Assembly (NCBI GenBank): GCA_001871445.1
Contig: MNVD01000022.1
Location: forward strand, 1 to 46,383
From: Candidatus Magasanikbacteria bacterium CG1_02_41_34
GTDB taxonomy: Bacteria > Patescibacteriota > Patescibacteriia > Magasanikbacterales > UBA922
Length of the DNA stretch: 46,383 bases
Direction: 5' to 3'
This document shows positions 1 through 46,383 of this stretch, piece after piece; position 1 is the stretch's first letter; each line of letters begins with the position of its first letter. Below the pieces are notes generated by a model, which had not been told where the DNA came from, searched no databases, and saw nothing but the letters and a program-made list of their open reading frames with translations. The position numbers and the translations under genes are program-made.

Positions 1-230
1 CACCAAGCAAGATAGCACAAATAACAAAAAGTATCACAGCACGAGAGATATTTAGAAAACACCCAGGCGTAAAGACGATGTTGTGGGGAGGAACATTTTG
101 GAGTAGTAGTTACTATTTGAATACGGTGGGCGCCTATGCAAACGAGACCGTAATAAAGAATTACGTAAAAAACCAAGGAAAAACGTATCAAGAGATACAT
201 CGTGAAAAGCAGCTTAAACTACTTATGTAA
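1..230 (+). mobile_element. tnpA: IS200/IS605-family transposase TnpA (Y1 HUH), C-terminal part, cut by window edge
   Basis: The frame starting at base 3 is open to a TAA at 228-230 and encodes about 75 residues. They carry the typical end of a Y1 transposase: the ITAREIF stretch, the LWGGTFWSSSYY stretch and the VIKNYVKNQG helix, whose Tyr is the expected nucleophile of this single-strand transposase family. The HUH metal-binding part would lie upstream, outside the window, so the gene need not be truncated. A right-end stem-loop follows within 10 bases, as expected for this family, which lacks terminal inverted repeats and uses subterminal hairpins. No TnpB/IscB-like gene follows. Confidence 0.88.
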
Positions 231-237
231 GTGATGA

Positions 238-261
238 GACCCCGTCAGCTTGCTGCGGGGT
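238..261 (+). repeat. Right-end subterminal hairpin of the IS200/IS605 element
   Basis: CCCCG-T-CAGC-TT-GCTG-CGGGG forms a stem with one bulged T, eight bases after the tnpA stop, followed by TAATTCATT. Position, size and the bulged base match the right-end hairpins that TnpA binds as single-stranded DNA. The cleavage site is probably in the TTCAT just after it (inference). Confidence 0.75.
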
Positions 262-270
262 AATTCATTA

Positions 271-299
271 AAAAAACTCACCAAATAGGTGAGTTTTTT
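271..299. terminator. Bidirectional Rho-independent terminator
   Basis: ACTCACC-AAATA-GGTGAGT, with an A run before and a T run after, so it can work on both strands. It separates the insertion element from the minus-strand ahcY unit. Confidence 0.8.
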
Positions 300-330
300 G
301 TATTGCTTGCATTGTTTGTTGGTTGACTGC

Positions 331-366
331 AACCTCACCTTAACCCTTCCTTTAGTAAAGGAAGGA
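331..366. repeat. Short palindromic intergenic element
   Basis: A 10-bp-arm palindrome (CCTTCCTTTA-G-TAAAGGAAGG, 345-365) is preceded by AACCTCACCTTAACC. The layout, a C/T-rich lead followed by a stem with a GGAAGG-type arm, resembles half of the larger palindromic element at 45679-45774. It lies just downstream of ahcY and may also act as its transcript end, though no U run follows on the minus strand. Confidence 0.5.
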
Positions 367-372
367 AACTTT

Positions 373-1782
373 TTAATATCTATAATGATCTGGCTTGTAA
401 GGACCATCTTTTTCTACACCAAGGTATGATGCTTGCTCGTCTGTGAGTGTTGTGAGTTTCGCGCCGATTTTTTCTAGGTGGAGGCGAGCAACTTCTTCGT
501 CCAGATGTTTTGGTAGTGTATACACACCTATTTCATACTCATTTTTCCAGAGTTCGAGCTGTGCCAGTGTTTGATTTGCAAAGCTATTACTCATGACAAA
601 ACTTGGGTGGCCAGTCGCACAGCCAAGGTTCATGAGGCGTCCTTCTGCGAGGAGATAGATGGCATTGCCATTTGCAAATGTATATTTATCAACTTGGGGT
701 TTGATGTTTTCATGTATAATATCTGTACTTTTTTGGAGTGGTTCTACTTGGATTTCATTGTCAAAGTGGCCAATGTTGCAAACGATTGCTTGATCCTTCA
801 TCTTCTTCATGTGGTCGAGTGTGATGATATCTTTGTTTCCTGTTGCTGTCACATAGATATCGGCTCGTCCAAGTGTATCTTCGACAGTGGTGACTTCATA
901 TCCTTCCATCATTGCTTGCAGTGCACAGATAGGATCGACTTCTGTCACGATGACACGCGCGCCTTGTCCTGCGAGTGCTTGGGCACATCCTTTGCCCACA
1001 TCACCGTAGCCACAGACAACAACAGTTTTTCCTCCGATCATGACGTCCATTGCACGGTTGAGTCCGTCAATAATAGAATGACGACAGCCATAGACATTAT
1101 CAAATTTTGATTTTGTGACAGAGTCATTAACATTGATTGCTGGGAAGAGAAGTTTTCCTTCTTTGTGTAGTTGATAGAGGCGATGTACACCTGTGGTTGT
1201 TTCTTCGCTCACTCCTTTTACATTTTTTGCTACTTCTTGCCAACGTGTTGGTTGTGCGTCATATACTTCTTTCATTTTTTTCATGAAGATCTGCATTTCT
1301 GCTGATTCGTCAGAAAAATCTTTTTCAAGCATGCTTGGATCTTTTTCAATTTCCACCCCTTTGTGAATCATCATGGTGGCGTCGCCTCCATCGTCTACGA
1401 TCATCTGTGGTCCTTTGCCATTGCCAAAGTCGAGTGCACGTTCGGTGCACCACCAGTATTCTTCGAGTGTTTCACCCTTCCATGCAAAGACAGGGGTGCC
1501 AGCTTCAGCAATCGCTGCGGCAGCTTCATCTTGGGTAGAAAAAATATTGCAGCTTGCCCAGCGGACATTGGCACCGAGGGCTACAAGTGTCTCAATCAAG
1601 ACTGCTGTCTGAACGGTCATGTGAAGACTTCCCATGATGTTGACGCCAGCGAGAGGTTTTTCTGTAGCGTGTTTGTCACGGATTGCTATCAGACCTGGCA
1701 TTTCTTTTTCTGCAATTTCAATTTGCTTTCTGCCGAGTTCAGCAAGTGTGATATCGGCTACTTTGTAGTCATTATTGGACAT
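373..1782 (-). CDS. ahcY: S-adenosylhomocysteinase
   Basis: Cytosolic NAD-dependent hydrolysis of S-adenosylhomocysteine to adenosine and homocysteine, which removes the product inhibitor of SAM methylases. The 469-residue protein shows the family hallmarks: a Rossmann motif [12 protein letters not shown] near residues 250-265, the [12 protein letters not shown] active-site segment, [10 protein letters not shown], and the C-terminal KPDHYRY that reaches into the partner subunit. It includes the roughly 40-residue insertion typical of long bacterial forms (around [11 protein letters not shown]). The start at 1782 (MSNNDYKV) is preferred to an ATG eight codons upstream, which adds only non-conserved residues. 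It is last in a minus-strand series with a PfkB-type kinase that could phosphorylate the adenosine released. Confidence 0.97.
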
Positions 1783-1856
1783 ACATATAATTTTAAGTGG
1801 ATTCACCCTATCACAGTATAGGTGTTTTGTTAAGATGCTGGTATGGGAGGACGCTG

Positions 1857-2843
1857 TTACTTACAATATAACGGAAGGCATTCTGGAGCAATAACCAAAA
1901 AACCAAGATATCCAAGATAGAGAAAGAAAAAGACATATCCATGCCATTTTTCGATACGATGTTTTCCTATAATTACTGCTATGAACAAAAGGAGTGCTGC
2001 AAATGCTGAAAAAATAGCATCAACATTGATAGAAGCATTGAAGGGTATTGGTTTTATAATAGAGGTAATGCCTAAAATCCAAAATACATTAAAAATATTT
2101 GATCCGACAATGTTTCCAATGGCGAGATCTGCTTTTTTATTCATTGCTGCGACCACAGACGTTGCAAGTTCTGGAAGTGATGTCCCAATGGCGACAATGG
2201 TAAGACCAATGATCCTATCCGAAAGACCTGCGTATACGGCAAGGTTGGAAGCGTGACGAACGATTAATTCTCCACCAATGGTAAGGCCGATAATTCCGCC
2301 GAGTGCCAGCCCCATAGATGTTATCCATGAGTATTCGTCTATGTGTTCTTTTTCTCCTTTTATTTTACTGATACCGTAGGTGTAGTACAAAAATATGACG
2401 AACAATGCGAGAAAGGCAAAACCATCTGTTCTTGTAATAGCATTGAACGAATTTCCATCAAAAAAAGAATCATTTCCAAAGAGGATTACCAATACTGCGG
2501 CAAGCATGGCAAAGGGAATTTCTTTGAATGTTGTATTTTTTTTTACTGCAAGAGGAGTGATGATTGTGGTAATACCAAGGATGAGAAGAATGTTTGCGGT
2601 ATTGCTCCCAATGATATTGCCAATGGCAAGATCCGTATTTCCATGAAATGCCGAAATAAGGTTTACCAAAAATTCTGGAGCGGATGTCCCAAATGATACG
2701 ACGGTAAGACCTATGACCAAGCTGGATATGCCCCATTTTTTTGCTATGGAAGATGATCCTGAGACGAGCCAGTTTGCACTTTTTACTAAGATCCCAAGAC
2801 CCAAGATAAGAAGTCCTAAGGAGATAAGTGGAGACGTAAGCAT
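1857..2843 (-). CDS. Calcium/sodium antiporter (CaCA superfamily, YrbG-like)
   Basis: An integral inner-membrane cation exchanger of 328 residues with about ten hydrophobic helices. The two inverted alpha-repeats of the family are clear: [17 protein letters not shown] in the N-terminal half and [17 protein letters not shown] in the C-terminal half. Each carries the GTS-x-PE signature whose acidic residue binds the cation, followed by matching IGNIIGSN / IGNIVGSN segments. A moderately charged loop ([12 protein letters not shown]) separates the halves. The length is normal for bacterial members. Substrate assignment (Ca2+/Na+) is by family only; K+ or H+ coupling cannot be read from sequence. 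It sits between ahcY and the HD gene, separated from the latter by a terminator. Confidence 0.93.
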
Positions 2844-2910
2844 AGACGTATATTAGAATGGGCGTAGTATGCATGAGAATCGTCTTTTTTTCAAGGAATT
2901 TCTGTACATA

Positions 2911-2939
2911 AAAAAATCACCGTTGCATGGTGATTTTTT
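2911..2939 (-). terminator. Rho-independent terminator after the HD gene
   Basis: A-run, ATCACC stem, short loop, GGTGAT stem and T-run. Because both runs are present it may act in both directions. It lies between the HD phosphohydrolase fragments and the antiporter. Confidence 0.75.
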
Positions 2940-2950
2940 GTTGTTACATA

Positions 2951-3190
2951 TTATTTTTCTCGTTGTTCTGTCAACATTTCAACACCCCATTCACCACCAT
3001 ACTTTTGTGTGATGTCTCGCCACGCGTCGTAATGTACAACGCCAGTTTTTTCTTGAATTGATTTGGCTGTGTGTGGAGTGCCCTGTGCGACGGTGTCTGA
3101 TACGTCCAGTGGTTCAGGGAGTGAAAAGAGTGGATGATATACATTCCTTACTTTTGCAAAAAGAGGAAAGGCTTCTTCAAAATTTTTCAA
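2951..3190 (-). pseudogene. C-terminal part of the HD phosphohydrolase, in the -1 frame
   Basis: The 79-residue frame has no ATG of its own at the 5' end; its only start is a TTG overlapping the TGA stop of the upstream HD frame. Reading the -1 frame a little further upstream gives PTDVYPPILKNFEEAF, which continues the HD protein naturally, whereas the upstream frame degenerates to LQQMYILQS before stopping. I read this as the missing tail of the same gene, separated by a one-base deletion, a sequencing indel, or less likely programmed -1 frameshifting. The overlap open in both frames is about 57 bases. Confidence 0.7.
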
Positions 3191-3726
3191 GATTGGAGGA
3201 TATACATCTGTTGGAGTGGTGTGGCAAACATATTGTTCCCAGCAAACAATTCATGCAATGCTTCACAATAGCCATCCATCTTGTCGCAATATTTTACTAT
3301 GACAGCTTCAACATCGTTTACATCTATTTGGTTGTATCTTTTGAGAAGGTCTTTGTAAGAATAGGTTTCAATCTGTTCAGGAAAACGTCTAGCGATTTCG
3401 TCCATGGCATTGTTCTCCGTTTGATCAAGTGCATTTTTTTCTTCTGAAGTCATGGCGAGTTTATCATTGAGTTGGATATCGCCCATGACAATTTCTAGAT
3501 CATCATGAATGAGCGTCATGAGTTGTGCTGCTTTTTTATCAAAATTTGGGAATACTGTTTGTATGAGTGGAAATAATTCTTCAATCATCCACATGAGACG
3601 ATGCCCGTGCATCCAGAGATTTGTCCGATAGAACATTGGTTTGTATGGATGATAACGGATGACGTCTTGAAGTGATTCTTTGCGTCCTTTGAAACCTGGT
3701 AAGTCAATTGTCAGAGGAGTTTGCAT
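3187..3726 (-). CDS. HD-domain phosphohydrolase (YfbR-like), frameshifted near its 3' end
   Basis: Residues 40-85 hold an HD metal site: His42 in MHGHRLMWMIEEL, the HD doublet at 74-75 in LIHDDLEIVMGDI, and a conserved Glu four residues on. The HDxxE...GDI arrangement is characteristic of the YfbR/HD_3 group, whose studied members are 5'-deoxynucleotidases; nucleotide dephosphorylation here is inferred from family. A later helix (KYCDKMDGYCEAL) supplies another probable ligand Asp. The frame ends at residue 179, but about 75 further homologous-looking residues continue in the -1 frame (2951-3190), so the intact protein would be about 255 residues. All catalytic residues are in this part. An AT-rich spacer separates it from the kinase gene upstream. 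Confidence 0.8.
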   Translation of the reverse strand: MQTPLTIDLPGFKGRKESLQDVIRYHPYKPMFYRTNLWMHGHRLMWMIEELFPLIQTVFPNFDKKAAQLMTLIHDDLEIVMGDIQLNDKLAMTSEEKNALDQTENNAMDEIARRFPEQIETYSYKDLLKRYNQIDVNDVEAVIVKYCDKMDGYCEALHELFAGNNMFATPLQQMYILQS

Positions 3727-3811
3727 ATCGTTAATTTCAAATTAAAAATTTCTAATAAAATGTTCAAATATTTGTCATTTTATTTTTGAATTGTGAACTA
3801 GAAATTTGTAA

Positions 3812-4762
3812 TTACTCCTTTTTTCCAAACACACTTTCATATCTTTCCTCAAACTCTGCAACGGTAAATACATGATTTTGTGTGCCATATTTTTCAATAG
3901 CATACAGCGCTGCGATTGCACCTGTTTGTCCGCAGGTTTTCAGATCTTTTCCTTCTGCATATGATGAAAAGAATCCTGCACGATACGCATCGCCAGCACC
4001 TGTTGGATCTTCGACTGATTGTGCAGATGGTGCTGGGATTTCTATCATGTCGTCTTTTGTCGCGATGACAGAACCTTTGCTTCCAAGTGTTGTTATGAGC
4101 ACTTCCACATGGTTCATCAGCTCTCGTCCATCCCATCTTGTTTTTTCTTCCATCAATTTCATTTCATAATCATTGCCGATCAGCATTGTTGCTTGGCCAA
4201 TGATTGCCATGAGTTCCTGCGGTGAGAGTGTGGTGATTTGTTGGCCTGGATCAAAACAAAATGGAATGCCTGCTTCATAACATTCTTTTGCATGTTGTAC
4301 CATCACTTCTTTGGCACTTGGTCCAATGATGGCAAACGTTGGTTTTTCCGTCACATCTGCTACATGAAGTTCTGTTGATTCACTCCCAGCTCCTGGATAG
4401 AAGGCGGTAATCTGGTTGTCATCTTTATCTGTTGTAATGTATGCAGAAGAAGTAAAAAGTTCTTTGCTTGTGCGAATATAGGAAGTATTCATGTCGAGCT
4501 TTTTGAAATGATCTAGGTATGTATCTGCATCTTTGCCAAGTGCAGCAAAAACAATAGGGTCGGCACCAAGCAGTTTCATTGTGTAGCCGATATTTCCCGC
4601 AGTTCCACCAAAGTTTTTTTCGAGAGTATTAACGACAAAACTGACATTCAGCATATGAATGTGATCTGGGAGGATGTGGTTTTTGAAGCTGTCTGGAAAG
4701 TCCATAATGTAGTCGTATGCAAGGGAGCCTGAGACGAGAATCGGTGAAAAAGATGCATGCAT
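3812..4762 (-). CDS. PfkB-family kinase (adenosine/nucleoside or sugar kinase)
   Basis: A 316-residue ribokinase-fold protein. Both family signatures are present: the glycine-rich FGGTAGNIGYTMKLLG (residues 51-66), which contacts the substrate, and DPTGAGDAYRAGF (252-264), with the catalytic Asp258 and anion-hole glycines. TLGSKGS near 226-231 is the usual ATP-site strand. Sequence alone does not fix the substrate. The neighbourhood (ahcY, which releases adenosine, and a nucleotidase-like HD gene, all on the same strand) favours adenosine or another nucleoside, an inference; ribokinase or fructokinase activity remains possible. The start codon ATG at 4762 is followed closely by the core strand VSGSLAYDY, so no longer start is needed. 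Confidence 0.88.
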   Translation of the reverse strand: MHASFSPILVSGSLAYDYIMDFPDSFKNHILPDHIHMLNVSFVVNTLEKNFGGTAGNIGYTMKLLGADPIVFAALGKDADTYLDHFKKLDMNTSYIRTSKELFTSSAYITTDKDDNQITAFYPGAGSESTELHVADVTEKPTFAIIGPSAKEVMVQHAKECYEAGIPFCFDPGQQITTLSPQELMAIIGQATMLIGNDYEMKLMEEKTRWDGRELMNHVEVLITTLGSKGSVIATKDDMIEIPAPSAQSVEDPTGAGDAYRAGFFSSYAEGKDLKTCGQTGAIAALYAIEKYGTQNHVFTVAEFEERYESVFGKKE

Positions 4763-4803
4763 AGGTGAAAAAATATGTTGATTAAGCTATAATAGTAACA
4801 ATG

Positions 4804-4828
4804 TTGGATTGAATACGTCTTCTATAAT
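4804..4828 (+). promoter_or_regulatory. Possible promoter of the ABC exporter gene
   Basis: A consensus TATAAT at 4823-4828 lies about 70 bases ahead of the gene start. The upstream TTGGAT is too close (13 bases) to be an ideal -35, so this call rests on the -10 alone. Confidence 0.35.
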
Positions 4829-4861
4829 AGAATGATTACCTCTTCTCTACAAGTATTGGCG

Positions 4862-4889
4862 AACCCGCCTAGGTATTGAGGGCGGTTTT
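4862..4889 (+). terminator. Terminator-like hairpin in the leader of the ABC exporter gene
   Basis: CCGCC (4865-4869) and GGCGG (4881-4885) pair, followed by TTTT, only seven bases before the ATG at 4896. It may be a transcript end for a leader RNA or simply a leftover terminator. No leader ORF is evident. Confidence 0.45.
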
Positions 4890-4895
4890 CTGTTT

Positions 4896-6662
4896 ATGAA
4901 ACGAGTCACAAAACGAACATATCAAATATTTTGGCAACATGCGATACGGTATCCTGTGGCTTTTTTTGTCGTTATTTTTGGGGTGATCGCTGGATCGGTG
5001 GTCAATATGATACCACCGTTATTGTATCGAGATTTTTTCAATGTATTGCAAGTAACTGGCACGCCAAATGCGGACGTCGCGCATCAGTTGATTCAGATTC
5101 TTATAAAAATTCTTGGTGTGTTTGGGCTCAGTTGGGTGATTTGGAGAACCCTTCTTTTTACGAATAATTATTTTCAGCCACGCGTGATGCGAGATTTGTC
5201 GAACACGTGTTTTGCGTACATACACAAACATGCACCATCATTTTTTCACAATAATTTTGTCGGTTCATTGGTGAAGCGTGTAAATAAATTTTCTCGCTCA
5301 TTTGAAGGTATCGCTGATTTACTTACGTTCAATTTTATTCGTATTTTTGTCGATATCACTGTGGTGATGACCGTGTTATCGATGAACAATATCGTTTTTG
5401 GTGTGGCACTCGGCGTGTGGGTGGCTATTTTTCTCATCATGAATTATTTTTGGAGCATGTATAAGCTCAAATATGATGTGATGCGCAGTGGACAAGAATC
5501 AAAAGTTGTTGCAGTGCTTGCTGATACTATAACCAATCATGAAAATGTAAAGTTTTTGAATGGATATGCACGAGAGAAAACATATTTTGGTGTGGTCACA
5601 GAGCGTCTTCGATATCTCAATACACTGACATGGAATCTTGGACAAATATTTGAAACAGTGCAAGTATTACTTATGTTCCTTCTTGAATTTGTCATGATGT
5701 ATCTGGCTGTTGGATTTTGGCAAAAAGGACAATTGACTATTGGAGACTTTGTGTTGATCCAAGCGTACGTCATTACGACATTTGATAAACTGTGGGATGT
5801 GGGGAGATATATCAAAAATTATTATGAACACATTGCCGATGCAGAAGAGATGACATCAATTTTTGAAACGCCACACGAGATACAAGATATTCCAACGGCA
5901 ACTCCACTTGTTGTGTCAAAAGGAGAAATTGTGTTTGACAACGTGTCTTTTTATTACAACAAAACACGTTCTATCATGAAAAAGTTTTGTTTGACTATTT
6001 CATCTGGTCAGCGTATTGCCCTTGTAGGACACTCTGGTGCTGGGAAGTCCACGATTGTAAAGTTACTTCTCCGAACACACGATGTTACGCGTGGCAATCT
6101 CACCATTGATGGACAAAACATATCAGATGTGACGCTCGAAAGTTTGTGGCAGCATGTGAGTTATGTACCACAAGATCCTATTTTGTTTCACCGATCTATT
6201 ATTGATAACATTCGCTATGGGCGACCAGAAGCCACAGATGAAGAAGTCCATGATGCGGCGCGACTTGCGCATGCGCATCAATTCATCGAAAGTTTTCCAG
6301 AGAAATACGATACGTTTGTCGGAGAGCGTGGTGTGAAATTGTCTGGTGGAGAACGACAACGAGTTGCGATTGCGCGTGCGATTCTCAAAAACGCACCGAT
6401 TCTTATTCTCGACGAAGCAACATCCAGTCTTGATTCTGAATCAGAAAAATTGATTCAAGATGCGTTGCACAATTTGATGAAAGGTAAAACGGTTATTGTC
6501 ATTGCACATCGATTGTCGACGATTATGTCGATGGATCGTATTCTTGTTATAGAAGATGGAGAGATTGTTGAAGATGGAACACACAAACAACTTCTGAGAA
6601 AGAGTAAAGGGTTTTATCGAAGGCTCTGGGATTTACAGGCAGGTACATTTATTGGAGAATAA
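4896..6662 (+). CDS. ABC transporter, fused permease and ATPase (MsbA/exporter type)
   Basis: A 588-residue half-transporter expected to dimerise in the cytoplasmic membrane and export lipids, drugs or peptides. Residues 1-320 form the six-helix transmembrane domain. The nucleotide-binding domain follows with Walker A GHSGAGKST (378-386), a Q-loop in YVPQDPILF, the signature LSGGERQRVAIARAIL starting at 482, Walker B ILILDEATSSLDSES, and the H-loop in VIAHRLSTI. All catalytic residues are intact and the length is usual for the type. The substrate cannot be told. It is a single-gene unit closed by a terminator at 6682-6713. A hairpin directly in front of the start may affect expression. Confidence 0.95.
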   Translation: MKRVTKRTYQIFWQHAIRYPVAFFVVIFGVIAGSVVNMIPPLLYRDFFNVLQVTGTPNADVAHQLIQILIKILGVFGLSWVIWRTLLFTNNYFQPRVMRDLSNTCFAYIHKHAPSFFHNNFVGSLVKRVNKFSRSFEGIADLLTFNFIRIFVDITVVMTVLSMNNIVFGVALGVWVAIFLIMNYFWSMYKLKYDVMRSGQESKVVAVLADTITNHENVKFLNGYAREKTYFGVVTERLRYLNTLTWNLGQIFETVQVLLMFLLEFVMMYLAVGFWQKGQLTIGDFVLIQAYVITTFDKLWDVGRYIKNYYEHIADAEEMTSIFETPHEIQDIPTATPLVVSKGEIVFDNVSFYYNKTRSIMKKFCLTISSGQRIALVGHSGAGKSTIVKLLLRTHDVTRGNLTIDGQNISDVTLESLWQHVSYVPQDPILFHRSIIDNIRYGRPEATDEEVHDAARLAHAHQFIESFPEKYDTFVGERGVKLSGGERQRVAIARAILKNAPILILDEATSSLDSESEKLIQDALHNLMKGKTVIVIAHRLSTIMSMDRILVIEDGEIVEDGTHKQLLRKSKGFYRRLWDLQAGTFIGE

Positions 6663-6681
6663 TTCTCATGGAACACGTAAC

Positions 6682-6713
6682 AAAAAACCACCAGCGTATG
6701 CTCGTGGTTTTTT
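6682..6713 (+). terminator. Rho-independent terminator after the ABC exporter gene
   Basis: AAAAAACCAC ... GTGGTTTTTT with a 12-base loop, 20 bases after the stop codon. Confidence 0.85.
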
Positions 6714-6720
6714 GTTTGCA

Positions 6721-6756
6721 GACGACCGGCGGAGCGAGTGCTCTACGCCGGTCGTC
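6721..6756 (-). terminator. Very stable GC-rich stem-loop at the 3' end of an orphan gene
   Basis: GACGACCGGCG (6721-6731) pairs perfectly with CGCCGGTCGTC (6746-6756). The loop nests a further GAGC/GCTC stem, so the whole is a near-continuous hairpin. On the minus strand it follows the orphan gene by 25 bases; a perfect palindrome GAAGACGTCTTC (6758-6769) lies between. There is no U run, so it may be a processing, stability or recombination structure rather than a classical terminator. Confidence 0.55.
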
Positions 6757-6781
6757 AGAAGACGTCTTCCATGAGTCTTCG

Positions 6782-7225
6782 CTACATCACGATCTTCTCG
6801 AATTCGGCGAGGAACATCTGGATGTTCTTACTAAGTTCCTCCCTCCTACTGTCCTCATTCTCAGATTTGAGAAGGATTTGTAGCTCCGGCGAGGAACCAT
6901 CCTTACTCTTGAGTAGATCAACCATGTCGCGGATAGCCTGTTCTGGATCCTCACGTTCGTGTTGGGTTTTGATGAACGTTGTACCCCATTTGGCAAACAC
7001 GATGTGGCAGGTCCAGAGTGATGGCTGGGAATCATCCCACTCAGCACTTTCCATCAAACGGTCGGCAAGCGTGACAAAGACCAGGAACATCCATTCCCAG
7101 CCATGCTCTGGATTCCTTGTACCAAAGGTACGGTAGTAGCTCGGTTGGTTACCTTGCATTGCCTCGAAGGCGAGGTTAAAGATCTGTATGTCAGGGCGAT
7201 GGCGTACTCGCTGAAGCTTTTTCAT
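6782..7225 (-). CDS. Hypothetical protein, GC-rich orphan gene
   Basis: I do not recognise this 147-residue soluble protein. It has an aromatic-rich middle (HGWEWMFLVFVTLADRL, SLWTCHIVFAKWG) and a charged, probably helical C-terminal half ending EFEKIVM; no signal peptide or membrane helix. The start at 7225 is well supported by GGGAGG eight bases ahead, one of the few strong ribosome sites in the window. Codon choice uses many C/G third positions (aac, atc, ctc, gcc), unlike its AT-rich neighbours, so recent acquisition is plausible. It has its own TTGACA promoter, divergent from the coiled-coil gene, and a strong stem-loop after the stop. It could be cassette-like cargo; no function is proposed. 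Confidence 0.75.
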   Translation of the reverse strand: MKKLQRVRHRPDIQIFNLAFEAMQGNQPSYYRTFGTRNPEHGWEWMFLVFVTLADRLMESAEWDDSQPSLWTCHIVFAKWGTTFIKTQHEREDPEQAIRDMVDLLKSKDGSSPELQILLKSENEDSRREELSKNIQMFLAEFEKIVM

Positions 7226-7254
7226 GTGTCCTCCCGTGTGAGTTCTCTTCACAA

Positions 7255-7283
7255 GATGTATCAAATAAATGATGGGTTGTCAA
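7255..7283 (-). promoter_or_regulatory. Promoter of the orphan gene
   Basis: Minus strand TTGACA (7283-7278), 17-base spacer, TACATC (7260-7255). The -35 is perfect and the -10 is weak. It lies 29 bases ahead of the ATG at 7225 and its -35 overlaps that of the opposite promoter. Confidence 0.6.
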
Positions 7284-7306
7284 TGCTAGACGAAAGAATG
7301 TACAAT
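7277..7306 (+). promoter_or_regulatory. Promoter of the coiled-coil gene, leaderless type
   Basis: TTGTCA (7277-7282), 18-base spacer, TACAAT (7301-7306). The ATG at 7316 follows the -10 by nine bases, so transcription would start at or within a few bases of the start codon. The -35 is shared, on the other strand, with the divergent promoter. Confidence 0.6.
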
Positions 7307-7315
7307 GAAATAACT

Positions 7316-7777
7316 ATGATAACACCACACCCAGAAACAGAACTCGAACGTCGATCTCGGCGTGAACAAGAACCGTCGCGAGAATCTCGTGAACGGTTTG
7401 AAATGGATGCACAGGCAGAAGTGGCTGCTGCAATGGAGCGAGCCGATATGATTGTCAAAGATGTACAGTCGAGCAAACAACAAATGAAAAATATTGTGAT
7501 AAATATGCATCTTGTGAAACAGCAAATTCAACAATTAAGACAATTATTGCAACTCGCAGATAGCGATGATGCGAATTCATTGCACCAAGATCAAAAGGCT
7601 GTTGATGAATTGAAACAGAAAATTTCAGGACATCAACAAGAGTTGCTTGCTATGCGTGAAGATTTGATTCGAGAGCAAAAGGAAGAATTGATTGAACAAA
7701 AATTTGTGGGTGATGTTCAGAATCAAGCAGAGAAAATGATTGATCAGATGATTGGCGATGTGATGGCTGTTGCCTAA
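7316..7777 (+). CDS. Hypothetical coiled-coil protein
   Basis: A 153-residue, highly charged and Gln-rich protein with no membrane segment. After a short N-terminus with many Arg/Glu (ERRSRREQEPSRESRERFE), the rest is a long helical stretch with heptad-like spacing (NIVINMHLVKQQIQQLRQLL and DELKQKISGHQQELLAMRE), typical of a dimeric coiled coil. I do not recognise a family. The start at 7316 is chosen because the promoter TTGTCA/TACAAT sits directly ahead and the residues before it would belong to the divergent gene's control region; an in-frame ATG at 7301 falls inside the -10 box. It is a single-gene unit ending in a clear terminator. Confidence 0.75.
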   Translation: MITPHPETELERRSRREQEPSRESRERFEMDAQAEVAAAMERADMIVKDVQSSKQQMKNIVINMHLVKQQIQQLRQLLQLADSDDANSLHQDQKAVDELKQKISGHQQELLAMREDLIREQKEELIEQKFVGDVQNQAEKMIDQMIGDVMAVA

Positions 7778-7794
7778 TATGTTTTGCACTGTAT

Positions 7795-7821
7795 AAAAAC
7801 TCCCTTGATTGGGAGTTTTTT
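7795..7821 (+). terminator. Rho-independent terminator
   Basis: AAAAACTCCC-TTGATT-GGGAGTTTTTT, 17 bases after the coiled-coil gene stop. Confidence 0.9.
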
Positions 7822-7829
7822 GGTATACT
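7821..7829 (+). promoter_or_regulatory. Extended -10 promoter of the minor pilin operon
   Basis: TGG-TATACT, an extended -10 (TGnTATACT), begins in the last T of the preceding terminator. No good -35 is present because that region is the terminator stem. The predicted leader then contains the inverted repeat 7835-7898. Confidence 0.5.
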
Positions 7830-7834
7830 CTCAT

Positions 7835-7898
7835 CACGAAATACATAGTATGTAGCATATAACATTTTTGTTACGTGTTACATGCTATGTGTTTCGTG
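7835..7898. repeat. Imperfect inverted repeat of the CACGAA/CACGTAACA family
   Basis: Arms of about 30 bases, from CACGAAATACATAG to TGTGTTTCGTG, match at about 25 of 30 positions around a TTTT loop. The words (ACATAG, TGTAGCA, ATAACA) belong to the degenerate CACGTAACA/CACGTAGCA repeats found between many genes up to 17.4 kb. It lies in the 5' leader of the pilin-like operon. Confidence 0.75.
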
Positions 7899-7905
7899 AA
7901 AATCA

Positions 7906-9867
7906 ATGCCTGTCATGAAAAACTTTCACCACACAATGCATGCATCGCAGCAACGAAAGCACGGCTTCAGTCTCCTTGAGATTGTGGTGGCTGTTGGTAT
8001 TTTTGCCATCTTTGTCATTGGAATTTATTCTGGTATCCAGTTTGTGTTCAAACTTGTGTACAATTCTCGAGTACGTATCATCGAAACGTCACTCCTCAAT
8101 GAACAAATTGAGGGTATTCGGAATATGTCATTTTATGATGTGGGTATTGTGAATGGAAGTCCTTCTGGTTTGCTCGAGCGTACTGTCACGACAACACGTA
8201 ATAATATTGATTTTGAAATCACGAGAACTATTCGAAATATTGATGATCCGTTTGATGGTGTTATTGATCCTGGTGGAGGAAGCAGTGGTGGAGAGTGTCA
8301 ACAATCACAAACTGAATTGTGTCACGACGGGAGCACCCTCTGTGTGGGGCAAAATGCTGTGCAAGGGCATTTGAATCATGGTGATACAGAAGGTGCATGT
8401 GGTGCAGATGACCCTGTTTTTGACAATCAACCATCAGATTACAAGTTCGTAGATGTAGAGATTCTATGTACATCGTGCAACCAGCAAGTGCCAGTATCGA
8501 TGTCTACATACCTTGCTCCAAAATTTTTGGAAGGTGATCCTACGCATGGTGCTTTATTTATTCATGTTATAAATGCAAGCGGACAGATAGTACAAGGAGC
8601 GACAGTTCATGTTGTTTCAACAATAACAAATCCAACATATAATTTTTATGACACCACAGATAATGATGGTAAACTTGCCGTGGTAGATCTTGCTGCCGGT
8701 ATCGCAGCCTATGATATTACCGTGACAAAAAATGGATATACCACAGATCAAACAGTATCCTCAACGGTGTCAAATCCAAATCCTACAAAACCATTTGGTA
8801 CGGTTATCGCACAAGATCTGACTGAACTTTATTTTACGATTGATGCCATTTCTGAAATGAGTGTACAAACACTCAATGCTTATTGTACTCCGATTGGATC
8901 GACAGGTATATCCCTTGTAGGGACAAAAAAAATAGGAACATCTCCAGATGTTCTCCTGACCGATCTTAGTGTCACAACAAATGGAAGTGGACAATATACC
9001 TTTAGTGATCTGGTGTGGGATACGTATCAGTTTGATGTATCTGGCTATGATATTATAGGATCTATTCCAAATGAACGTATTGATTTACTTCCTGGTGTAA
9101 CACAACCAGTGAGTCTTATCCTGGGTTCTGTATCTACCAATGCACTTCGTGTTGATGTGGTCGACAGCGTGACGGGGCAGCCAATTGCGGATGCAACTGT
9201 TCTTGTTACTTCGACGAGCTTTAGTCAAGAAAAAATTACCGGCGTTGGAACTGTTGGTCAGACCGATTGGTTTGGTGGGTCTGGTCAGGAAACAATTGGT
9301 GATGATGCACGATTTTTTGATGATGATAGTAATGTTGATGTACTTACTTCTGCAGGAAATATTACGTTGCGTGATATGTTGGGACAGTATGCAGCGAGTG
9401 GTTGGCTTGAATCGTCAACGTTTGATCTTGGTCTCAATGCTACATATCAAAATATTATTTGGGAGCCACTCAGTCAGCCAAGTGAAACAGGACTGAATTC
9501 GGTTCGTTTTCAAATTGCTACTGCAAATTCGACTTCTCCTAGCTCATGGAGTTACCTTGGGCCAGATGGTACGACTGGGTCATATTATACTACCATTGAT
9601 ACTGTTATTTCAGACGCCCACGATGGTGATAGATATATACGCTATATGGCATATATGAGTACGGCGTCGACAACATATACTCCAACTCTCTCAAACGTGT
9701 CATTCACCTATACAAATAGTTGCACACCACCAGGGCAGACATACTTTGGTGGATTATCTGCAACAGACTATACCGTAACGGTGAGTGCTACAGGATACGA
9801 ATCAGAGAGTAGTAATGTGACTGTTGGCGGATATACGAAATTAACGGTGTCATTGCAAGGATCATAA
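7906..9867 (+). CDS. Large type IV pilin-like minor pseudopilin with carboxypeptidase-regulatory-like repeats
   Basis: The N-terminus has a positively charged leader ending in the prepilin peptidase site HG/FSLLE, followed by the hydrophobic helix VVAVGIFAIFVIGIYSGI, as in PilV-like minor pilins; Glu5 of the mature protein is present. The mature part is far longer than a normal pilin (653 residues in all). It holds a Cys-bearing segment (about 120-200), then at least two beta-sandwich repeats of the carboxypeptidase regulatory type (INASGQIVQGATVHVVST with DNDGKLAV and a KNGYTT turn; VDSVTGQPIADATVLVTST), and a C-terminal region ending TGYESESSNVTVGGY. The protein is expected at the tip or surface of a pilus. 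It starts a three-gene operon; the next ATG is two bases after its stop. An ATG three codons in is an alternative start. Confidence 0.85.
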   Translation: MPVMKNFHHTMHASQQRKHGFSLLEIVVAVGIFAIFVIGIYSGIQFVFKLVYNSRVRIIETSLLNEQIEGIRNMSFYDVGIVNGSPSGLLERTVTTTRNNIDFEITRTIRNIDDPFDGVIDPGGGSSGGECQQSQTELCHDGSTLCVGQNAVQGHLNHGDTEGACGADDPVFDNQPSDYKFVDVEILCTSCNQQVPVSMSTYLAPKFLEGDPTHGALFIHVINASGQIVQGATVHVVSTITNPTYNFYDTTDNDGKLAVVDLAAGIAAYDITVTKNGYTTDQTVSSTVSNPNPTKPFGTVIAQDLTELYFTIDAISEMSVQTLNAYCTPIGSTGISLVGTKKIGTSPDVLLTDLSVTTNGSGQYTFSDLVWDTYQFDVSGYDIIGSIPNERIDLLPGVTQPVSLILGSVSTNALRVDVVDSVTGQPIADATVLVTSTSFSQEKITGVGTVGQTDWFGGSGQETIGDDARFFDDDSNVDVLTSAGNITLRDMLGQYAASGWLESSTFDLGLNATYQNIIWEPLSQPSETGLNSVRFQIATANSTSPSSWSYLGPDGTTGSYYTTIDTVISDAHDGDRYIRYMAYMSTASTTYTPTLSNVSFTYTNSCTPPGQTYFGGLSATDYTVTVSATGYESESSNVTVGGYTKLTVSLQGS

Positions 9868-9868
9868 T

Positions 9869-10483
9869 ATGCATATTGAAATATTTTCAAAAAAAGGATT
9901 TACGCTTATGGAAGTTATGGTCGCCATCGGTATGTTTGCTATTATTTCTGTTGCCGTGGGATGGATTTTGATTCACAGTGTCAGATCAACAGATATTATT
10001 TGGGAGCAACTCGCCACGCAAAATGATGGGCGAGCAGCAGTGCAGCAATTTGTCGATGATGTCCGTCGTGCCGAAACTTCAAGTATAGGGAGTTATCCTA
10101 TATCTGATGCATCAAGTACATCCTTTGTTTTTTATGCAAATGTAGATAATGATAATAGTAGAGAAAAAGTACGTTTTTGGATTGATGGGACGGATTTGAA
10201 AAAAGGTGTGATCCAGCCAAGTGGGAATCCATTGAATTATGATGGAGAAGAATCCGTTATTACGATTGCAGAGTCAGTTGTAAATATTGCAAAAGGTATT
10301 GCACTTTTTGAATATTACGATAATACATATCCCGTTACATCAACACCACTGACAGTGCCTGATGCCCTGACGGATATTCGTATCATTCGTATGCAGCTAG
10401 AGCTAGAAAAAGATCCAACTGCGACACCAGTACCATTGCATGTAGAAGCGGTGGTGAATATACGAAATTTGAAAGATAACTAG
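9869..10483 (+). CDS. Type IV pilin-like minor pseudopilin (PilW/GspJ-like)
   Basis: A 204-residue protein whose leader IFSKKG/FTLMEVMVAIGMF contains the class III prepilin cleavage site (Gly-Phe with Glu5) and the N-terminal pilin helix. The following DGRAAVQQFVDDVRRAE segment and the later domain resemble the PilW/GspJ group of minor pseudopilins that prime pilus assembly. It is the second gene of the operon, starting two bases after the large pseudopilin stop; AAGGA lies eight bases before its ATG, inside the end of the preceding gene. Subfamily assignment (PilW versus GspJ) is tentative. Confidence 0.85.
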   Translation: MHIEIFSKKGFTLMEVMVAIGMFAIISVAVGWILIHSVRSTDIIWEQLATQNDGRAAVQQFVDDVRRAETSSIGSYPISDASSTSFVFYANVDNDNSREKVRFWIDGTDLKKGVIQPSGNPLNYDGEESVITIAESVVNIAKGIALFEYYDNTYPVTSTPLTVPDALTDIRIIRMQLELEKDPTATPVPLHVEAVVNIRNLKDN

Positions 10484-10510
10484 TCATGTTACGTGTTGTA
10501 TGTTTTTTGT

Positions 10511-11902
10511 ATGAAGCTATTTCCACTGCACAACACAAAAAAGTTTTTGCATGATAAACGAGGTAACTTGTTATTATTTGTCATGATCTTTGGGTCGCTT
10601 GCATTCACTATGATTGTCATGGGCGTATCAAGTTATGCCTTATTTGAAAATCAAGCATCGAATAGAAAACAGTCTCGTGATTTGTCTTTTCATATTGCAG
10701 AAGCTGGTATCAATTATTATCGTTGGCATCTCGCACATAGCCCTGAAGATTATCAAGATGGAACAGGTGTAGCAGGACCGTATGTACACGCATTTGAAGA
10801 TAAAAATGGCGATGTCATTGGATATTTTTCTCTTGATATAGACGCACCACTCGCCGGTACTACGATTGTAAATTTTCGTTCCACAGGTTGGACTATCGCG
10901 CAACCACAAAATACGAGAACTATTGGTGTTCGTGTCGGATATCCTGCACTCACAGATTTTTCTTTTGTGGAAAATTCTGACATGAGTTTTAGTTATACGA
11001 CAGAAGTGCATGGAAAGATCCATTCAAATGGCGGAATAGAATTTAATGGGACCACCGATTCTATTTTGCAAAGTGCAAAAGAAATCTATGATCCTGTTGG
11101 TGGTCCAGTAAATAGTCCTGGTATCTGGGGAAATGGTGGACCAACCACATTTTGGGATTTCCCTGTGCCCCCAAAGGATTTCAATGCTATTACTACTGAT
11201 TTGGCTGGTATTCGTGATGCATCAGATGCTGGAGGCTTGCATTTTTATTCGTCTGGATCAGAAGGATACCATATGATTTTTCAGGCAGATGGAACATTCA
11301 AACTATACACCGTGACAAAACGTCAAAAATATACAGATTATTGCAAAACTGTATACAATGGATATTGTTATTCTGGAAATGTGTATTATGACATTCAAAA
11401 TGAAACATATGATGCGACGTATACAATACCCGCAAATGGTGCCATTTTTGTAGAAGATGATATCTGGGTAGAAGGAGTGGTCAATGGACATGTGTCCGTA
11501 GGTGCTGGGAGATTTCCTGTGCTTGAAAGTACGTATCAAGAAATTTATCCGATAGGAAATATTACACTCCTCGCAAAAGAATCTACCAATGTGATAGGAC
11601 TGATTGCACAGGGGGATATTGTATATCCATACAATGTTCCAAATGATATGGTTGTGGAGGCTGCATTGCTTTCTCAATTCAAAAAAATTTATAGACCATA
11701 TTTTTCAAACACAAAGAATTCTCTTACTATTTTCGGATCACAAATTTCCTATGCTGGTGGCGGTGTCAAATGGGGGAATCCTGTCGTGAGTGGATTTATC
11801 AATACCATATATATTTATGATGGAAATCTTCGGTATCTTGTGCCACCTGGTTTTCCAGTTGAGCCGACGTATGAGTTGATTTCTTGGGAAGAAATAGAGT
11901 AA
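10511..11902 (+). CDS. PilX-like pilus assembly protein
   Basis: A 463-residue protein with a short basic N-terminus, one hydrophobic helix (LLLFVMIFGSLAFTMIVMGVS) and then the sequence SRDLSFHIAEAGINYYRWHL. An AEAG motif right after the helix is typical of PilX_N-type proteins, which accompany minor pilins and lack a canonical prepilin site. The rest is a large exported domain with beta-rich repeats (VHGKIHSNGGIEFNG; NGAIFVEDDIWVEGVVNGHVSVG) of unknown fold. The start at 10511 (MKLFPLHN) is preferred; an ATG six codons earlier lies in a copy of the CACGTAACA-type intergenic repeat. It is third in the pseudopilin operon. Confidence 0.8.
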   Translation: MKLFPLHNTKKFLHDKRGNLLLFVMIFGSLAFTMIVMGVSSYALFENQASNRKQSRDLSFHIAEAGINYYRWHLAHSPEDYQDGTGVAGPYVHAFEDKNGDVIGYFSLDIDAPLAGTTIVNFRSTGWTIAQPQNTRTIGVRVGYPALTDFSFVENSDMSFSYTTEVHGKIHSNGGIEFNGTTDSILQSAKEIYDPVGGPVNSPGIWGNGGPTTFWDFPVPPKDFNAITTDLAGIRDASDAGGLHFYSSGSEGYHMIFQADGTFKLYTVTKRQKYTDYCKTVYNGYCYSGNVYYDIQNETYDATYTIPANGAIFVEDDIWVEGVVNGHVSVGAGRFPVLESTYQEIYPIGNITLLAKESTNVIGLIAQGDIVYPYNVPNDMVVEAALLSQFKKIYRPYFSNTKNSLTIFGSQISYAGGGVKWGNPVVSGFINTIYIYDGNLRYLVPPGFPVEPTYELISWEEIE

Positions 11903-11990
11903 CAAAAAAACTAAAAAACGTTTGCGTAGTCCAGCATGTCTCTGCCCCAAGTTCTATATCTGACAAAATATGGCAAATCACACAACACTT

Positions 11991-11999
11991 TGCTATACT
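11991..11999 (+). promoter_or_regulatory. Extended -10 promoter of galU
   Basis: TGC-TATACT, 25 bases ahead of the galU ATG; the -35 region is poor (TGGCAA). The same TGCTATAMT word recurs ahead of the genes at 26347 and 34410. Confidence 0.55.
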
Positions 12000-12024
12000 A
12001 CAAATAACCTAAATACACGAAGTT

Positions 12025-12897
12025 ATGTCAAAAAAACCACAGGTACGAAAAGGAGTGATTATTGTTGCAGGGCTTGGAACCCGTTTTCTTCCTGCCACAA
12101 AGGCGATGCCAAAAGAAATGCTTCCTATACTCGATAAGCCTGTCGTGCAATATATTGTCGAAGAAATGGTCGCGAGTGGGATCAGAGAAATTATTTTTGT
12201 TACGAGTTGGAACAAACGTTCTATCGAGGATCATTTTGATAGAAATCATGATCAAGAGTTTTTTCTCAAAGAACGTGGCAAGTATGATCGCATCGAAGCC
12301 CTCGTAGAACTTACCAAAAAAGTACAGTTTTTTTATACTCGACAATCTTCCCCAAAGGGGAATGGTGACGCCCTCCTCTGTGCAAAAGAATTTGTGGGCG
12401 ATGAGCCATTTGCATTTTCGGATGGTGATAGTGTAATTGATGCTAAAGTACCGGTTATTAAGCAACTGTTGAAAGTGTTTGATAAAAAGCAGGCATCTGT
12501 GATCGGTGCACAGCGACTCACTGATAAAGAAGCCATGACAAAATATGGCAATATCTATGGCAAACCTACTGGTGAAGATCGTATCTATCGAGTATCAAAA
12601 TTTGAAGAAAAACCTGACATTGAACATGTGTCCCCAGAAGGATTGATTGTTGGTGGCATGCGATATATTTTTACAAAAGATATCTGGCCATTTCTAGAAA
12701 AAGTTCGAAAAGGGAAAGATGGTGAACTTTGGGTAGCCGACGCTGCACACGCACTCGCACAAAAGAAAAAGTTTTTTGCCTACGAATACAATGGTCAGTA
12801 TTTTGATACTGGTGACAAACTGTCTCTCCTCAAAGCAACCCTTCATTTTGCGATGAAAGATGATGAAATACGAGAAGAACTTGGTGCATTTTTGTAA
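12025..12897 (+). CDS. galU: UTP--glucose-1-phosphate uridylyltransferase
   Basis: A 290-residue nucleotidyltransferase that makes UDP-glucose from UTP and glucose 1-phosphate for glycan synthesis in the cytosol. The N-terminal signature AGLGTRFLPATKAMPKEMLP (residues 15-34) is that of GalU, with the catalytic Arg/Lys pair; DKPVVQYIVEEM and the sugar-site segments SKFEEKPD and VGGMRYIF follow. The uridine-contact segment reads FSDGDSVID rather than the common LPDDLI, a small deviation. The length is normal. It has its own promoter and is followed after seven bases by the first two-helix pilin-module gene, so the two are probably cotranscribed. Confidence 0.94.
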   Translation: MSKKPQVRKGVIIVAGLGTRFLPATKAMPKEMLPILDKPVVQYIVEEMVASGIREIIFVTSWNKRSIEDHFDRNHDQEFFLKERGKYDRIEALVELTKKVQFFYTRQSSPKGNGDALLCAKEFVGDEPFAFSDGDSVIDAKVPVIKQLLKVFDKKQASVIGAQRLTDKEAMTKYGNIYGKPTGEDRIYRVSKFEEKPDIEHVSPEGLIVGGMRYIFTKDIWPFLEKVRKGKDGELWVADAAHALAQKKKFFAYEYNGQYFDTGDKLSLLKATLHFAMKDDEIREELGAFL

Positions 12898-12904
12898 TAG
12901 CTCT

Positions 12905-13777
12905 ATGGAAAACTGGTCCTGTCAATCAAAAAAAATATATTCATTTCAGAAAGTTTATTTTTTGGTTGTTGGATTCCTCTTTGCATGTTTTGCACTGCCT
13001 GGTATTGCTCATGCCGCAGTACTGGATTGGAATTGTGATCCGGGAAAAGAAATATGCTATATATTTCCTACTGCAGATGCAACAGAAAAGTCTGAGGAGT
13101 GTTTTGATAAAGCTGTCTCCAAGGCGTGGGGAACGCAAGATGCTCTACAAGAGGGGGAATTACTTCATTTTGAAATACCGATAGAAAATACTGGTGCAGT
13201 ACCACCTGTGTTTGCATGTTCAAATTGTGGCACTGAGGGATCGGTTTATAGATTTTATACTGAAGATAATACGGGGATTTTTGAAATAAATTTGGAGCAA
13301 AAAATTCTTAGAGATACACGAGCTGCAGTAGGGACAAGTCCGTATTATTACGCCAGATTTTTGTTGTCTGCGACAGTAACCAATACTGTCGCTGGAGTTG
13401 AAACTTCTGAAACGATATATGCAAATCTTTGTGCTGTGGTAAAAAAACCCGCACAAGTTGCTCCGCCAACTCAGCCGACAACAAAAGCACCTGTTGTTGA
13501 CGTAAAGTCTACCTTTCCTTCTATTACAGATTTGAACCCACTGAGGGCCACGTCTGTTCCGACCCTTTTTGGTCGTGGTATAACTATTTTGCTTGGTGTA
13601 CTTGGGAGTATTGCTATTCTCATTTTTATCTATGGTGGTATGCTCTGGATGACATCAATGGGGAATGCAGACCAAGCAGGAAAAGCATTGAAGACGATTG
13701 TCTGGGGAGCTATGGGCGTATTTGTTATATTTGCAAGTTATGCGGTTGTACAGTTTGTGCTGGATGCATTTAAATAG
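12905..13777 (+). CDS. Exported protein with C-terminal two-helix VirB2/TrbC-like module (array member 1)
   Basis: 290 residues. An N-terminal signal segment (VYFLVVGFLFACFALPGIAHA) is followed by an exported domain of about 170 residues with several Cys (CDPGKEICY, FACSNCG) and a Pro-rich linker (APPTQPTTKAP). The C-terminal residues from about 225 are the module shared by eleven genes here: helix 1 (ILLGVLGSIAILIFIYGGML), a short polar hinge WMTSMGNADQAGKA, and helix 2 (VWGAMGVFVIFASYAVV). This matches the Mbov_0395/TrbC-like pilin pattern of conjugation systems. The start at 12905 is chosen over one inside galU because the signal peptide follows directly. The fused ectodomain is not recognised. 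Confidence 0.8.
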   Translation: MENWSCQSKKIYSFQKVYFLVVGFLFACFALPGIAHAAVLDWNCDPGKEICYIFPTADATEKSEECFDKAVSKAWGTQDALQEGELLHFEIPIENTGAVPPVFACSNCGTEGSVYRFYTEDNTGIFEINLEQKILRDTRAAVGTSPYYYARFLLSATVTNTVAGVETSETIYANLCAVVKKPAQVAPPTQPTTKAPVVDVKSTFPSITDLNPLRATSVPTLFGRGITILLGVLGSIAILIFIYGGMLWMTSMGNADQAGKALKTIVWGAMGVFVIFASYAVVQFVLDAFK

Positions 13778-13816
13778 CACGTAACACATAGCACGTAGCA
13801 CGTAGCACGTAACACA
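13777..13816. repeat. Tandem CACGTAACA/CACGTAGCA degenerate repeats
   Basis: About four 9-10-base words in a row (CACGTAACACATAG, CACGTAGCACGTAG, CACGTAACACAT) directly after the stop codon of array member 1. They run in the same orientation as the set at 13877-13941. The unit is not separated by unique spacers. Confidence 0.75.
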
Positions 13817-13876
13817 TTTTTGCATGATGAATACGAGAAATGCATTTCATGATAAACTAAAGAAGTTGATACAATT

Positions 13877-13941
13877 TCACGTAACACATATCACGTAGCA
13901 CATAGCACGTAACATGTAGCACGTAGCATGTAACATATAAC
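13877..13941. repeat. Tandem CACGTAACA/CACGTAGCA degenerate repeats
   Basis: About seven units from TCACGTAACACATATC through ACATGTAGCACGTAGC to TAACATATAAC fill the space just ahead of the four-helix-bundle gene. The words differ from each other by one or two bases. Confidence 0.75.
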
Positions 13942-13947
13942 AAAAAT

Positions 13948-14313
13948 ATGGGGGAGGGGTTTCATGAAAAGTTAAAAAGGTTGATTCATGAATATATACG
14001 TTTGAGCTATGTTCATACCAAAAAGTATCCAGCAGATGAGAGGTTTGGACTTACATCACAAGATAGAAGAGCCGCTGTATCAGTGATGTCAAATTATGTA
14101 GAAGGGCACGGAAGAATAAAGATTGGATCCAAACAGAATTTTTATGAAATATCATTTGCATCACTAAAAGAATCCATTTATTGTAGATTTTTAGCACAAG
14201 AGCTTTTGTATATAACGAAAGAGGAATACACAAAAGCGTTTGCTCTAAAAGACGAGATAGCGGCCATGCTGTATACTACGATTAAGGGATTAGAAAAAGA
14301 CAAAAGTACATAG
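13948..14313 (+). CDS. Four-helix bundle protein (23S rRNA intervening-sequence protein family)
   Basis: 121 residues with the family pattern: an early helix with a Tyr-rich stretch (IHEYIRLSYVHTKKYPADE), then the conserved FGLTSQDRRAAVSVMSNYVEGHGR (split here as FGLTSQDRRAAVSVM and SNYVEGHGR), and two C-terminal helices. These proteins were first found in insertions of 23S rRNA genes but are common as free-standing genes; their role is unknown. There is no rRNA here. The gene is framed on both sides by the CACGTA-type repeats, so it may travel with, or be tolerated by, that element. The start ATG at 13948 abuts the upstream repeats. Confidence 0.85.
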   Translation: MGEGFHEKLKRLIHEYIRLSYVHTKKYPADERFGLTSQDRRAAVSVMSNYVEGHGRIKIGSKQNFYEISFASLKESIYCRFLAQELLYITKEEYTKAFALKDEIAAMLYTTIKGLEKDKST

Positions 14314-14415
14314 AACACATAACACGAAACACATAACAACACGAAACACATATCACGTAGCACGTAACACGGTGCCACAAGAAGTGTTATGTGTTATGTG
14401 TTACGTGCTACGTGA
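14314..14415. repeat. Long inverted repeat of the CACGTAACA family
   Basis: TCACGTAGCACGTAACAC (14353-14370) is perfectly complementary to the sequence at 14398-14415, giving an 18-bp stem around a 27-base loop. Further ACACATAACACGAAAC words precede it. It occupies the whole gap between the four-helix-bundle gene and the lipoprotein gene. Confidence 0.85.
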
Positions 14416-14422
14416 ATATCCT

Positions 14423-15802
14423 ATGAGAACGAAATACCTCACAATACTTCTTACCATGCTTAGCATAACCGCCCTGGCTGGTTTCGGTTGCAAAGGACTT
14501 TCTCAAACAGAGCAAGCATCTATCAAACCAATCACGCTGACATACTGGACAGTCTTCGATGATGTTGGACAGCTCCAAAAATTTGCAGCAGCCTACAAGA
14601 AAACACGTCCATACGTGACAGTAAATATCCGACAGATTCGCTACGAAGAATTTGATGATTTGTTTACCAATGCGCTGGCAGATGATATCGGGCCAGATGT
14701 TGTGTCCATGCATGTGCGCTGGCTTGGCAAGTATGAGGCACGTCTCGATCCGATGCCTGCGTCCGTCAATGTATCTGATGTAGAGATCACTGGTAGTCAA
14801 TTTTCAGAGCAGATCATCGTCACGCCACGAACCAATCCTATGCCAAGTATTCGTGGGCTTGAGTCCAATTTTATTGGGACAGTGGCGAGTGATGTGGTCA
14901 TCCGAAATCAGATCTATGGTCTTCCACTTGCACTTGATACACTCGCATTATATTACAATAAAAAAATTCTCGATAAAGCTGGTATCGCAGAGCCACCAAC
15001 ATCGTGGACAACGTTTCTCGATGATGTAAAAAAAATTACACGTGTAAATGGAGTAGGAGATATTATTCAGTCTGGTGTACCGATGGGGACAGGGAATAAT
15101 ATCGACAATGCTACAGATATTTTTGCACTGCTTCTCTTGCAAAATGGGGTGGATGTGGTCAAAGATGGTACTGTTGTATTTGCTGGTGGCATAGACCGAG
15201 CAGCGTCAAATCATCCGACACTCGAGGCATTACGATTTTATACTGATTTTGCCCGTCCGACAAAAGAAGTCTATAGTTGGAATGAAAAACAAACAGATGC
15301 ATTTACCGCCTTTACGCAAGGAAGAGCGGGATTTTTCTTTGGCTTTGCATACGATTTTCCTCGCATAAAAAGTCGTGCCCCACAGCTCGCTATTGAAGTG
15401 ATCCCTGTGCCTCAGCTCAATGACAATGCACCGGTAAATGTAGCAAATTATTGGGTGGAGAGTGTTGTAAAGAAAACAAAGCATCGAGACGAAGCGTGGG
15501 ATTTTATCCGTTTTATGACGACGCCTGAGAATATCAAAATATATACAGACGCGACAAAGCAGCCGTCGCCGCTCAGGGCGCATGTCGCTGCGCAGCAAGA
15601 AGATCCGGAGCTTGGTCCGTTTGTGCAGGGTATCCTTACGGCGAAAAACTGGTATACTGGGAGAGATATAGATAAAGCAAATATTGCGATTGAAAACCTT
15701 ATGTTGCAGTATCTTTTGCCGTATGCAGATGGGCAAAATGCATTGAAAAGAGATGCCCAGCTTATCATTAATGCTGCGACAATAGTACAGCAAACGTTGT
15801 AG
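14423..15802 (+). CDS. Extracellular solute-binding lipoprotein (SBP_bac_1-like)
   Basis: 459 residues. The N-terminus is a lipoprotein signal: basic MRTKY, a hydrophobic stretch, then a lipobox ending LAGFGC, with Cys21 the expected lipid anchor. The mature protein has the family 1 binding-protein pattern: LTYWTVFDDVGQLQKFAAAY at its start, GLPLALDTLALYYNKKILD in the middle, and TQGRAGFFFGFAYDFPR and WVESVVKKTKHRDEAWDFIRF towards the end. Family members bind sugars or related solutes for ABC import. No permease or import ATPase lies nearby; instead it sits inside the pilin-module array, four bases ahead of array member 2. Its ligand is unknown, and the isolation suggests a role as a surface receptor or a distant partner (inference). 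Confidence 0.88.
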   Translation: MRTKYLTILLTMLSITALAGFGCKGLSQTEQASIKPITLTYWTVFDDVGQLQKFAAAYKKTRPYVTVNIRQIRYEEFDDLFTNALADDIGPDVVSMHVRWLGKYEARLDPMPASVNVSDVEITGSQFSEQIIVTPRTNPMPSIRGLESNFIGTVASDVVIRNQIYGLPLALDTLALYYNKKILDKAGIAEPPTSWTTFLDDVKKITRVNGVGDIIQSGVPMGTGNNIDNATDIFALLLLQNGVDVVKDGTVVFAGGIDRAASNHPTLEALRFYTDFARPTKEVYSWNEKQTDAFTAFTQGRAGFFFGFAYDFPRIKSRAPQLAIEVIPVPQLNDNAPVNVANYWVESVVKKTKHRDEAWDFIRFMTTPENIKIYTDATKQPSPLRAHVAAQQEDPELGPFVQGILTAKNWYTGRDIDKANIAIENLMLQYLLPYADGQNALKRDAQLIINAATIVQQTL

Positions 15803-15805
15803 AAT

Positions 15806-17224
15806 ATGAGAATATCGAATTTATCAATAAATAAAAGTAGATTACTTTGGGTAAGTATATTAGGATTTTTTTTGTTTTTTCCCTCTGATGATGCTCGAGC
15901 TTTGGCAAGCATTCCAACGACCTGTAAAAATATCCCAGGACAAAGTTCTGATGTACAAATAGGGCATTATTTTGCTTTTATCAATCAACCAATTACACTT
16001 CAAGAAAGAGAACAATTTTTAAATACAGATGGTGCAGATATTCCACCTATAAAATATGTAGATAGTTTTGATTGTATATACAAAGCTAATACATCAGGAT
16101 ATATAACTTTTGCTGATCTATTGAGCTCACATTTAATACCAATGGATTGGCAACAAAATCACCCAAATTTTTTAACAAATTATTATTGGCCTGAGTTGAG
16201 AACGGGCAAGTATGGTGTTAATGATCCTGATCATCAGTTTGAGTTATTGTTATCTACTTATTTTAATATCAAACCTCCTGTTGCCCCTGCAGCTGGAGTC
16301 AATGATGCCATCAAAGCTCGGATTTTTTATACTATTAGAGATGGTAATCAAGAGAAAGGATATTTATTTTTTCTTGGAGATACAGAACACCAAGTAGCTA
16401 TTTCTCTTGGAACATGGAGTGGTAAAGTGATAACCATCTCAAAAGGAGAAAAAAAGACTTTTAAGGTGGAACTAACTACGGATGTTACCGGAGTAAAAAT
16501 TACGTGTGAAAATTGTGCTGATCAGGCTATTATTATTTCACCTTCATCAGAAAACACTCCGAATGTTGTTCTTTTAACATTGGATGAAACAAAAATAAAA
16601 ACTCCTTTGATCATTCTAAAAGCTCAAAAAGGAGCTTTTGTTGACCAATATTCTTTAACCGTGAATATAGTCGATGTTGAATGCAGCGCTCTCTCTGAAG
16701 GAGAATGTGCAACAAATAGCTTTTGTTTCTCTTTTGAGAAAGAATGTATTGCTAAAACAAGAAATATCGAATGTGTGAAAGTCCCAAAAGCTCTTTGTGG
16801 TACAAAAGAAGGGTCTTCATATTGTACATATCTCGAAGCAACAAATACGTGTACAGACTATCTCAGTAGTGCATATCAAAGTTCGTATAAACCACCCAAC
16901 GCAGGTGATTACAAAGGGCCGCTCCCTCCTTGTGCGTTTGATGGAAGCTGTCGGAATGTCAATGATCTCATCCAACTGTTTATCAATTTTGGAAAGATGA
17001 CACTTGGAATTGTTGGTTCTGCTGCATTGATATTTTTTGTATACGGTGGTTTCATGATGATCATTTCTGCTGGAAATGCGGAGCGTGTGAAAAAGGGAAG
17101 GGATATTCTCGTTGCAGCAATTGTCGGCATTGTGATCGCATTTAGTGCGTATGCCCTTATCAACTTTGTCCTCGATGCACTGAACGTATCGGAGGATTTT
17201 CGTGTGATTGAAGAAATCAAATAA
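15806..17224 (+). CDS. Exported protein with Cys-rich region and C-terminal two-helix module (array member 2)
   Basis: 472 residues: an N-terminal signal helix (LLWVSILGFFLFF), an exported region of about 250 residues that I do not recognise, a Cys-rich segment near 290-350 (VECSALSEGECATNSFCFSF, then CIAKT, KALCGTKEGSSYCTYLEATN), and from about 387 the shared module (GIVGSAALIFFVYGGFMMI, hinge ISAGNAERVKKGRDI, helix AAIVGIVIAFSAYALINFV). Several Cys pairs suggest disulfides outside the membrane. It begins four bases after the lipoprotein stop, so the two are likely cotranscribed. Base composition is slightly more AT-rich in the ectodomain than in the module. Confidence 0.8.
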   Translation: MRISNLSINKSRLLWVSILGFFLFFPSDDARALASIPTTCKNIPGQSSDVQIGHYFAFINQPITLQEREQFLNTDGADIPPIKYVDSFDCIYKANTSGYITFADLLSSHLIPMDWQQNHPNFLTNYYWPELRTGKYGVNDPDHQFELLLSTYFNIKPPVAPAAGVNDAIKARIFYTIRDGNQEKGYLFFLGDTEHQVAISLGTWSGKVITISKGEKKTFKVELTTDVTGVKITCENCADQAIIISPSSENTPNVVLLTLDETKIKTPLIILKAQKGAFVDQYSLTVNIVDVECSALSEGECATNSFCFSFEKECIAKTRNIECVKVPKALCGTKEGSSYCTYLEATNTCTDYLSSAYQSSYKPPNAGDYKGPLPPCAFDGSCRNVNDLIQLFINFGKMTLGIVGSAALIFFVYGGFMMIISAGNAERVKKGRDILVAAIVGIVIAFSAYALINFVLDALNVSEDFRVIEEIK

Positions 17225-17230
17225 TATATA

Positions 17231-17260
17231 TCACGAAACACATAGCACGTAACACGTAAC
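17231..17260. repeat. CACGAA/CACGTAACA repeat, left arm
   Basis: TCACGAAACACATAGC followed by ACGTAACACGTAAC. It is the approximate inverted partner of 17355-17377, about 95 bases on. Confidence 0.7.
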
Positions 17261-17354
17261 AAAAAAAGTGTTGAAGATAGATTTTTGTGATAACATAAGA
17301 ATGTCGGTTTTTAAAATTAACTTTGATACGTACATACATAGTGCATGAAGAAGT

Positions 17355-17377
17355 GATATGTGTTACGTGCTACGTGA
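17355..17377. repeat. CACGTAACA repeat, right arm (inverted)
   Basis: GATATGTGTTACGTG-CTACGTGA, the reverse complement of the CACGTAGCACGTAACACATATC word, placed seven bases ahead of the next start codon, just like the right arms at 7898 and 14415. Confidence 0.7.
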
Positions 17378-17383
17378 AAAAAT

Positions 17384-19093
17384 ATGACGCCAAACTTTAT
17401 AAACACAAAACAATCATTCATCTACGCACTTCTTGTCTTCGGATTGTTTTTGTTTCCGCAGCGTGTTTTTACTGCACTGCCAACGCCAGTGACGACGACC
17501 CCGGAATCCAAGTACACGTTCTATACATATATCTCAACCTGTAGCGATACGGACAAAGTATTTCCTGGTGAGTTTACAGGTAACAAGGCTAGTCAAAGTA
17601 AAAAAGTGGGTATTGTCGTTCCTAGGAGTATACCTCACAGCGAAATTACGTATATTTATTTTCATGGGAATGATGAGTTACCTGTTGAAGATATCTGTAA
17701 TGGATCACGATATAAGATATGTGATACTGCTGTTGCATTGGGAGCCCCGATGATTATTCCACAAACTGCGGTAAATGGTTCTTCAAAAAAAACAACGCGT
17801 ACTACCAAAGAAGAATTCGAATGTGTTATGAATGAAGCATACGATGTCTTGGTTTCAAAAGGTATTTCTTCACAAAAAAATTATATTGTGGCAGGGCATA
17901 GTGGTGGTGCATTTACGATGAGTAGTTATTTTATTGCAGGTTTGATAGCGCAAAAGGCGATTGTACTAGATGGATGTTATGTGACAGATCCTCCAAATCC
18001 AAATCCACCGGCAAATTTCTGTCAGGATATTATTGCCAATTTTGCTGGTCCTGTAGATTTTTATTATCAGACCCTTTCTAGTTCTGGTGAAACAGCTGGG
18101 ACACGAGTTGAAACTCTAAAAACTGTTGCCATAGCACACCCTGGTGGAGCTCTCACTGCAAAAAAAGTAAACCTTACACATTATCAACTTCCTACTGCCT
18201 GTCTCAAAGACGCTACTACTTGTGAAAATCATGTAGTAGTGGACAGTGGTACTAGTGGTGGTGACACTTCTTCTGGGGGGGCATCGGGTGGAACATCTTC
18301 TGGTGGCACGACGGCACCAAAAGGACCAACGTACACAGGCAACGAGCTTCCTATTCATACGGTTGAGCTTGTCAATCCTATAAAAGGAAATGTTACAGAT
18401 TTCCGTATTATTTTTGGAAATGTTGTTCAAAAGCTCATGGCAATTATTGGAGCTGTTACACTGGTCGTCTTCATCATTGGTGGTGCATATTGGCTCCTCT
18501 CTGCCGGCAATCCAGAGCGCGTCAAAAAGGGTACCGAAACTATGGTCTGGGCTGCGATAGGATTGTTTGTTGTCTTTGGGGCGTATGGAATTTTGAGTGC
18601 AGTGATTGGAGGGTTGACGGGGAGATCTGTAGTGGATAGTGGTGCGCCGACAAATTCGAGTGATGTTCATCTCATCACTGGGTATGTAAAAATTATCAAT
18701 CAAAAAACCCTTATCATGTCTGAACCAAAATCAAATGTCACGGCAAAGGGAACATTGAATCCTAATACGGATTGTGTGCCCGTAACAGGAAAAAAACAAA
18801 ATGGGTTTTCAGAAGTAAGAGATCCAAAAAATCTTGCATTGTATGGCTGGGTACTCGATGGATCTATTGTACAAACAACAGCTCAATGTGGAGGAGATCA
18901 GTCTACCGCTCCTTCTCAAGATACACAAAATACAGGAAAGTGCGTCTGCACTATCAAAGATGATACGACGGGTGATACCTCACAAACAGCTATTCCAAAT
19001 GTAGATAGTCCAGCAGAATGTGTAACTACATCATTGCAAAGTCCTATTGTTGGAACAAGTATTAGTGGTTGTTCTTGGCAAACAACAAATTAA
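17384..19093 (+). CDS. Alpha/beta-hydrolase-like domain fused to two-helix module and SH3-like domain (array member 3)
   Basis: 569 residues in three parts after a signal peptide (FIYALLVFGLFLFPQRVFTA). Residues 70-270 look like an alpha/beta hydrolase: TYIYFHGND at the oxyanion strand, the nucleophile elbow VAGHSGG with Ser173, a following strand AIVLDGCY, and a candidate catalytic His in VNLTHYQLP. A Gly/Ser/Thr linker (about 285-310) leads to the shared module near 345-415 (MAIIGAVTLVVFIIGGAYWL, hinge LSAGNPERVKKG, helix VWAAIGLFVVFGAYGIL). After it comes an SH3b-like domain (GYVKIINQKTLIMSEPKS ... LALYGWVLDGSI) and a short Cys-containing tail. Enzyme activity and target are unknown; both soluble domains should face the same, outer side if the module forms a hairpin. 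Confidence 0.8.
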   Translation: MTPNFINTKQSFIYALLVFGLFLFPQRVFTALPTPVTTTPESKYTFYTYISTCSDTDKVFPGEFTGNKASQSKKVGIVVPRSIPHSEITYIYFHGNDELPVEDICNGSRYKICDTAVALGAPMIIPQTAVNGSSKKTTRTTKEEFECVMNEAYDVLVSKGISSQKNYIVAGHSGGAFTMSSYFIAGLIAQKAIVLDGCYVTDPPNPNPPANFCQDIIANFAGPVDFYYQTLSSSGETAGTRVETLKTVAIAHPGGALTAKKVNLTHYQLPTACLKDATTCENHVVVDSGTSGGDTSSGGASGGTSSGGTTAPKGPTYTGNELPIHTVELVNPIKGNVTDFRIIFGNVVQKLMAIIGAVTLVVFIIGGAYWLLSAGNPERVKKGTETMVWAAIGLFVVFGAYGILSAVIGGLTGRSVVDSGAPTNSSDVHLITGYVKIINQKTLIMSEPKSNVTAKGTLNPNTDCVPVTGKKQNGFSEVRDPKNLALYGWVLDGSIVQTTAQCGGDQSTAPSQDTQNTGKCVCTIKDDTTGDTSQTAIPNVDSPAECVTTSLQSPIVGTSISGCSWQTTN

Positions 19094-19114
19094 TATACCC
19101 ATGTGGAAAACAAT

Positions 19115-19143
19115 GTGACAGTACCTGCGAATACTGATACAAT
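19115..19143 (+). promoter_or_regulatory. Promoter of the presumed major pilin-module gene
   Basis: GTGACA (19115-19120), 17-base spacer, TACAAT (19138-19143); 53 bases ahead of the ATG at 19197. Confidence 0.65.
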
Positions 19144-19181
19144 ACTGTTACACGAATGTGTATCCTTATCTTAATGACAGA

Positions 19182-19191
19182 AAGGAGGTGA
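19182..19191 (+). promoter_or_regulatory. Consensus Shine-Dalgarno site deciding the start at 19197
   Basis: AAGGAGGTGA, a full anti-16S match, five bases before ATG. Such a site is rare in this window and sets the start at MKKIIVKL rather than an upstream ATG at 19158. Confidence 0.9.
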
Positions 19192-19196
19192 CACTC

Positions 19197-19640
19197 ATGA
19201 AAAAAATTATTGTAAAACTTTCACAGTATAGAACAACATTGATGCTTGCAGCTGCAGTATTGATGTCATTTGCGTTCTTGCCATCTATGGCATCTGCAAA
19301 TGGTGTATCTCCACTCGCAGCAAGTTCAAGTTTTGGTCTTGGTCAGAATGACCCTGCTGCTAGCCTTGGTCTTGGTACAACTGCACTTGACGATGCTGTC
19401 GTAGGTCTTATCAATGTAATGCTCGGATTTCTTGGTTTGATTGCTGTTGTCATCATCCTGATCGGTGGTTTCCGTTGGATGACTGCTGGTGGAAATGAAG
19501 ACAAAGTTGGTCAAGCACGAAAAACGATCTTTGCAGGTATTATTGGTCTCGCGATCATTCTCTTTGCTTGGGGTATTACGATTTTTGTTGTCCAGCAACT
19601 TGGAAAAGCTTCTGGAGCTGAAGAATTCCAAACTCTTTAG
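19197..19640 (+). CDS. Small two-helix VirB2/TrbC-like pilin, probable major subunit (array member 4)
   Basis: 147 residues: a signal peptide (LMLAAAVLMSFAFLPSMASA), a short Gly/Ala/Ser-rich mature N-terminus, and the shared module (LGFLGLIAVVIILIGGFRWM, hinge TAGGNEDKVGQARKT, helix FAGIIGLAIILFAWGITIFV). Size and layout are those of VirB2/TrbC-type prepilins, in which a small hydrophobic hairpin polymerises after signal cleavage. It has the best translation signal of the window and a decent promoter, and a stable stem-loop follows the gene. These points argue that it is made in larger amounts than its paralogues and could be the main filament subunit. That is an inference; no filament genes such as VirB4 are in view. 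Confidence 0.85.
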   Translation: MKKIIVKLSQYRTTLMLAAAVLMSFAFLPSMASANGVSPLAASSSFGLGQNDPAASLGLGTTALDDAVVGLINVMLGFLGLIAVVIILIGGFRWMTAGGNEDKVGQARKTIFAGIIGLAIILFAWGITIFVVQQLGKASGAEEFQTL

Positions 19641-19653
19641 TACTATATTGCCT

Positions 19654-19687
19654 ATACGAGACCTTGCGTGTGCAGGGTCTCGTATAC
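19654..19687 (+). other. Stem-loop after the probable major pilin gene
   Basis: TATACGAGACC (19654-19664) pairs with GGTCTCGTATA (19677-19687), 11 bp, without a following U run. It may stabilise or partially terminate the highly expressed upstream message. Confidence 0.7.
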
Positions 19688-19733
19688 CGCAAGGTTGTAC
19701 ATTTTCCCGTGAATAGTATTCAAAAGAAAGTGT

Positions 19734-19739
19734 ATAATC
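19734..19739 (+). promoter_or_regulatory. -10 box of a possible leaderless promoter
   Basis: Perfect TATAAT eight bases before the ATG at 19748; the best -35 at 17 bases is TGAATA. Transcription would start at the start codon. Confidence 0.5.
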
Positions 19740-19747
19740 ATCTTTTT

Positions 19748-20134
19748 ATGAAACGAACTCTTGTCTTTCTCACTCTCCTTATTGTTGGATTTTTTGGACT
19801 TATGCATGCATTTCCTGTGTTTGCTGCTGACCCACTGGGTGTCAATTATGGTGCAGCCAGTGGACTCTCTGGTCAGGACCTTCGTGTGAGTATCGCACGG
19901 GTGATCAAGTTTATATTGAGTTTTCTTGGTATTATTTTTGTCATCCTCACACTCTATGCAGGCTTCATGTGGATGACATCTGCCGGCAATGAAGATAGAG
20001 TTGGTACAGCAAAGAAAATTCTCTGGGGCGCGATTATCGGCCTGGCTATCATATTGTTTTCCTATGCGATCACCCAGTTTGTGATTACAAATTTGTACGA
20101 AGTGTCGACAAGTCAGTCGTATACTACACCATAA
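19748..20134 (+). CDS. Small two-helix VirB2/TrbC-like pilin (array member 5)
   Basis: 128 residues with a signal peptide (FLTLLIVGFFGLMHAFPVFA), a short polar mature N-terminus and the module (ILSFLGIIFVILTLYAGFMW, hinge MTSAGNEDRVGTAKK, helix GAIIGLAIILFSYAITQFV). It is closest in sequence to member 4, sharing GNED-V--A-K and GIIGLAIILF-type segments, so a duplication of that gene is likely. The start at 19748 is set by the signal peptide and by the TATAAT eight bases ahead. The short tail after helix 2 is Ser/Thr-rich. Confidence 0.82.
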   Translation: MKRTLVFLTLLIVGFFGLMHAFPVFAADPLGVNYGAASGLSGQDLRVSIARVIKFILSFLGIIFVILTLYAGFMWMTSAGNEDRVGTAKKILWGAIIGLAIILFSYAITQFVITNLYEVSTSQSYTTP

Positions 20135-20177
20135 ACAATAAGCAATAAACAATTTTCTTATTACGTATTACAAATTT

Positions 20178-20936
20178 ATGAAACGCCTGTTATCTTTTTC
20201 CATGTTTCTCTTTGGTGCAGTGATGCTGCTTTCTCCAACACTTGTTTTTGGGGTTGATGATTCATATGGACTCAATGCAACTGCCGAGGCAGCACATCTC
20301 ACAAAATATGGCAAAGACGTGCCGGCACTTATCGGAAATGTTATTGGTACATTGTTGTCACTTGTGTCTGTCATCTTTTTTATTCTCATGATCTATGGTG
20401 GTCTCAGATGGATGCTGTCACGTGGAAATGAAGACCAGAGCAAAAAAGCACTTGATACGATTATTGCCGCAATTATTGGTATTATCATCGTCCTCGCATC
20501 CTACGCGATTACCACGTTTGTGTTCAATAGTGTGGGATCTGCTGCCGCTGGTGGTGGTGGGCCTAAGCCTCCACCTGGACTCACGTGGTGTTTGACTGCA
20601 GAAAATCAGTGTGTTCAGGGAAATGGAGGCGGGTGTACAAATCCACAACCTTCTGAGACTGCTTGTTTGGCTGCAAAAGCACAAGCAAAAACGCCGATTG
20701 GGGGAACGTGTGGAGCGGCGACAGAGTGTACGTCTGAAGTGTGTACTGGTGGAGTGTGTGTGGCAGCTGTCGATGCAAGTATCTGTACTAATGGTGGAAC
20801 AGTATGTCCAACTGGACAAACGTGTAATACCGTTACAAAAGAATGTTTGTTAGACAGTCAGATAGATTGTACGCAGCCAGGATTATCTTGTCCATCTGGA
20901 AAAACGTGTGATTTGGCTACAAAAGCGTGTGTATAA
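20178..20936 (+). CDS. Two-helix module with long Cys-rich C-terminal tail (array member 6)
   Basis: 252 residues. After a signal peptide (LFGAVMLLSPTLVFG) comes the module (LLSLVSVIFFILMIYGGLRW, hinge MLSRGNEDQSKKALD, helix AAIIGIIIVLASYAITTFV) at about residues 50-125. A Gly/Pro hinge (AAAGGGGPKPPPG) then leads to about 110 residues with some 18 Cys in repeating patterns such as GGTCGAATECTSEVC, GGVC, CPTGQTCNTVTKEC and CPSGKTCDLATKAC, like the small disulfide-knotted repeats of many surface proteins. The tail should be exported and rigid. It may be a binding or spacer part displayed by a pilin-like anchor; ligand unknown. Confidence 0.82.
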   Translation: MKRLLSFSMFLFGAVMLLSPTLVFGVDDSYGLNATAEAAHLTKYGKDVPALIGNVIGTLLSLVSVIFFILMIYGGLRWMLSRGNEDQSKKALDTIIAAIIGIIIVLASYAITTFVFNSVGSAAAGGGGPKPPPGLTWCLTAENQCVQGNGGGCTNPQPSETACLAAKAQAKTPIGGTCGAATECTSEVCTGGVCVAAVDASICTNGGTVCPTGQTCNTVTKECLLDSQIDCTQPGLSCPSGKTCDLATKACV

Positions 20937-20960
20937 AATTGGGCGATAAATACGTAATAC

Positions 20961-21629
20961 ATGAATTTCCATATTAAAAAAATTTCTTTTTTTCTCGTCA
21001 TTTTCTTTTTTTGTCTTCCGAGTATTGTTTATGCCAAAAAAACAGTCGATGATGCACCTACCCTCCTCAACGCTGTAGCAGGCAAAGTCGGTGTAGAACA
21101 AACAACCGTACCCTTATATGTAGGGACAATTATTCAAACTATCCTAGTGTTTAGTGGCATACTGTTTTTTGTGCTCATGGTATATGCTGGATTTCGGTGG
21201 ATGACTGCGCGTGGAGAAGAAGAAAAAATTACCAAAGCAAAGCGTACACTCATCGGCGCTATCATTGGTCTTGCTATTCTGGTCTCATCATACGCGCTGA
21301 CCAACTTCATTACGACACGAATCATTGAGGGAACACCAAATGTAGGCGGAGATATCAATTTTGAAAATGTAGATTTTACAACACTCGGGTGTTGTTTTGA
21401 TAAAGTGCAACATCCTTCGGGATCTGGTTTGGAAGTGCGTGCCACGACTTGGGCATGGCGTGTCACCTCACAGGGAGATTGCCAAGAAGAAGGAGAGCGT
21501 GTCAGTTCTATTGATGCTATAGCCGGACCTGGTTTGTGGAAGTTCACGCCCGTAGATTCAAAACAACAATGTGAAGCACTGTATACCACCTTTTGTGAGA
21601 CGGAAGATTGCTATGATTTGGGATTTTGA
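20961..21629 (+). CDS. Two-helix module with Cys-containing C-terminal domain (array member 7)
   Basis: 222 residues. A strongly hydrophobic signal (FFLVIFFFCLPSIVYA) precedes the module at about 50-120 (ILVFSGILFFVLMVYAGFRW, hinge MTARGEEEKITKAKR, helix GAIIGLAILVSSYALTNFI). About 90 residues follow, with an LGCCFDK start, Trp-rich centre (TTWAWRV) and four more Cys near the end (QQCEALYTTFCETEDC). This exported domain is not one I can name. It differs from the tail of member 6, showing that different domains have been attached to the same anchor. Confidence 0.8.
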   Translation: MNFHIKKISFFLVIFFFCLPSIVYAKKTVDDAPTLLNAVAGKVGVEQTTVPLYVGTIIQTILVFSGILFFVLMVYAGFRWMTARGEEEKITKAKRTLIGAIIGLAILVSSYALTNFITTRIIEGTPNVGGDINFENVDFTTLGCCFDKVQHPSGSGLEVRATTWAWRVTSQGDCQEEGERVSSIDAIAGPGLWKFTPVDSKQQCEALYTTFCETEDCYDLGF

Positions 21630-21653
21630 GAATGAGTGAATTTGGGGTATACT
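21626..21653 (+). promoter_or_regulatory. Promoter ahead of array member 8
   Basis: TTGAGA (21626-21631), 16-base spacer, TATACT (21648-21653), 74 bases before the ATG. It overlaps the stop codon of member 7. Confidence 0.5.
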
Positions 21654-21727
21654 TGTTGTACTGTACAAATTACAAATATCGTTGGTAACGAGCTTACGTT
21701 CATCACCCTTTTCTTACTTGGTTTGTT

Positions 21728-22093
21728 ATGAAGTATACAAAAACATTTCTTACAGCTCCTTTGCTCTCTTTATTTACGGCACTCCCAGCATACGCACAGG
21801 GGAGTCTCAAAGATGCAGGAAAAAATCTTGGCATAGTCTCTACAAAAGCTGGTACATCAGAATCTGATATTGGGAGTGTGGTTGGTATTGTTATCAACGC
21901 CGCTTTGACACTTGTTGGACTCATTTTTCTTGCTCTCATGGTCTATGCTGGGTATCTCTGGATGACTGCGCGTGGAGAAAGTGAGCCTGTCGACAAAGCA
22001 AAAAAAATCATTGCCGGATCAATCATTGGGCTTGTGATTGTGATGAGTGCGTATGCAATTACAGTCTTTGTAACCACAGGATTTACAAAATAA
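21728..22093 (+). CDS. Small two-helix VirB2/TrbC-like pilin (array member 8)
   Basis: 121 residues: signal peptide (LTAPLLSLFTALPAYA), then QGSLKDAGKNLGIV, a short extracellular N-terminus, and the module (ALTLVGLIFLALMVYAGYLW, hinge MTARGESEPVDKAKK, helix AGSIIGLVIVMSAYAITVFV). Nothing is attached to the module. It shares the hinge MTARGESEPVDKAKKI exactly with member 9, which starts four bases after its stop, so these two are recent duplicates and probably cotranscribed. Confidence 0.82.
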   Translation: MKYTKTFLTAPLLSLFTALPAYAQGSLKDAGKNLGIVSTKAGTSESDIGSVVGIVINAALTLVGLIFLALMVYAGYLWMTARGESEPVDKAKKIIAGSIIGLVIVMSAYAITVFVTTGFTK

Positions 22094-22097
22094 TACT

Positions 22098-22478
22098 ATG
22101 AAACGTTTTATTGTCTTTACTGTCTCGCTCGCGTTTTTTCTCGGTGTTGTTTCAAATGCCTATGCGATAGATCTTGGAAATAATTATGTGAACTCTGCGG
22201 CAAATAAAGCTGGGTATGCTTCAAATACAGACCAAACCACACTTGCAGCAACACTTGGTACTGTCGTCAAAACAGCATTATCTTTTGTTGGAATAATTTT
22301 TCTTTCGCTCATGGTCTATGCTGGATTTCTTTGGATGACCGCACGTGGAGAAAGCGAGCCTGTCGACAAAGCGAAAAAAATTATTATTCAGTCGATCATT
22401 GGTCTGGCTATTACTGTCGGAGCATACAGTATTACAGCATTTGTCGTCCCTGCTGTATTGTCACGAACTGCACAGTAA
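22098..22478 (+). CDS. Small two-helix VirB2/TrbC-like pilin (array member 9)
   Basis: 126 residues, near-duplicate of member 8 in the module (ALSFVGIIFLSLMVYAGFLW, same MTARGESEPVDKAKK hinge, helix QSIIGLAITVGAYSITAFV) but with a different mature N-terminus (IDLGNNYVNSAANKAGYAS). The signal peptide is VFTVSLAFFLGVVSNAYA. N-terminal divergence with a fixed module is the pattern expected if the N-terminus is the exposed, selected part. Confidence 0.82.
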   Translation: MKRFIVFTVSLAFFLGVVSNAYAIDLGNNYVNSAANKAGYASNTDQTTLAATLGTVVKTALSFVGIIFLSLMVYAGFLWMTARGESEPVDKAKKIIIQSIIGLAITVGAYSITAFVVPAVLSRTAQ

Positions 22479-22532
22479 TACCCTACTACAGGTAGGCTTT
22501 CCTGTACATGAGATGATGAGTCCTTTTGACAT

Positions 22533-23006
22533 ATGCGTAACATCTTAGCAAAACATATCTTGATTAAAAGTCTTCTACTCGTTGGCATGTTTTCTCTGTA
22601 TGTTGGCTCTCCCGTATTTGCCCAGACACTTAGCAAAGATATTACTACTCAGATAGATGCAGCAGGCCATAAGGCTGGCATTTATACAACATCTACTCCA
22701 GCAGAATTTTTTGGCTCTTTTATTCAAATTATACTGAGCATTACTGGAATGCTCTTTTTTGTACTGCTCATCTATGGCGGATATGTGAGGATGACTGCTC
22801 ACGGAGAAGACGATCGTTTGAAAAAATCTACAAAGACTATGGTGGCAGCACTGCTCGGACTTACGATTGTGTTACTTTCCTATGCAATTACAAAATTTGT
22901 GCTCCCTCGTATCTACAACGCATCAAGGGTTGAACCTGTATATCAAGAAAACAATGATTCACCAAATACGATATACCAAAAAAGTATTGATATAAAACTT
23001 TTCTAG
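22533..23006 (+). CDS. Small two-helix VirB2/TrbC-like pilin (array member 10)
   Basis: 157 residues with a signal peptide (SLLLVGMFSLYVGSPVFA), a mature N-terminus of about 35 residues, and the module (ILSITGMLFFVLLIYGGYVR, hinge MTAHGEDDRLKKSTK, helix VAALLGLTIVLLSYAITKFV). A polar 25-residue tail (VEPVYQENNDSPNTIYQKS) follows. A short stem (TACAGG/CCTGTA) lies in the gap after member 9. The next gene starts four bases after its stop. Confidence 0.82.
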   Translation: MRNILAKHILIKSLLLVGMFSLYVGSPVFAQTLSKDITTQIDAAGHKAGIYTTSTPAEFFGSFIQIILSITGMLFFVLLIYGGYVRMTAHGEDDRLKKSTKTMVAALLGLTIVLLSYAITKFVLPRIYNASRVEPVYQENNDSPNTIYQKSIDIKLF

Positions 23007-23010
23007 TTAT

Positions 23011-23532
23011 ATGAAAATTCGGTTTATTGCCTTTGCATGTATTGTTGCGACTATGGGAAGTATTCCTTTTTTTGTGTATGCTGCTCCTGCATCAGATGCA
23101 TTCCTGATGGAAGGACAAGTGGACTTTAATAATACTGAGGTCAATAAACAAACACAGGCATTCACAGGAACAAAAGGTGCTGATCTTGGACGTGTCAGTG
23201 ATATCCGCATCGTGATTGCCTCGACGATCCAAAAATTTCTTGTGGTACTTGGGACGCTCTTTCTGGTCTATATGATTTATGCTGGGTACCTGATTTTGAC
23301 CTCAGCGGGGATAGAGGAACGAGTAGAAAAAGGAAAAAGTATATTGCGAAATGCAATTATTGGACTTATCATTATTTTGTTTTCGTACGCGGCGACATGG
23401 TTTGTGCGCTGGCTCTTTCTTGCAACTGGGGATGAGGCGTATAAAAATTGTGTTCCCTATACGATTGATTATAATGGTGATCCACTTGATGCAAGTGGCA
23501 ATCTTATTGATAATCCACAAAATGGTTGTTAA
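23011..23532 (+). CDS. Two-helix VirB2/TrbC-like protein, last member of the array (member 11)
   Basis: 173 residues. Signal peptide (CIVATMGSIPFFVYA), a longer mature N-terminus (about 45 residues) and the module (FLVVLGTLFLVYMIYAGYLI, hinge LTSAGIEERVEKGKS, helix NAIIGLIIILFSYAATWFV). A 40-residue hydrophilic tail ends NLIDNPQNGC with two Cys. The hinge lacks the WMTA motif of the others but keeps the Gly and the basic turn, like members 2 and 3. A terminator closes the array 20 bases downstream. Confidence 0.82.
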   Translation: MKIRFIAFACIVATMGSIPFFVYAAPASDAFLMEGQVDFNNTEVNKQTQAFTGTKGADLGRVSDIRIVIASTIQKFLVVLGTLFLVYMIYAGYLILTSAGIEERVEKGKSILRNAIIGLIIILFSYAATWFVRWLFLATGDEAYKNCVPYTIDYNGDPLDASGNLIDNPQNGC

Positions 23533-23552
23533 CACACATACATTGATTGACG

Positions 23553-23582
23553 AAGACAGGATGGTACTATATCCTGTCTTTT
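23553..23582 (+). terminator. Rho-independent terminator closing the pilin-module array
   Basis: AAGACAGGAT ... ATCCTGTCTT followed by TT; 10-bp stem, eight-base loop. Confidence 0.85.
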
Positions 23583-23601
23583 GTATGCAAGTATCTTTCT
23601 T

Positions 23602-24363
23602 ATGAAAACGTTCAATTCACATATCGATGTTTCTATTGTCATCCCTGCGCGAAACGAGGAGGAATTTTTGCCGGCGTGTCTTGCTGCAATTGATGTTCAA
23701 GAAACGGATGCACAACTTGAAATAATTGTTGTTGATAATGGATCAACGGACAAAACAGCACTCATCGCAGAAGGGCATGGTATACAGGTAATATATGAAC
23801 CAATCGCGGGAGTAGGGCGTGCTCGTGCGCATGGTACGCGTGTTGCTCGTGGAACGTATGTGTTGCATATTGATGCCGATACAAGACTCCCAAAGATATA
23901 TATAAAAGAGGCACTTACACGTTTTTCTACAGATGCATCCCTTGTGTGTCTGGGAGGAAGAATGCGCTGGTATGATGCAGGAAAGATGTACAATGCGGTA
24001 TGTTGGTCGTTTCACATGGTATTTGCCCCTATCGTTCGCTTTTTGACACGTGGTGCGCTTGGTCCTATTGGCAACAATATGATGTTTCTAAAGCGTGTGT
24101 ATGACAAAACGACAGGCTTTGATACCGAAGTAAACTTTGGGGAAGATGCTGATATTGCCAAAAAGCTTCATGCATATGGGAAAGTACGTCTAGATTTGTC
24201 ACTTGTCTGTGATACGTCTTCCCGAAGATTCCGGACATTCAGGGATATTGCTAGACATATCATTAATACTACGTATTTGTGTTTGAATAAAGCTATTCCC
24301 TACAATTATCTTTCTCCTTCGACATGGCGCAAAGCAAAAAAGACATCCTCCATTGACAAATAG
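23602..24363 (+). CDS. Family 2 glycosyltransferase
   Basis: 253 residues with a GT-A fold: the N-terminal strand VSIVIPARNEEEFLPACL, the nucleotide-site motif VVDNGSTDKT near 50, AGVGRARAHGTRVARGTYV, and the metal-binding DxD in HIDADTRLP. FGEDADIAKKLHAYG supplies the ED motif that usually carries the catalytic base. It should transfer a sugar from a nucleotide donor to a lipid or glycan on the cytoplasmic face; donor and acceptor are unknown. There is no large membrane region. It lies between the array terminator and ftsH, and its 3' end contains the -35 box of ftsH. Confidence 0.9.
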   Translation: MKTFNSHIDVSIVIPARNEEEFLPACLAAIDVQETDAQLEIIVVDNGSTDKTALIAEGHGIQVIYEPIAGVGRARAHGTRVARGTYVLHIDADTRLPKIYIKEALTRFSTDASLVCLGGRMRWYDAGKMYNAVCWSFHMVFAPIVRFLTRGALGPIGNNMMFLKRVYDKTTGFDTEVNFGEDADIAKKLHAYGKVRLDLSLVCDTSSRRFRTFRDIARHIINTTYLCLNKAIPYNYLSPSTWRKAKKTSSIDK

Positions 24364-24381
24364 CGTATCTGTGCTTATACT
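24353..24381 (+). promoter_or_regulatory. Strong promoter of ftsH
   Basis: TTGACA (24353-24358), 17-base spacer, TATACT (24376-24381). A near-perfect housekeeping promoter, partly inside the glycosyltransferase gene. Confidence 0.8.
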
Positions 24382-24412
24382 AACATAACTGTTTTTTGAC
24401 CATTCATTTTAT

Positions 24413-26251
24413 ATGAAACAGCTTTTGAAGAATTTTGCCCTTGTTTTCCTTGTGTTGTTTATTGCAGCAGGTCTCTGGGGTTTTGCCGAATATGGTAAAA
24501 CAAAACTGGAAACCGTAGGGATCAATCGTCTCGTTACTGAGATAAAAAATGATCAGGTATCCAAGATAGAAGTACAAGGGAGTACTATCCATGCGACGCT
24601 GGACAATTCGGAGGAAACACAACTTGAAGTACGAAAAGAATCAGGACAACCTTTCTCTGAACTCATGCAAACATATGGTGTGACCGCAGAGGAGCTTGCC
24701 ATGATTGGTGATGTACAGATAAAAGAACAATCAGGCTTTCTTTTTTGGATAGCCATGCTTGCACCATATCTATTGCCATTGCTTCTTATTATTGGTCTTC
24801 TCTTTTTCATGACACGTCAGGCGAGCGGTATGAACAATAAGGCAATGGGATTTGGGCAAAGTAGTGCTCGACAGGCAAAACCGGATGACAAAGACAAAAA
24901 AACATTCAAAGATGTAGCAGGAGCTGCAGAAGCAAAAGAAGAACTTGAAGAAATTGTAGATTTTCTCAAGGACCCAAAGAAATTTGCAGACATGGGAGCA
25001 AAAATTCCAAAAGGCGTGCTCCTCATGGGGGCTCCTGGAACAGGAAAAACACTTTTGGCAAAAGCAGTGGCTGGTGAAGCTGGTGTACCATTTTTTCATA
25101 TCTCTGGTTCTGAATTTGTAGAAATGTTTGTTGGTGTTGGTGCATCTCGTGTGCGAGATCTTTTTAGTAAAGCAAAAAAAGAAGCACCAGCAATTATTTT
25201 TGTAGATGAAATTGATGCTGTTGGCCGAAAACGAGGATCAGGACTTGGAGGATCTCATGATGAACGAGAACAAACACTCAATCAAATTCTCGTTGAGATG
25301 GATGGATTTGATCCAAATATTGGTGTCATTGTTATGGCTGCTACGAATAGACCTGATGTTCTTGATTCAGCATTGCTCAGACCTGGTCGATTTGATCGAC
25401 GGGTGACGATCAGCAAGCCTGATATCAAAGATCGTGAAGCAATATTACAAGTGCATGCTGCCAACAAGCCATTTGAAAAAGATGTAGACCTCAAAAATTT
25501 GGCAGAGCGAACTCCTGGATTTACTGGAGCAGATCTTGCAAATCTTCTCAACGAAGCAGCCATTTATGCAGTAAGAAAACAAAAAAAGACGATCAATCAA
25601 GATGATATTTTGGAAAGTATTGAAAAAGTATTGCTTGGTCCGCAAAAACGATCGAGGGTAATGAGCAAAAAAGAACGTGAGATGACAGCGTATCATGAGG
25701 CAGGGCATGCTATTGTTGGACATTTTCTCGAGCATGCGGATCCTATTCGAAAAGTTTCTATTATTGGTCGTGGTACAGCAGGAGGGTATACACTTTCGAT
25801 GCCGACAGAAGATATTAGCTACAAAACAATTGCTATGTTCAAAGATGATATGGCAATGGCGATGGGTGGATTTGTGGCAGAGCGGATGATCTATGGACAT
25901 GAGTCTCTCAGTACTGGCCCAAGTAGTGATCTGAAGAGTGCTACACAGTCAGCAAAAGCGATGGTCCTTCGGTACGGTATGAGTGACAAGCTTGGACCAC
26001 GCGATTTTGGACAAAATGAAGAAATGATTTTCTTGGCGCAAGAAATTCATGAACAAAAAAATTATAGTGAAAAAACAGCTGAACTTATTGATAATGAAAT
26101 CAGTGCATTACTCACAGAAGCACGTGAGCGAGCAGAGCAGACGCTGACAGATAAGCGAGATAAAATGGAGGCACTTGTACAACTATTGCTCGAAAAGGAA
26201 ACTGTTGAGGAAGAAGATTTTCGTGCTATCATGGAAGGAAAAAAAGTTTAA
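24413..26251 (+). CDS. ftsH: ATP-dependent zinc metalloprotease FtsH
   Basis: 612 residues, the usual length. Two N-terminal membrane helices (about 5-25 and 105-130) enclose a small outer domain. The AAA+ module has Walker A GAPGTGKT (206-213), Walker [15 protein letters not shown], and the second region of homology ending RPGRFDRRV. The M41 protease zinc site is HEAGH (428-432), with the distal Asp ligand expected near [14 protein letters not shown]. It degrades misassembled membrane proteins and short-lived regulators at the cytoplasmic face. All key residues are intact. It is a single-gene unit with its own promoter and terminator. Confidence 0.98.
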
Positions 26252-26266
26252 TAGATATTAACACAT

Positions 26267-26300
26267 AAAAACACCTCGTCATATCAACGAGGTGTTTTTT
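26267..26300 (+). terminator. Rho-independent terminator after ftsH
   Basis: AAAAACACCTCGT-CATATCA-ACGAGGTGTTTTTT, a 12-13-bp stem with A and T runs. Confidence 0.92.
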
Positions 26301-26314
26301 CGTTTTTGGTTCTA

Positions 26315-26323
26315 TGCTATACT
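26315..26323 (+). promoter_or_regulatory. Extended -10 promoter
   Basis: TGC-TATACT, 23 bases before the ATG at 26347, with no good -35 (T run of the ftsH terminator). Same word as at galU. Confidence 0.5.
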
Positions 26324-26346
26324 TGGTCTATAGTATATTTCATCTT

Positions 26347-27309
26347 ATGAAACCACCACTCTATAGAGAAGCACTCGCACACAGCTGGCATCTTGCTTGG
26401 AAAGAACATAGTCTTTGGCCTTTTGGTATGTTTGCTGCTGCCCTTGGACAGATGGGCATTATTGATGCACTAGTACAGCTTTGGTTTACTGCACGTGGAT
26501 ATCGTCCAGGATCTGGTTTTTTGACACTGTATGATCTTTTTCATGCAGGATTTTCTGGAACTCCTATTCCACATGGATTGATTGGGTGGATTGCCTTTCT
26601 TTGTATTGTGTTTATCGGATTTGGTATAGTTATGACATTTATTGCTGTGGTTTCGCAAGGAGCTCTCGTGCAAAGCACGGCACATAGTGTACACCACAAG
26701 CGTTTGCCAGAGGCAGGGATCTCATGGGACATTGGAGTAGCTTCCTTTTGGAGGGTATTTGCTGTTAACGTACTAAAAAAGGTGATGTTGTGTGTGGTCG
26801 GACTTCTCATCGCCCTGGTTTCTTGGCCGATTCTTTTTTCACTCGGTGGCTCCCCTGTATTGTTTCTTGTTGTGTTTTTACTTGCTGCTGCTATATCTCT
26901 GGTCGTTTCTGTTGTGTCTGTTTATGCGATTGGGTATGTTGTGATTGAAGATTATGATTTTCTTCAAGCAGTAGTAACAGGCTGGAAACTTTTTACAGAA
27001 CATTGGCTCGTATCTCTTGAAGTAGGAATGGTCATCTTTGTTTTTGATCTTGCTGTTTCTTTCTTTTTTGTGACAATATTTTTTGTGTCTTTGTTGCCAG
27101 CATTTGTAGCATATTTATTTGCGCTTTTGTTTTCTTCGACATTACTTTTTTCTCTTGGTGTTGCTGTGTCAGCAACTCTCTTTCTTATTTTACTTTTTCT
27201 TGTGGCGGCTATGTTTTCAACATTTACGATTGCTACATGGACATATTTGTTTATGCAGATGCATAAGACAGGTCTCAAGAGCCACGTGCTTCATTGGCTA
27301 GGTCGGTAG
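26347..27309 (+). CDS. Polytopic membrane protein of unknown function
   Basis: 320 residues with about six hydrophobic helices, including long Val/Phe/Leu stretches near 70-100, 145-200 and 235-310. The N-terminus (LYREALAHSWHLAWKEHSLW) is a basic amphipathic lead of the kind seen in membrane proteins related to the GPDP-membrane domain group; the gene at 44075 has a similar plan. No catalytic motif is visible. The start at 26347 is preferred because earlier in-frame codons fall in the -10 box. It is 30 bases ahead of the PilB-type ATPase gene, so cotranscription is likely, but no functional link can be read. Confidence 0.8.
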   Translation: MKPPLYREALAHSWHLAWKEHSLWPFGMFAAALGQMGIIDALVQLWFTARGYRPGSGFLTLYDLFHAGFSGTPIPHGLIGWIAFLCIVFIGFGIVMTFIAVVSQGALVQSTAHSVHHKRLPEAGISWDIGVASFWRVFAVNVLKKVMLCVVGLLIALVSWPILFSLGGSPVLFLVVFLLAAAISLVVSVVSVYAIGYVVIEDYDFLQAVVTGWKLFTEHWLVSLEVGMVIFVFDLAVSFFFVTIFFVSLLPAFVAYLFALLFSSTLLFSLGVAVSATLFLILLFLVAAMFSTFTIATWTYLFMQMHKTGLKSHVLHWLGR

Positions 27310-27339
27310 AAATTCGTTATTTTGTTAGTTTCAACTTTT

Positions 27340-29106
27340 ATGAGTGACCTTCCTTCAATTAACGATTTGCTTCCTTCAAAAAATCAATCACAACCTGACG
27401 CCGCAGAAGTGTCTTCTTTTCAATCTTCATCCCAATCTTCTCTTCATGTTGCTTCTGATGAAACAGAAGAGAAGTTTACAAAAAAAATGGAGAAAGTTGG
27501 TATAAAAGAAAAAGAAGTAGAAATTCAGCGACAGGCAAGTATGCTAGGGTTTCCTCATATCGATTTGTCTGCATTTCCAATCAGTCATGAGGCCCTCAAA
27601 CAAATTTCACAGAAAGATGCCGTTCGTCTGAATGTTGTCTGTTTTTTTGTCAATCAAGAAGAAATTCGTCTTGGTGCACTGAATCCTCGGTCTGAGGAAA
27701 TTCAGGCATTTTTGAAAGAAATAGAAAAACGTACATATACAAATGGAAGTATTTACATGATTTCGGAGCATAGTTTGCAACGAGTATTTGATTTGTATAA
27801 TACTCTTCCACATATATTACCAATATCAAAAAATGTTGAAATTGATACTGAGGATCTTGAAAAAGTTCAAGCTGATGTGCATGATTTCCGGAGTCTGCAA
27901 GAGAGTATTGAGCGTGTGAGCACCACTGACCTCGTCACGTTTCTTCTTGGGGCAGGGCTCAAGCTCAATGCATCCGATGTACATATTGAGCCAGAAGAAG
28001 ATCACACAGTCATTCGTCTGCGGCTTGATGGGATGCTCCATGATGCTGCAACACTGCCAAAAGAGGCGTATCACAAATTAGTTTCTCGCATAAAATTACT
28101 CTCTTCTCTCAAGATAAACATTATAGACAAGCCACAAGATGGACGGTTTACAATCAATGTTCCTACTGGCGGAGTAGATGTTCGTGTATCTGTTATGCCG
28201 ACTGTTTATGGTGAAGGTATTGTTATGCGTTTGTTGATCCAAAATCGTGAAGGACTTACTCTCGAAAGTTTAGGACTTCATGGTGAAGCCTACAAGGTGT
28301 TACTTTCTGAAATTGCTCGTCCAAATGGTATGATCATTACCACCGGACCAACAGGAAGTGGAAAAACAACAACGCTCTATGCGATTATGCAATTGCTTAA
28401 CAAGTCGGATGTCAAAATTATCACACTTGAAGACCCTGTTGAATACAAAATGCCTGGGATAAACCAAAGTCAAATTGATCATGCAAAAGATTATACGTTT
28501 GCAAAAGGATTGAAATCCATTTTGCGTCAGGATCCTGACATTGCAATGGTGGGAGAAATTCGTGATATTGAGACTGCGGATACTGTTATTCAGGCAGCGT
28601 TGACAGGTCATCTTATTCTTTCTACCTTGCATACCAATAGTGCTGCGGGCGCAATTCCACGTTTTCTTGCTATGGGCGTTAAACCATTTTTGTTGGCACC
28701 TGCCCTCAATGCTGTGATAGGACAGCGACTCGTGCGCAAGCTTTCTGATACTGCCAAGGTGGAAGCGACCTTGACGCCTGAACAGCAACAAAAAGTAGAT
28801 GCAATCATTGCGACTCTTCCTCCAAAAATTCTTGAAAAAGTACAGAGCAAAAAACAAACGTTTTATACTGCTCCTGAGTTTACATCTGGCGGAGAGTTGG
28901 GGTATAAAGGAAGAATCGGTATATACGAAATTTTTACTATGAGTGATGCTATCGAAGAATCAATCATGTCAAATAAAATTTCAGAATACGATATAGAGAA
29001 GCTTGCTCGCGAACAGGGTATGATTACGATGGCGCAAGATGGTGTATTGAAGGCTCTCGATGGTTTAACGTCTCTAGAAGAAGTCTTTCGCGTTACAGAA
29101 CAATAA
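27340..29106 (+). CDS. GspE/PilB-family type II secretion / type IV pilus assembly ATPase
   Basis: 588 residues. A variable N-terminus of about 60 residues is followed by a GspE-N-like domain, then the ATPase core: the N2 domain with DLVTFLLGAGLKLNASDVHI, Walker A GPTGSGKT (336-343), the Asp box TLEDPVEYKMPGINQ, Walker B AMVGEIRDIETAD, and the His box LTGHLILSTLHTNSA. It is a hexameric motor that would extrude pilins, such as those at 7906-11902. The tetracysteine zinc loop usually found between the RLVRK and GYKGRIGIYEIF elements is absent; the loop (LSDTAKVEATLTPEQQQK) has no Cys. PilC, PilM-Q and the prepilin peptidase are not in this window. Confidence 0.94.
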   Translation: MSDLPSINDLLPSKNQSQPDAAEVSSFQSSSQSSLHVASDETEEKFTKKMEKVGIKEKEVEIQRQASMLGFPHIDLSAFPISHEALKQISQKDAVRLNVVCFFVNQEEIRLGALNPRSEEIQAFLKEIEKRTYTNGSIYMISEHSLQRVFDLYNTLPHILPISKNVEIDTEDLEKVQADVHDFRSLQESIERVSTTDLVTFLLGAGLKLNASDVHIEPEEDHTVIRLRLDGMLHDAATLPKEAYHKLVSRIKLLSSLKINIIDKPQDGRFTINVPTGGVDVRVSVMPTVYGEGIVMRLLIQNREGLTLESLGLHGEAYKVLLSEIARPNGMIITTGPTGSGKTTTLYAIMQLLNKSDVKIITLEDPVEYKMPGINQSQIDHAKDYTFAKGLKSILRQDPDIAMVGEIRDIETADTVIQAALTGHLILSTLHTNSAAGAIPRFLAMGVKPFLLAPALNAVIGQRLVRKLSDTAKVEATLTPEQQQKVDAIIATLPPKILEKVQSKKQTFYTAPEFTSGGELGYKGRIGIYEIFTMSDAIEESIMSNKISEYDIEKLAREQGMITMAQDGVLKALDGLTSLEEVFRVTEQ

Positions 29107-29145
29107 AAATGTGGTAGTATACTTTACAGAGTTTTCACGTTATAT

Positions 29146-30288
29146 ATGGTTGCACGTAGACAGCAAACAACTCAATCAAGTCAATCCGTAGGATTTTATA
29201 AATTTGTTGCGTTGATTTTTTTGGCTATTACCCTGATTTTGTTTGGGGTAATTGTATTTATGTCTTCAAAGCGCGCTGTGATTACGATTACTACACGCCC
29301 AGAGCCTGTAGATATTACCACCACCATTGGTGTGAACTCGGATAGTGCTCGCACTATCTCTGGGAGAGTCGTTACTACTACTCTAAGTGGCACAAACACA
29401 TATTATCCGACAGGAAATAAAGAAGAACTGGGAGTATCACAAGGTACAATGACAATTCACAATGAAACATCTCTTGATCAACCGCTTATTGCGACGACAA
29501 GATTGTTGTCTTCAGACGGTGTCCTGTTTCGTCTCAAAGAGCGTGTGCTGGTCCCAGCAGGTGACACAGTAAAAGCAAGTGTGTATGCAGATCAAGAGGG
29601 ATCCAGAAGCGATATTGGTCCTACAAAATTTACTATTCCTGGGTTGAATGACGCAAAGCAGTCTGTTATCTATGGAACCAGTGATACTGCTATGTCTGGT
29701 GGTATTCGCAAGATAGGATCTGTGAGTCAGGATGATGTTGATAAAGCAAAAAAATTATTAGCTGAAGAGTTGAAAGATGATGCAAAAGCATCTCTTGCAG
29801 AACAAGTAGACAGTGAGTTATCTCTTGCTGTGTACGATGTTTCTGATCCTACGTATACAGTTGGGGCGACGATAGGAGAAGAAGTAAGTGAATTTACCCT
29901 CTCTGCAAAAATGACAGTTGTTGGGGTGTTCTTTTTACCAGATGACGTACAAACACTTGCAAGCGATGTCCTCATGAGTCGAGCAATTGACGATGCTGAA
30001 TATATAGAGCCAAGTGATGCTGCACCTGTTGTAACTCTTAAATCTTATGACCTTGTGCGTGAAGAAGCAGAGCTCGATGTTACCTATACTGGGAGAGCAA
30101 CAATAAATCCAGAAAGTCGTCAACTTTCAAAAATTGCTTTTTACGGGAAAACAAAAGATGAAGTACGTCGATATTTACTCTCACTCGATCATGTCTATGG
30201 TGTAGATGTGCATTTCAGACCAGCATGGACGCAGACGATCCCACACGTAGCAGATCATGTTGATATTGTAGTGAAGCAGGTGGAGTAG
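29146..30288 (+). CDS. Single-pass membrane protein with baseplate-J-like domain
   Basis: 380 residues: a short cytoplasmic N-terminus, one membrane helix (VALIFLAITLILFGVIVFM), then an exported region. Residues 110-180 (TTRLLSSDGVLFRLKERVLV, VPAGDTVKASVYADQEG, SDIGPTKFTIPGL) have the look of the phage baseplate protein J domain, seen also in bacterial contractile and surface machines. The C-terminal half has a charged helix and beta strands (VTLKSYDLVREEAELDVTY). It follows the PilB-like gene by 39 bases and precedes a terminator. A role in the pilus machine is suggested only by position; the domain call is by pattern. Confidence 0.7.
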   Translation: MVARRQQTTQSSQSVGFYKFVALIFLAITLILFGVIVFMSSKRAVITITTRPEPVDITTTIGVNSDSARTISGRVVTTTLSGTNTYYPTGNKEELGVSQGTMTIHNETSLDQPLIATTRLLSSDGVLFRLKERVLVPAGDTVKASVYADQEGSRSDIGPTKFTIPGLNDAKQSVIYGTSDTAMSGGIRKIGSVSQDDVDKAKKLLAEELKDDAKASLAEQVDSELSLAVYDVSDPTYTVGATIGEEVSEFTLSAKMTVVGVFFLPDDVQTLASDVLMSRAIDDAEYIEPSDAAPVVTLKSYDLVREEAELDVTYTGRATINPESRQLSKIAFYGKTKDEVRRYLLSLDHVYGVDVHFRPAWTQTIPHVADHVDIVVKQVE

Positions 30289-30290
30289 AG

Positions 30291-30331
30291 TTTTAGATAT
30301 TTACAGTGTTAGGTAATTAGAGTATTAGAAT
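30291..30331. repeat. TTAGAGTATTAGA-type degenerate repeat
   Basis: GTTTTAGATATTTACAG, GTGTTAGGTAATTAG and AGTATTAGAA are variants of one word, directly after the stop codon. Similar words recur at 31191-31246. Confidence 0.5.
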
Positions 30332-30336
30332 AATAT

Positions 30337-30362
30337 AAAAACACACGGTTTGTGTGTTTTTT
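30337..30362 (+). terminator. Rho-independent terminator
   Basis: AAAAACACAC-GGT-TTGTGTGTTTTTT about 50 bases after the baseplate-J-like gene. Confidence 0.88.
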
Positions 30363-30385
30363 CTTTTTTTGAATTATAGAAGTGT

Positions 30386-30413
30386 CGACGCAGGCACCGT
30401 GGTGCCTGCGTCG
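30386..30413 (-). other. Perfect GC-rich palindrome at the 3' end of an orphan gene
   Basis: CGACGCAGGCACC (30386-30398) and its exact complement (30401-30413) around two bases, giving a 13-bp inverted repeat. No U run follows on either side. It parallels the stem-loop at 6721-6756 behind the other GC-rich orphan gene. Confidence 0.7.
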
Positions 30414-30423
30414 CTGGATGTTT

Positions 30424-30448
30424 GTCGCTGGCGTCTTACGTCAGCGAC
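30424..30448 (-). other. Second stem-loop, overlapping the orphan gene stop codon
   Basis: GTCGCTGGCGT pairs with ACGTCAGCGAC (one G-T pair) around CTT. The stop codon of the orphan gene (30441-30443) lies inside its stem. Confidence 0.55.
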
Positions 30449-30785
30449 CGTTGTTGAGCTGGTCGAGGTCCTTCATGATCTTTCCCAGTTCCTTGTGAAT
30501 GTCCGGGTAGTCGTGTGTGACACCGTCGATTTGATCTTGGGTGATGCGCCTCCCCAGATCTGCCAGCAAGGCAACAGACTGGTACAGCTTCTTCTTGATA
30601 TGGAGATCCTTCTCCGTGCTCAACACCTGTATCACGGCGGTGATGGTGTCGTTCACGTGCTGGATCATCTCCGCATTTCCTGTAGCTCTCGAGGAACCGG
30701 CGTATGCACTGTCGGTGCTGTCGTTGACGTTGAAGCCGACAACGAAGAAAGTGAACACCAGAGCGAGAATGAGCGAATGATGCAT
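30441..30785 (-). CDS. Small exported protein of unknown function, GC-rich orphan gene
   Basis: 114 residues. The N-terminus is a signal peptide (MHHSLILALVFTFFVVGFNV ... AYA/G), and the mature part is helical and charged (HVNDTITAVIQVLSTEKDLH, KKLYQSVALLADLGRRIT, DIHKELGKIMKDLDQLNNG), a possible small helical bundle in the outer space. I do not recognise a family. GGAG seven bases before ATG 30785 supports that start over one four codons earlier. A perfect TTGACA-17-TATATT promoter lies about 110 bases up, so the message has a long leader. Codon use is richer in G/C than the neighbours. Position, signals and flanking hairpins resemble the orphan at 6782-7225, though the proteins are unrelated. 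Confidence 0.75.
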   Translation of the reverse strand: MHHSLILALVFTFFVVGFNVNDSTDSAYAGSSRATGNAEMIQHVNDTITAVIQVLSTEKDLHIKKKLYQSVALLADLGRRITQDQIDGVTHDYPDIHKELGKIMKDLDQLNNGR

Positions 30786-30900
30786 GGGTTTCTCCATGGA
30801 ACGCGTCTCGGGAAAATTTGCCTAAACCTGCTCTCCCGAAAGCATGGCCAGGGGAAAAGACTTGTGAGAGTGCTTTCCTCTGTACATGCATTGATAGCAG

Positions 30901-30929
30901 AATATAGCAGTGTTATATAGTTTTGTCAA
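30901..30929 (-). promoter_or_regulatory. Promoter of the exported orphan gene
   Basis: Minus strand TTGACA (30929-30924), 17-base spacer, TATATT (30906-30901). A near-consensus pair. Its -35 faces that of the thrS promoter eight bases away, in a TTGTCAA/TTGACAA inverted arrangement. Confidence 0.85.
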
Positions 30930-30937
30930 TGCATCTC

Positions 30938-30966
30938 TTGACAAGGTTTATGCTTCTCAGTAAGAT
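30938..30966 (+). promoter_or_regulatory. Promoter of the T-box/thrS transcript
   Basis: TTGACA (30938-30943), 17-base spacer, TAAGAT (30961-30966). Start would be near 30973, about 20 bases before T-box stem I. Confidence 0.75.
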
Positions 30967-30994
30967 GATTCTATACAGAGTATTCAATACGCAT

Positions 30995-31177
30995 GTTGGT
31001 AGGACCTGAAAGAGAGAGGAAGCCTTGGCTGGAAGCTTCCTTCAGGAACACCCCATTCATGTACCAAGGATACGCGCCGTACGACAATTTTGATGAGTAC
31101 AATCTCGGGTGGAACCGTCCTATTATATATAGTAGGGCCCCGGCAAATGTCAGTATTGATGTTGTGCCGTTTTTTTA
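30995..31177 (+). promoter_or_regulatory. T-box riboswitch (threonyl-tRNA sensing) with terminator, controlling thrS
   Basis: Stem I is visible in full: base TTGGTA/TACCAA (30996-31001, 31062-31067), CCTGAA/TTCAGG (31005-31010, 31041-31046), the conserved AGAGAGA bulge, and a distal GGAAGC/GCTTCC stem (31018-31023, 31035-31040). The 3' specifier side reads GGAACACCCC and contains Thr codons ACA/ACC at 31048-31052. The hallmark CGGGTGGAACCG (31106-31117) begins the antiterminator: CGGG pairs with CCCCG (31138-31142), leaving the TGGAACC bulge that binds the tRNA acceptor end, then GTCCTA with TAGGGC. The competing terminator starts at CGGCA (31141), pairs with TGCCG and ends in seven Ts. Uncharged tRNA-Thr should therefore switch thrS on. 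Confidence 0.92.
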
Positions 31178-31190
31178 TTTTTACTCGAGT

Positions 31191-31246
31191 CTTAGGGTTT
31201 TAGAGGATTAGGTATTTGATTATTCCTAACGCTCTAATACTCTAAC
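31191..31246. repeat. Imperfect inverted repeat of TTAG-type words
   Basis: CTTAGGGTTTTAGAGGATTAGG (split as CTTAGGGTTTT and AGAGGATTAGG, 31191-31212) is the approximate reverse complement of 31225-31246. It lies in the thrS leader between the T-box terminator and the start codon, and shares words with 30291-30331. Confidence 0.65.
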
Positions 31247-31263
31247 ATCTAACATCTGTACAT

Positions 31264-33000
31264 ATGAATACCGAACACCTCCGCCACAGTGCAGCACATC
31301 TCCTTGCCGCCGCAGTCTTGGAGTTATATCCAGACGTAAAATTAACTCTTGGTCCTGCGATTGAGAATGGTTTTTATTATGACATTGACTTTGGTGACGT
31401 CACGTTGTCAGTTGAAGATTTACCTGCAATTGAAAAGAAAATGAAAGATCTTGTGAATGATTGGAAAGAATTTTCACACAAGGAAGTGTCATTAGAAGAA
31501 GCAAAAGAAGTGTATGCAGGTAATGAATACAAACTTGAAATGATTTATGATATTGCCGAAAAAGGAGAAACAATAACACTCTATACCTGTGGCAATTTTA
31601 CAGATCTTTGTCGTGGTGGACATGTCGACGAACCAAGAAAATCACTTCGTGCATTCAAACTCATGAGCGTCGCAGGTGCCTACTGGCGAGGTGATGAAAA
31701 AAAACCAATGCTCACACGTATTTATGGTACAGCCTTTGAAACAAAAGAAGAACTGAAGGCGCATCTAGAGATGCTCGAAGAAGCAAAGAAGCGAGATCAT
31801 CGAAAAATTGGAAAAGAACAGAAGCTCTATTTTATCGATGACATGGTTGGCAAAGGACTCGTGATGTGGCTCCCAAATGGAGTGACAATTCGAGATGAAA
31901 TAGAAAAGCTCGCAAGAGAAAAAGAAGCTGCAGGTGGGTATGTGCGTGTTGTCACGCCACATATCGCAAAGCAAGAATTATTTTTGACATCAGGACATTT
32001 GCCATATTATGAAAAGGACATGTATCCAAAGATGGAGATGGATGATGGGACATATTATATGAAAGCCATGAATTGTCCACATCACCATCGTATTTATCAG
32101 TACGAGCCACATAGTTACCGTGATCTTCCGCTTCGTTTAGCTGAGTATGGAACAGTGTATCGCAATGAATTGTCTGGAACCTTGGCAGGACTTTTGCGTG
32201 TGAGGGGCATGGCAATGAATGATGCACACATGTATTGTCGAAAAGATCAGATCAAGGATGAGTTCAAGGCTGTGATGAAACTCACCATGGAGTATTTTAA
32301 GATTTTTGGATTTGAAAAGTATTGGTTTCGTTTGTCAAAGTGGAGCCCAGATCATACGGAAAAATATATCAATGAGCCAGAGAATTGGACCTATAGCCAA
32401 GACGTTCTCCGTGAAGTGCTAGAAGAAATGAATGTGGAATTTGTAGAGGTAGATGATGAAGCCGCTTTTTATGGACCAAAGGTAGATGTACAGGTGCGTT
32501 CAGTGATTGGGCGAGAAGAGACGATGTCCACGATTCAGCTCGACTTTTTGGCAAAGAGTAGATTTGGTTTGTCTTACACCGATGAAGAAGGAAGTGAAAA
32601 TAACGAAGTCTTTGTGATTCATCGCGCACCACTCTCTGTACATGAGCGTTTCCTTGCATTTCTCATCGAGCATTATGCTGGTGTCTGGCCAGTATGGATG
32701 TCTCCTGTCCAAGTACACATTGTACCAGTATCAGAAAAGCATGTGGATGGTGCACGTGCTATGGTAGCAGAGTTTATTGCGGCCGGTATTCGTGTCAGTA
32801 TTGATGAAGCCGATGAAACGGTCGGCAAGAAAATACGCAATGCGACAAAGCAGAAACATCCCTATATCCTCGTAGTCGGTGACAAAGAATTGTCTGGAGA
32901 AGACCTCATGATTCGAGTGCGAGGACAGGAAGAACAAGAGTCAATGTCAAAGGAAGCCTTTATCGAAAAAGTGAAGAAGGAGATCGCAATTCGTGCGTAA
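31264..33000 (+). CDS. thrS: Threonyl-tRNA synthetase, lacking the N-terminal TGS domain
   Basis: 578 residues, about 60 fewer than typical: the protein begins directly at the editing domain (HLRHSAAHLL with the HxxxH pair, then DLCRGGH), so the ubiquitin-like TGS domain is missing. The class II catalytic core is intact: NCPHH with zinc ligands, motif 2 as RNELSGTLAGLLRVRG followed by NDAHMYC, and the C-terminal anticodon-binding domain from about 475 (VQVHIVPVSEKHVDGA). Motif 3 reads HRAPLSVHERFLAFLIEHYAG, with Ser-Val where Gly-Ser is common before the ERF triad. No in-frame start upstream could restore TGS. Expression is governed by the T-box just ahead. Confidence 0.97.
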   Translation: MNTEHLRHSAAHLLAAAVLELYPDVKLTLGPAIENGFYYDIDFGDVTLSVEDLPAIEKKMKDLVNDWKEFSHKEVSLEEAKEVYAGNEYKLEMIYDIAEKGETITLYTCGNFTDLCRGGHVDEPRKSLRAFKLMSVAGAYWRGDEKKPMLTRIYGTAFETKEELKAHLEMLEEAKKRDHRKIGKEQKLYFIDDMVGKGLVMWLPNGVTIRDEIEKLAREKEAAGGYVRVVTPHIAKQELFLTSGHLPYYEKDMYPKMEMDDGTYYMKAMNCPHHHRIYQYEPHSYRDLPLRLAEYGTVYRNELSGTLAGLLRVRGMAMNDAHMYCRKDQIKDEFKAVMKLTMEYFKIFGFEKYWFRLSKWSPDHTEKYINEPENWTYSQDVLREVLEEMNVEFVEVDDEAAFYGPKVDVQVRSVIGREETMSTIQLDFLAKSRFGLSYTDEEGSENNEVFVIHRAPLSVHERFLAFLIEHYAGVWPVWMSPVQVHIVPVSEKHVDGARAMVAEFIAAGIRVSIDEADETVGKKIRNATKQKHPYILVVGDKELSGEDLMIRVRGQEEQESMSKEAFIEKVKKEIAIRA

Positions 33001-33012
33001 AATATGGGAAAG

Positions 33013-33037
33013 AAAAACCGCCATCACGGCGGTTTTT
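33013..33037. terminator. Bidirectional terminator between thrS and the convergent gene
   Basis: AAAAACCGCC-ATCAC-GGCGGTTTTT, with runs on both sides. Confidence 0.92.
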
Positions 33038-33047
33038 CTTGTTTTCT

Positions 33048-34259
33048 CTAGGTTCTGCCTAATATTCTTTTCCAAAAACTTGGATTTTTCTTTGGTGCTT
33101 GTGTAGTATTATCCTCTTCAGGAAGTGTTATTGTTTTTCCTTCAAAGATTGCTTTTTCACCTGCATTGAGTATTTTACCAAGTCCATCTCCTACTGCTTC
33201 AACAGCTGTTATTGCTGGGCTCTTTGGCAGCGTTATTGTTTCTGAATCTTGATCGAATCCCTCTTGGTGAATTTGTTTGCGTAAACGATCTGTTTCTTTT
33301 GCGTCTCTTTTTGCAGTTTTTGAAGTAAGAGCCTCATCCTCTCCACTATTTATTTTGTCTGCTGTTTTTGCCCACTTTCCTTTTTCAGTTGCCACCGTTT
33401 TTCCTCTGTACATTGTATTCGTGACTGCGTCGGCTGTATTAGTCAATATGTTTCCTACCCCTTCGGCTACTTGTTTTCCTAGCCCGTGCTTTAATTTACC
33501 AGTTTCAGATGCTACATCATACCCTTTCTTTGCAATTTTTTTGTCTATACGTTCTTGCTCCTCTGGCACATATGCTGCTTCTTCAATAGCGTTATTTTCT
33601 TCGAGAATTTGTTCGTCTTCTAGTACTTGATCTGAAAGTTTGATAGAGTTTTTTGTTTTTGGTGGTAGTTTTCTTTTTACATGAACTGTTGTATTTTTGG
33701 AACCTGAAATGATTGGAAGAATTTCCATTTCTTTTATAACTTTTTGTTGATGTGCAATGGCATCAACTCTTTCCTGGGGATCTTCGTTAAGGTCAGGGAG
33801 CAGCGCTGCAGATTCGTCATCAGGCAGGGTAAGTTTTTCTCCGTGTTTTTCGAGTTCATTCCTCCTTTGTATATCCCCTGGGTCCTCGTCAAAATTTGGT
33901 GTAAATTTTTGATTAAAATCTTCCGTTTCTTCAGCAGTAAACTCACCTATATTATGATTCGTCTCGGTTCGTTCAAGTATTCCTTTGAATCCTACGGAAA
34001 AGACTTTTCCTGTTTTTTCGTCTTGAAGTGACACTGAGGAACCATCTTGACTTGAAAGATCTTCTCTTACCATACAATTCATCTTTTTCCCTCCTTTTGT
34101 TTCGTATGTAAGGTGAACGGTTCCATCCACATTACGAAGAAATTGTATCGTTTGTAGTCCGTCACTGAGAATGAGAGGCTCATTTTTTGGTTGCTCACGT
34201 TTCATGAGTTTTAGAATTTCATGGTGTGGCAATGATGATGCATCTGGGTTTCCTGTCAT
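33048..34259 (-). CDS. Hypothetical hydrophilic protein with an internal duplication
   Basis: 403 residues, acidic and Lys-rich, without signal peptide or membrane helix. I do not recognise a family. The first 110 residues look folded (LQTIQFLRNVDGTVHLTYET); the middle is probably disordered. The C-terminal half contains two copies of a segment of about 58 residues: QERIDKKIAKKGYDVASET through GVGNILTNTADAVTNTMYRGKTV, and TDRLRKQIHQEGFDQDSET through GLGKILNAGEKAIFEGKTITL. The shared pattern is R-x-x-K-x-I ... G-(Y/F)-D-x-x-SET ... G-x-G-x-IL ... GKT-(V/I). It is a single-gene unit with a good promoter, divergent from miaA. Confidence 0.8.
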   Translation of the reverse strand: MTGNPDASSLPHHEILKLMKREQPKNEPLILSDGLQTIQFLRNVDGTVHLTYETKGGKKMNCMVREDLSSQDGSSVSLQDEKTGKVFSVGFKGILERTETNHNIGEFTAEETEDFNQKFTPNFDEDPGDIQRRNELEKHGEKLTLPDDESAALLPDLNEDPQERVDAIAHQQKVIKEMEILPIISGSKNTTVHVKRKLPPKTKNSIKLSDQVLEDEQILEENNAIEEAAYVPEEQERIDKKIAKKGYDVASETGKLKHGLGKQVAEGVGNILTNTADAVTNTMYRGKTVATEKGKWAKTADKINSGEDEALTSKTAKRDAKETDRLRKQIHQEGFDQDSETITLPKSPAITAVEAVGDGLGKILNAGEKAIFEGKTITLPEEDNTTQAPKKNPSFWKRILGRT

Positions 34260-34286
34260 ATAAAATTACATTAAGTCTTTTCATAT

Positions 34287-34315
34287 ACTATACCGTATGT
34301 CTAGTATTGGGTCAA
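34287..34315 (-). promoter_or_regulatory. Promoter of the repeat-containing hypothetical gene
   Basis: Minus strand TTGACC (34315-34310), 17-base spacer, TATAGT (34292-34287), 27 bases ahead of the ATG. Confidence 0.75.
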
Positions 34316-34334
34316 TTTATTTTGCCTCAACCTA

Positions 34335-34363
34335 TTGATATTTCTCAAATTCTTTGCTATAAT
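34335..34363 (+). promoter_or_regulatory. Promoter of miaA
   Basis: TTGATA (34335-34340), 17-base spacer, TATAAT (34358-34363), with an extended TGC before the -10. One of the best promoters here. Confidence 0.8.
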
Positions 34364-34409
34364 CCTACCCCGTTGCTATAGTAGCCTTGAAAGCAACTGA
34401 TATATTGAT

Positions 34410-35351
34410 ATGGAAAAAGAGCATAAAGAATTGCCAAAATTGATCGTAATCCTCGGGCCTACTGCGGCTGGAAAAACGACCTGGGGTCTTACTCTAGCAA
34501 AAAAGTACAATGGTGAGATTATTGGTGCAGATTCAAGACAGATTTATAAAAAATTGGATATTGGTACTGCGAAGCCCGTAGGGGAATGGAGGAGAAATGG
34601 GCTGCGACGGTCGTACATGGTTGAGGATATTCCTCATCATATTATCGATATTATCGATCCTGGCAAACGTTTTAGTGTTGCAGAGTTTCGAGATAAAGCC
34701 GTGAAGTACGTAAAATTGATTCACAAAAATAACAAAATTCCTATTGTCGTGGGTGGTACTGGATTGTATATTTCTTCCCTTGTTGACAATTTTCATATTC
34801 CGCACGTGAGTCCAAATAAAAAGCTCAGACAAAGCTTGGAGGAAAAACCTATGGACGAATTATTTGTCCTTTTTCAGCGTATGGATCCAGAAGGAGCAAA
34901 AGTCATAGATAAACAGAATAAAAGACGGTTGCTTCGTGCTCTTGAAGTATGTATTCTTTCGGGTGAACCGTTTTCTCAACAAAAGAAAAAAGGGGAGCCA
35001 CTGTTTGACATTCTCCAGATAGGTATTACTGTACCAAGAGAAGAATTGCATACACGTATAGATGCGCGAGTTGATCAGATGATAAAACTTGGATTGGTAA
35101 AAGAGGTTGACTTGCTTCTTAAGCAAAAATATTCATGGGAACTTCCTAGCATGAGCGGTGTTGGATATCGACAATTTCAAGAATATTTTGAAAAAGTAAA
35201 AAGTCTTGATGAATGTATTGACCTTTTGAAAAGAGATACTCGCCGTTTTGCCCGTCGTCAATTGACATGGTTTCGCCGCGATTCCAGTATCAAGTGGTGT
35301 ACATCACTTGAAGAAGCAGATGTGTTGGTACAGTCTTTTCTTCAAGAATGA
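34410..35351 (+). CDS. miaA: tRNA dimethylallyltransferase
   Basis: 313 residues. It adds a dimethylallyl group to N6 of A37 in tRNAs reading codons that start with U. The P-loop GPTAAGKTT (15-23), ADSRQIYKKLDIGTAKP with the catalytic Asp, and VGGTGLYISSLVD are diagnostic, as is the tRNA-binding RRFARRQLTWFRRD near the C-terminus. Length is normal. It has its own strong promoter; the following gene starts 22 bases later but has a separate -10 box. MiaB, which would thiolate the product, is not in view. Confidence 0.96.
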   Translation: MEKEHKELPKLIVILGPTAAGKTTWGLTLAKKYNGEIIGADSRQIYKKLDIGTAKPVGEWRRNGLRRSYMVEDIPHHIIDIIDPGKRFSVAEFRDKAVKYVKLIHKNNKIPIVVGGTGLYISSLVDNFHIPHVSPNKKLRQSLEEKPMDELFVLFQRMDPEGAKVIDKQNKRRLLRALEVCILSGEPFSQQKKKGEPLFDILQIGITVPREELHTRIDARVDQMIKLGLVKEVDLLLKQKYSWELPSMSGVGYRQFQEYFEKVKSLDECIDLLKRDTRRFARRQLTWFRRDSSIKWCTSLEEADVLVQSFLQE

Positions 35352-35356
35352 AATAA

Positions 35357-35365
35357 TGGTATAGT
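35357..35365 (+). promoter_or_regulatory. Extended -10 of a leaderless promoter
   Basis: TGG-TATAGT ends eight bases before the ATG at 35374, so the transcript would begin at the start codon. The -35 region is not recognisable. Confidence 0.5.
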
Positions 35366-35373
35366 ATATATCT

Positions 35374-36042
35374 ATGCCAAACAATCTTCCTTCAATGCTC
35401 GGACGTGTAGGAATGAGTCATGCGACTCCTCAGATTAGTGCGCATGCACAAAATTTTGCGACGTCAAAACTCAATCAGCAAAAAGAACGTGATGCTGCGA
35501 GTGTCTCAATGGGGCGAGTGATCCAAAAAAAAGAATACGGTGAATCAGGAGGACCTTCGACGTCTATTGATCACATTATTCAGGGTTTACCAAACCATGG
35601 AGATGCGTATAAAGGGTATACCGATGAAGAACGTGATGAAATACGGACACGACTTCGATATCAGCATATTCGAAAGATGAATGAAGAAAAAAAAGTTGCC
35701 GCAGATGCTGTCGCCCTTAAAAAATCTCAAGAAGAACAGGGAGGTCTTCATATCAAAACAGGTGGCACCTACAGTTCTTCTGGATGGGGAGGTACACAAA
35801 AAATACTCAAAAAAGAATTTAAAAAAGGAAAGTATTCTACGTATAGAAATTTGTCAGGATCTGATAAAAAACATCTTGAAGATATTATCAAAGAACATAG
35901 TGTGCATGGGTATATCGGTGGAGGACATTCATATAGTACAAAAAAATCTATGGGACAAGCCTCATGGAAAAAGTACAAAGAAGGACAGATCACGAAAGAA
36001 GATTACAAAGATTTCAAACGTATTATTCGAGATATGGAGTAG
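35374..36042 (+). CDS. Hypothetical basic protein
   Basis: 222 residues, soluble, Lys/Gly/Ser-rich, with no family I recognise. The N-terminal 60 residues look flexible (HATPQISAHAQNFATSKLNQ); a helix follows (DEERDEIRTRLRYQHIRKMN). The C-terminal half has Lys-rich helices (QKILKKEFKKGKYSTYRNLS, KKHLEDIIKEHSVHGYIG, ITKEDYKDFKRIIRDME) that could bind nucleic acid or a partner (guess). Its stop codon directly abuts the stop codon of the convergent pyrF with no base between, and no terminator separates them, so the two transcripts must overlap. Confidence 0.75.
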   Translation: MPNNLPSMLGRVGMSHATPQISAHAQNFATSKLNQQKERDAASVSMGRVIQKKEYGESGGPSTSIDHIIQGLPNHGDAYKGYTDEERDEIRTRLRYQHIRKMNEEKKVAADAVALKKSQEEQGGLHIKTGGTYSSSGWGGTQKILKKEFKKGKYSTYRNLSGSDKKHLEDIIKEHSVHGYIGGGHSYSTKKSMGQASWKKYKEGQITKEDYKDFKRIIRDME

Positions 36043-36822
36043 TCAGATTTTTATCACTCTTAATCTATTAGAGTAGGCTTCCCAGCCTGCTTTTTTATAT
36101 GCCTGCGCAGCTTCGAGAGGGTCATGAGCTTCATAGATTCCACGACCTACGATGATCACATCACTTCCTTTTTCACCAATAATATATTGTGGTGTGTTGT
36201 ATCGTTGTCCGAGTGTCTCATCCGTATTGTTCATCTTTACTCCTGGCGTCATATGAATCATCCTTGGATTTTCTGATAGTTTTTGTTGAGAAATAAAACC
36301 AATCACAAAGTCATTATATTCTTCTCCTAGTGCAACTGCTTTCGTAGTGTATGCTCCCGTTGCCATAGATCCAGCAGAACTCATTTCAGCGAGGAGGAGA
36401 AGTCCTCTTTGTTGTTTCATACCCACTTCGCGAAGTCCTTCAATAATTCCAGGACCGGGCAAAATGTGGGCGTTGGTGATATCTGCCCAGCCGGCGATAT
36501 GGTAGATGCCACCTTGGTATTGATGTGTTACCGTATTGCCGATGTCTGCAAATTTTCTATCTTCAAAAATGAGAAAATTGTGTTTTTCTGAGAGCTGTTG
36601 AAGCTGTACAATTAGTTCTTGATCGAAATCTTCAACAATATCAATGTGTGTTTTGAAAATACAAATTTCAGGACCAATCGTATCAGCAAGTTGGAGAAGT
36701 GATTGTTTTGATGTGACATCTGCTGAAAGACAAAGATTTGTGTGTTTTTCATCCATAAGCAAAAACAACTTCTTTGCTGTTTTATTTTCTGTATATTGTG
36801 CACGTTTTGTATATGAAAGCAT
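36043..36822 (-). CDS. pyrF: Orotidine 5'-phosphate decarboxylase, eukaryote/URA3-type
   Basis: 259 residues; makes UMP from OMP, the last step of de novo pyrimidine synthesis. The sequence follows the eukaryotic Ura3 type rather than the shorter common bacterial PyrF: KKLFLLMDEKHTNLCLSADV at the start, GPEICIFKTHIDIVEDF, FLIFEDRKFADIGNTV (catalytic Asp88, Lys90, Asp93), WADITNAHILPGPGI, RGLLLLAEMSSAGSMATG, DFVIGFISQ, MTPGV, LGQRYNTP, and GSDVIIVGRGI. It begins three bases after pyrE and is the last gene of the pyr operon. No PyrE-PyrF fusion (as in animals) exists here. Confidence 0.96.
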   Translation of the reverse strand: MLSYTKRAQYTENKTAKKLFLLMDEKHTNLCLSADVTSKQSLLQLADTIGPEICIFKTHIDIVEDFDQELIVQLQQLSEKHNFLIFEDRKFADIGNTVTHQYQGGIYHIAGWADITNAHILPGPGIIEGLREVGMKQQRGLLLLAEMSSAGSMATGAYTTKAVALGEEYNDFVIGFISQQKLSENPRMIHMTPGVKMNNTDETLGQRYNTPQYIIGEKGSDVIIVGRGIYEAHDPLEAAQAYKKAGWEAYSNRLRVIKI

Positions 36823-36825
36823 ATT

Positions 36826-37443
36826 TTATTTTTTGGAGTCTACAAATTTCTTTCCATGACCGATCGTTGTGTTTATTGGTATCCCTTGTTCGCAGAGTGG
36901 GCAAGCATCAGCAGTATAAAGTGACATGTTTATGTTGGCGAGTGGAGTAAATGGTACACCAAATGTTTTAGCTGTTACCTCTGGGTTTTTGTTTACCATG
37001 ACCGATGCTGCAATCACATTTCCTCCGCATAATTGCACAGCATCTATTACTTGTCTGAGTGATCCTCCTGTACTGGTCAAATCTTCCACTACGAGAACGT
37101 TTTTCCCAGTAATAAGTTTGTCATACCCACGTGTGAGTGTGAGTCCTCCATCTTTTTTTTCTGCATAGATACTCAAGATTTCTTTCCCCAGTATTTCGGA
37201 CAAATGATATGCCGTCCATTGCGAAAGAATAATACCACCGAGTGCTGGACCAGCGATGATATCGATAGGCAGATGCTTGTGCGCTTCGGCAAATGCTTTG
37301 CCAACACTGCTCACCTCGGCAATATGTGGGTAGAGGGTGTCTTTATTAATATAGGTATCAAAATGTGCACCAGACGTGCCGACAAAGTGATCGTTGTCGA
37401 GAAAGGCATTGACGTCTTTGAGTGTTTGGAGGATATCAATCAT
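36826..37443 (-). CDS. pyrE: Orotate phosphoribosyltransferase
   Basis: 205 residues; joins orotate and PRPP to form OMP. The PRPP-binding loop VLVVEDLTSTGGS (about 116-128) with two acidic residues is typical, and AGPALGGIILS and YAEKK (with the mobile-loop Lys) are the other family elements. A short C-terminal extension (CPLCEQGIPINTTIGHGKKF) holds a CxxC; the same layout occurs in some long bacterial PyrE proteins. It overlaps the end of pyrD by eight bases and is followed by pyrF after three, indicating translational coupling. Confidence 0.95.
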   Translation of the reverse strand: MIDILQTLKDVNAFLDNDHFVGTSGAHFDTYINKDTLYPHIAEVSSVGKAFAEAHKHLPIDIIAGPALGGIILSQWTAYHLSEILGKEILSIYAEKKDGGLTLTRGYDKLITGKNVLVVEDLTSTGGSLRQVIDAVQLCGGNVIAASVMVNKNPEVTAKTFGVPFTPLANINMSLYTADACPLCEQGIPINTTIGHGKKFVDSKK

Positions 37444-38548
37444 ATATTATTACGTTATGCATCTCATGCCACCTCATAGCGAGGTATGGATTCCACATCA
37501 TGCCAGTCGCACTCATGGCAATGTCTGCACCAGCAGAGAGATATTCATCAAAGTGTTCTGGTTTCACGACTCCACCCACACCGAGGAGTGTCAGTCCAAG
37601 TGCTTCTGTAACGATAATATCTCGTGCATTTTTTACAAATTCCAGTCCATAACTACGAATCGGACCGCCACAGATACCACTTGTTTCTCTTCCTACTCCG
37701 AGCGCTGGTGCACCAGATGCATTTGTTACTTTTCTCCCAATGGTATTTATACCACAGACACCTCGTGCGCCTGCTCGTGCTATAGAGGTTAATACATCTG
37801 TGAGTCGTGCACGATCCTCCATGTAGCCAAGTTTCACAACGAGTGGTACGTCGCCAATCGTTTTGACAATACGCGTTGCAATATCACCAGACGTTTTTGG
37901 ATCCATATAAATACTTCCTTCAGTATGTTTGCCAACATTTGGGCAAGAGAAGTTTACCGTGATGATATCTGCACCGGCCTCTTTTGCAAGGAGTGCTGTT
38001 TTAACAAAGTCTTTTATAAAATCTTCTCCTGGTCGTTGTGTTCCTACGACTGATACATTCAGTACCTGTCCGTCTATGAGCGATGCTTTTGCTTTTGCGA
38101 TATCTTTGAGCAGATACTTTGGGTCATAGCAGCCCATGCCAAATGAATTTGTCACAGCAAGATGTTCCATATCGTGTGGTTGTTTGTTTGTTTGGTGGAG
38201 TGTTGATTCGTTGCGAGGGAGCTGTCCGTTTACGTCAATATAAATCATGTTTGGTACAGAATGGGTTTCATGCGCAGCACTCCGTATTGTTTTGTAGGTA
38301 AGTACATCAAATCCGAGTTTTGATGCAAGTGCAATATACTTGCTGTTTAAAAGTGGGCCTGCTGGTACACCGAGTGGACTCATGATCTTGTGTCCGAGAA
38401 AATCGACCCATTTTTCTTTTGGGGGAAGTGTTCGTTCTGGGTATGCTCCATCAAAAAATGGTCCTTCTTCTGCATTGTCCATATACGATTTTTGTATATC
38501 GTATATAGGAGGATGGTCTGGAAACCAGAGAGGAAGTGAAGATGCCAT
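37436..38548 (-). CDS. pyrD: Dihydroorotate dehydrogenase (class 1-like)
   Basis: 370 residues, FMN TIM barrel oxidising dihydroorotate to orotate. LGVPAGPLLNSKYIALASKLG and LTYKTIRS provide the FMN/substrate loops. The catalytic loop reads ITVNFSCPNVGKH: the Cys base indicates class 1 (soluble) enzymes rather than the Ser-bearing membrane class 2. GGVVKPEHFDEYLSAGAD is the phosphate-binding end. There is no N-terminal membrane anchor and no PyrK subunit gene nearby, so the electron acceptor (fumarate for class 1A, NAD+ with PyrK for 1B) is uncertain. It follows the carbamoyltransferase-like gene by 29 bases. Confidence 0.93.
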   Translation of the reverse strand: MASSLPLWFPDHPPIYDIQKSYMDNAEEGPFFDGAYPERTLPPKEKWVDFLGHKIMSPLGVPAGPLLNSKYIALASKLGFDVLTYKTIRSAAHETHSVPNMIYIDVNGQLPRNESTLHQTNKQPHDMEHLAVTNSFGMGCYDPKYLLKDIAKAKASLIDGQVLNVSVVGTQRPGEDFIKDFVKTALLAKEAGADIITVNFSCPNVGKHTEGSIYMDPKTSGDIATRIVKTIGDVPLVVKLGYMEDRARLTDVLTSIARAGARGVCGINTIGRKVTNASGAPALGVGRETSGICGGPIRSYGLEFVKNARDIIVTEALGLTLLGVGGVVKPEHFDEYLSAGADIAMSATGMMWNPYLAMRWHEMHNVIIYD

Positions 38549-38577
38549 ATATATCAGCGTATCATAGTGAAGAAGAG

Positions 38578-39534
38578 TTATACTACCTCATGTTCTTTTT
38601 CAAGAAGCCAAAGCATAATGGCTTTTTGCATGTGCATCCTATTTTCTGCTTGGTCAAAAATAATAGCGTTGGGGTGATCAACGGCATCTCGAGAAATTTC
38701 ATATCCAATGTGGCACGGCATACAATGCATGATTTTTGCTTGTGGTGCATAGTGGTCAATCAACGTAGCATTGAGTTGAAATGGCATGAACAGTTGTTTT
38801 CGTCGGTCGTATTCTTGTTGAAATTGTGGTTTGACATGCCCATTTTCAAAAAATTCCATATTCATCCATGTGTCTGTATGCACATAATCTGTATGTTTCA
38901 ATGCTTCTTCGAGATTTGTTGTACGTGTTACCTTTCCCGTGTGTTCTGCCATGCGGTTTAGTGCATCGTCGACACTGTCTCTGTCGACTTCTGGTGTGGC
39001 AATAGCAACTTCTATCCCTAGTTTTGCACACGCAAGCATGAGCGTATTGGACACATTGTTTTCAATACCAAGCCACGTGATTTTTTTCACATGTTCGATG
39101 CCACCACTCTTTTCATCCATTGTGAGGAGATCACTGAGTGCCTGCGCTGGATGATATTTTTCACTACATGCATCGATGACTGGGATACGATTGATCGATG
39201 CCGCAAGTTCCACATCGGATGCATGTCCTGCACGAAACATGAGGACACTGCCATATCTCATGACCGCCTGTATTTCATCTTTGAAATCTGTGAGTGAAAA
39301 TTGTGTTGTTTTTTTATCAAGAAAAATGGCATGTCCACCGAGTTCTGTCATGCCAGCTTCAAAGGAAAGACGTGTTCGTGTCGATGATTTTTCAAACAAC
39401 ATGATGAGTGTTTTGTTTTCAAGATATGTTGTTGGGATATCTTGTGAACGTTTTTGCTTCAATTTTTTTGCGAGAGCAATCATGGACAGAATATCTTCTC
39501 TTGATTGTTCTTTGAGCGAAATCAGATGACGCAT
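38578..39534 (-). CDS. Ornithine-carbamoyltransferase-like enzyme with altered substrate loop
   Basis: 318 residues of the aspartate/ornithine carbamoyltransferase family, on the ornithine side. The carbamoyl phosphate site is intact: SSTRTR ending at 54, HPAQ at 128-131, and the C-terminal HCMPCHIGYE at 270-279 with FDQAENRMHMQKA. The loop that in classical ornithine transcarbamylase reads DxxxSMG is here DTWMNMEF (221-228), so ornithine as acceptor is doubtful. Related enzymes use putrescine, acetyl- or succinylornithine or other amines. It sits between pyrC and pyrD, three bases after pyrC, with no other arginine genes in view. It could make or consume carbamoyl phosphate for the neighbouring PyrB. 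Confidence 0.85.
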   Translation of the reverse strand: MRHLISLKEQSREDILSMIALAKKLKQKRSQDIPTTYLENKTLIMLFEKSSTRTRLSFEAGMTELGGHAIFLDKKTTQFSLTDFKDEIQAVMRYGSVLMFRAGHASDVELAASINRIPVIDACSEKYHPAQALSDLLTMDEKSGGIEHVKKITWLGIENNVSNTLMLACAKLGIEVAIATPEVDRDSVDDALNRMAEHTGKVTRTTNLEEALKHTDYVHTDTWMNMEFFENGHVKPQFQQEYDRRKQLFMPFQLNATLIDHYAPQAKIMHCMPCHIGYEISRDAVDHPNAIIFDQAENRMHMQKAIMLWLLEKEHEVV

Positions 39535-39537
39535 AGA

Positions 39538-40737
39538 TTATGTATGTGAAGGATAATATATATTGTTGATGACTACGCCGAGTGGCCAGCCTTTCAGTTC
39601 ACGCCCTGCAAAAGGTGACCATCCACACTTTGTGTACATGTCTTGATCACGTACTGTTTTTATGAGATCGAGATCCACAATGATCCATGTTTCTTTTGGT
39701 ATGTATGAAAAAATCTTTGTACTATTTGTGTGCATAATGTCGACAATACGTTCGAGTGTAATTGTTCCTTTGTTGTATGCATCGATCATAAGTGAAAGAG
39801 CTGTTTCAATACCAGGAACTCCGGATGGCGCTTGGCCATAGGGGAGTGCTTTTTGTTCGAGTGTATGCGGTGCGTGGTCTGTTCCAATTGTATCGATCGT
39901 CCCATCCAATATTTCTTGCCACAGTGCTTTTTGGTCTTCTTCTGTACGAAGTGGAGGATTCATCTGTGCTTTCGTACCAAGTGTGTCATAGTCTTTTTCA
40001 GATAAAAATAGATGGTGAGGAGTTACTTCTGCATATACGGTAATACCATCATTTTTTGCTTGTCGGATCAATGCAACTTCTTCAGCAGTACTCACGTGAA
40101 GAAGATAGAGTTTTGTGTGATATTTTTTTGCCAGCGTTATTGCATGTGATACTGCTTTTATCGCAGCGTTGCGGTCACGAATTTTTGAATGGTCATGTAC
40201 ATCGGTTGTTTCTGGATATTTCTCTTTTCCTTTTTTTAGTTCTTCTTCATCTTCTGCATGAGTCCCTATGACAATGTTGTGTTCACCCGCCATTTTGAAC
40301 AGTGCTTTTTGCATCTCAGGATTATCCATGAGCAATGTTCCCGTGCTTGCCCCCATGAATACTTTGATGCCGATGATATCTTTTTTCAGTTCAGGTATTT
40401 TTTCAATATTTTCTTTTGTGGCGCCGATCCATAGTTTGAATGCAAGAGGCGAGTGTACTTCATCAAGCATGCGTTCTATGAGTGTTGTTTTTTCTTGCAG
40501 TGTTGTCTTGTTGATACAAGGTGGTGTGTTGTTTGGCATGTCAAAGACACTTGTATATCCACCAGCAATTGCTGCCTTACTGCCCGTTTTCCAATCTTCT
40601 TTTTCTTCTGTACCTGGGATTCGAAAATGTACATGTGGGTCGATGAGTCCTGGAAGTGCTACTATATTTTTTTGTGCTCCATATGTGTCAGGAAGCGGAA
40701 GATCAATATATTGATTGTCCCATGTACGGATCTTCAT
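39538..40737 (-). CDS. pyrC: Dihydroorotase (class I)
   Basis: 399 residues; cyclises carbamoyl aspartate to dihydroorotate. The zinc site motifs of the amidohydrolase fold are present: DPHVHFR (33-39), the carboxylated Lys in GIKVFMGAS (Lys125), THAED (His160), LLHVS (His214), and GTDHAPHT (Asp287). MNPPLR is the substrate-binding segment. The length and the DPHVH form fit class I. The start at 40737 lies one base after the pyrI stop (TAA-T-ATG); an upstream ATG would overlap pyrI by 84 bases and adds residues not seen in the family. Confidence 0.95.
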   Translation of the reverse strand: MKIRTWDNQYIDLPLPDTYGAQKNIVALPGLIDPHVHFRIPGTEEKEDWKTGSKAAIAGGYTSVFDMPNNTPPCINKTTLQEKTTLIERMLDEVHSPLAFKLWIGATKENIEKIPELKKDIIGIKVFMGASTGTLLMDNPEMQKALFKMAGEHNIVIGTHAEDEEELKKGKEKYPETTDVHDHSKIRDRNAAIKAVSHAITLAKKYHTKLYLLHVSTAEEVALIRQAKNDGITVYAEVTPHHLFLSEKDYDTLGTKAQMNPPLRTEEDQKALWQEILDGTIDTIGTDHAPHTLEQKALPYGQAPSGVPGIETALSLMIDAYNKGTITLERIVDIMHTNSTKIFSYIPKETWIIVDLDLIKTVRDQDMYTKCGWSPFAGRELKGWPLGVVINNIYYPSHT

Positions 40738-40738
40738 A

Positions 40739-41236
40739 TTATGAATAACGATATTCGAGGATGTCATCATGTTGGAATTTCTTTTCACAATAGTGACAGG
40801 TGAATTTGAGATGTGCACCACCATTGCTCACATGAAACAGTGTATTCATGTGTTCTGCATTAGTAATACAGCTTGGATTTGGACAGACAATGAGTCGCTC
40901 TATTGATGTTGGAACAGTGACCGAAAATTTATCTGTGACTTCATAATTGTGTATGATATTGATTGACGAGTGTGGTGCAAAAATGGCTACCTTATTTGCT
41001 TCTTCTGGTGTCAGGTTTCTGAATTCTACTTTGATAAGATCTTTGTGTCCCAATTTTTTGCTTGGCAAATTTAATCCTACTGTGACGATTGTATCATCGC
41101 TTGCCAAGTTGAGTACACGAATGATATTGAGTGCCTGTCCAGCATCGATATGATCGATGACAGTTCCTTCTTCAATCGTAAATACTTTGAATGAGCGAAG
41201 ATCCTTTGTTGGGTGTGAGAATGTTGTCATATTCAT
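40739..41236 (-). CDS. pyrI: Aspartate carbamoyltransferase regulatory subunit
   Basis: 165 residues. The N-terminal nucleotide-binding domain (GTVIDHIDAGQALNIIRVL; LPSKKLGHKDLIKVE) binds CTP or ATP in characterised enzymes, and the C-terminal zinc domain has four Cys (118, 123, 147, 150) in VCPNPSC and FTCHYCEKKF, which contact the catalytic subunit. It lies between pyrB and pyrC, six bases after pyrB. Its presence means the catalytic trimer is probably assembled into the E. coli-type allosteric dodecamer. Confidence 0.96.
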   Translation of the reverse strand: MNMTTFSHPTKDLRSFKVFTIEEGTVIDHIDAGQALNIIRVLNLASDDTIVTVGLNLPSKKLGHKDLIKVEFRNLTPEEANKVAIFAPHSSINIIHNYEVTDKFSVTVPTSIERLIVCPNPSCITNAEHMNTLFHVSNGGAHLKFTCHYCEKKFQHDDILEYRYS

Positions 41237-41242
41237 ATAAAA

Positions 41243-42277
41243 TTAGGCGTGTAATGCACCAAGGACAAGTCCAAGTAGTGCTTGCCGTACATACAGACCG
41301 TTGTGTGCTTGTTCAAAATAATATGCATGTGGCGTTGGATCTATTTCTTCTTTCAATTCATTCACACGAGGCAGTGGGTGCATGATGCGCATCGAGGGTT
41401 TTGCTGGTGCGAGCATATCTTTTGTCAGTACATACACATCTTTGACTCGTTCATATTCCATTTTGTCTGGGAATCGCTCTCCTTGGATACGAGTCATATA
41501 AATAATGTCTGCTTGTGACATGACATCCTCAATGCGTTCATAAAACGAGTATGAAATGTTATGTGCGTTGAGATCTTCACAAATGTATGATGGCATTTGT
41601 AGACTTTCTGGTGCGACAAAGGAAAGCGTTGGATTGAAGTGGATGAGTGCCTGTGCCAGTGAATGGACTGTTCGACCATATTTCAAATCACCAATAAGCG
41701 CAATGTTGAGTCCATCAAGTGTGCCCTGGCATTCTTGAATAGTGAAGAGATCGAGGAGTGTTTGGGTAGGATGTTGATTTGCACCATCACCTCCGTTCAA
41801 TATTGGTTTGTCAGTTGCTTCTGCTGCACGTCGTGCAGCTCCTTCTGCAGGATGTCGCATCGCAATAACGTCGGCATACTGTCCAATAATTTTCATGGAG
41901 TCGTAGAGGGTTTCTTTTTTCTTTGTCGATGTGACGCCTGCATCTGCAAATCCCATCACGCCTCCACCAAGTCTTGTCATGGCTGTTTCAAATGATAATC
42001 GTGTTCTTGTCGAGGGTTCAAAAAAACAGCTTGCCATAACTTTATGTTTGAGCAGTTCTGGCTGTGGTGTTTGTTTCAGTGACTTTGCATGATTGAGAAC
42101 TGTGATAATTTGCTCTCGAGACAGTTCTTTGATAGAAATAATGTCTTTGCCCAAAAAAGGAGATTGGGGTGGTGCAGACATTATTTTTGTTTTCAATTCT
42201 TCGAGAATGTCTTCTCGAGTAAGCGTCGACATACGATCGATATCTTCTTTTGAAAGTGCTGACATATGGTGTGTCAT
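41243..42277 (-). CDS. pyrB: Aspartate carbamoyltransferase catalytic subunit, with N-terminal extension
   Basis: 344 residues from the first ATG. The core (about 42-344) closely follows the E. coli PyrB type that pairs with PyrI: KDIISIKELSRE, the carbamoyl phosphate loop PSTRTR (88-93), the 120s Lys loop TSTKKKETL, MRHPAEGAAR, HPTQTLLDLFTIQE, GDLKYGRTVHSLAQAL and HPLPRVNE. About 35 residues precede the core (LSKEDIDRMSTLTREDILEE), absent from E. coli; a start at ATG 42181 would remove them. The frame stays open upstream through a terminator to a TTG at 42412, which I do not take as the start. It catalyses the committed pyrimidine step and heads the operon. Confidence 0.94.
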   Translation of the reverse strand: MTHHMSALSKEDIDRMSTLTREDILEELKTKIMSAPPQSPFLGKDIISIKELSREQIITVLNHAKSLKQTPQPELLKHKVMASCFFEPSTRTRLSFETAMTRLGGGVMGFADAGVTSTKKKETLYDSMKIIGQYADVIAMRHPAEGAARRAAEATDKPILNGGDGANQHPTQTLLDLFTIQECQGTLDGLNIALIGDLKYGRTVHSLAQALIHFNPTLSFVAPESLQMPSYICEDLNAHNISYSFYERIEDVMSQADIIYMTRIQGERFPDKMEYERVKDVYVLTKDMLAPAKPSMRIMHPLPRVNELKEEIDPTPHAYYFEQAHNGLYVRQALLGLVLGALHA

Positions 42278-42287
42278 GACAAATGAA

Positions 42288-42319
42288 TAAAAAAAAGACC
42301 ACTCAATGATTGAGTGGTC
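42288..42319 (-). terminator. Terminator/attenuator directly ahead of pyrB
   Basis: Minus strand GACCACTCAAT-C-ATTGAGTGGTC (42319-42297) followed by eight Ts, only 11 bases before the pyrB ATG. It could end the gatB transcript, but its nearness to pyrB and the leader ORF before it point to regulated readthrough. An upstream GTGTCTG (42385-42379) can pair with CAGACCAC (42321-42314), which includes the terminator's 5' arm, giving a candidate antiterminator. Confidence 0.75.
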
Positions 42320-42327
42320 TGGTGTTT

Positions 42328-42393
42328 TCAGATTGTGGTCCTCCAGTATATTGTGTCGCGGTAGCGATATACATACTTCAGACACTGTATCAT
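42328..42393 (-). CDS. Candidate pyrB leader peptide (21 codons)
   Basis: An ATG-started ORF of 21 codons (beginning MIQCLKYVYRYR and ending YWRTTI, TGA at 42330-42328) stops eight bases before the terminator stem. It resembles the arrangement of the E. coli pyrBI leader, whose peptide starts MVQCVRH, a similarity that may be coincidence. Its ATG overlaps the TGA of an even shorter ORF (MDTKP). There is no clear ribosome site, and unlike E. coli no U-rich pause tract precedes the terminator. Translation is unproven. Confidence 0.4.
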   Translation of the reverse strand: MIQCLKYVYRYRDTIYWRTTI

Positions 42394-42423
42394 GGCTTTG
42401 TATCCATGACAAGTGGATTGTTT

Positions 42424-43980
42424 TTATGACAAAGATAATTTCTCTCTCAGTAATTTTTCAATCACTTCTGGATCTGCACTTCCTTCAGTAGCACGCATAC
42501 ACATGCCGATGAGGAATTTGATGGTGGTTTCTTTGCCGGATGTAAATTCTGCTGCTTGGGTAGGATTGTCGGCGATAATACGGTCGACTATGGCACCAAG
42601 TTGTATTTCATCGGACACCTGGCCCCAACCTTTTTCTTCCATGATATGCGTTGGATCTTTATCAACGTTGAGGCCTACCATGATGAGGAGAATTTTGTGT
42701 GCATTCGTAGCGTTTACTCGTCCAGTATAAATAAGTGCAATGAGCTCAGCAAAGTTTTCTGCTGAACAGGCTACATCGGCAAGTCCAATTTGTTTTTCAT
42801 TCAAAATACCCCCGAGTTTACTCGTAATCCATCCACTCGCGAGGCGAGCAACTTTATTTTTCTTTTGATCTATGATGTCATCGCTATCTCCTTTTACCTC
42901 TGGCAGGGCATGAAGCCATTCAAACAATTCGCTCATTGTTTGATCGGTAAAATTTGTCCAGATTTTATCTTCTGAAAGAAAGCGAGCATCTGCATAGGAT
43001 AGGCCGTATTCGGCGTGAAATCGCGCTCTGGTGGCTTGTGGCAGCTCCGGGAGGGATATATGCCCTGCGATAGATATTGGATGAAATGGAGGTATATCTG
43101 GGTCAGGGAAGTATCGATAATCAGCGGCATTTTCTTTGATTCTTTGGAGAACGGTTTCTCCTTTGTCTTCATCCCATCCACGTGTTTGTTGAATCCAGGT
43201 TTCCCCCTTTTCTATCATGTTGGTTTGGCGAACAATTTCGTACTGAATACCTCGTTCAACCGCTTTGAACGAGTTGAGATTTTTTAATTCTACTTTTGCA
43301 TTGAGGGTATGACCATCGAGTGGTTTTACTACGCCATCCACAATTTCAAATGTACCTGCTTCTTGTACAGAAATATTTGCTTCACATCGCATATGGCCTT
43401 TTTCCATATCGGCATCACTCACTTCTAGTGCTCGAAAGAGTATTCGTAATTCTTGGCAATACATTTTTGCTTCAGTTGCAGAGAGAAAATCTGGATCGGT
43501 GACAATCTCGACAAGTGGTGTCCCTGCTCTATTAAAATCAACGAGTGTACTGCCACTGTCGTCATGTAGGAGTTTTGCGGTGTCTTCTTCGAGATGGGCG
43601 CGGGTAATGCCAATGTCTGCAACATCTCTGATATTATCTTCTAGTACAAATTCAAGACGCACCTTGCCGTGTTCTGCAATCGGTTCATCGTATTGTGAGA
43701 TTTGATAACCTTTTGGAAGATCTGGATAAAAGTAATGTTTGCGATCAAATTTTGAAAGTTCTCGAATAGAACAGCCAAGTGCTTTTCCAATCTTCACTGT
43801 CCATTCGATTGCTTTCTTGTTTGGCACGGGGAGCGTTCCTGGTTGGGCAGTACAAATTTCGCAAATATTCTTGTTTGGTTCGTTTTCGTCTGGATCATTT
43901 TTGCATGAACAAAACATTTTCGAAGCAGTTTTGAGCTCGACATGGACTTCCATTCCAATCACGGGTATGTATTCTGGCAT
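42424..43980 (-). CDS. gatB: Asp-tRNA(Asn)/Glu-tRNA(Gln) amidotransferase subunit B
   Basis: 518 residues. This subunit activates mischarged Glu-tRNA(Gln) or Asp-tRNA(Asn) with ATP, after which GatA-derived ammonia amidates it. Diagnostic parts: VIGMEVHVELKTASKMFCSC with the zinc Cys (and ICEICTAQPG), YFYPDLPKGYQISQYD, DFNRAGTPLVEIVTDPD, RCEANISV, NLNSFKAVERGI, and the helical YqeY-like tail domain from about 355. The start at 43980 (MPEYIPVIG) is preferred to an ATG seven codons earlier. GatA and GatC are not in the window. It is followed by the pyrB leader region, and a terminator separates it from the membrane gene upstream. Confidence 0.96.
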   Translation of the reverse strand: MPEYIPVIGMEVHVELKTASKMFCSCKNDPDENEPNKNICEICTAQPGTLPVPNKKAIEWTVKIGKALGCSIRELSKFDRKHYFYPDLPKGYQISQYDEPIAEHGKVRLEFVLEDNIRDVADIGITRAHLEEDTAKLLHDDSGSTLVDFNRAGTPLVEIVTDPDFLSATEAKMYCQELRILFRALEVSDADMEKGHMRCEANISVQEAGTFEIVDGVVKPLDGHTLNAKVELKNLNSFKAVERGIQYEIVRQTNMIEKGETWIQQTRGWDEDKGETVLQRIKENAADYRYFPDPDIPPFHPISIAGHISLPELPQATRARFHAEYGLSYADARFLSEDKIWTNFTDQTMSELFEWLHALPEVKGDSDDIIDQKKNKVARLASGWITSKLGGILNEKQIGLADVACSAENFAELIALIYTGRVNATNAHKILLIMVGLNVDKDPTHIMEEKGWGQVSDEIQLGAIVDRIIADNPTQAAEFTSGKETTIKFLIGMCMRATEGSADPEVIEKLLREKLSLS

Positions 43981-44031
43981 AGGGGTTGAAGAGGTTAACA
44001 ACCCTTAGCTTACCAAGAGAACGTGAATTTG

Positions 44032-44066
44032 AAAAGACCCCCAGCATGGTTGATAGGGGTCTTTTT
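44032..44066. terminator. Terminator between the membrane gene and gatB
   Basis: AAAAGACCCC ... GGGGTCTTTTT with A and T runs on opposite sides, active on either strand. Confidence 0.88.
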
Positions 44067-44074
44067 CTAAGGGA

Positions 44075-44890
44075 TTATATGTTTTTTGTAGGAGGGGATA
44101 GAGGTGTGGAGGTTTTTGCTTCTGCCATTTGTGGTACCACGGCCCCCTGGGGATCCTTTTTTAATTCAAAGTAGAGGACCACCATAGCTATTGTAGTAAG
44201 TGGGGTGAAAATTGCTGTTGTAAATGAGTCAATGATTTTTGCCAAAAGTGACCATGTTGCAAACAATGAAGACGTTGGTGCTGTGTTTTTGAGAATATAC
44301 GTGAGTGGCATCTCGACAATATTTGCTGCAATGACTGCGACGATGCCAAATACTACTGTTGGAAAGAATAAACGCCATAATACCTTCCACCATCGACCAT
44401 CCACGAGGGCTTTACTCTTGTGCATGCCGTCCATAACATTAGTATTGTCAATCGTGACGCTAGCATATGAAAAGGCAAACCAGAGCATAAAGATAATTCC
44501 TGGTATAATGAGGAGAATCATACCTCCCAGGACTGCCAAGACAGTGAGGATTGTGACACCTATTGCTGGCCAGAAAATTTTTGTTGCGCTACTAAGTTCT
44601 GTCCCCACTGAGCTTGATACTTGTCCTGTATACGCGTGAGCAATAACACGAATAAAGGCCACATTGCACCAAAAACTGATAGCACTAAGAAGTAATGCGA
44701 CTATTAAAAAAACAAGATATGACAAACCGAGTCCACCCAATGTTTTTCCAGAAAAAAAATTGGTGAGTAAAAATTTTGAGATGATGACGAGCGCTCCAGG
44801 CACAAATGTGAGAACCATAAATACAAAAAACCGCTTGAAATTGTTTTTGTAGAGTTTGAAACTCTCTACGATGATATCTGTGATACTCAT
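44075..44890 (-). CDS. Polytopic membrane protein (GPDP-membrane-domain-like)
   Basis: 271 residues with about six membrane helices. The N-terminus (ITDIIVESFKLYKNNFKRFF) and the LIIPGIIFMLWFAFSYASV segment followed by a polar NVMDGMHKSKALVDGRWWKV loop are features of membrane proteins annotated as glycerophosphodiesterase membrane domain relatives; no enzymatic domain is attached. A soluble tail ends TPLSPPTKNI. The function is unknown. The start at 44890 rather than two codons up is a judgement. The gene follows tmk by 34 bases on the same strand. Confidence 0.78.
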   Translation of the reverse strand: MSITDIIVESFKLYKNNFKRFFVFMVLTFVPGALVIISKFLLTNFFSGKTLGGLGLSYLVFLIVALLLSAISFWCNVAFIRVIAHAYTGQVSSSVGTELSSATKIFWPAIGVTILTVLAVLGGMILLIIPGIIFMLWFAFSYASVTIDNTNVMDGMHKSKALVDGRWWKVLWRLFFPTVVFGIVAVIAANIVEMPLTYILKNTAPTSSLFATWSLLAKIIDSFTTAIFTPLTTIAMVVLYFELKKDPQGAVVPQMAEAKTSTPLSPPTKNI

Positions 44891-44924
44891 GAGCATAGAG
44901 TAAGAATGTTGGTGAATAAAAAGG

Positions 44925-45650
44925 TTATATTAATTTTGGTAGAATAGTATCCCAAATGCTTGTGTGAATTTTCTCCGGTGGAAGAATATCATCTCCTTCA
45001 ACACATTCCAGTAAGGTAAATTCTGGGAATTTTTTTGCGATATCGAGATAGGCACGTTCTGCATTTCTCAGATGATTGAGATCGTTTTCGTGAATATCTC
45101 GTGTTTTTCCTTCTGTCAGATATGCCCGTTCATCTTTTTTGTCTACTAGACGTTGTGAAATTTCTGGGGTGACATGAAGAATAATGTTTATATCCGGTCG
45201 TGGAATATCAAAAATAGTATACTCCAAATGGTAATTCCAATCAAAATATTTCTGTCGCTGAACAGGATCTGCGATCTTTCCACCTTGGTGTCCCATGTTT
45301 GATGCGACATATCTATTTGCTATCACAATCTTTCCAGCATTGAGCCAAGATTCGATTTTTTCCTTTGCGGCATACCGGTCTACAGCGTAGAGCACTGATG
45401 CGCGATAGGGGCCAACTTCGTCTGCCGTGCCAAATTTTCCATTGAGATAATCTTCGACCAGTGCAGCACTTTTTTCACCATACTGTGGAAAGCTAATTTG
45501 TTCGACATCGTGTCCTTCTTCTTTGAGTTTTTTTACCAGCAGTTCTGTCTGTGTTGTTTTGCCAGATCCATCGGTGCCTTCGAGCATGATGAATAAACCC
45601 GTAGAGTTCGGGGTTCGGGGTTCTTGGGGGGAAGTAGGATTTGGGGACAT
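44925..45650 (-). CDS. tmk: Thymidylate kinase
   Basis: 241 residues; phosphorylates dTMP to dTDP. The P-loop GTDGSGKT (25-32), the DRY motif in YAVDRYAAK and ANRYVASN, and a lid region around DKKDERAYLTEGKTRD identify it. The first 18 residues (SPNPTSPQEPRTPNS) are low-complexity and encoded by a CCGAAC-type simple sequence, so they may be a non-conserved tail; the only later ATG (45587) would cut into the first core strand, so I keep 45650. It belongs with folA and thyA upstream in dTTP supply, separated from folA by a palindromic element. Confidence 0.93.
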   Translation of the reverse strand: MSPNPTSPQEPRTPNSTGLFIMLEGTDGSGKTTQTELLVKKLKEEGHDVEQISFPQYGEKSAALVEDYLNGKFGTADEVGPYRASVLYAVDRYAAKEKIESWLNAGKIVIANRYVASNMGHQGGKIADPVQRQKYFDWNYHLEYTIFDIPRPDINIILHVTPEISQRLVDKKDERAYLTEGKTRDIHENDLNHLRNAERAYLDIAKKFPEFTLLECVEGDDILPPEKIHTSIWDTILPKLI

Positions 45651-45678
45651 AGGTAAAAAAAGGAAAAAGTGAGAATGC

Positions 45679-45774
45679 TTCCTCCCCTATGAGGGGAGGT
45701 TAGGAGGGGTCTTTAGTAATATGAACATTCGTACTGTCTGCAGACCCCCTCCAGCTCCCCCTGATAGGGGGAGA
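45679..45774. repeat. MITE-like double-hairpin palindromic element
   Basis: Two terminal hairpins (CCTCCCC-TATGA-GGGGAGG and CTCCCCC-TGATA-GGGGGAG) flank an inner inverted pair AGGAGGGGTCT / AGACCCCCTCC, so the roughly 95-base unit can fold into a cruciform. It contains no ORF. The element at 331-366 looks like one half of the same design. Confidence 0.7.
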
Positions 45775-45780
45775 GATGTG

Positions 45781-46260
45781 CTAATCTTTTCTTTCATACC
45801 TGACAAACGAAAATCCATCATGATCTTCTCGCCAGACTTCTTTCCAAATGTGTAGATCAATCACAGGAAAAAAGGCATCACACGCTTTCACCTCACCGTC
45901 AACATGGGTGATCTCGAGTGCATCGGCATACGCAATCATTTCTTTGAACACTCCTTCTCCACCAAAGCTGACAATCTCTTTGCCTTTATGTGCATCGACT
46001 GCTTCTTGAATAGAAGAAAAGCGTTCCACGCCAGCAGGGAATTCATATGATTCATTTCGTGTAATAACAACATTCGTGCGATCTGGAAGCGGACGGCGAT
46101 GTGGTGGAATAGACTCCCACGTATTGCGTCCCATGATCAGTACTTTTTTTCGTGTTATTTCCCGCATACGTTTCATATCTTCTGGAATATGCCAAGGCAG
46201 ATCGCCTTTTACGCCGATGCAATTATTTTTTGAAATGGCTGCTACTAATGTTATGGACAT
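45781..46260 (-). CDS. folA: Dihydrofolate reductase
   Basis: 159 residues; NADPH-dependent reduction of dihydrofolate formed by thymidylate synthase. AAISKNNCIGVKGDLPWHIP with the catalytic acid at Asp28 (PEDM), IMGRNTWESIP, PLPDRTNVVITR, and the cofactor loop FGGEGVFKEM show the complete fold. Length and motifs are normal. It starts three bases after the stop of the gene upstream, which reads as thyA, so the two are coupled as in many bacteria. Confidence 0.96.
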   Translation of the reverse strand: MSITLVAAISKNNCIGVKGDLPWHIPEDMKRMREITRKKVLIMGRNTWESIPPHRRPLPDRTNVVITRNESYEFPAGVERFSSIQEAVDAHKGKEIVSFGGEGVFKEMIAYADALEITHVDGEVKACDAFFPVIDLHIWKEVWREDHDGFSFVRYERKD

Positions 46261-46263
46261 ACA

Positions 46264-46383
46264 TCAAACAGCAATTGGAAATGAAATCTTCTCATAACTT
46301 TCATATCCTTTCTTTTTTGTGTCATTCGCGTTCCAGTCAAAGATTGATGTAAAATTTCCTGTTTCTATTGTACAGAGTTTGTG
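46264..46383 (-). CDS. thyA: Probable thymidylate synthase, C-terminal 39 residues, cut by window edge
   Basis: The minus-strand frame open from the window edge ends TGA at 46266-46264 and encodes a tail finishing GYESYEKISFPIAV. The ThyA family typically ends with a GY-x(2-4)-P-x-I-x-x-P-(I/V)-A-V sequence in which the terminal carboxylate takes part in closure over the substrate. Together with folA three bases downstream this supports thyA, but only the extreme C-terminus is visible, so the call is provisional. Confidence 0.6.
   Translation of the reverse strand, partial: HKLCTIETGNFTSIFDWNANDTKKKGYESYEKISFPIAV

Follow-up and report, generated by a model that had tools for sequence, protein, structure and literature searches.

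The 46,383-nt window analysed here belongs to a Candidatus Magasanikbacteria genome (ABY1, Patescibacteria; estimated 96.75% complete) whose source organism is tiny and probably host-dependent. Positions 12860–23532 of the forward strand carry eleven genes, numbered here as slots 1–11, each encoding one two-helix module of about 77 residues from the Pfam family T4SS_pilin (PF18895) (Table 1). A first-pass annotation had proposed eleven same-strand genes sharing one homologous module, and the whole-genome profile search that it called for bears this out: PF18895 matches 11 of 11 array genes at E ≤ 3.2e-5, and 11 of the 14 modules in the genome lie in the array. Nine of the array modules exceed the curated cut-off of 26.6 bits, and the remaining two score 26.1 and 24.2 bits. 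The array is tandem, as that annotation had it, except that two non-pilin genes, for an IVP-type four-helix protein and a solute-binding protein, interrupt it. Promoter and terminator scans gave no signal above chance level.

Table 1. Genes of the array and positions of their modules within the window.
Feature	Position	Strand	Profile match
Slot 1: N-head (~200 aa, 7 Cys), module at extreme C-terminus	12860..13777	+	PF18895
Slot 1 module, 77 residues	13541..13771	+	
IVP/bAvd-type four-helix-bundle protein, non-pilin, within array	13948..14313	+	PF05635 4e-21
SBP_bac_1 solute-binding protein	14372..15802	+	PF01547 6e-33
Slot 2: ~350 aa N-head with Ig-like beta-sandwich, Cys-rich stretch (14 Cys), module, 13-residue tail	15806..17224	+	PF18895 1e-6
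Slot 2 module	16952..17182	+	
Slot 3: alpha/beta-hydrolase-like N-head, module, ~158 aa Cys-containing C-head	17384..19093	+	PF18895 7e-9
Slot 3 module	18386..18616	+	
Slot 4: small pilin-like protein	19158..19640	+	PF18895 1.5e-8
Slot 4 module	19374..19601	+	
Slot 5: small pilin-like protein	19664..20134	+	PF18895 1.3e-4 (3.2e-5 in whole-genome search)
Slot 5 module	19865..20095	+	
Slot 6: module, Cys-rich C-head (133 aa, 16 Cys)	20178..20936	+	PF18895 7e-8
Slot 6 module	20304..20534	+	
Slot 7: module, ~100 aa C-head (6 Cys)	20961..21629	+	PF18895 2e-8
Slot 7 module	21093..21323	+	
Slot 8: small pilin-like protein	21728..22093	+	PF18895 1.5e-7
Slot 8 module	21854..22084	+	
Slot 9: small pilin-like protein	22098..22478	+	PF18895 5.4e-6 (whole-genome search)
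Slot 9 module	22227..22457	+	
Slot 10: small pilin-like protein	22533..23006	+	PF18895 2.3e-5
Slot 10 module	22683..22913	+	
Slot 11: pilin-like protein, ~40-residue C-extension	23011..23532	+	PF18895 5e-6
Slot 11 module	23188..23418	+	

The modules are 27–40% identical to the first module of the array. An HMM built from slots 1–3 recovers slots 4–11 at 1e-13 to 2e-22, and one built from slots 4–11 recovers slots 1–3 at 5e-17 to 4e-20, whereas the best control (reversed or shuffled modules and other proteins of the window) reaches 0.002; the homology is therefore not due to chance, and the hydrophobic hairpins are not the unrelated sequences that would have spoken against the annotation. Residues G33, G41 and G59 are invariant, and L18, G22, Y67, F72 and V73 almost so. 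The hinge motif quoted in the annotation is an approximate consensus, with W, M and the closing S-Y-A not constant.

Hydropathy and charges give the array proteins two hydrophobic helices and a charged hinge behind a signal peptide, with signal-peptide-like N-termini on all eleven, and the AF2 models of slots 2 and 3 fold the module as a hairpin of two helices. Five to six of the genes are small (121–173 aa), in line with the prediction of at least five small pilin-like proteins. The others carry heads, N-terminal of the module in slots 1, 2 and 3 and C-terminal in slots 3, 6, 7 and 11. In all eleven proteins, cysteines outside the signal region occur in heads only, with none in modules. The models of the slot 2 and slot 3 heads are of low confidence (pLDDT 49). 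Specifically, the slot 2 head (48.9 overall, about 70 across the sandwich) finds Ig domains with Foldseek; matches to protocadherin, at E ≥ 0.005, were not used, and only an Ig-like fold is retained. For the slot 3 N-head model, likewise of low confidence, Foldseek returns S-formylglutathione hydrolase/esterase D (E 1e-5, prob 1.00), and the sequence contains GHSGG, with S173, D225 and H266 invariant in three species. This head occurs in 3 of 4 genus members; G003 has lost it.

When the position-labelled modules of nine genera are placed on a tree, they group by slot, requiring 11 changes where the minimum is 10 and the shuffled mean 71.5. Most slots form a clade of their own, orthologous and in the same order across the nine genera, and the modules fall into two families, slots 1–3 (mostly headed) and slots 4–11 (mostly small). 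Judged from these sequences, the eleven slots are old and each has specialised, and their order is kept across the whole bacterial family. The side and size of the heads are also kept per slot between arrays: the slot 7 C-head measures 93–128 aa in 9 of 10 arrays, and the slot 11 C-extension 28–52 aa in 10 of 10. In another conserved operon the module is joined to giant proteins, one of which could be read fully at 3,837 aa. Giant fusions are quoted here from sequence without N; an apparent 14,266-aa pilin fusion in G130 was rejected because 40 kb of N produced it.

The annotation had further suggested that hinge and helices are constrained while the heads are changeable, and that related genomes would retain the array and vary the heads. 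Both expectations agree with our comparisons. In particular, pN/pS is 0.01–0.18 for modules and 0.07–0.11 for flanking genes, against 0.22–0.69 for heads; modules are under housekeeping-like constraint, and heads are not. Against three genus relatives, the slot 1 head is 78, 35 and 20% identical and its module 94, 68 and 59%, while the slot 6 C-head is 38, 74 and 29% identical and its module 97, 90 and 83%. Among same-slot pairs from different genera, homology is detectable for 495 of 495 modules, 40 of 122 N-heads and 8 of 79 C-heads (slot 6 C-head, 0 of 39 pairs), so that same-slot heads of different genera can usually not be recognised as related.

The search for VirB4 and VirB6 elsewhere in the genome, which the annotation had advised, found them on a different contig, C36, along with PrgI (VirB3) and a TrsD-like protein, the latter assigned from position and order alone (VirB4 P-loop, 2.5e-27; PrgI, 9e-12; TrbL/VirB6, 24.5 bits, just below cut-off). 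The genome thus holds the gene set of a Patescibacteria-type T4SS, whose VirB4 clade lies near MPF_FATA: VirB4, PrgI/VirB3, a TrsD-like protein and VirB6. In the closed genome G030, array and virB4 likewise lie in distant parts. Relaxase PF03432, the one relaxase family searched, has no match in this 96.75% complete genome, and neither family searches nor visual inspection revealed a relaxase at the T4SS locus; the array is thus not seen as an ordinary part of a complete conjugative element. Among 240 sampled Patescibacteria, PF18895 occurs in 234 and VirB4 in 226, and VirB4 is absent from 3 of 6 pilin-less versus 12 of 234 pilin-bearing genomes (Fisher p 0.0036). Several family genomes rated nearly complete have pilins and no VirB4 match, which masked or missing sequence can cause. 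G003 is such a case: its apparent VirB4 loss was rejected, because it encodes PrgI, the TrsD-like protein and VirB6, and N masks the place of VirB4.

Signal peptide, two hydrophobic helices and charged hinge are shared with VirB2/TrbC pilins (PF04956, e.g. TrwL of R388), and this topology, together with weak profile matches, tentatively suggests a link. Many members reach the TrbC profile at weak, sub-threshold scores (best 5.5e-5 among 46 proteins), and hhalign of the module profile finds no match to TrwL, a bona fide VirB2, nor to VirB3 or an SMR transporter. A PDB profile search with the module matched no solved pilin; designed Pizza proteins were set aside as weak matches of 18–20 residues. 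The modules also match the Mbov_0395/ICE_MMCAP2_0565 pilin-like conjugal transfer protein (NCBIfam NF045849; E 5e-8 to 2.5e-4), a part of conjugative elements judging from its NCBI family name, but at 20–33 bits, under the curated cut-off of 40 bits.

The main text of Quinonero-Coronel et al. 2025 (PMC12102498) describes tandem arrays of 2–11 VirB2-like pilin genes in Patescibacteria, of the same Pfam family, with high paralogue divergence and relaxases rare near the T4SS loci, as here. In Southlakia epibionticum, a T4SS pilin series is essential for epibiotic growth (Wang et al. 2023, PMC10633639); these divergent VirB2-like pilins number six (PMC12857230) and lie within the T4SS cluster, whereas the present eleven are remote from virB4 and several are large-headed. 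Since such arrays are known, ours is not new by itself. The annotation's view of a non-standard T4SS locus is incomplete, in that a core exists on C36 and comparable arrays have been described. That main text is without head fusions, orthologous fixed slots, a conserved module with swapped heads, an SBP member or giant fusions, all found here. Nor did the literature searched yield a description of fixed slots, of module constraint against swapped heads or of the giant-fusion operon, or an experiment showing a T4SS pilus in any Patescibacterium.

We consider it fairly probable that the array encodes VirB2-like subunits of a Patescibacteria-type T4SS: eleven proteins in a set order, each specialised as a pilin or as part of the pilus base, of which some display extracellular domains that evolve fast and serve contact with the host. 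Each protein would be exported by Sec and sit in the membrane as a hairpin, the charged hinge cytoplasmic and both ends outside. A short pilus or membrane platform, mounted on the VirB3/4/6 machine (presumably that of C36), would consist mainly of the small pilins. The headed pilins would be minor subunits at its tip or base, where their esterase-like hydrolase, Ig-like and Cys-rich domains would meet the envelope of the host cell. Heads may be replaced or diverge fast because they face the host, while the module stays strongly constrained.

Alternatively, the module may be merely a two-helix, pilin-derived membrane anchor, and the array a set of non-polymerising, T4SS-independent surface proteins (adhesins, hydrolases, small spacers). 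Fusion to proteins thousands of residues long, distance from the T4SS core, genomes lacking a VirB4 match and the unrecognised TrwL all fit an anchor. We nonetheless regard it as rather unlikely: strong constraint and eleven-fold ordered slot specialisation go beyond what an anchor requires, the small pilins lack any ectodomain that would call for one, pilin loss correlates with VirB4 loss across the phylum, and similar pilins sit in the essential T4SS cluster of S. epibionticum (PMC10633639). It is improbable, too, that the array is a substrate-capture machine whose SBP, along with the hydrolase, Ig and Cys-rich heads, binds and degrades host or environmental polymers at the surface, together with type IV pilus-like genes and independently of DNA or protein secretion. 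All genus members carry an SBP_bac_1 gene inside the array, and so do the ABY1 genomes examined, slot 3 bears a hydrolase head, and T4P-type genes and galU lie upstream in order-level relatives; yet that hydrolase is confined to part of the genus, no ABC permease partner is seen in the array, and the small pilins and VirB4 correlation are left unexplained.

Tandem duplication for antigenic-type variation has been proposed for the amplified virB2/virB5 paralogues of the Bartonella Trw T4SS (cited in the main text of PMC12102498 and in PMC12857230), which are thought to touch host cells and said to be interchangeable, and by analogy for Patescibacteria in that same main text of PMC12102498. Although divergent tandem paralogues offering alternative surfaces would suit it, we find this highly improbable here: the slots are ancient and orthologous in nine genera, mostly each in its own clade and in order, unlike recent interchangeable copies, and the variation lies in fused domains while modules are conserved.

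In a bolder form of the preferred reading, which we rate as slightly less likely than not, the T4SS pilus or base would be heteromeric, with about eleven non-interchangeable VirB2-like subunits in defined positions, and its pilin modules would display genus-specific enzymes, Ig-like and Cys-rich domains and a giant fused pair, making a modular host-contact organelle. If so, conjugation-type pilins have become a heteromeric, general display scaffold, and the heads could offer a way to infer the host range of these epibionts. The role of the T4SS in Saccharibacteria has been described as completely unknown (PMC11665869); the sequences here indicate constant machinery and likely host-facing parts, a short list of fast-changing domains at known positions.

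As for the gene models, the start codon of slot 5 is uncertain, MKRTLVF at residue 29 being the likelier start. The IVP/bAvd-type gene is not a constant member: its ortholog occupies the same place in G001 only and is elsewhere or absent in the others.

The array lies on contig C5 of a 1.04-Mb genome in 36 contigs, from a lineage of class ABY1 (Patescibacteria), and is bounded by galU (12025) and a glycosyltransferase/ftsH pair (23581, 24413). For the slot 3 protein, the only relatives that carry an organism name come from two Candidatus Magasanikbacteria MAGs, members of this class. Each of its eleven co-directional genes (slots 1–11) encodes one two-helix T4SS_pilin module (PF18895), with 27–40% identity to the first module, and in cross-validation about ten orders of magnitude lie between the array modules and the controls (shuffled, reversed or unrelated sequences), confirming that the hairpins share the common module proposed in the first-pass annotation. 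The N-termini of the proteins resemble signal peptides, both helices are hydrophobic and the hinge is charged, with cysteines outside the signal region confined to the heads (the N- or C-terminal parts fused to the module), sequence features compatible with a hairpin exported by Sec with both termini outside. Slots 1 and 2 are separated by two further genes, one of IVP type and one for an SBP_bac_1 protein; no ABC permease partner for the solute-binding protein is visible inside the array. The type IV pilus-type genes upstream of galU are kept in order-level relatives.

The modules are constant while the heads change. Within the genus, mean identity is 94/81/73% for modules, 70/56/41% for N-terminal parts, which contain signal peptides, and 67/64/48% for C-terminal parts. 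The closest pair of genomes gives pN/pS values of 0.01–0.18 for modules, 0.07–0.11 for galU, SBP, GT2 and ftsH, and 0.22–0.69 for heads, the head alignments of slots 2 and 6 being near saturation. For the same slot in different genera, homology can be detected in 495/495 pairs of modules, 40/122 of N-terminal heads (slot 1, 5/55; slot 2, 35/49; slot 3, 0/18) and 8/79 of C-terminal heads (slot 6, 0/39; slot 7, 8/30); the heads of slot 2 are therefore largely kept and those of slot 7 partly, with slots 1, 3 and 6 the most changeable. These three comparisons bear out the earlier view that hinge and helices are conserved and exposed parts differ. Head side and rough size are constant per slot, slot 3 excepted, and a Pfam search of 46 headed proteins named almost no head (one SH3).

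The slot 3 head contains GHSGG, with S173, D225 and H266 unchanged in three species, and its model matches esterase D-type enzymes in Foldseek (E 1e-5); since the model is of poor quality (pLDDT 49), the alpha/beta hydrolase-like fold of this putative enzyme is graded as likely. The slot 6 C-terminus is a 16-Cys domain, and the slot 2 head is a predicted Ig-like sandwich (predicted structure, Foldseek).

In three genus members, each of the eleven genes finds a reciprocal best match and gene order is unchanged (one has an additional slot 1 copy, and two arrays are each spread over two contigs); this, together with the head comparisons, upholds the expectation that relatives keep the array and vary the heads. 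When 95 modules drawn from nine genera are placed on a tree, labels of gene position alone change 11 times (minimum 10), against a mean of 71.5 for shuffled labels, with 0/200 shuffles as low. The tree, which rests on 77 columns with many weak forks, has two deep clades (slots 1–3 versus 4–11); slots 4, 5 and 7 each fail to form a single clade. The operon T4P-like genes–galU–headed pilin–SBP–further pilins also occurs in other family genera, and seven genomes with it have exactly eleven pilins. Arrays outside the order have about six, usually three N-headed and three small, which suggests that a 3+3 set is ancestral and was expanded afterwards.

The first-pass annotation saw no VirB4 because the T4SS core locus sits on contig C36. 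VirB4 and VirB6/TrbL are encoded there (the VirB6/TrbL profile match is slightly below cut-off); the absence of a relaxase stands for PF03432, the one family searched for in the genome. The gene set is that described for Patescibacteria (PMC12102498). Of 240 genomes from the phylum, 234 have PF18895 and 226 have VirB4, with correlated absences, a correlation weakened by missing or masked sequence. N stretches, which can imitate gene loss or artificially lengthen open frames, cover the VirB4 position in the relative G003 (L079, G003:C11) and the giant gene in G130 (L087-L088, G130:C1).

Pilin arrays as such are already known: 441 arrays of 2–11 genes have been described, with versatility towards hosts proposed (PMC12102498), and a T4SS pilin series was shown to be essential in Southlakia epibionticum (PMC10633639). 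Fused heads, fixed slots and giant fusions had no description in the open-access papers searched. The mechanism we favour as most likely is a heteromeric T4SS pilin set that would polymerise and display minor subunits turned towards the host.

NCBIfam NF045849 (Mbov_0395/ICE_MMCAP2_0565, pilin-like conjugal transfer protein) matches slots 1, 2, 3, 6 and 7, and matches modules better than TrbC does, a result relevant to the view, stated in PMC12102498, that VirB2 is missing from Gram-positive T4SS classes. PF18895 also matches in one of 14 control genomes, Haloferax volcanii; the module therefore extends to archaea.

Features of the array surroundings, the T4SS core and the second unit (G000, this genome; L, loci examined)
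Feature	Location	Remarks
Three type IV pilus-type genes	window 7906-11902	directly upstream of galU and array; N_methyl motifs in two
Solute-binding protein (SBP_bac_1)	window 14372-15802	constant array member across ABY1 genomes examined
Core locus	C36	VirB6/TrbL (1415 aa), two uncharacterised proteins, PrgI, TrsD-like protein, VirB4
Two-gene operon, G000	L035:1-7437 (G000:C32)	N-terminal T4SS_pilin module fused to each product
Two-gene operon, relatives	L040:1364-16161; L059:6316-18512; L073:5542-19899	
Lone further pilin-module gene	L036:1-639 (G000:C36:142-306)	contig end

Outside the array, the genome encodes two adjacent module fusions of 1,034 aa and at least 1,443 aa, with Ig-like domains. 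Across family and class, the products of this operon are a ~560–1,090-aa protein and a giant Ig-like/repeat protein, the longest covered in full having 3,837 aa with Big_5 and YCF48-type repeats (an incomplete one has 4,069 aa). The pair is present in many family genomes and in nearly all of ten ABY1 genomes examined beyond the family; in G018 and the closed genome G030 it lies about 20 kb downstream of virB4. Relatives of the lone module gene are ~500–640-aa proteins in the same-genus genomes G001, G002 and G003.
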